Below, piece after piece: positions 1 to 21,989 of a stretch of 21,989 bases of DNA. Below the pieces are notes generated by a model. It searched no databases. It was not told the DNA's origin and saw only the letters and a list, made by a program, of their open reading frames with translations. Origin of the DNA: a virus; the IMG/VR virus record IMGVR_UViG_3300042478_000317, positions 1 to 21,989 of that record; one strand, 5' to 3'. The translations under genes and the position numbers were made by a program. The first letter of the stretch is position 1, and every line of letters begins with the position of its first letter.

Positions 1-1267
1 CACCTGCACGAGTAACAGATGTTCCTGTAATATCCGAAGCAGTGCCATTACCACCATTACCAGTATCACTACCGCCTGCGCCAGCAGTGCTACTACCACC
101 ACCGCCACCGCCACGACTGTTGTAACCACCAGAGTTACCACCAGCCCTGCCTTGATTTGCAGTGCCTGCTAGACCATTAGAAAACCCAGATGACCCACCA
201 CCACCAGAACCACCAGTTGCACCTGCTTCATCTTGTCCAGCACCCCCACCACCACCTGTTGAAGTGATTGTAGAAAATGTAGAATTTCCGCCATTACCAC
301 CTTTACCGCCACTAGAACTAGCAGCACCAGCAGAACCAACAGTAACTGAATAGTTATCTCCGCCATTTATGGTTAAACTTGATTCAGCAGAAGAACCAGC
401 ACCAGAAGTTCCAGCAGATGTTCTATATCCACCAGCACCACCACCGCCAGTATTTTGATTTCCGTTTTGAGGAGCACCTCCTCCACCACCACCACCTGCA
501 ATAACTAAATAATCAAGAGTAAATCTCTTAGGCATTGTTGCAGAGTTTGATGCAGAACTTTCTAGGCTATCTCCATTAGCATTAGTTGTTTTAACTTTAA
601 ATGTATACGCGCTAGCACCAGGTATTTGTCCATCTGTAAATGTATAAGATGTAGAACTTGTTGTTGCTGCAGTGCGAGAAGTTTGTGCTGTAGTTCCATT
701 TAGATAAGGAGTAATAGTGATAGCAGAAATGTTCTTGCCACCAGTTGCTCCATTAGTCCAAGTTACAGTTATTTCATTAGCAGAAGTAGATGCTGTTGCT
801 GTTCCAATAGTTGGTGCTTGTGGAACTGTTGTTACAGTAAGTGACTGAGTTGATGTACTTGGGCTTGTGCCAAATCCATTAAAAGCAGTTGCGCTAACAG
901 AGTATGTTCCAGGTTCGCCAACAGAAAGCGTTGGAGTTGTTGAAGCCGTTGAACCAGTTGTATATGTTACTGGAGTAGGGCTTGTTGCTACACCAGTATA
1001 TCCGTAAGGCGAACCTCCGTTTGTTCCTGGAGTTAAAACAAACGCAATAGCGCCACTTGTAAAAGCACGGCTAGTTCCAACATCAGTAACAACCATAGTT
1101 GGAATACCAGCAGGTGCAGAGGCTGGAACCCAGTTAGTTCCATCATAAATTTCAAGAAGTCCTAGTTCACCATTGTAAAATGTATCTCCAATAATTGGAC
1201 CTGCTGGGCGACCAGCAGTGTTACCCGATGGAATACCACCCTTAAAAGGATATTGCTGAATAGCCAT
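1..1267 (-). CDS. Gly-rich tail adhesin with Fn3-like domains, C-terminus off the window
   Basis: The reading frame is open from an ATG at 1267 to the left edge (about 422 codons), so the C-terminus is missing. Residues about 25-50 hold a short module (YNGELGLLEIYDGTNWVP) of the kind seen in phage tail fibres. Residues about 55-148 and 150-245 look like two Ig/Fn3-type beta domains, the second with ITVTW and YTFKVKTTNANGDS. From about 252 (LDYLVIAGGGGGGG) the protein becomes a Gly-rich domain with many GGGGxGG runs, a composition known from phage receptor-binding adhesins. The start overlaps the stop of the 104-aa gene as TAATG, implying translational coupling. The likely role is host recognition at the virion tip. 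The domain classes are inferred by eye from sequence pattern; no catalytic motif is visible. Confidence 0.82.
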   Translation of the reverse strand, partial: MAIQQYPFKGGIPSGNTAGRPAGPIIGDTFYNGELGLLEIYDGTNWVPASAPAGIPTMVVTDVGTSRAFTSGAIAFVLTPGTNGGSPYGYTGVATSPTPVTYTTGSTASTTPTLSVGEPGTYSVSATAFNGFGTSPSTSTQSLTVTTVPQAPTIGTATASTSANEITVTWTNGATGGKNISAITITPYLNGTTAQTSRTAATTSSTSYTFTDGQIPGASAYTFKVKTTNANGDSLESSASNSATMPKRFTLDYLVIAGGGGGGGAPQNGNQNTGGGGAGGYRTSAGTSGAGSSAESSLTINGGDNYSVTVGSAGAASSSGGKGGNGGNSTFSTITSTGGGGGAGQDEAGATGGSGGGGSSGFSNGLAGTANQGRAGGNSGGYNSRGGGGGGSSTAGAGGSDTGNGGNGTASDITGTSVTRAG

Positions 1268-1581
1268 TAGTTAATCTCCACTCCGCTGATGTGGAACGTA
1301 ACTGCAGTTGTTGACGCATAACCAGTAATTGTCTTGGCTGGGTCAGAAGCTGGAATAACCTGCTTCATATCAAACCCAACAATAGAGTTAGCATCAAGCT
1401 TGATTGTCGGCACGATGGCAATGCCATCGATGCTGATAGTTGCACTAGATGCAGAGGTTGCAGCATTGGCAATAACAATGTTTGTTACTACCGCCAGTGT
1501 GCTCGTATTAGGAGCGGTGTAGAGAGTTGCACTGGAAGTTGCTGCTGCAGTTCTAGCCAGTACCTTAGTTGTTGTAGCCAT
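1267..1581 (-). CDS. Small beta-rich tail-associated protein (104 aa), function unknown
   Basis: This 104-residue protein is rich in Ala, Ser, Thr, Val and Ile, with alternating hydrophobic positions suggesting a compact beta fold (SATLYTAPNTSTLAVVTNIV, then TISIDGIAIVPTIKL). It has no signal peptide, transmembrane helix or catalytic motif. An AAAGGG SD-like sequence lies about nine nt upstream of the ATG. It sits between the tail fibre (16 nt upstream) and the Gly-rich adhesin, whose ATG overlaps its TAA. By position it is probably a small virion component such as a fibre-associated or decoration protein. I do not recognise a named family. Confidence 0.8.
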   Translation of the reverse strand: MATTTKVLARTAAATSSATLYTAPNTSTLAVVTNIVIANAATSASSATISIDGIAIVPTIKLDANSIVGFDMKQVIPASDPAKTITGYASTTAVTFHISGVEIN

Positions 1582-1597
1582 TAATTACTACCCTTTC

Positions 1598-3268
1598 TTA
1601 GTACGCACCCATGATGTTCATGAGCGTTATATCTATTTCTTTGGAGTTTGCATCAAGAGATGCGTATGTTGCTGTTACTAATTTAGTAAGACCATTAATT
1701 GTTGTTACGGTTGTACCAGAAGCTATAAGTGTTGAACCAAGTGTTGGTGCTGAGTATGCGCTAGCTGAGTTAATTGCTACCCAAGCAGAACCAGTCCATA
1801 CTGACATTTCACCAGTTGCTGAGTTAAAATAAAGAGCACCAGTAAGTAACGCATTTCCATCATTGTCTAATGTTGGAGGTACTGTCTTAGACCCAAGATA
1901 CCTGTCATCAAATTGGTCATATACTGTTGCTGCACTGGAGGCAGAAGTTTGTGCCGAGCTTGCCGAAGTAGCAGCCGAAGATGCAGATGTTGCTGCAGAT
2001 GAGGCGGATGTCGCTGCTTCAGAAGCAGATGTGGTCGCAGTTGCTGCAGAGTTAGATGCAGTTGTAGCACTATTAGCAGCCGATGTAGCACTTGTTGCAG
2101 CAGCGGTTGCACTGGCAGCAGCGCTTGTAGCGCTGGTTGCTGCAGAGGTTTGTGATGTTAAAGCACTAGATGCTGATGTAGAAGCCGATGATGCAGATGT
2201 AGCAGCAGCGGTAGCCGAAGAAGCAGCAGCGGTTTCGCTTGATGCTGCAGCGGTCGCATACCCTGCAATTGAGGCAACAGATGCTGCAGCTGTGGTAGCA
2301 CTATTGGCTGCACTAGTTGCACTTGTTGCTGCAGATGTCGCCGATGTTGCAGCTGACGTTTGGCTAGTTAATGCAGATGACGCACTGGTCGCTGCTGCAG
2401 TTGCAGATGCTGCTGCGGATGTAGCAGAAGTGGCTGCAGAAGTTTGGGATGTAAGAGCAGAGGCTGCTGAAGTAGTAGCAGCTGTTGCTGACACAGCAGC
2501 ACTGGTTGCCGAAGTTGCTGCAGCAGTGGCTGAGTTTGCAGCTGATGTAGCAGATGTTTGAATAGCAGCTACCGAGTTAGCAGCTGATGTGGCTGATGTT
2601 GCAGCGGATGCAGCAGAAGTTGCTGCTGCAGTAGCACTGGTTGCTGCAGATGCTGCGGATGTCGCAGCAGCAGCAACTTGAGCATCAGCAAAGTCTTTAC
2701 GAACAGCATCGCTAGATGATGTTGGTGTAGCAAGGTTTGTAATCTTAAATCCACCAGCAGATAAATCAGAACCTAAAGTTGCGGTGGAGTATGTGCCACC
2801 AGTAATTGTTGCGGTAGATGTAAACGTACCGCTGATTGTTGCACCAGTAATAGTTGGTGTGTTAACTGTTGGTGATGTAAGAGTTTTAGAAGCCAGGGTC
2901 TGTGCTCCACCTGTGCCAACAATATCTCCAGTTACTCCATGTGCAGAGGTTGCTGCTTCATGTGAACGAAAATCAGAAAAGTCCAATGCAGAAACACCGT
3001 GTTCTACAATTGCGCCAATTGAGTGTGCCTTGGAGCTTGTGCCATCAACGCCACGAGTTACCGTATATGCAGTACCAACGAGGGCGGTTACCGTTACGAT
3101 TTCTTCGTTAGCGGTATCCTTTTCAAGAATAAGTGTGAATGGATACTGCGATGGTAAACCAGAAGCAGCAGCCAGCGACAAGCTTGTGCTTGTCGTGCTA
3201 GCGTCAATAGCACTAGACAGTGTTGTCTTAGCAGCGGTTGAGCTATAATAACGTGCAATTGTTGGCAT
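1598..3268 (-). CDS. Tail fibre protein with Ala/Ser/Thr heptad-repeat shaft
   Basis: This 556-aa protein has a clear fibre layout. Residues 1-95 form a beta module ending in TVTRGVDGTSSKAHSIGAIV, typical of phage tail proteins. Residues 125-180 carry the KTLTSPTVNTPTITG type of repeat and GGFKITNLATPTSSSDAV. Residues 197-448 are an almost pure Ala/Ser/Thr shaft with seven-residue periodicity. Residues 455-500 contain a YFNSATGEMSVWTGSAWV module common near fibre C-termini, followed by a short beta tail. Phage fibre shafts with such Ala/Ser/Thr repeats are known and usually trimerise. It lies three nt after the 299-aa connector gene, with GAGG upstream of its ATG. It probably links the virion to the receptor-binding parts. 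Long antisense frames on the plus strand over the shaft are shadows of the repeat. Confidence 0.88.
   Translation of the reverse strand: MPTIARYYSSTAAKTTLSSAIDASTTSTSLSLAAASGLPSQYPFTLILEKDTANEEIVTVTALVGTAYTVTRGVDGTSSKAHSIGAIVEHGVSALDFSDFRSHEAATSAHGVTGDIVGTGGAQTLASKTLTSPTVNTPTITGATISGTFTSTATITGGTYSTATLGSDLSAGGFKITNLATPTSSSDAVRKDFADAQVAAAATSAASAATSATAAATSAASAATSATSAANSVAAIQTSATSAANSATAAATSATSAAVSATAATTSAASALTSQTSAATSATSAAASATAAATSASSALTSQTSAATSATSAATSATSAANSATTAAASVASIAGYATAAASSETAAASSATAAATSASSASTSASSALTSQTSAATSATSAAASATAAATSATSAANSATTASNSAATATTSASEAATSASSAATSASSAATSASSAQTSASSAATVYDQFDDRYLGSKTVPPTLDNDGNALLTGALYFNSATGEMSVWTGSAWVAINSASAYSAPTLGSTLIASGTTVTTINGLTKLVTATYASLDANSKEIDITLMNIMGAY
1925..2680 (-). 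repeat. Degenerate heptad (21-bp) repeat coding the fibre shaft
   Basis: This segment codes about 252 residues made of Ala, Ser and Thr, with occasional Asn, Gln, Val and Leu. The phrase ALTSQTSAATSATSAA occurs three times, with its Leu at residues 272, 300 and 370. The spacings are 28 and 70 residues, both multiples of seven, so the heptad register is kept between copies. The DNA copies differ in third positions. Confidence 0.85.
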
Positions 3269-3271
3269 GTA

Positions 3272-4171
3272 TTACCTCGTATACTGTATTGTGTTTAGGA
3301 AGTTGGCTTGTTGCTTAGCGATTTCTTCTGCCAAACGAACGGTGTAAAGCTGGAACAAATACTTTGCAGCATTGGTAGAAGCACCAGCTTGAACTGGTTG
3401 GTCGAGGGCATCTGCAGATACTGTAGTTGCCGTAACCTTTCCAGGGTCTACTGTTGTAAGTAGGCGATACATAGCACCGAAGCGAACGACATCTTCGCAA
3501 GATGCTGGAAGACCACTAACAGTTAACTCTTGGTTATCTGTAATAACTGTTGGGAACTTTGTATATTGAACATTGACTGTACGACCAGGCATTGGTGATT
3601 CTTTTAGAATCAAAGCTTGCTTGATTGTTGAAGTGTCAGTGTCATAATAATTTTTATCGACTCGATAGTTTTTAATAATCTGCCATACGCCTGTTGAGTC
3701 TGGGACATCCCATGAGATACCAGTTATATCTTCTAACGCATCTGGTAGTAGGTATGAATAATCAGCGCCATTAAAAGTAAATGTATGGTATGTAATAACT
3801 GGAAAGTTCATTGCTTTAATAGTTTCGTTAATTGCTCGCTTAACTTGATTGCGAGGAAAGATTGGGTTGTTGCGTACAACCGAACCAGTTACATGGCTTG
3901 TTGCTGTAGTACCACGCCAGCCACGACCAATAATATTACCAGTAGTTCCAAGAACTTGGATAGTACCGCTGGTTGGAATAATCTTCTTTAAGTAAATTAG
4001 TTCATCATCTATTTCAACAATGCCCTTGCTTAGCGCAGTAGCATCATCAACCAATAGAGTCTGGTCGCCAGCGGTTGTAGCGCTGGTAATAACCGTAACT
4101 GATTCTTGGTTCTTGACGTAAGAGTTAACTTCACCAAGGGTCTGTTCGGTCAGCTGGTTTAGTGTTGCCAT
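3272..4171 (-). CDS. Probable head-tail connector or adaptor protein (299 aa)
   Basis: This 299-aa protein begins MATLNQLTEQTLGEVNSYVK. Residues about 25-105 form a beta module with IIGRGWRGTTATSHVTGSVV, matching in pattern the RG-x2-GT-x4-H-x2-G-x-V module of the fibre N-terminus. A mixed domain follows: RNQVKRAINETIKAMNFP, a beta stretch with YHTFTFNGADYSYLLPDALE, and a helical C-terminus with VRFGAMYRLLT and LAEEIAKQQANFLNTIQYTR. A helical gate after a beta core, together with its place between the post-capsid genes and the fibre, fits a neck, adaptor or tail-nozzle role such as gp4- or gp11-like proteins of podoviruses. That is inference; no family is recognised with certainty. Its ATG overlaps the preceding TAA (TAATG). 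Confidence 0.75.
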   Translation of the reverse strand: MATLNQLTEQTLGEVNSYVKNQESVTVITSATTAGDQTLLVDDATALSKGIVEIDDELIYLKKIIPTSGTIQVLGTTGNIIGRGWRGTTATSHVTGSVVRNNPIFPRNQVKRAINETIKAMNFPVITYHTFTFNGADYSYLLPDALEDITGISWDVPDSTGVWQIIKNYRVDKNYYDTDTSTIKQALILKESPMPGRTVNVQYTKFPTVITDNQELTVSGLPASCEDVVRFGAMYRLLTTVDPGKVTATTVSADALDQPVQAGASTNAAKYLFQLYTVRLAEEIAKQQANFLNTIQYTR

Positions 4172-4422
4172 TATGCTTGCGCTGCCCTTCCAATAAGGTC
4201 AGATGCTCTGACCGCTTTTTGAATGTCTTTCATTTTTGTTGAAGCAGGTTGAATTCCTTGCTTGCGAGCGTCACGATATGCGCTCAATTCTTTATCTGTA
4301 TTTTTAATATCGGCTGATACATGCTCATTGCTAATACTTAAATTAGCTGCACGAAGACAATCTCCCCAAGACTCATGGTCTTGAGTTGTACATCCACTTC
4401 TACACTTCGACAATGTATTCAC
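4171..4422 (-). CDS. Small Cys/His-containing phage protein (83 aa), function unknown
   Basis: The N-terminus reads KCRSGCTTQDHESWGDCLRA: Cys7, Cys11, His16 and Cys22 are spaced in a way that could bind a metal, although no zinc-finger family is recognised. The rest is a charged helical segment (DKELSAYRDARKQGIQPAST) and a small helical tail. The start is GTG at 4422 with AGGA four nt upstream; a TTG at 4413 is the alternative. It overlaps the upstream 84-aa gene by 23 nt, and its TAA overlaps the ATG of the connector gene. It sits in the cluster of small genes between capsid and connector, so a virion or assembly role is possible but unproven. Confidence 0.75.
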   Translation of the reverse strand: MNTLSKCRSGCTTQDHESWGDCLRAANLSISNEHVSADIKNTDKELSAYRDARKQGIQPASTKMKDIQKAVRASDLIGRAAQA

Positions 4423-4654
4423 CGTATCCTGCAGCAGTTAACTCTGCTGCCTCTGCGTCAGTAATTGGGTTGTCATATCCACCACGAAGCACCTTGTCAT
4501 AGTCAGCTAAACTGCTATCTTGTGGTGAAACTATGGTTGACCAAGTTCCATTCTTTTTAACAACTGTCTTGCCCCATGGATAAGAAACAAACCAAAGGTC
4601 ATATTGAAGACCAAGCTTGATTGTCATGGTTGGTCCACGAAATATCTTTGCCAT
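4400..4654 (-). CDS. Small conserved-looking phage protein (84 aa), function unknown
   Basis: I place the start at the ATG at 4654, giving an 84-residue protein that begins MAKIFRGPTMTIKLGLQYDL. This ATG overlaps the stop of the 91-aa gene as TAATG, the junction type used repeatedly in this operon, and an AAGGTG SD lies eight nt upstream. The same frame is open further to ATGs at 4660 and 4678, but those have poor SD spacing. The N-terminal half is beta-like with several aromatic residues (WFVSYPWGKTVVKKNGTW); the C-terminal half is short and acidic (ITDAEAAELTAAGYGEYIVE). It has no membrane segment or known motif. Its place next to the connector suggests a minor structural or head-completion role. 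Confidence 0.72.
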   Translation of the reverse strand: MAKIFRGPTMTIKLGLQYDLWFVSYPWGKTVVKKNGTWSTIVSPQDSSLADYDKVLRGGYDNPITDAEAAELTAAGYGEYIVEV

Positions 4655-4929
4655 TACCATTTCACCTTGTCTGCCCAATATGCTGCGGACATAACACCCT
4701 TGGCTATATTCTTAGAGTGACGAGCCTTGAATGATTGGCGACGTTGGCGGTAAGACCTTGTTTCTCCAGCCTTCTTAGGAGAGCCTGATACACCTTGCTG
4801 ACCAAACCTAATTGTCTTTACTTGTGAGCCAGATTTGGCTACGACAACATGGGATTTAGTGGGATGACTGGGTGTGCGCTTAGGTTTATTAAACCCTGCT
4901 ACTCCCGCCCTCTTTAGCCTTGGGTCCAT
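4654..4929 (-). CDS. Basic 91-aa phage protein, function unknown
   Basis: This very basic protein has a low-complexity N-terminal arm (MDPRLKRAGVAGFNKPKRTP) and a tight C-terminal core with RSYRQRRQSFKARHSKNIAK and an aromatic end (SAAYWADKVKW). The core pattern resembles small uncharacterised proteins I associate with marine and freshwater phages, from memory only. The basic helices make nucleic-acid binding plausible. The ATG at 4929 has GGGGAG ten nt upstream and lies inside the preceding 56-aa gene (41-nt overlap). Its TAA overlaps the ATG of the next gene. Confidence 0.78.
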   Translation of the reverse strand: MDPRLKRAGVAGFNKPKRTPSHPTKSHVVVAKSGSQVKTIRFGQQGVSGSPKKAGETRSYRQRRQSFKARHSKNIAKGVMSAAYWADKVKW

Positions 4930-5059
4930 TCTTCTTATACTCCCCGACTTTTCCTAGTATCGATTGAATACGTCCGTCTTTACGAAGACGAACTATCATT
5001 CCATCTTTAATCTGTATTGGGTTAAAACTATGTTTCGATTTGTACTTACCAGACGACAT
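4889..5059 (-). CDS. Short basic protein (56 aa), function unknown
   Basis: A 56-codon frame runs from an ATG at 5059 to TAA at 4889. The product starts MSSGKYKSKHSFNPIQIKDG and contains MIVRLRKDGRIQSILGKVGE, a small beta-like unit with a basic face. The ATG overlaps the stop of the 40-aa gene as TAATG. The gene's own end overlaps the 91-aa gene by 41 nt. It fills an otherwise empty gap in a tightly packed operon, which is the main argument that it is real. No known family is recognised. Confidence 0.68.
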   Translation of the reverse strand: MSSGKYKSKHSFNPIQIKDGMIVRLRKDGRIQSILGKVGEYKKNGPKAKEGGSSRV

Positions 5060-5181
5060 TACTTTTTCTTTAGCTTAGGCTTCTTTACTGCCATCTTCTT
5101 GCCAGTCTTCTTAGCTTCCATCTTTGCCATTGCCATACCCTTAGCGGTGTATGCAAATTCTTTCTTTCCTACTTTTGGCAT
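5059..5181 (-). CDS. Very short Lys-rich protein (40 aa), function unknown
   Basis: A 40-codon frame starts at the ATG at 5181 and stops with TAA at 5059. The product begins MPKVGKKEFAYTAKGMAMAK and ends in a run of lysines; 15 of its 40 residues are Lys. The MPKVG...YTAKGMA opening resembles tiny conserved phage proteins I remember from aquatic phages, from memory only. Both ends use TAATG overlaps, upstream with the 66-aa gene and downstream with the 56-aa gene, which strongly supports translation. The charge suggests binding to DNA, RNA or an acidic capsid surface; the function is unknown. Confidence 0.72.
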   Translation of the reverse strand: MPKVGKKEFAYTAKGMAMAKMEAKKTGKKMAVKKPKLKKK

Positions 5182-5381
5182 TACTCTTCTCCCTTTTCAC
5201 TAAACTCTGGTTCTTCTAATTCCCAATCAGGTAAATGGCGAACCATTAGTTCCCACGCTTCACCTTCGGTAAATCCTGCCTGTGCAAACGAGTTGTATAG
5301 CTCATGTGCTTGTACTGCGTATTGCTGGAGTGGCGTAAAGAAATCAATTGGTAATTCTTCAGCCTTCTTTTTCTTAGCCAT
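5181..5381 (-). CDS. Small helical acidic protein (66 aa) after the capsid gene
   Basis: This 66-aa protein has a basic start (MAKKKKAEELP), a helical centre (TPLQQYAVQAHELYNSFAQA, then GFTEGEAWELMVRHLPDW) and a very acidic tail (ELEEPEFSEKGEE). AAGGAG lies five nt upstream of the ATG. It is the first gene after the capsid gene and is separated from it by a strong hairpin, so its level may differ from that of the capsid. The GFTExEAWEL helix resembles short helical proteins often found near phage capsid genes. A head-completion or assembly role is possible; no function is shown. Confidence 0.78.
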   Translation of the reverse strand: MAKKKKAEELPIDFFTPLQQYAVQAHELYNSFAQAGFTEGEAWELMVRHLPDWELEEPEFSEKGEE

Positions 5382-5396
5382 TTATCTCCTTATGTG

Positions 5397-5422
5397 GAGA
5401 GGGGTGGTTGCCCACCCCTCTC
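5397..5422 (-). promoter_or_regulatory. Strong RNA hairpin between capsid gene and the next gene
   Basis: A perfect 11-bp inverted repeat (GAGAGGGGTGG and CCACCCCTCTC) with a 4-nt loop sits in the 51-nt gap after the capsid stop codon. On the minus-strand transcript it is followed by CACATAAGGAG rather than a U run, so it is not a classical Rho-independent terminator. It could protect the 3' end of capsid mRNA or partly attenuate transcription. The SD of the 66-aa gene starts a few nt after the stem. Confidence 0.75.
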
Positions 5423-5432
5423 ACTAAGTAAA

Positions 5433-6410
5433 CTACGCTGTTGCGATGCTTGACTTGGTCTGGATGACGTAACGTGCTTCCTTGCGGAAGATGTTCCATC
5501 CGAGTAGACCCTTCCAACCCGCTGGGCGGAAGCGCATCAACTTATCTGTCACAGGACCGATAACTGTCTTTGGCTCGTAAGAAACAGCCTCAAGAAGAGC
5601 CTGCTTTCCGAGAAGAACAGTTGCGTATACCTTTGAAGTGCCAGAGCCAGAGATTGACTCGCAGCGTGGAGATTCGATATAACGAACCTGGTCGTAGATA
5701 CCGATTTCACCATTCCATAGGTTGGCAACGCCAGCCTCTGTGTAGGTGTGAGGCAACTGCCATACAGCAGAACCAGATGATTGAGCTTCTGAACGAAGGT
5801 CATAAGATACATCTGGGTGAATTAGTGCTGTGTAGAGTCCGCCATCGCGTGGCTGTACGTTTGCGCCACGAAGCTTGGCAACACCCTTACGTGCAAGAGC
5901 AGCGGTTAGGTATGCAGCTGTGGTGCTTGAAGATACGTTCTCACCGTTGATGGTTGATTCATCAGCAGAAGCTGTACCTGTGTAACGCATTGTTGCAAGA
6001 GATGTTAGCTTGCCCCAGACCAAAGAGTCTAGAGAGTCGCGCATGTTGAATGACAACATGTCTGCAACAGCTGGGTCAATTGCTGAAAGTGACTCAAGAG
6101 CCAAGCGCTCAGTTGTGATTACAGCATTGCCGTATTCATCTACTGTAACATTCACCTTATTGGTGTTGTTAAGTGTTACTGCGTCTGGGTCTTGTGTCTG
6201 AGTTAGTGCAGTAGTTGCACGTGATAGGTCCTGATAGACCTGGAAGACGACGGTGTTACCTGGGTTTGTTACATCGACTGGGCGCTTGTCCGCAAACTTA
6301 CGGAACATTGGCTCAGAGCGAAGGTTAAACTCAATGTACTTGTCATACGCCGTCTGAATCAAGTTCGACATCGTTGATGTCGTTGTTGACGTTGCTGGTG
6401 TAGTAGGCAT
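5433..6410 (-). CDS. Major capsid protein, N4-gp56-like (HK97 fold)
   Basis: This 325-aa protein has the usual length and position of a phage major capsid protein, directly after a scaffold-like gene. The N-terminus has helical QTAYDKYIEFNLRSEPMFRK followed by RPVDVTNPGNTVVFQVYQDL, a long beta arm (E-loop-like). The centre has ITTERLALESLSAIDPAVAD and a domain with RDGGLYTALIHPDVSYDLRS. Later come WNGEIGIYDQVRYIESPR and VLLGKQALLEAVSYEPKTVI, and an aromatic end near RFRPAGWKGLLGW. The order and pattern of these blocks match the N4-gp56 capsid family by eye, not by search. An AAGGA SD precedes the ATG. It should form the icosahedral shell with the scaffold as assembly partner. Confidence 0.88.
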   Translation of the reverse strand: MPTTPATSTTTSTMSNLIQTAYDKYIEFNLRSEPMFRKFADKRPVDVTNPGNTVVFQVYQDLSRATTALTQTQDPDAVTLNNTNKVNVTVDEYGNAVITTERLALESLSAIDPAVADMLSFNMRDSLDSLVWGKLTSLATMRYTGTASADESTINGENVSSSTTAAYLTAALARKGVAKLRGANVQPRDGGLYTALIHPDVSYDLRSEAQSSGSAVWQLPHTYTEAGVANLWNGEIGIYDQVRYIESPRCESISGSGTSKVYATVLLGKQALLEAVSYEPKTVIGPVTDKLMRFRPAGWKGLLGWNIFRKEARYVIQTKSSIATA

Positions 6411-6444
6411 GATTTCCTTCTAATTGGGGTTGATTGTGGACGTA

Positions 6445-6894
6445 TCAGCCTTTGAGTAGATTACTTAATTCCTCTGGCGAACCTACGTTCGCAATACGAG
6501 AAGCTAAGTCTTGACCCACGTATGGGTCAATATCTCCATTATCAAAGTCTGACATTCGCTCATATGATTGAGCGTCAGGGGACGAATCCCCTTCTTCAAC
6601 GGCTTCGATACCGAATGCATCGCCGTATTCATTTAACCATTGTGCGACAGCATCCTCGTCCGCTTCAATTTCATCTGGGATGAATTTTGCGATTCTTGGA
6701 TTGAGTCCGAAACTTTCTAGGATTTCGCCAACGGATGCTTCGTGACTTTGTGTAGTAAACTCTGCAAGGATTTCATCACGTTCTTTAACTTGCTTAGAAA
6801 GTGCGTCAATCTGTTTGCGAAGTTTCTTTACAAGGTCAGTTCCACTGCCATTGTCTTCATCTTCGTAGTCGTACTCTAGGTATTCTTCTGCCAT
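6445..6894 (-). CDS. Capsid scaffold protein (149 aa)
   Basis: This short, strongly acidic protein starts MAEEYLEYDYEDEDNGSG. It has a heptad coiled coil at residues about 20-45 (LVKKLRKQIDALSKQVKERD) and an acidic helical C-terminus ending PEELSNLLKG. Small size, acidity, coiled coil and the slot immediately before the capsid gene are the usual signs of a phage scaffold. Scaffold proteins guide capsid assembly and leave before or during DNA packaging. An AGGGAG SD lies upstream of the ATG, after a 141-nt gap, the largest non-coding interval inside the gene block. No protease motif is visible here or in neighbouring genes, so the exit route is unclear. Confidence 0.8.
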   Translation of the reverse strand: MAEEYLEYDYEDEDNGSGTDLVKKLRKQIDALSKQVKERDEILAEFTTQSHEASVGEILESFGLNPRIAKFIPDEIEADEDAVAQWLNEYGDAFGIEAVEEGDSSPDAQSYERMSDFDNGDIDPYVGQDLASRIANVGSPEELSNLLKG

Positions 6895-7035
6895 TGTTTT
6901 CTCCCTTTATTAGTAGTTAAACCCTCATCGGGTTTTGCACCACACGTACTCCTCACCAGGGGTAGTGATTCATAGACGTGATGACTTCCAGACTTATACA
7001 CATCACCAGGGCTGGAGGGTCTGGGACGGAATCTA
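6895..7035. promoter_or_regulatory. Intergenic region upstream of scaffold and capsid genes
   Basis: This 141-nt gap is the longest between genes in the block. It contains a 6-bp perfect hairpin (AAACCC...GGGTTT, 6919-6935) close to the scaffold SD. It also carries two copies of TCACCAGGG (6953-6961 and 7003-7011), 50 nt apart. No convincing -35/-10 pair stands out. A local promoter or processing site that raises scaffold and capsid expression would fit the position but is inference. No coding frame here is supported. Confidence 0.5.
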
Positions 7036-8724
7036 TTAAACGTCAGGTGTTCTTAAACGAGAACCTAACGATGCGCGGTCAATTGCTCCACGTTGCTGGA
7101 ACTTGGCGCGTTCTCTTGATGCAAGTTTCTTAGTCTTGATACCAACTTCAGCGCCACCTGCAAGACCAAGTGATTCACGAGCTAAGTCTTCTGTACCAGC
7201 GGTTTCGCCATACAGTGACATCAAGCGTCGGTAATCATCTTGTTCGCGGGCTGCACCTTGGAAGGCACGTTCGGCAGCATCTGCCTTACCTGCCTTGGTA
7301 ATCTCTTCGGCAAAGCCTCTAGAGATACCTGTATCACCAAATCCTGCACGAGCAGCAGCTCCACCAACTTCAGCAGAGGTGTACATTAACTTGGCTTGTT
7401 CTGTTGAATACTGGTAGCGAGAGTTGATAGCATCAAATGCTTTCTCATTATCTAGAAGATAAGCAACCAGGTCGCCAGATGATAAGCCGTAATAATCTTT
7501 AAGTGATTTAACAATTTGCTGGTCTGCCTTTTGTAGCGCATTCTGTGCAATGTTAACACGTGCGGTAAACTCACCGACGCTAATTGAGTTAGCAATAAGG
7601 TTACCTAAATCTTCTGGTTGGTCATAGAACATTTCTGGCAATCCTGCTTCTTGCATGATTTCTCTATAGCCATCTTCAGCAGCAATGTATTCTGCAGGGG
7701 CTAGAAGTCTATCGCCAGGGCGACCTTTGCCGTCTGCTATACGCTTACGTATAGCTTCATTAGCAGCAAACCGTGTCTTATATGCATCGCTTGTATAAAT
7801 AGTATTAAGAATTTGTTCGTCAGTAGGCATAATGTTGTCTTCATATACCTTGTCTATGGTAGACATTAGTGACTTAATAAATGTGTCACCAAGACCAGTA
7901 TTCTCAAACATTCTCATAACTGAATCACGAGCACCAAAGTCTTTATATGATTCAATTAAATTACCAAGAGAACCATCAGACATCTGTTGATATACCTCAA
8001 CAACGCCACCAGTTTTACGAACTGTACGTGTGCCAGTAACCTTTGGCTTAGCAGCATCGGCTGCAGCAGCAGCCTGCATAGCTGCAATCTGAGCTGTTAA
8101 TGCAGCAATCTGGTCAAGAATTGCACCTGTTGCTGCTGCATCAGGACCGCTACCGCCAGCACCAGTATTAGAGTCGCCACCAAAAGCTGGACTAGAAGTT
8201 GGTGTGGGTGATGGAGTAGGGGTGGGTGATGGAGTAGGGGTGGGTGATGGAGTGGGGGTGGGTGATGGAGTGGGTGTTGTGGTAGGTGTTGGGGTAGGTG
8301 AAGGAGTCGGACTTGGAGTCGGACTTGGAGTCGGACTTGGAGTCGGTGAAGGACTAGGAGTTGGCGAAGCAGTTGGTTTTGGTGAAGCAGTTGGTGTTGG
8401 TGAAGGGGTTATTGTTTCATTTTTATATCCAACATTTACCGTAGTGCCAGACCAAATCATGTTTCCACCCTTATATTTAGGGTTAGATTCAAACTTTGGA
8501 TTTAAGTCTAAAATTTCTGCAACTGTTGTGTTGTTCTTTTTAGCGATAGCTGAAAGAGTATCACCAGGTTTAACTGTAACAGTTACTGGAACCTGTTTTG
8601 TTGCAGCTTGAGAAGCAGCATTAGCTGCTTGCATTTGAGAAAAGCGGGCTCGTTCTGCTGCGTCTTGTTGTGCAGCGGTTTGTACGGAAATTACCGAACT
8701 ATAAAAATCGTCATATGCTCCCAT
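7036..8724 (-). CDS. LysM protein with Pro/Thr/Ser linker, probable virion protein
   Basis: This 562-aa protein has four parts. Residues 1-45 are a helical Ala/Gln-rich arm. Residues about 47-98 are a LysM domain ([20 protein letters not shown], ending IWSGTTVNV). Residues about 105-179 are a Pro/Thr/Ser linker ([10 protein letters not shown] type). Residues 230-562 are a helical region with [20 protein letters not shown] and [20 protein letters not shown]. LysM domains bind the GlcNAc backbone of peptidoglycan. There is no signal peptide and no visible murein hydrolase domain. It begins two nt after the other N-terminal LysM gene. By position and composition it is probably an internal or tail-associated virion protein that contacts murein at DNA entry. 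An endolysin is less likely because no catalytic part is seen. Confidence 0.8.
8206..8350 (-). repeat. 18-bp and 12-bp tandem repeats coding a Pro/Thr/Ser linker
   Basis: On the plus strand an 18-bp unit opening GGGTGATGGAGTAG recurs at 8206, 8224, 8242 and 8260 with only A/G variation. After a degenerate stretch, a 12-bp unit GGAGTCGGACTT repeats at 8303, 8315 and 8327, with a partial fourth copy at 8339. Both unit lengths are multiples of three, so copy-number change would lengthen or shorten the linker without a frameshift. Confidence 0.9.
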
Positions 8725-8726
8725 GT

Positions 8727-10016
8727 TTACCCCAAGAATCCAAAGTCTTTAAGAATGCGTGAAGCAATAGAAGTCTTCTCCTCTTTTGCTGTTTGGGTTG
8801 TGTCCCACTTAGCGCTGCGTCGTGCAAGTTTCTTTGTGTCGTACAAGTTCATTGTGGTGAAGTTGCCCTTTTCATCTTGCATGTTTATAGCTCTTTGTAC
8901 ATAATCATCATTAAGGTCAACTTGGTCAATATCCATTTCCCAAGTATCTGCAACGGCTTTAAGCCATGGGTCTGCAGCCTCACGAAGAGTCTGACCTTGG
9001 TCAATAAATTTAGCCAAGCCAGGAGCAAATGATTTTGCTCTAGCCTGTAGGTCATTATCGACATCTTCTGGGTTAAGGGTTCCAGCAACTAGACCCTTCA
9101 TGCTTGCTTCAAACCATTTATCAAAGCTTGCATTAGATGTTGTCTGTTGGAATCCATAATCACGAGCCATGCCGTATAACTTGCCAGCCATGGTTTCTAG
9201 CTTTCCAGCTAGACCAGTGTAAACAACACGACCATCAATAGAGTTTGTTTTAACAAACTTAATTGAGTCAGCCATTAGTTTATTGAGGTAGTCTTGGTCA
9301 AATCTAACAACCTTGCCATCCTTGATGATGGCTTGCTTCATCATATTGTTGGCATATTCGACTGCCTCAGAAGCGCTAATAGGTAAACCCATAGAAGCAA
9401 ATTGTTTAACAATATTACTTGCATTTTTTTGTAGGTCTGCAGCAAACTGACCTGGGTTGGTTGCTTTAGCAAAATCAAACTGGCGTTGAGTATCTGTCTG
9501 GTCACGATACCAAGATGTGCCTTTAACAATAGCTTCTTGTAGCGCTGGGTCGGTAATCATTGGACCACCGTCAACACCAAGAATTCTATTAAGTGCAGCT
9601 AATAAACTTGGGTCATTGTTGATAACTGCAGCAGTAATTCCAAATGCTTTTTGAAGCATAGCCATTGATAATTTATCGGCTGTCAGTGGAACTGCGGTAG
9701 GTGAGTCAGTTGACATACTTAGATTATCTGTAAAAGGATTTGGTGAAGCTGTTGGTGATGGGGTAAGCCCAGCCATTGAAGCTTCTTCTCCTCTGCGCCA
9801 ATCGCTTGTGCCAGGAAAATTATTAGTCATAGGGGTGGAGCCCGAACCAGGTATTGTTATCTTAGTTCCAGCAAATAATGTATTACCATTATTATACTTA
9901 GGGTTTGTTGTAAGTGCTGGATTAGCTTTAAGAATTGCAGAAACTGTAGTTCCGTTTGCTTTGGCAATAGAACTAAGTGTTTGACCAGACCTGACTGTTA
10001 CTTTTGTTTCAGCCAT
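8727..10016 (-). CDS. N-terminal LysM protein (429 aa), probable virion protein
   Basis: Residues about 5-56 are a LysM domain ([20 protein letters not shown], closing with [11 protein letters not shown]). A short Pro/Ser/Thr linker (residues about 60-105, [14 protein letters not shown]) follows. The rest is mostly helical and ends with SLYxxx-like [16 protein letters not shown] and SRILKDFGF. LysM suggests peptidoglycan binding; no hydrolase motif is visible, and there is no signal peptide. The start overlaps the stop of the 271-aa gene (TAATG), and the next gene repeats the LysM-linker-helical plan, so the two may be old duplicates with diverged C-termini. The likely site of action is the virion, during DNA delivery through the cell wall. 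Confidence 0.8.
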
Positions 10017-10831
10017 TACTCAACCACCGTTCCGATAGCATTAGGGTCTTTAAGAAGACTTTGGATAATCTTCAAGAAATTCTTTGTTGCAAAAGATTCT
10101 GCAAAGTCGGGACGACTTCTAGCGAAATTTTGTGCGTAGATAGCAGGGTCAAAACCAGTTGTTTGTGTTCCCTTACTTGTCGAGGTTCCTAAAGACGCGC
10201 CTTTGGCTGGACCAGTAGTAGTGGTAAACCCATCATAGATACTTGGTTCTTTTTTAGCAGCAGCATTAGCGCCCATTCTGTAGGCATCAATCTCTTCTTT
10301 AGTAGCAGTTCTACCAATCTCAGATTCAAAAGTTTTATTTATATAATCTGCAGCATTAGATGGACCATACTGTGTTGTGGTTTCAGTACGAACTTTTTGA
10401 GTTCCATATTTTTTGGTACTACCCTCGCCACCTGTGTAACTTGCTGGATTCCATACATTGAGATACATCTTTGGGTCGCCAGTTGCACCAGACCCAGGAG
10501 TTCCTACCCAATCAACAGCATCGTCCCATACGGACTGCCATTTCTTTTCTGGTATACCAGCCTTCTTGAGAATTGCAATAAAGCTTTCGTAGTATTTACG
10601 AACTTCGCTACCCTTTTTAGCTGTAGCTGCGCTGTACTTAAACCAAGACTTAGCCTGGACATCATTGATGCCAGCCTCTGGGTTAATACCAGGAAGCTTG
10701 ATAGGAGCAACGTTTAACTTCTTTGCAGCTTCTGCATCTTTGACCGCTTGTTCATATTCAATCAATGCTGCTTGGTACTGCTTATCGCCTATCTTACCTT
10801 TTGGGTAATCCGAACGCTTTGGTTTCTTCAC
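10016..10831 (-). CDS. Helical phage protein (271 aa), probable internal virion protein
   Basis: The start is GTG at 10831, overlapping the stop of the 1653-aa gene as GTGA. The N-terminus is basic and helical (KKPKRSDYPKGKIGDKQYQA). The centre has a Trp-containing segment (KKWQSVWDDAVDWVG). A helical block with DYINKTFESEIGRTATKEEI follows, then a Gly/Thr-rich linker and a helical tail (ARSRPDFAESFATKNFLKII). No catalytic or membrane motif is seen. Coupling on both sides (GTGA upstream, TAATG downstream) ties it to the giant protein and the LysM protein, suggesting a shared complex made in related amounts. The role in an internal core or DNA-ejection set is inferred. Confidence 0.75.
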   Translation of the reverse strand: MKKPKRSDYPKGKIGDKQYQAALIEYEQAVKDAEAAKKLNVAPIKLPGINPEAGINDVQAKSWFKYSAATAKKGSEVRKYYESFIAILKKAGIPEKKWQSVWDDAVDWVGTPGSGATGDPKMYLNVWNPASYTGGEGSTKKYGTQKVRTETTTQYGPSNAADYINKTFESEIGRTATKEEIDAYRMGANAAAKKEPSIYDGFTTTTGPAKGASLGTSTSKGTQTTGFDPAIYAQNFARSRPDFAESFATKNFLKIIQSLLKDPNAIGTVVE

Positions 10832-13800
10832 TTTGTCACCACGAATTCATTGTCTAGTTCTGGCATGTTGTTTAACCATCTTGTGGCAAATGCATCAAAT
10901 TCATCAGATGCTGTCTGTAAGAAGTCATAATGGAACTGTGAGAACTGTTGTTTAAGCAACAGCTTTCTTTCATCGCTATTGTTTGGTCGGTCATACTCGT
11001 TCTTAAAGTTACGAGCCTTACCTGCCCAGAAAGCAATTTCTTCCCATTTGGTATTGCCAGTAGAGTAAGCGTAAGTTCTCCAATCAAGATTGCTGGAGAT
11101 AGTTTCAACTGCTGCAATGGTTCCATTCCAGTAGTCTTTACGTTCTTCGTCGCGTTGCTCTACCCAACCCTTGTAGTCATTCTCAATGTCATCTACCATG
11201 TCATCAAAGACACGTTTGATACCAGAGTATTCATATCTAGCTTCATAGGTTGAGGCAATTCCATACTGCTTCATCATGGCACTGCGCCAATCAACAGCCT
11301 TCTGATACTCAGCCCAACCAACACGAGCTTGAGCTGACTTCTTTAGCTCGTCTTCGTTTTTCTTCTGAGTAATAGGGTTATTAAACCCTCCAGCAAACTT
11401 CATTCTTTTGTAGATAGAAGCTACTTCTGTTGAATAATCATTTGGTCCACTACCAGTACCTGCAATATCACCATAACCAGATGACAACATTCCAGCATAC
11501 TTTGTATTGGTATTACCAAGTTCCTCTAGCAACTTTGTGCTATTACGAAGAACTTTAATATCATTCATTGTTGCAGCTACGCCTGCAACGTTCTTTTGGT
11601 TAGACCCAACAAGTGCTAGGGAATCCATTCCCCACTCTTCAATCATAACCTTCTGTGCAATGTCATAATCGCCGTTAGCCATCTCGACTAAGTCTGCATA
11701 ATATGAAGTAGCAGCACGAGTTACTGGGTCAAATGTTGCTGAGATAGGTGCGTTGAATTGAACAACAGACCTAATAAATGCCATGTTACCTGCTGCCTTA
11801 GCAGCTGATTCCATTGTAGGTGGTTGACCAACACGACCGTTTGCTACCCACTCAGAAAAACCTTTACGCCATTGGGCATAAACTTCATCAGTGAATCGCT
11901 CACTCTTCTCAAGTCCTATAAGCGAGAACGCTGTGCGGACTGGGTATGGCAACTTACCTGAGTCAATTAATGACTGAAGGTAGGCTGGAACCATTGTGTT
12001 CTTTACCTTCTCGGCAAGATTCTTACCTTCTACTGGATAACCACCATATAGAATAGTAGATTCATAGACATCATCGCCAAGTGTTTCACGTAGAGATGTT
12101 GCTACTTGCTCACCATAAAGTTTCCATGGACCAACGCCTAATCCGTTATCAATGATTTCAGATATTGCTGCTGTACCAAACCAAGAGATAGATGGGTCTG
12201 CAACCATAAATTCCATCTGCTTAGGGTTGAACTTAATTCCACCACCACGAGCATCTGAGTATGGCTTTAGCGCTGTCTTAGCCCAGTCAGGTAACTTATT
12301 TCCAAATGGAAGTGGATACTTAACAGATACTGCCACTCCAGCTGGAACATCCTTGATTGAAGAATAAGTGTTTCCATCTTGGTCTTCGTAAGCTTCATAC
12401 TTATCAAACGCTTGCTGGATACTGTTGTACCAGTAAGCATTCATTGGGTTGCGAGCCAATAGGCGAAGCGCAACTGCTTGGGAGTTGAAGAAAGCCAAGG
12501 GGAAGCTCATTGCATAACGTGCCGTATACATACCATTGGTAAGACGACGTGATGAGTAAAGCGTTTCTTCAACTCGACTTAGCGCCTTACGGTATGCAAC
12601 TTGACGAATTTCATTATTTACTACGGCTTCTGATACATCAATACCAGACCGTTGTGCTGCATTAATCAGCGTCTTCATTTCGTCACGAGCGTAAGACAAG
12701 AACAATGGGTTACGAACTAACCGTGTTTCAGTAAGTGAAAGAACTTTCCATGCTGCGTTAGTTGCTCCACCTACGCGAGCAAGGACTTGCTCAGCGCCAG
12801 TTAGGTCAGAAAGCTTAAGGCTTGGTCCATCAATTTCTTTAAGTAGGTCTGTTCTGCCGTAAAGCATTGCATCTACTTCTTGGTAAGTTACTGGACGTTC
12901 TGTAATAATCTTACGAAGGTCAGGGTCTGGATACATTGCATAGAGTTTTTCTCTTGTCTGTCCTACCCATGCCTGCATATCATCGCCAAAGCGTTCTTCA
13001 ATACGAAGTCTGTATTCTTTACCAGCTGGGCTGTATAGCCACTCTATGATTTCAGCGTTGGACTTTTCGCCCCTCATCATCCATCCGACTGGTAACTCAA
13101 GTTCGTTACGAACCTGACGGTTGGCAATATGTGCCAACGCATTCATATATTCTTCACGGTTCTTGCGAGGAATCTTTACGAAACGAGCACCATCTGCACG
13201 AAGTCTACGTGAAATTTCTGACTGCATTGATGCTGCATAGAAGTTTGTAGCGGTATCAATCTCTGACATGTATGCGCTAGCACCACGGACATTAGGGTCA
13301 GCTAACCCTTGAAGAGTGTATGTCTGACCATTAACTTCGATAACTTCAGCCTCTTGACCAAGAAGTTTCTTTTGTTTCAAATCTCCTTGAGCATTGGCGA
13401 ACTCTGCCCAGTCTTTACGTTCACGCTGAATAAGTTTAGCAGTGCCGTTAATGTAATCAGCAAGGCGACTCATCTCATCAAATGCGTCATCTGCTTTAGT
13501 CTGTAACTCTGTTACTTTGTCTTCAAGTTCATAATATTTATTCTGAACTGCAACATCATCGCTCTTCATCGCTTTGGCTTTAGCCTTATCACGTGCTGCA
13601 ATAAGTTTTGTTAATGACTTGTCTAAGTCATCATAAATTGTTTCAGCTTTTGCATGTGCTGTAATCTTAGGTTCTAAGTCTGCTCGATACTTTTCTACGC
13701 GGAACTGTGCAGCCTTAGCTTGCTTACGAGCATTGGCAGCAGGGCTTCCTGGCATCCACTTCTTAGCGGTTTCTTTGAGAAGACCAGTATTGTAGATAAC

Positions 13801-15789
13801 ATTATCTACACCAGGTACTGCATTCTTTACAAGTTCCATTGACTCAAGAGCCATACTCGCACGAGCAAATGGGTCTACCATTGAGTTCTTTGGTATATAT
13901 GCAAGACGAAGTAGGTTCAAGTTGCTAAACACCATGTTAGCTAAGTCAAGGAATTGACCAGTGTTCATGGCTGCTCTAGATAATTTTGCGCCATAAAATT
14001 GACCTTGGGTAACCTTTGCACCTTTACCTGCAACGCGACGAGCGTTGAAGATAACTTCGGTTTCAAGTCTACGGAAGTCAAGCATTGGAAGATTCTGTGC
14101 TTCATTTGATACAGACAAGAAGTTCTGTACGTTGATTCCGCCATTTTCGTCTGGAACAAAACCATTCTTAACAGCATATTCTTTGATACTGTCACGACTT
14201 TGGTTCATGCGGATATGCCAGTTCTTAATCTGGTTGACAGCGTCTTTGACGTTGCCAATATCTTGCATATCTGTAATGCCATAATATTTAGCAAGACGAC
14301 CCATGACGCTTTCTTCAATACGACCAAGTGCAATAGCACGTTGGGTATCGCTTTGAGCATCAAGGAACATCTCAACCATACGACGCTTGTACATAGCACC
14401 TTCGGTTCCCTTAAGGAACTGAAGACGGTTTAAGTCAGACAGTAAATCGTTGGCTGCTTCAAATTTACGTGGGTTAGAAATATTAATGTAACCTTGTGGA
14501 CGACCTGAGCCAGTCCATGCAATAAGGCGTACTGCTCTGTCATAGACACCTGTTTGGTAAACCTGAGTTTTCCAACCACCATCGGCATCTTGACCAAACA
14601 TCTTAAGGTCACCGTATAAAGCCTGTGACTGTATCTTCTTCTTGGCTAAGCCAATCTGCTCTAGCGCTGCGTAGCGACCTGGGCGATAGCTTTCGATAAC
14701 GCCCATCTGCGCTTTTTCCATGAAGTCATCTAAGGCGCGAGCAAAGTTAGGGTCTTCAACTTTAACAGCATCGATAATCTTTTGATATCTAGATGTAAGG
14801 GTTGGGTCTAGTGCATCTAGTCCGATGCTAGCAAAGTTATCAATTGGTGATGTTGCAGTAATTCCATAGTTATCAATATGGTCTGCTGCTAATGGATTAC
14901 GTTCAAAGAATCTTTGGAATGCAGCAGTATCTCCACGTTCTGCAAGCAGATAATCTGCTACATCTTGGTGGTTATCTAGACGCGACATGATTGTCGCGGT
15001 TCTATATGGGTTAGATGTTTCAGATACAAGTGGGTTTGAGGCAAGCTTAGTTAAATCTGTTTCATTTACTGCGTCATCTACTAATACAGATAGACCAGTC
15101 TTGGTCTGTTGCTCTAGAGGCAAAGCCTTAGATGCAACAATCTCATCTAGTTCGCTTCTAAATACATTCATGTCGTCTGAGGTAGCAAGACGCTTTGGAC
15201 CAACGACTGCTTTTGCAGTACCGCGAACAGCAAACCCTGCACCTTTAGTTCCTAAAAACGCAAGACCTAAGTCGGTAACACCAGAGGCTAAGATTCCAGC
15301 CCACTCATCACGGAATGCTTTATCACGTTGACGGTCGTTAAATACATCAAAGTCTTTATCAAGGAATGTAGCATTAGTTACGTCGCCAAGAACAGGGGAT
15401 GTAATTTTACCAACAGCGCTAGCTGCTGCCTGTCCCATAGAAATCTTTTCAGCTTGTTTCTTTGAGAAACGATAGCTTTCAGTTAAGCCACCTTTACCTT
15501 TAGCCATAGCTTGAGGTGTAAGTAGCGCAGCAGAAACAGTTTGAGTTACTGGTTGTACGATTTTCTCGCCAACAAAACTAAGTGCTGCCATGGCTGGATT
15601 AATAATCCTGCCAAGAATAGGTTTCTTTGACCCTGCTTCAATTGCTCCCATTACTTTAGGGACAATTGCTTGTTCTGCTTTTCCTACTTTGGTATTGTCT
15701 TTCTTAAACTTATCAACCTTGGAAAGTTTTGGTTCCTGAGTAGGGTCTTTGACTATAGAGGGGTCATTCCACCATTCTGTTAGGGACAT
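10828..15789 (-). CDS. Giant helical phage protein (1653 aa), probable internal virion protein
   Basis: At 1653 aa this is the largest gene in the window. Residues about 40-200 hold small-residue-rich, partly hydrophobic helices (SAALLTPQAMAKGK; DLGLAFLGTKGAGFAVRG). Residues about 685-815 are a long charged coiled coil (DLDKSLTKLIAARDKAKAKA). Residues about 1000-1120 hold a region with LVRNPLFLSYARDEMKTLI and MYTARYAMSFPLAFFNSQAV, reminiscent of large polyvalent or ejection proteins. The C-terminus is charged and helical with many Trp. No enzyme motif is recognisable. A strong AAGGAGG SD lies nine nt upstream of the ATG. Position between portal and capsid is unusual for a tape measure. The best guess is a DNA-ejection or core protein analogous in role to T7 gp16; a polyvalent protein delivered to the host is an alternative. 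Confidence 0.82.
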   Translation of the reverse strand: MSLTEWWNDPSIVKDPTQEPKLSKVDKFKKDNTKVGKAEQAIVPKVMGAIEAGSKKPILGRIINPAMAALSFVGEKIVQPVTQTVSAALLTPQAMAKGKGGLTESYRFSKKQAEKISMGQAAASAVGKITSPVLGDVTNATFLDKDFDVFNDRQRDKAFRDEWAGILASGVTDLGLAFLGTKGAGFAVRGTAKAVVGPKRLATSDDMNVFRSELDEIVASKALPLEQQTKTGLSVLVDDAVNETDLTKLASNPLVSETSNPYRTATIMSRLDNHQDVADYLLAERGDTAAFQRFFERNPLAADHIDNYGITATSPIDNFASIGLDALDPTLTSRYQKIIDAVKVEDPNFARALDDFMEKAQMGVIESYRPGRYAALEQIGLAKKKIQSQALYGDLKMFGQDADGGWKTQVYQTGVYDRAVRLIAWTGSGRPQGYINISNPRKFEAANDLLSDLNRLQFLKGTEGAMYKRRMVEMFLDAQSDTQRAIALGRIEESVMGRLAKYYGITDMQDIGNVKDAVNQIKNWHIRMNQSRDSIKEYAVKNGFVPDENGGINVQNFLSVSNEAQNLPMLDFRRLETEVIFNARRVAGKGAKVTQGQFYGAKLSRAAMNTGQFLDLANMVFSNLNLLRLAYIPKNSMVDPFARASMALESMELVKNAVPGVDNVIYNTGLLKETAKKWMPGSPAANARKQAKAAQFRVEKYRADLEPKITAHAKAETIYDDLDKSLTKLIAARDKAKAKAMKSDDVAVQNKYYELEDKVTELQTKADDAFDEMSRLADYINGTAKLIQRERKDWAEFANAQGDLKQKKLLGQEAEVIEVNGQTYTLQGLADPNVRGASAYMSEIDTATNFYAASMQSEISRRLRADGARFVKIPRKNREEYMNALAHIANRQVRNELELPVGWMMRGEKSNAEIIEWLYSPAGKEYRLRIEERFGDDMQAWVGQTREKLYAMYPDPDLRKIITERPVTYQEVDAMLYGRTDLLKEIDGPSLKLSDLTGAEQVLARVGGATNAAWKVLSLTETRLVRNPLFLSYARDEMKTLINAAQRSGIDVSEAVVNNEIRQVAYRKALSRVEETLYSSRRLTNGMYTARYAMSFPLAFFNSQAVALRLLARNPMNAYWYNSIQQAFDKYEAYEDQDGNTYSSIKDVPAGVAVSVKYPLPFGNKLPDWAKTALKPYSDARGGGIKFNPKQMEFMVADPSISWFGTAAISEIIDNGLGVGPWKLYGEQVATSLRETLGDDVYESTILYGGYPVEGKNLAEKVKNTMVPAYLQSLIDSGKLPYPVRTAFSLIGLEKSERFTDEVYAQWRKGFSEWVANGRVGQPPTMESAAKAAGNMAFIRSVVQFNAPISATFDPVTRAATSYYADLVEMANGDYDIAQKVMIEEWGMDSLALVGSNQKNVAGVAATMNDIKVLRNSTKLLEELGNTNTKYAGMLSSGYGDIAGTGSGPNDYSTEVASIYKRMKFAGGFNNPITQKKNEDELKKSAQARVGWAEYQKAVDWRSAMMKQYGIASTYEARYEYSGIKRVFDDMVDDIENDYKGWVEQRDEERKDYWNGTIAAVETISSNLDWRTYAYSTGNTKWEEIAFWAGKARNFKNEYDRPNNSDERKLLLKQQFSQFHYDFLQTASDEFDAFATRWLNNMPELDNEFVVTK

Positions 15790-15940
15790 TAGGTGTAGCC
15801 TCCTTAGCCGTTAGTTCCTCTAATAATGAAATTCGGTCATCGTCGGATTCAAAGGGGAACTTGGCTAAATCCCAAGCAACTGGAGCCATTTCAAATCCAA
15901 GATGTTCAAGGTTCTCTTCGAACTTCTTGAGTATCTTCAT
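15764..15940 (-). CDS. Short acidic helical protein (58 aa), function unknown
   Basis: A 58-codon frame starts at an ATG at 15940, overlapping the preceding TGA as ATGA, and ends with TGA at 15764, 26 nt inside the giant gene. The product begins MKILKKFEENLEHLGFEMAP and has VAWDLAKFPFESDDDRISLL, an amphipathic acidic design. GGAG lies nine nt upstream. It fills an otherwise empty 147-nt gap with good overlaps on both sides, and the SD of the giant gene lies within its 3' end. It may act as a leader that couples translation into the giant gene as well as a protein in its own right. No family is recognised. Confidence 0.7.
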   Translation of the reverse strand: MKILKKFEENLEHLGFEMAPVAWDLAKFPFESDDDRISLLEELTAKEATPNVPNRMVE

Positions 15941-16353
15941 TCTGCTTGACTCCGTAAATACTTAACAAAAGCTTTCATAGTTCCAGATGATTCTGGAGAA
16001 TCCGCAAACTGTGCCATCAATGGCATGTATTTAGCTAGCTTTGATAAATCTTTTAATTGATTATCAATTGGACTTTTTAATCCTAAGATTTCTCTACCAG
16101 GACCAGGACCAACGTCCACACCAGCAGTCACAGGTTCATCTGGACGCTGGGTGGGCGCTGTTAAAGGCACTATGCCTGCCATTGGATTTATCTGTGGCAT
16201 TTGTGGTGTAGGTGTTTTAGCCATTGGCGCACCAGCTTGCATATCTTGAAATTCCTTTTGCTCGCCATAGGCAGCATTAGGAAGTTGTTTTGCTCCCTGG
16301 CGGTCGGTTCTCTTAGAGAACGGACCTGGACCCGAAGGTTGCATCATTGACAT
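15937..16353 (-). CDS. Pro/Met/Gln-rich small structural protein (138 aa)
   Basis: This 138-aa protein is mostly disordered in appearance. The N-terminus (PSGPGPFSKRTDRQGAKQLP, then NAAYGEQKEFQDMQAGAPM) is followed by a Pro-rich stretch (TPTPQMPQINPMAG; TAPTQRPDEP) and a short helical C-terminus (LKDLSKLAKYMPLMAQFA). It lies eight nt after the Lys/Ala-rich LysM gene and overlaps the 58-aa gene by four nt. Proteins of this composition occur near portals in aquatic phages, from memory only. A role as a flexible linker or assembly factor around portal and core is possible but unproven. No motif points to an enzyme. Confidence 0.75.
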   Translation of the reverse strand: MSMMQPSGPGPFSKRTDRQGAKQLPNAAYGEQKEFQDMQAGAPMAKTPTPQMPQINPMAGIVPLTAPTQRPDEPVTAGVDVGPGPGREILGLKSPIDNQLKDLSKLAKYMPLMAQFADSPESSGTMKAFVKYLRSQAE

Positions 16354-16361
16354 TTATTTAC

Positions 16362-17801
16362 CTACTTCTTTGGAATATTAACCTTTGTTCCTGACCAAAT
16401 CATTGAACCCTGCTTGTACTTCTTCTTCTTCATAATTTCAGGGTTTGCTGCACGAATCTCTGATAGAGATACTCCTGCATTCTTTGCAATACCTGACAAG
16501 GTATCGCCTTTCTTTACGGTGTATCTTGAATCAACTTTAGTTGTTGAGCCACCGCCAGTAGAAGCTACTGTTGGTCTTGTCTTAGAACCAGCCTTATATG
16601 CTGCAGTTCCTGGTACAAGTGATGAACCATCTTTGCCGTAGCGAAGTTCTTTAGGCTTGTTCTTCTTTTCAGCCTTTGCAATAAGAGCATTAAGTTCGTC
16701 CATACGTTGACGACGAGTCTTACCTACAACACCCAAGCTTGCTAGTGATGCAAGCTGAGATAATTGCTGTTGTGCTCCTTGTCGACCTGCAGTTGCTTTG
16801 CTCTTACCTTTACCAGTAATATCAGCAAGTTTTTGCTCAAGACGATTAATTTCATCAAAGTCTTTTTTGGTTGAGCCTTTAGCTAAGCTAACTACTTCAC
16901 CAGCGACTGCGCCAACGACTCCGCCTTTACCAGCAGCTTTAATTTTTCTAAACTTTGGTTTAGCAGCTTTAGCCTTGGCTTTAGCATTAGCCTCTGCCTT
17001 CATTTTATCTAAAGCTTGTGCTCCAGCGGTTGGTTTAGATGGTGCAGATGTTTTTCCATCTACGGTAATTTTAGTACGTGGCTTAGATGCAGCAGCTTTC
17101 TTAGCTTCAACACGCTTCTTAGCTTCTTCAAGACCTTTAGCCTCATTCTTCTTTAGGTCTGCAAGTGTAGGACGCTTTGGTGCAGTTGTCTTAGCTGTTG
17201 TTTTTGGCTCTGCTTTAGCAGCAGGCTTAGCTTCTGCACTACCTGGCTTAGTTCCCTTCCAGTTTTTGCGTTCTTCTGGTGTCATCTTTGCCCATGCAGC
17301 CTTATTAGCTGCAGACTTTTCTGCACGAGTCATTGTCTTTGAAGACGCAGGCTTCTTAACTGGTGCTGATGCAGCTGGTTTAGCAGGTGCTTTCTTAGCA
17401 GCAGCCTTTTTAACTGCAGCTTTCTTTACTGGTGCTTTCTTTTCGAGAGCAGCAGCAGGCTTTTTGACAGCAGCTTTTTTCGCTGGGGCTTTCTTAGCAG
17501 GTGCTTCCGCTTCTCCTGCTTTCTTGCCACCGTATTCGCCGAATTCATCTGCCATAGATTGACGGAACTTTTCAAGTTCTGCGTTTCTTGTAGCATCAAA
17601 TTCAGCTTTGCTTAGATAAGCCTTCTTGCCAAGTTCTTTCTTGGCTGTATCTGCCATATCCTTAAGCGCTAGTCTATCTTCAGCAGTAATTTTGCCTGTG
17701 ATGTCTTTACGTACAGCTTTTACTTTCCCTGGGAAAGCTTTCTTTGCTGCAGTCTTAGCGTCTTTCTTGGCTTGGCGATACTTATATGGTTTCTTCGCCA
17801 T
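16362..17801 (-). CDS. Histone-H1-like Lys/Ala-rich protein with C-terminal LysM domain
   Basis: This 479-aa protein combines two unlike parts. The N-terminus (about 1-100) is charged and helical. Residues about 100-310 are Lys/Ala/Pro-rich (KKAPAKKAAVKKPAA type), like the tails of histone H1 and of actinobacterial HupB that bind DNA. Residues about 426-479 are a LysM domain (RYTVKKGDTLSGIAKNAGVS, closing IWSGTKVNIPKK). The LysM end shares the KY-x2-G-x5-GT signature of the other two LysM proteins here. AAGGA lies upstream of the ATG. A protein able to bind DNA with one part and murein with the other could be packaged with the genome or anchor entering DNA at the wall. That is inference; no signal peptide or enzyme is visible. 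Confidence 0.8.
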   Translation of the reverse strand: MAKKPYKYRQAKKDAKTAAKKAFPGKVKAVRKDITGKITAEDRLALKDMADTAKKELGKKAYLSKAEFDATRNAELEKFRQSMADEFGEYGGKKAGEAEAPAKKAPAKKAAVKKPAAALEKKAPVKKAAVKKAAAKKAPAKPAASAPVKKPASSKTMTRAEKSAANKAAWAKMTPEERKNWKGTKPGSAEAKPAAKAEPKTTAKTTAPKRPTLADLKKNEAKGLEEAKKRVEAKKAAASKPRTKITVDGKTSAPSKPTAGAQALDKMKAEANAKAKAKAAKPKFRKIKAAGKGGVVGAVAGEVVSLAKGSTKKDFDEINRLEQKLADITGKGKSKATAGRQGAQQQLSQLASLASLGVVGKTRRQRMDELNALIAKAEKKNKPKELRYGKDGSSLVPGTAAYKAGSKTRPTVASTGGGSTTKVDSRYTVKKGDTLSGIAKNAGVSLSEIRAANPEIMKKKKYKQGSMIWSGTKVNIPKK

Positions 17802-17809
17802 GATTATCC

Positions 17810-17959
17810 TTACTTAAGCTTTGTGTTGTTGCCCTTGATGCCTTTAGGTGTTGGAGCTTTTGCGACTTGACCAAGTCCTACGCCTTTGCCACCAGACTTC
17901 TTGCCTGAGTGTCCTGGGTGAACTGGAGCCTTAGCTGCCTTTCCTTGCTTTCCAAACAT
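17810..17959 (-). CDS. Short Gly/Lys-rich basic protein (49 aa), function unknown
   Basis: A 49-codon frame runs from an ATG at 17959 to TAA at 17810. The product (MFGKQGKAAKAPVHPGHSGK and onward) has 11 Lys and 11 Gly and no acidic residue, and ends TKLK. A GGAG SD lies about five nt upstream, and the gene sits between the portal stop and the Lys/Ala-rich LysM gene with eight to nine nt on each side. The charge suggests DNA or capsid contact, like the neighbouring H1-like protein. No domain is recognised. Confidence 0.75.
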   Translation of the reverse strand: MFGKQGKAAKAPVHPGHSGKKSGGKGVGLGQVAKAPTPKGIKGNNTKLK

Positions 17960-17968
17960 TTTTTCTCC

Positions 17969-19729
17969 TTATGCTGGTATTTGACGAGTTACTCTTGCTG
18001 CTAGATTGGGATTTCCCGAACCAGTTAGACCTGCAAGAAGTTCTTGCATTGGTGGTCTACCTTGTGGCATCTGTGGCATTCCGCCACCCATACCCATTGG
18101 TTGTTCTGGTTGCGCCATCTCTGGCGCTTGTGGTGCTTCTGGTGCTGGTTCTGGCTTGAACGCTCTGGCTACCGCATCTTCAAGCGGTGTGCCTTTCTTA
18201 CGCTCTTCAATAACTGTCGCCATCTTTTCTACAATCTGCATCGGGTCTTGTCCTTGCGAAACCATTTGTGGTATCGCAGCAGCAAGTTGAGAGATAGATG
18301 CTTTCAATGAATCACGCATCTCTTCGATATCAATTGCTCGCTCTTCTTCTCCAGCGTTGAGCGAAATTGGTAAATTACGACGTAGCATTCCTCGTGAAAT
18401 GAGCTTGTCGCCACGTGCTTGCAGACCCCATACCAATGCTCGGTTAGGGTCTAAACCTGCCATCAATCCGTATTCAACTGTTACGCCGTAATTGCCGTTG
18501 ATATCGATTGATGGTTTGTATTTTAATTTGTATGGAACTCCATTGGCTGTTGCAGATACTTCACGAGATAGTGCTGGGAAGTATGCTTCATCGGTAGCAA
18601 ATGCGATAGAGATTGCTTCGCCAATTGCTTCACCAAGGATTGATTGAATAACTTTAATCTGTGAATCGAATCCAGCCATAAGTGCCTTGACACCTTGACC
18701 AGTAACGATAGAACCTTCTGCTTGTCCTGCACGTGCTTGAGGAAAGCGGGTTCCTAATTTCATTTCATCTGCTAGAACATTGTTCTCAGCAAATGCAAAC
18801 TGTGGTACATCTAGATTTATACGACGTATTTTCTCAGGACTGTTCGAACGAATGACCGAATCAGGACCAACGGAAAGCTGAGTAACATCAGTGGGAAGAG
18901 CAAGAGGAGCTTCAACAGACTTTTGAACAGCCTCCATAGTGAGCAAAGCAAGACGCGCTTTTGCTGCGTACACTGGCAGAACATCGTCGAATGCGCCTCG
19001 TGTTTCGCCATCAAGCGAAGGACGCTGAGCAATCGCAACTGGGACTCGACCAATCTTGTTTGGTGTTTCGGCAAGAACTGCACCTCCGCGACTTGGTATA
19101 AACATTACGGTGCGATTCTTGTCAGTCCATCGTACAACTTCTAGAAGTTCATTACTATCGGTACGACCGAATGCACTTGTCTGTAGAATCTTGTCTGCTA
19201 GTTCTGGGAACTTGGCTGCTAAATCGCCAGCCTTACGATAATAAGAACGGCAATAGACGGATACTTCTCCGAACCTGTCCATGTCGTAATACGCACCCAT
19301 AGAGTTTTCTACATGGATGTGTGGTCTTTTTTCCTTGAAGTTAGGTTCGACTCTGAAAATACAGAAGCCGTAAGTTCCTAACTGGTCTGCGCCACGCAGT
19401 AGCTCTGTTCCAAGACGAGATGCAGCAACATAATAATTTGCAATCTTAGTTCTTTTATCAGCCTTGGTACGCTGTGAATCATCAAGGGATGAATCTCCAG
19501 CAGCCGTTATGGTAGGTAGTACACCTGCCTGCTCAGAAACATCACGAGCAACCACGTCAATAAGGTTGGCGATGATAGGTCTAGACCATGTTCCCTCTGG
19601 GAACAAACCACGAAATACTTGGTCGGCGTTACCTGAACGGACCAAAGCAACTTCGCGCATGCGCTTATCGCGCTCAGCATTACGAGTCTTTAATTGCTCG
19701 TATGCATGTACAAGTTCTTTCATTATCAC
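17969..19729 (-). CDS. Portal protein
   Basis: This 586-aa protein follows the terminase and has portal-like size and pattern. The N-terminus is helical (KELVHAYEQLKTRNAERDKR), followed by FRGLFPEGTWSRPIIANLID and VARDVSEQAGVLPTI. The centre carries helical and beta wing regions. The C-terminus is a long helix (SISQLAAAIPQMVSQGQD) and a Pro/Met/Gln-rich tail. Portals form the ring through which DNA enters and leaves the capsid and where terminase docks. The start is GTG at 19729, overlapping the terminase stop as GTGA; an ATG two codons in (19723) is the alternative. No protease or MuF-like fusion is seen. Confidence 0.85.
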   Translation of the reverse strand: MIMKELVHAYEQLKTRNAERDKRMREVALVRSGNADQVFRGLFPEGTWSRPIIANLIDVVARDVSEQAGVLPTITAAGDSSLDDSQRTKADKRTKIANYYVAASRLGTELLRGADQLGTYGFCIFRVEPNFKEKRPHIHVENSMGAYYDMDRFGEVSVYCRSYYRKAGDLAAKFPELADKILQTSAFGRTDSNELLEVVRWTDKNRTVMFIPSRGGAVLAETPNKIGRVPVAIAQRPSLDGETRGAFDDVLPVYAAKARLALLTMEAVQKSVEAPLALPTDVTQLSVGPDSVIRSNSPEKIRRINLDVPQFAFAENNVLADEMKLGTRFPQARAGQAEGSIVTGQGVKALMAGFDSQIKVIQSILGEAIGEAISIAFATDEAYFPALSREVSATANGVPYKLKYKPSIDINGNYGVTVEYGLMAGLDPNRALVWGLQARGDKLISRGMLRRNLPISLNAGEEERAIDIEEMRDSLKASISQLAAAIPQMVSQGQDPMQIVEKMATVIEERKKGTPLEDAVARAFKPEPAPEAPQAPEMAQPEQPMGMGGGMPQMPQGRPPMQELLAGLTGSGNPNLAARVTRQIPA

Positions 19730-21615
19730 AATCTCGCTATTCGCTGTGCAGCAGCTAAATCATCTAGGTTAACAATGTACCTATCTTCAATTTGCTTCTG
19801 AGGTGTAAATTCGTTTTTCAAAAAGTTTGGCACATTTGCTGAAGTTAATAAAACATCGCGGGCTACGATTTCACAGAACCAGAGCGCCATCACAGCGTCC
19901 ATCTTTAATCTCTTGCCTTGAACTCCTGGTTGCCAAACAACCAATTGTTCTATTAACTTTTTAATATGTTCATTACGTGAAGCATCTGGTAACTCAATTA
20001 TGTTATCGCCAGCATGCTTCAAATTGTTATTGTTACCGTCACGTTTAATAACGGTTCCGAATAACGGAGCCAGAGAAGCTACACCAAACTCTGGGTCTTG
20101 TTTATTATTACCTGTGTAGTGGGGGCGGTAGTTAATACCGCGAGTAGACAAGAAGTTTCTAATCTCCTCATCCTGGGTTAAGAAAAGCTGAAATGCGTTG
20201 GATTCAACGATGACAGTATGAGGCTTGTAAGCATCCGTCCATTCTCGAATCAAAGACCGAATCGCTGCAGGTGTGGGGCTGCTCATGACGTGAACGTCCA
20301 TGACATAGCGCTTGTGTGTTCTGCGGTCGACTGCGTAAGCAACTGCTGCCGTGTCACCAGACATGGCTGGGTCTATACCAATAATGCGATAGAAGTTCTG
20401 TGCATTATCAGGATGACCCGCAGCGCCTGCAACCAGCGCACCCGATTTTCTCATTCCATTAACTGCGCCTCTGACGCACATCGGGTCGAAGATTGCATTT
20501 TCTGCGATATCGAGGTTCTGGTAAACCAAAGACCATTTGGAGGGACCAGCCTCATTGCGGACCGCAGTAAGACGCGGTCCAGTCCATCGGTCAAAGAATC
20601 CATTCTCATCTGGGGTATCATCCTCAGTAAGTGGTTGCTCCGACTTAGCCCAAAGGGTTTTCCAATCCTTTGGATTGTCTGCGTATTCTAATACGGCAGG
20701 CATGGACAAATATGACCACGGAACAATTCCGTCCGTGTAATGCTGTGTGTTACGAAGTTCTTTATATAAGTCGGTTGCAGATACGCGAGTTCCGACAACA
20801 AGAAGCTGACCCCCACCTGGTGGTAGACGAGAGGCAACTTCTTGTCGAATCCATTCTTGTTGCTTTGCCCACTCTCCCGCATTAGAGAGAGTGACTACGT
20901 CGTCAAGTACGATTAAGTCGGCGCGAGCGCCGTATACTTGACCGCCCATACCGATAGCTTCAACGGTAGGGTCTTTAGCATCTGATTCGCGGACATCCGC
21001 TCCCAGATAAACTTTATTAGCCGACCACATGTCGGCGGTAGCTTTGTAACCATCGGTAGGACCAAAGGCTGCTTGTAGGTCAGCATACCGAGGATGAGTC
21101 AGGCGTTGCTTAATAGCATAGAGAAACTTCTTAGCCTGCTCTTGGGTTTTAGAAATAACAATTACATTGATGTTAGGATTTTTAACTATACGGTAGGTAA
21201 CATAGTTAATTGTGATGGTCATAGTCTTGGCATGGTTTGGTGGAATATTTACCAAGAGGCGGGATAAACCCGCCGACCCTTTTTCGTAAGTCATCGCTGG
21301 ATGTAACCAACGAGGTTCCTTACCTTCCAACATATCGACCACGTTAAGCATGTGGTCCCATACCTTGGCTCCCAGGTATTTCTCAGAAAACTCTGCAAAG
21401 TCAGATAGACCAGACCGAGCTTCATCAGCGAGGTCGGATGTTCTTAACCGAGCGTTATCAATATAGGCAGCGAAGCCTTCAGCTTCGCGCCTCTGGGTGT
21501 CATACCAAGAACGAGAACGACCAATAACCTTGAGGGCATCTACAATAGTGCGCCCTTGGCGCACCAAGTTAATCAGTTCTTTTCTGGCTTCTTCGGGGGT
21601 TAGGTTTCTTTCCAA
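19726..21615 (-). CDS. terL: Terminase large subunit with HTH-like N-terminus
   Basis: This 629-aa protein is the DNA-packaging motor and nuclease. The ATPase part has a variant Walker A, PPNHAKTMT (residues about 125-133), Walker B LIVLDD (about 234-239) and a coupling VGTR (about 274-277). The nuclease part has the acidic set IIGIDPAMSGDTA (Asp about 415), TVIVESNAFQ (Glu about 471) and KMDAVMALW (Asp about 573). Residues about 5-55 (LINLVRQGRTIVDALKVIG, RSRSWYDTQRR) resemble the helix-turn-helix of small terminases. The start is TTG at 21615 with GGAG five nt upstream; no other upstream start gives a full protein. It overlaps the upstream small ORF by 47 nt. The enzyme acts at the portal. 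Confidence 0.92.
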   Translation of the reverse strand: MERNLTPEEARKELINLVRQGRTIVDALKVIGRSRSWYDTQRREAEGFAAYIDNARLRTSDLADEARSGLSDFAEFSEKYLGAKVWDHMLNVVDMLEGKEPRWLHPAMTYEKGSAGLSRLLVNIPPNHAKTMTITINYVTYRIVKNPNINVIVISKTQEQAKKFLYAIKQRLTHPRYADLQAAFGPTDGYKATADMWSANKVYLGADVRESDAKDPTVEAIGMGGQVYGARADLIVLDDVVTLSNAGEWAKQQEWIRQEVASRLPPGGGQLLVVGTRVSATDLYKELRNTQHYTDGIVPWSYLSMPAVLEYADNPKDWKTLWAKSEQPLTEDDTPDENGFFDRWTGPRLTAVRNEAGPSKWSLVYQNLDIAENAIFDPMCVRGAVNGMRKSGALVAGAAGHPDNAQNFYRIIGIDPAMSGDTAAVAYAVDRRTHKRYVMDVHVMSSPTPAAIRSLIREWTDAYKPHTVIVESNAFQLFLTQDEEIRNFLSTRGINYRPHYTGNNKQDPEFGVASLAPLFGTVIKRDGNNNNLKHAGDNIIELPDASRNEHIKKLIEQLVVWQPGVQGKRLKMDAVMALWFCEIVARDVLLTSANVPNFLKNEFTPQKQIEDRYIVNLDDLAAAQRIARL

Positions 21616-21787
21616 GTCTTCTCCAGTAGCTGTAGGGGTCTACAGGGGTATAGACAGAAGTATCCCCACTATATGTTTTTAACCAAGTTAAAGCGGGCGT
21701 TAAGCCCGCGTTTACGGCTTCGTGGAACTCAGCCGTTACACTTATATAGGGGTCTAGAGCGTCGGCGTGTTTCAAGGGGTAAATCAA
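21569..21787 (-). CDS. Small ORF upstream of terminase (72 aa), function unknown
   Basis: A 72-codon frame runs into the terminase start, overlapping it by 47 nt. The first possible start is TTG at 21787, with a second TTG at 21775. No good SD is visible upstream. The product (IYPLKHADALDPYISVTAEF, then HEAVNAGLTPALTWLKTY) has a natural-looking amphipathic helix and a basic end (RRLGKKPNPRRSQKRTD). Its place before terL would fit a small terminase, but it lacks a helix-turn-helix and is very short. The close spacing suggests coupling with terL. It may also be a leader peptide only. Confidence 0.55.
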   Translation of the reverse strand: MIYPLKHADALDPYISVTAEFHEAVNAGLTPALTWLKTYSGDTSVYTPVDPYSYWRRLGKKPNPRRSQKRTD

Positions 21788-21858
21788 ACTTTTTTTCTTG
21801 GTATAACAAAAGTCCTGGTCAGAGCTGGTTTTCTGGTGAAAATATTTTAGCTGATAGT

Positions 21859-21878
21859 GGGGGGCGGGCGGGGGGTGG
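21859..21878 (+). other. G-rich tract (G6-C-G3-C-G6-T-GG)
   Basis: A plus-strand run of G tracts (six, three, six and two G) stands out from the surrounding moderate-GC sequence. Two-layer G-quadruplex formation is possible on the plus strand. GC-rich tracts near terminase genes are sometimes cohesive ends, so a cos or pac role is possible but not shown. Confidence 0.5.
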
Positions 21879-21882
21879 TGTT

Positions 21883-21906
21883 AAAAAACCCTGGGGTCGT
21901 CAAGGG
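21883..21906 (-). terminator. Possible second, weak terminator
   Basis: On the minus strand CCCTTG pairs imperfectly with CAGGG (four pairs, one bulged T, one more pair) and is followed by six Ts. It lies just after the strong terminator and could back it up. The stem is weak, so confidence is low. Confidence 0.35.
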
Positions 21907-21915
21907 CGCGGGCAT

Positions 21916-21938
21916 AAAAAAAGGGGGCATGCGCCCCC
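21916..21938 (-). terminator. Rho-independent terminator of an upstream transcript
   Basis: On the minus strand GGGGGC, a 4-nt loop (GCAT) and GCCCCC form a perfect 6-bp G/C stem, followed directly by seven Ts. This is the classical intrinsic terminator. It would end a minus-strand transcript coming from beyond the right edge, insulating the terminase operon. Confidence 0.85.
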
Positions 21939-21989
21939 ATTCTCCCCACAAAAACGCTCGCCCACACAGGACAAACCCCTCCCCCACTG

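Follow-up and report, generated by a model that had tools for sequence, protein, structure and literature searches.

LysM domains in the portal-to-capsid block of a virus, one of them on a carrier that bears murein-enzyme heads in related phages

The window, that is, the whole stretch of DNA analysed here (21,989 nucleotides of IMG/VR record IMGVR_UViG_3300042478_000317), carries on its minus strand a block of genes transcribed in the order portal, g49, LysM-A, g138, g58, giant, g271, LysM-B, LysM-C, scaffold-like, capsid (Table 1). The three LysM genes, the 1653-aa helical protein and the 271-aa gene between portal and scaffold that had been noticed in a preliminary description are all present as open reading frames, the LysM genes at the positions given there. 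Two of its details needed correction: the giant gene is not flanked by the two LysM genes named there, since LysM-B follows it as LysM-C does and only LysM-A is upstream, and the roughly 2,900 residues counted there become about 3590 from LysM-A through LysM-C, because LysM-A, g138 and g58 had been omitted. The family matched by the probable head-tail adaptor, phrog_7578, is of unknown function.

Table 1. Features of the portal-to-capsid block and its neighbours in the window
Feature	Position	Strand	Basis
Terminase large subunit (629 aa)	19726..21615	(-)	phrog_38 E 4.2e-67
Portal (586 aa)	17969..19729	(-)	phrog_104 E 8.3e-34; FlowerPower gp3 at 40% identity
LysM-A (479 aa): Lys/Ala-rich basic region, C-terminal LysM	16362..17801	(-)	Pfam
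LysM domain of LysM-A (residues 427-477)	16371..16523	(-)	Pfam; pN/pS
g138 (138 aa)	15937..16353	(-)	phrog_8200 E 7e-42; homolog of FlowerPower gp7
g58, small ORF (58 aa)	15764..15940	(-)	LanE43AprF5 67-aa ORF, weak, E 8e-4
Giant helical protein (1653 aa)	10828..15789	(-)	phrog_10618, 1336.9 bits, entire length
g271 (271 aa), between giant and LysM-B	10016..10831	(-)	FlowerPower gp10 slot, weak match E 0.003
LysM-B (429 aa): N-terminal LysM, disordered linker, helical phrog_6654 carrier	8727..10016	(-)	Pfam; PHROGs; AlphaFold2
LysM head of LysM-B (residues 6-56)	9849..10001	(-)	AlphaFold2; 4uz2 match; pN/pS
Carrier domain of LysM-B	8730..9665	(-)	phrog_6654 E 2.4e-25; FlowerPower gp11 E 1e-18, gp12 E 2e-13
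LysM-C (562 aa): LysM near N-terminus, Thr/Pro/Ser repeat linker, phrog_8424 carrier	7036..8724	(-)	Pfam; PHROGs
LysM domain of LysM-C (residues 49-98)	8431..8580	(-)	Pfam; pN/pS
Carrier domain of LysM-C	7054..8130	(-)	phrog_8424 E 1.6e-86
Scaffold-like protein	6445..6894	(-)	phrog_7813 E 1.8e-38; scaffolding phrog_3760 weakly, E 0.029
Major capsid protein, N4-gp56 type	5433..6410	(-)	TIGR04387 E 9.1e-29; PF13252
Probable head-tail adaptor	3272..4171	(-)	SU10_adaptor E 5.7e-4 (under cut-off); phrog_7578 E 1.3e-99

Each of the three late genes holds one LysM above the Pfam cut-off (PF01476, 20.9 bits): 37.1 bits in LysM-A (residues 427-477, E 3.1e-9), 40.9 in LysM-B (residues 7-56, E 1.9e-10) and 38.3 in LysM-C (residues 50-77, E 1.3e-9). 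The LysM motif positions are conserved, and binding of GlcNAc-containing glycan is the predicted function. LysM-B, the one of the three whose LysM was folded, gave an AlphaFold2 head model of the order strand-helix-helix-strand (pLDDT 81-96 per 10-residue block), which structure comparison placed close to 4uz2 (Z 7.8, rmsd 1.0) and to 7r1l, a GlcNAc complex (Z 7.2). The predicted fold thus resembles glycan-binding LysM structures; the VIA-align comparison of LysM-B covered its LysM part and scarcely its carrier. None of the three proteins has a hydrophobic N-terminal segment, so that Sec export of them is unlikely.

Purifying selection acts on all three LysMs. The pN/pS was lowest in LysM-A (0.27, with 0.52 in the preceding linker), followed by LysM-B (0.31; carrier domain 0.23) and LysM-C (0.46; linker 0.64, carrier domain 0.30). 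The LysMs of LysM-B and LysM-C are accordingly less constrained than their own carrier domains, and this counts against reading them as anchors for entry. Exchange of LysMs among the three genes within a genome was considered and rejected: in the 33 loci with all three LysMs, within-genome identity (means 47–49%) was not above between-genome identity (50–53%).

The carrier domain of LysM-B, phrog_6654, is shared with FlowerPower gp11, which bears an NlpC/P60 domain (E 1.7e-29), and gp12, which bears an SLT domain (E 3.6e-5); a Foldseek match (E 8.7e-13) also linked the predicted structure of LysM-B with one of the minor tail proteins of FlowerPower. We surveyed the N-terminal heads of 94 distinct carrier proteins and found LysM on 42, lysozyme-like SLT or SLT_3 on 12, and NlpC/P60 and Phage_lysozyme2 on three each; the head was absent from 19 and unrecognised on 15. 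In the tree of these 94 rows, all 42 LysM heads fall within one clade of 52 rows (SH-aLRT 100), and the head changed at least 17 times among seven labels, or at least 10 times when only LysM, enzyme and neither are distinguished. When nine B proteins were submitted to Pfam, the SLT_3, SLT, Phage_lysozyme2 and NlpC/P60 heads were confirmed on six, and no head was found on L071, L072 and L113. Judged from these comparisons, LysM-B is a carrier with an interchangeable N-terminal head, at the same end as the murein-enzyme heads of its relatives. Because those homologs carry cell-wall-cutting domains there, the present lineage may hold on to the wall at the point where related phages cut it; and because the same-slot homologs in cultured phages carry NlpC/P60 and SLT domains, murein contact is the likely job. 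The carrier of LysM-C is 35% identical to FlowerPower gp13, which itself has no LysM.

LysM-A was found at all 71 clade loci that have both portal and g138 and at none of 11 outside the clade. Over 42 distinct clade loci, LysMs occurred on A, B and C in 26, on A and B in seven and on A only in nine; A and C without B was never seen. One locus (L103) scored as A and B has its C gene split over two open reading frames, perhaps by assembly error. Within the clade a LysM on B or C is therefore a variable, dispensable accessory, as 9 of the 42 loci lack both. An ordered gain, in which C acquires a LysM only when B has one, is not claimed, the independent-pairs sign test giving a median p of 0.25.

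A megablast search of the window against phage records found no DNA relative. At the protein level, the terminase large subunit is 46% identical to that of LanE43AprF5 and 42% to that of FlowerPower; the virus is not filed as a member of the subfamily Beephvirinae. Portal, phrog_8200, phrog_10618, phrog_6654, phrog_8424, scaffold and capsid are collinear, as in a Beephvirinae-type module. Synteny with FlowerPower extends over portal, g138, giant, g271, B, C, scaffold and capsid, and with LanE43AprF5 over the same genes except g271, which is unrecognised there. The Streptomyces Beephvirinae (FlowerPower gp3-gp13) thus share the gene order, including a second small protein after the giant. However, FlowerPower has two phrog_6654 copies, with an NlpC/P60 and an SLT head, whereas the window has a single copy with a LysM head; no LysM was found in FlowerPower gp7 or gp9-gp13, nor is there one in its slot after the portal. 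LanE43AprF5 (OX376641), isolated on a Planktophila strain (PMC10202952), resembles the window in its terminase large subunit, portal, g138, giant, B and C carriers and capsid, but its A slot holds a 178-aa proteasome-like protein. No LysM was recognised in its A, B and C slots, and the Pfam families listed for it (25 of 35) include none. WhiB is encoded by LanE43AprF5 and by a near-complete relative of the window (G001), and the host is probably an actinobacterium; a scan of bacterial genome contigs for the host gave 61 pattern matches with no relative among them.

No muralytic family was found in the window (Pfam, 10 + 3 proteins; PHROGs, 6; five ORFs of 40–66 aa lay outside the scans), and no catalytic murein domain was recognised in LysM-A, LysM-B, LysM-C, g271 or the giant. 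The endolysin or transglycosylase PHROG matches of the three LysM proteins fall on or around the LysM stretch, as do their NCBIfam cell-wall-enzyme matches, which are below cut-off. The early remark that no hydrolase is visible holds for the scanned window proteins, but not for the near-complete relative, which encodes two candidate murein enzymes outside the module: an SLT-like protein that is exported, and what may be a lysis enzyme. The former was recognised through homology, an SLT search of that genome having given no match, and LanE43AprF5 encodes such an exported gene as well. Since relatives encode this protein, murein cutting may come from elsewhere than the module.

The giant shares phrog_10618 with FlowerPower gp9 (1494 bits). 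Its residues 560-1653, folded by AlphaFold2 as a fragment only, gave a mostly helical model (pLDDT 72.5). Profiles of the giant, LysM-B and LysM-C matched PDB sequences at chance level alone (best E 0.062, 0.45 and 0.14, respectively); Foldseek against PDB returned nothing at E <= 0.001 for the giant fragment and no match for the LysM-B carrier. These searches thus gave no sequence or fold match to T7 gp14-16 or P22 gp7/16/20. A hidden catalytic domain in the giant was rejected: Pfam on 21 giants yielded nine families, coiled-coil or unrelated, each in a single giant (best E 1.6e-4).

We hold it probable, though well short of certain, that the block is the entry module, short tail or ejection apparatus, of a podovirus that infects actinobacteria, with LysM anchors sitting where relatives have hydrolase heads. 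One sub-assembly of the virion would comprise the giant, g271 and both carrier domains (B and C). To it LysM-B would add an interchangeable murein head on a flexible linker, NlpC/P60 or lysozyme-like in relatives and LysM here, and the basic LysM-A would be an addition seen in this lineage only. At adsorption or ejection, GlcNAc-containing glycan would be the target of the LysM heads, which would thereby hold the apparatus on the wall. The murein-contacting ejection module first proposed is partly supported, by the conserved structural block, by LysM proteins without recognised hydrolase and by the murein-enzyme domains of same-slot homologs, but it is weakened by the accessory nature of the B and C LysMs. 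A bolder version, tentative and rather doubtful in our view, is that gripping heads have replaced cutting ones, that several anchors on flexible linkers hold a short tail and a giant channel on the wall during DNA passage, and that the basic LysM-A may fasten the entering DNA end there.

Among other explanations, B and C could be tail proteins fixed on the outside, as a knob or the base of a spike, whose LysMs serve reversible adsorption to the wall, with no role in ejection. Minor tail protein is the name that many depositors give to the B homologs of Beephvirinae, while other records have peptidase, glycosylase or hypothetical; the LysM-B linker is flexible, and LysM has repeatedly been gained or lost, like adsorption domains. 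We nevertheless consider this unlikely, as the genes adjoin the giant between portal and scaffold and not a fiber gene, and catalytic heads in the same slot suggest wall penetration. Late action, with the LysM proteins aiding a lysis enzyme or tying progeny to wall debris, is improbable: Arthrobacter phage lysin A supplies the only phage-record matches to the LysM part of LysM-B at E <= 1e-3 (52.7% identity), and the possible lysis enzyme of the near-complete relative has no LysM, yet B and C are fused to carriers conserved in LysM-less phages and their genes lie in the head module.

LysM folds do occur in virions or virion-like particles, in the contractile baseplates of P2 gpX, R2 pyocin and phiCD508, but those particles are contractile and long-tailed, and the fold may be structural there; we know of no interchangeable enzyme head in such baseplate proteins. 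These folds, together with the charge of the Lys/Ala-rich LysM-A (K+R 119 vs D+E 45), would suit a mainly DNA-binding packaged protein whose LysM is a structural head fold unrelated to murein. We regard this as improbable, however, as pN/pS is lower in the LysM of this protein than in the other two, and the GDTL, IA and N positions are kept.

As first noted, no tape measure family is listed in the window (Pfam, PHROGs), nor is a tail tube or sheath; for the near-complete relative, none of the three appears in the Pfam families listed (25 of 28), with 51 of 64 ORFs scanned (all but the portal, a 386-aa ORF, a 167-aa terminase start piece and ten presumed spurious ones). That the giant is the tape measure of a long tail and the LysM proteins tail-tip proteins is very improbable in spite of its size and helical content, because it sits between portal and capsid in a block syntenic with Beephvirinae, among them Abafar, which holds homologs of the terminase and of the B and C carriers and is a very-short-tailed podovirus by microscopy (PMC11536984), and because no tail-tube family is among those listed for the relative.

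Returning to the entry module, short-tailed phages are known to have virion proteins that contact murein at entry, phi29 gp13 and T7 gp16, and these carry catalytic domains; we found no homology between them and the window proteins. In the uncultured loci L044 and L049, the C carrier has an N-terminal LysM-like domain as in the window, but the B carrier keeps an SLT_3-type lysozyme-like head, which places cutter and binder within one module. In the literature, searched mostly without subscription papers, we found nothing that joins LysM with phage ejection proteins, concerns LysM in freshwater actinophages or treats a phage baseplate LysM as peptidoglycan-binding, and we do not claim that nobody has reported the LysM form.

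Our results give phrog_6654, listed as of unknown function, a likely job as a carrier for exchangeable murein heads, with binders and cutters found at one homologous site. Whether holding the wall can replace cutting it during entry thereby becomes testable, in phages whose closest cultured relatives found, LanE43AprF5 and the Beephvirinae (Abafar, for instance), have already been grown.

The recognised genes of this uncultured virus record (21,989 bases) all lie on the minus strand. In transcribed order they are terminase, portal, a 49-aa ORF, LysM-A (479 aa), proteins of 138 aa (g138) and 58 aa, the giant helical protein (1653 aa), a 271-aa protein, LysM-B (429 aa), LysM-C (562 aa), a scaffold-like protein, capsid, small genes, an adaptor-like protein and fiber. 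The capsid belongs to the N4-gp56 family, and a 299-aa gene gave a weak SU10 adaptor match below the cut-off (E 5.7e-4). The three LysM domains of the preliminary description each exceeded the Pfam cut-off by 16 to 20 bits and are therefore not chance matches; LysM-B and LysM-C, said to flank the giant, in fact both follow it.

Megablast of the window against 50,697 phage records found no relative. The TerL protein matched 31 records, which were 29 Streptomyces phages and two named ct2KA10. One of the latter (OX376641) is titled LanE43-AprF5, that is, Planktophila phage F5, grown on a freshwater ‘Ca. Planktophila’ isolate (PMC10202952). The Streptomyces phage FlowerPower is placed in Beephvirinae, and for Abafar (Manuelvirus, Beephvirinae) microscopy shows an icosahedral capsid and very short tail (PMC11536984). 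A near-complete relative, G001 (41,893 bases, TerL spanning both contig ends), has a giant 96% identical to that of the window and encodes WhiB. The window virus is likely an actinobacterial short-tailed phage. Its fiber-like gene carries long Ala/Ser/Thr repeats, and a FlowerPower protein is 52% identical to it within the first 130 residues only.

The FlowerPower block matches the window through gp7 (phrog_8200, the g138 family), gp9 (giant, phrog_10618), gp10, gp11 and gp12 (both phrog_6654), gp13 (phrog_8424), scaffold and capsid. LysM-B belongs to phrog_6654 (E 2.4e-25). The N-terminus of this carrier bears a LysM in the window, whereas in FlowerPower it bears an NlpC/P60 peptidase (gp11, E 1.7e-29) or an SLT transglycosylase domain (gp12, E 3.6e-5). 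The AlphaFold2 model of LysM-B (73 sequences, pLDDT 83.5) consists of the LysM, a disordered linker (61-116) and a helical carrier (118-424). In a viral structure library it matched a FlowerPower minor tail protein (E 8.7e-13) and an unnamed 465-aa protein with 53% identity, so a relative of LysM-B was already deposited. Homologous carriers that occupy one gene slot thus bear a cutter or a LysM, depending on the phage.

We surveyed this exchange with two scans of viral contigs, one using a capsid and the other a giant alignment, and kept the best 80 of each (L004-L162), a sample biased to near relatives, with some contigs present twice. Among the matches listed, the LysM-B carrier occurred in 119 ORFs from 115 loci. 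After exclusion of 3'-cut proteins, of 5'-cut proteins whose head was not recognised and of near-identical proteins, 94 rows were left, the window's own B being represented by a near-identical relative. The N-terminal heads, labelled by profiles built for this analysis, were LysM (42), none (19), unrecognised (15), SLT_3-type (8), SLT (4), NlpC/P60 (3) and Phage_lysozyme2 (3). Pfam gave the expected head in six of nine B proteins checked (L036, L049, L070, L035 and both of L067) and no head in L071 (a 5'-cut SLT row), L072 and L113. The tree, made by a quick method and having several long branches and weak deep forks, required at least 17 changes among the seven labels and at least 10 among LysM, enzyme and neither. 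All LysM heads fell within one 52-row clade (SH-aLRT 100), together with eight headless and two unrecognised rows; all recognised enzyme heads fell outside.

The window's clade comprises 101 loci, a count of loci rather than contigs. In all 71 clade loci where portal and g138 are both present, the gene separating them carried LysM; of 14 loci tried outside, 11 had both neighbours, FlowerPower and F5 among them, and in none of these 11 did that gene carry LysM. On the phrog_8424 carrier of LysM-C, LysM was found in 34 of the 56 clade proteins that were distinct and complete (window's own excluded) versus 5 of 43 outside. Two outside loci, L044 and L049, combine a LysM-like domain on C with a lysozyme-like head on B; Pfam was run on C of L044, where LysM was below the cut-off, and on B of L049. 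In the 42 distinct clade loci that hold A, B and C, LysM was on all three proteins in 26, on A and B in 7 and on A only in 9, and the giant tree required seven changes for the B-type and six for the C-type. Therefore, LysM on A is fixed in the sample, and the B- and C-type LysMs were gained or lost repeatedly.

We compared the window with relatives at core-region synonymous divergence (dS) of 0.1 to 1.5; because all pairs share the window, they are not independent. The pN/pS values were 0.27, 0.31 and 0.46 for the LysMs of A (20 pairs), B (17) and C (22), 0.52, 0.72 and 0.64 for their linkers, and 0.51 (A residues 1-300), 0.23 (B carrier) and 0.30 (C carrier) for the core regions. Constraint is thus stronger on every LysM than on the linker of that protein, and in B and C it is weaker on the LysM than on the carrier; the window LysMs are maintained by selection. 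The linker of C is a long Thr/Pro/Ser repeat of about 75 residues. The consensus retains the GDTL-, IA- and N-like positions, which line the LysM groove. Structural matches of the modelled LysM of B included 4uz2 at Z 7.8 and rmsd 1.0, where the LysM comes from an NlpC/P60 endopeptidase, and 7r1l at Z 7.2, in which a GlcNAc trisaccharide is bound. Contractile baseplates also contributed LysM-like domains to the match list; a LysM in a virion is therefore nothing new and may play a structural part. When the LysM of B was searched against phage records, lysin A of two Arthrobacter phages, Atraxa and Sputnik (52.7% identity), was all that matched at E <= 1e-3.

No hydrolase was recognised in the portal-to-capsid module. 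Sixteen long clade relatives (39-42.7 kb) have one to three LysMs apiece, and those of G001 sit in the ORFs of A, B and C. In family searches of these relatives, M23 and SLT_3 were found in none of the 16; outside the module, NlpC/P60 occurred in one (a 160-aa open frame) and SLT in four (frame of about 130 aa, all below cut-off). The controls FlowerPower, L083 and L049 gave the matches predicted by their B heads, and F5 gave one SLT match below cut-off. In all eight genomes examined, a gene outside the module encodes an exported SLT-like protein whose N-terminus resembles a signal peptide and which contains a KES motif. Five of these genomes had been picked for an SLT match (G002, G008, G012, G013, F5), whereas G001, G006 and G011 had not. 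The protein is perhaps an exported lysozyme or a superinfection factor. A second frame over this gene has no stops in five of the eight genomes, one in two and 10 in F5, with like starts (MDI...KRGNYAV) in L172-L175 and L163; an overlapping gene and chance are both possible.

G001 encodes a 166-aa protein, with two small ORFs (64 and 69 aa) next to it, that gave a weak VanY match below cut-off (E 0.046) and may be the lysis enzyme. In relative G007 an NlpC/P60-like ORF directly precedes a gene starting like the 634-aa ORF of relative G006; G006 has a 168-aa protein at that place, and the G001 protein is like-placed. The probable lysis enzyme also seems to be exchanged among relatives. Given the SLT-like protein and the VanY-like candidate, the lineage is not without candidate murein enzymes; it is the entry module that has no recognised one. 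HslV/proteasome-like proteins also occur: the one in G001 is encoded at a distance from the structural module, and that of F5 occupies the slot that separates portal from g138.

Positions of features in the window and in surveyed viral loci
Feature	Locus	Positions	Strand
LysM-A	window	16362-17801	-
Giant	window	10828-15789	-
LysM-B	window	8727-10016	-
LysM-C	window	7036-8724	-
Linker repeat of LysM-C	window	8185-8409	
Fiber-like gene	window	1598-3268	
SLT-like protein, 125-138 aa	L163	11039-11419	-
SLT-like protein, 125-138 aa	L172	1241-1621	
SLT-like protein, 125-138 aa	L173	838-1218	
SLT-like protein, 125-138 aa	L174	633-1013	
SLT-like protein, 125-138 aa	L175	706-1083	
SLT-like protein, 125-138 aa	L167	10509-10886	
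SLT-like protein, 125-138 aa	L170	12972-13349	
SLT-like protein, 125-138 aa	L003	26358-26774	
Second frame over SLT-like gene (same place in L172-L175)	L163	11013-11471	-
NlpC/P60-like ORF, 151 aa (G007)	L176	516-971	
HslV/proteasome-like, 177 aa (G001)	L163	10176-10709	-
HslV/proteasome-like, 178 aa (F5)	L003	17155-17691	-

None of A, B and C has a hydrophobic N-terminal segment. Together with the exchange of cutters and LysMs and the selection on the LysMs, this suggests that the carriers are virion parts in contact with murein, and that the LysM heads, on flexible linkers, would hold glycan during entry. By analogy only, the giant may form the lining of the channel or an extension of it. 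No homologue of it turned up among solved T7, P22 or phi29 proteins, its fold being modelled for the residues after the first 559. The least well understood component is LysM-A, which is basic and occurs throughout the sample. The preliminary description is mostly correct apart from the position of B and C. The wall-gripping ejection module proposed earlier is partly supported and sharpened: this is not an ejection machine of an altogether new type, but a lineage with binders in the homologous slot of cutters. LysM in virions was already known, and the point added here is that LysM-B and the enzyme-headed gp11 and gp12 have a common carrier, phrog_6654.
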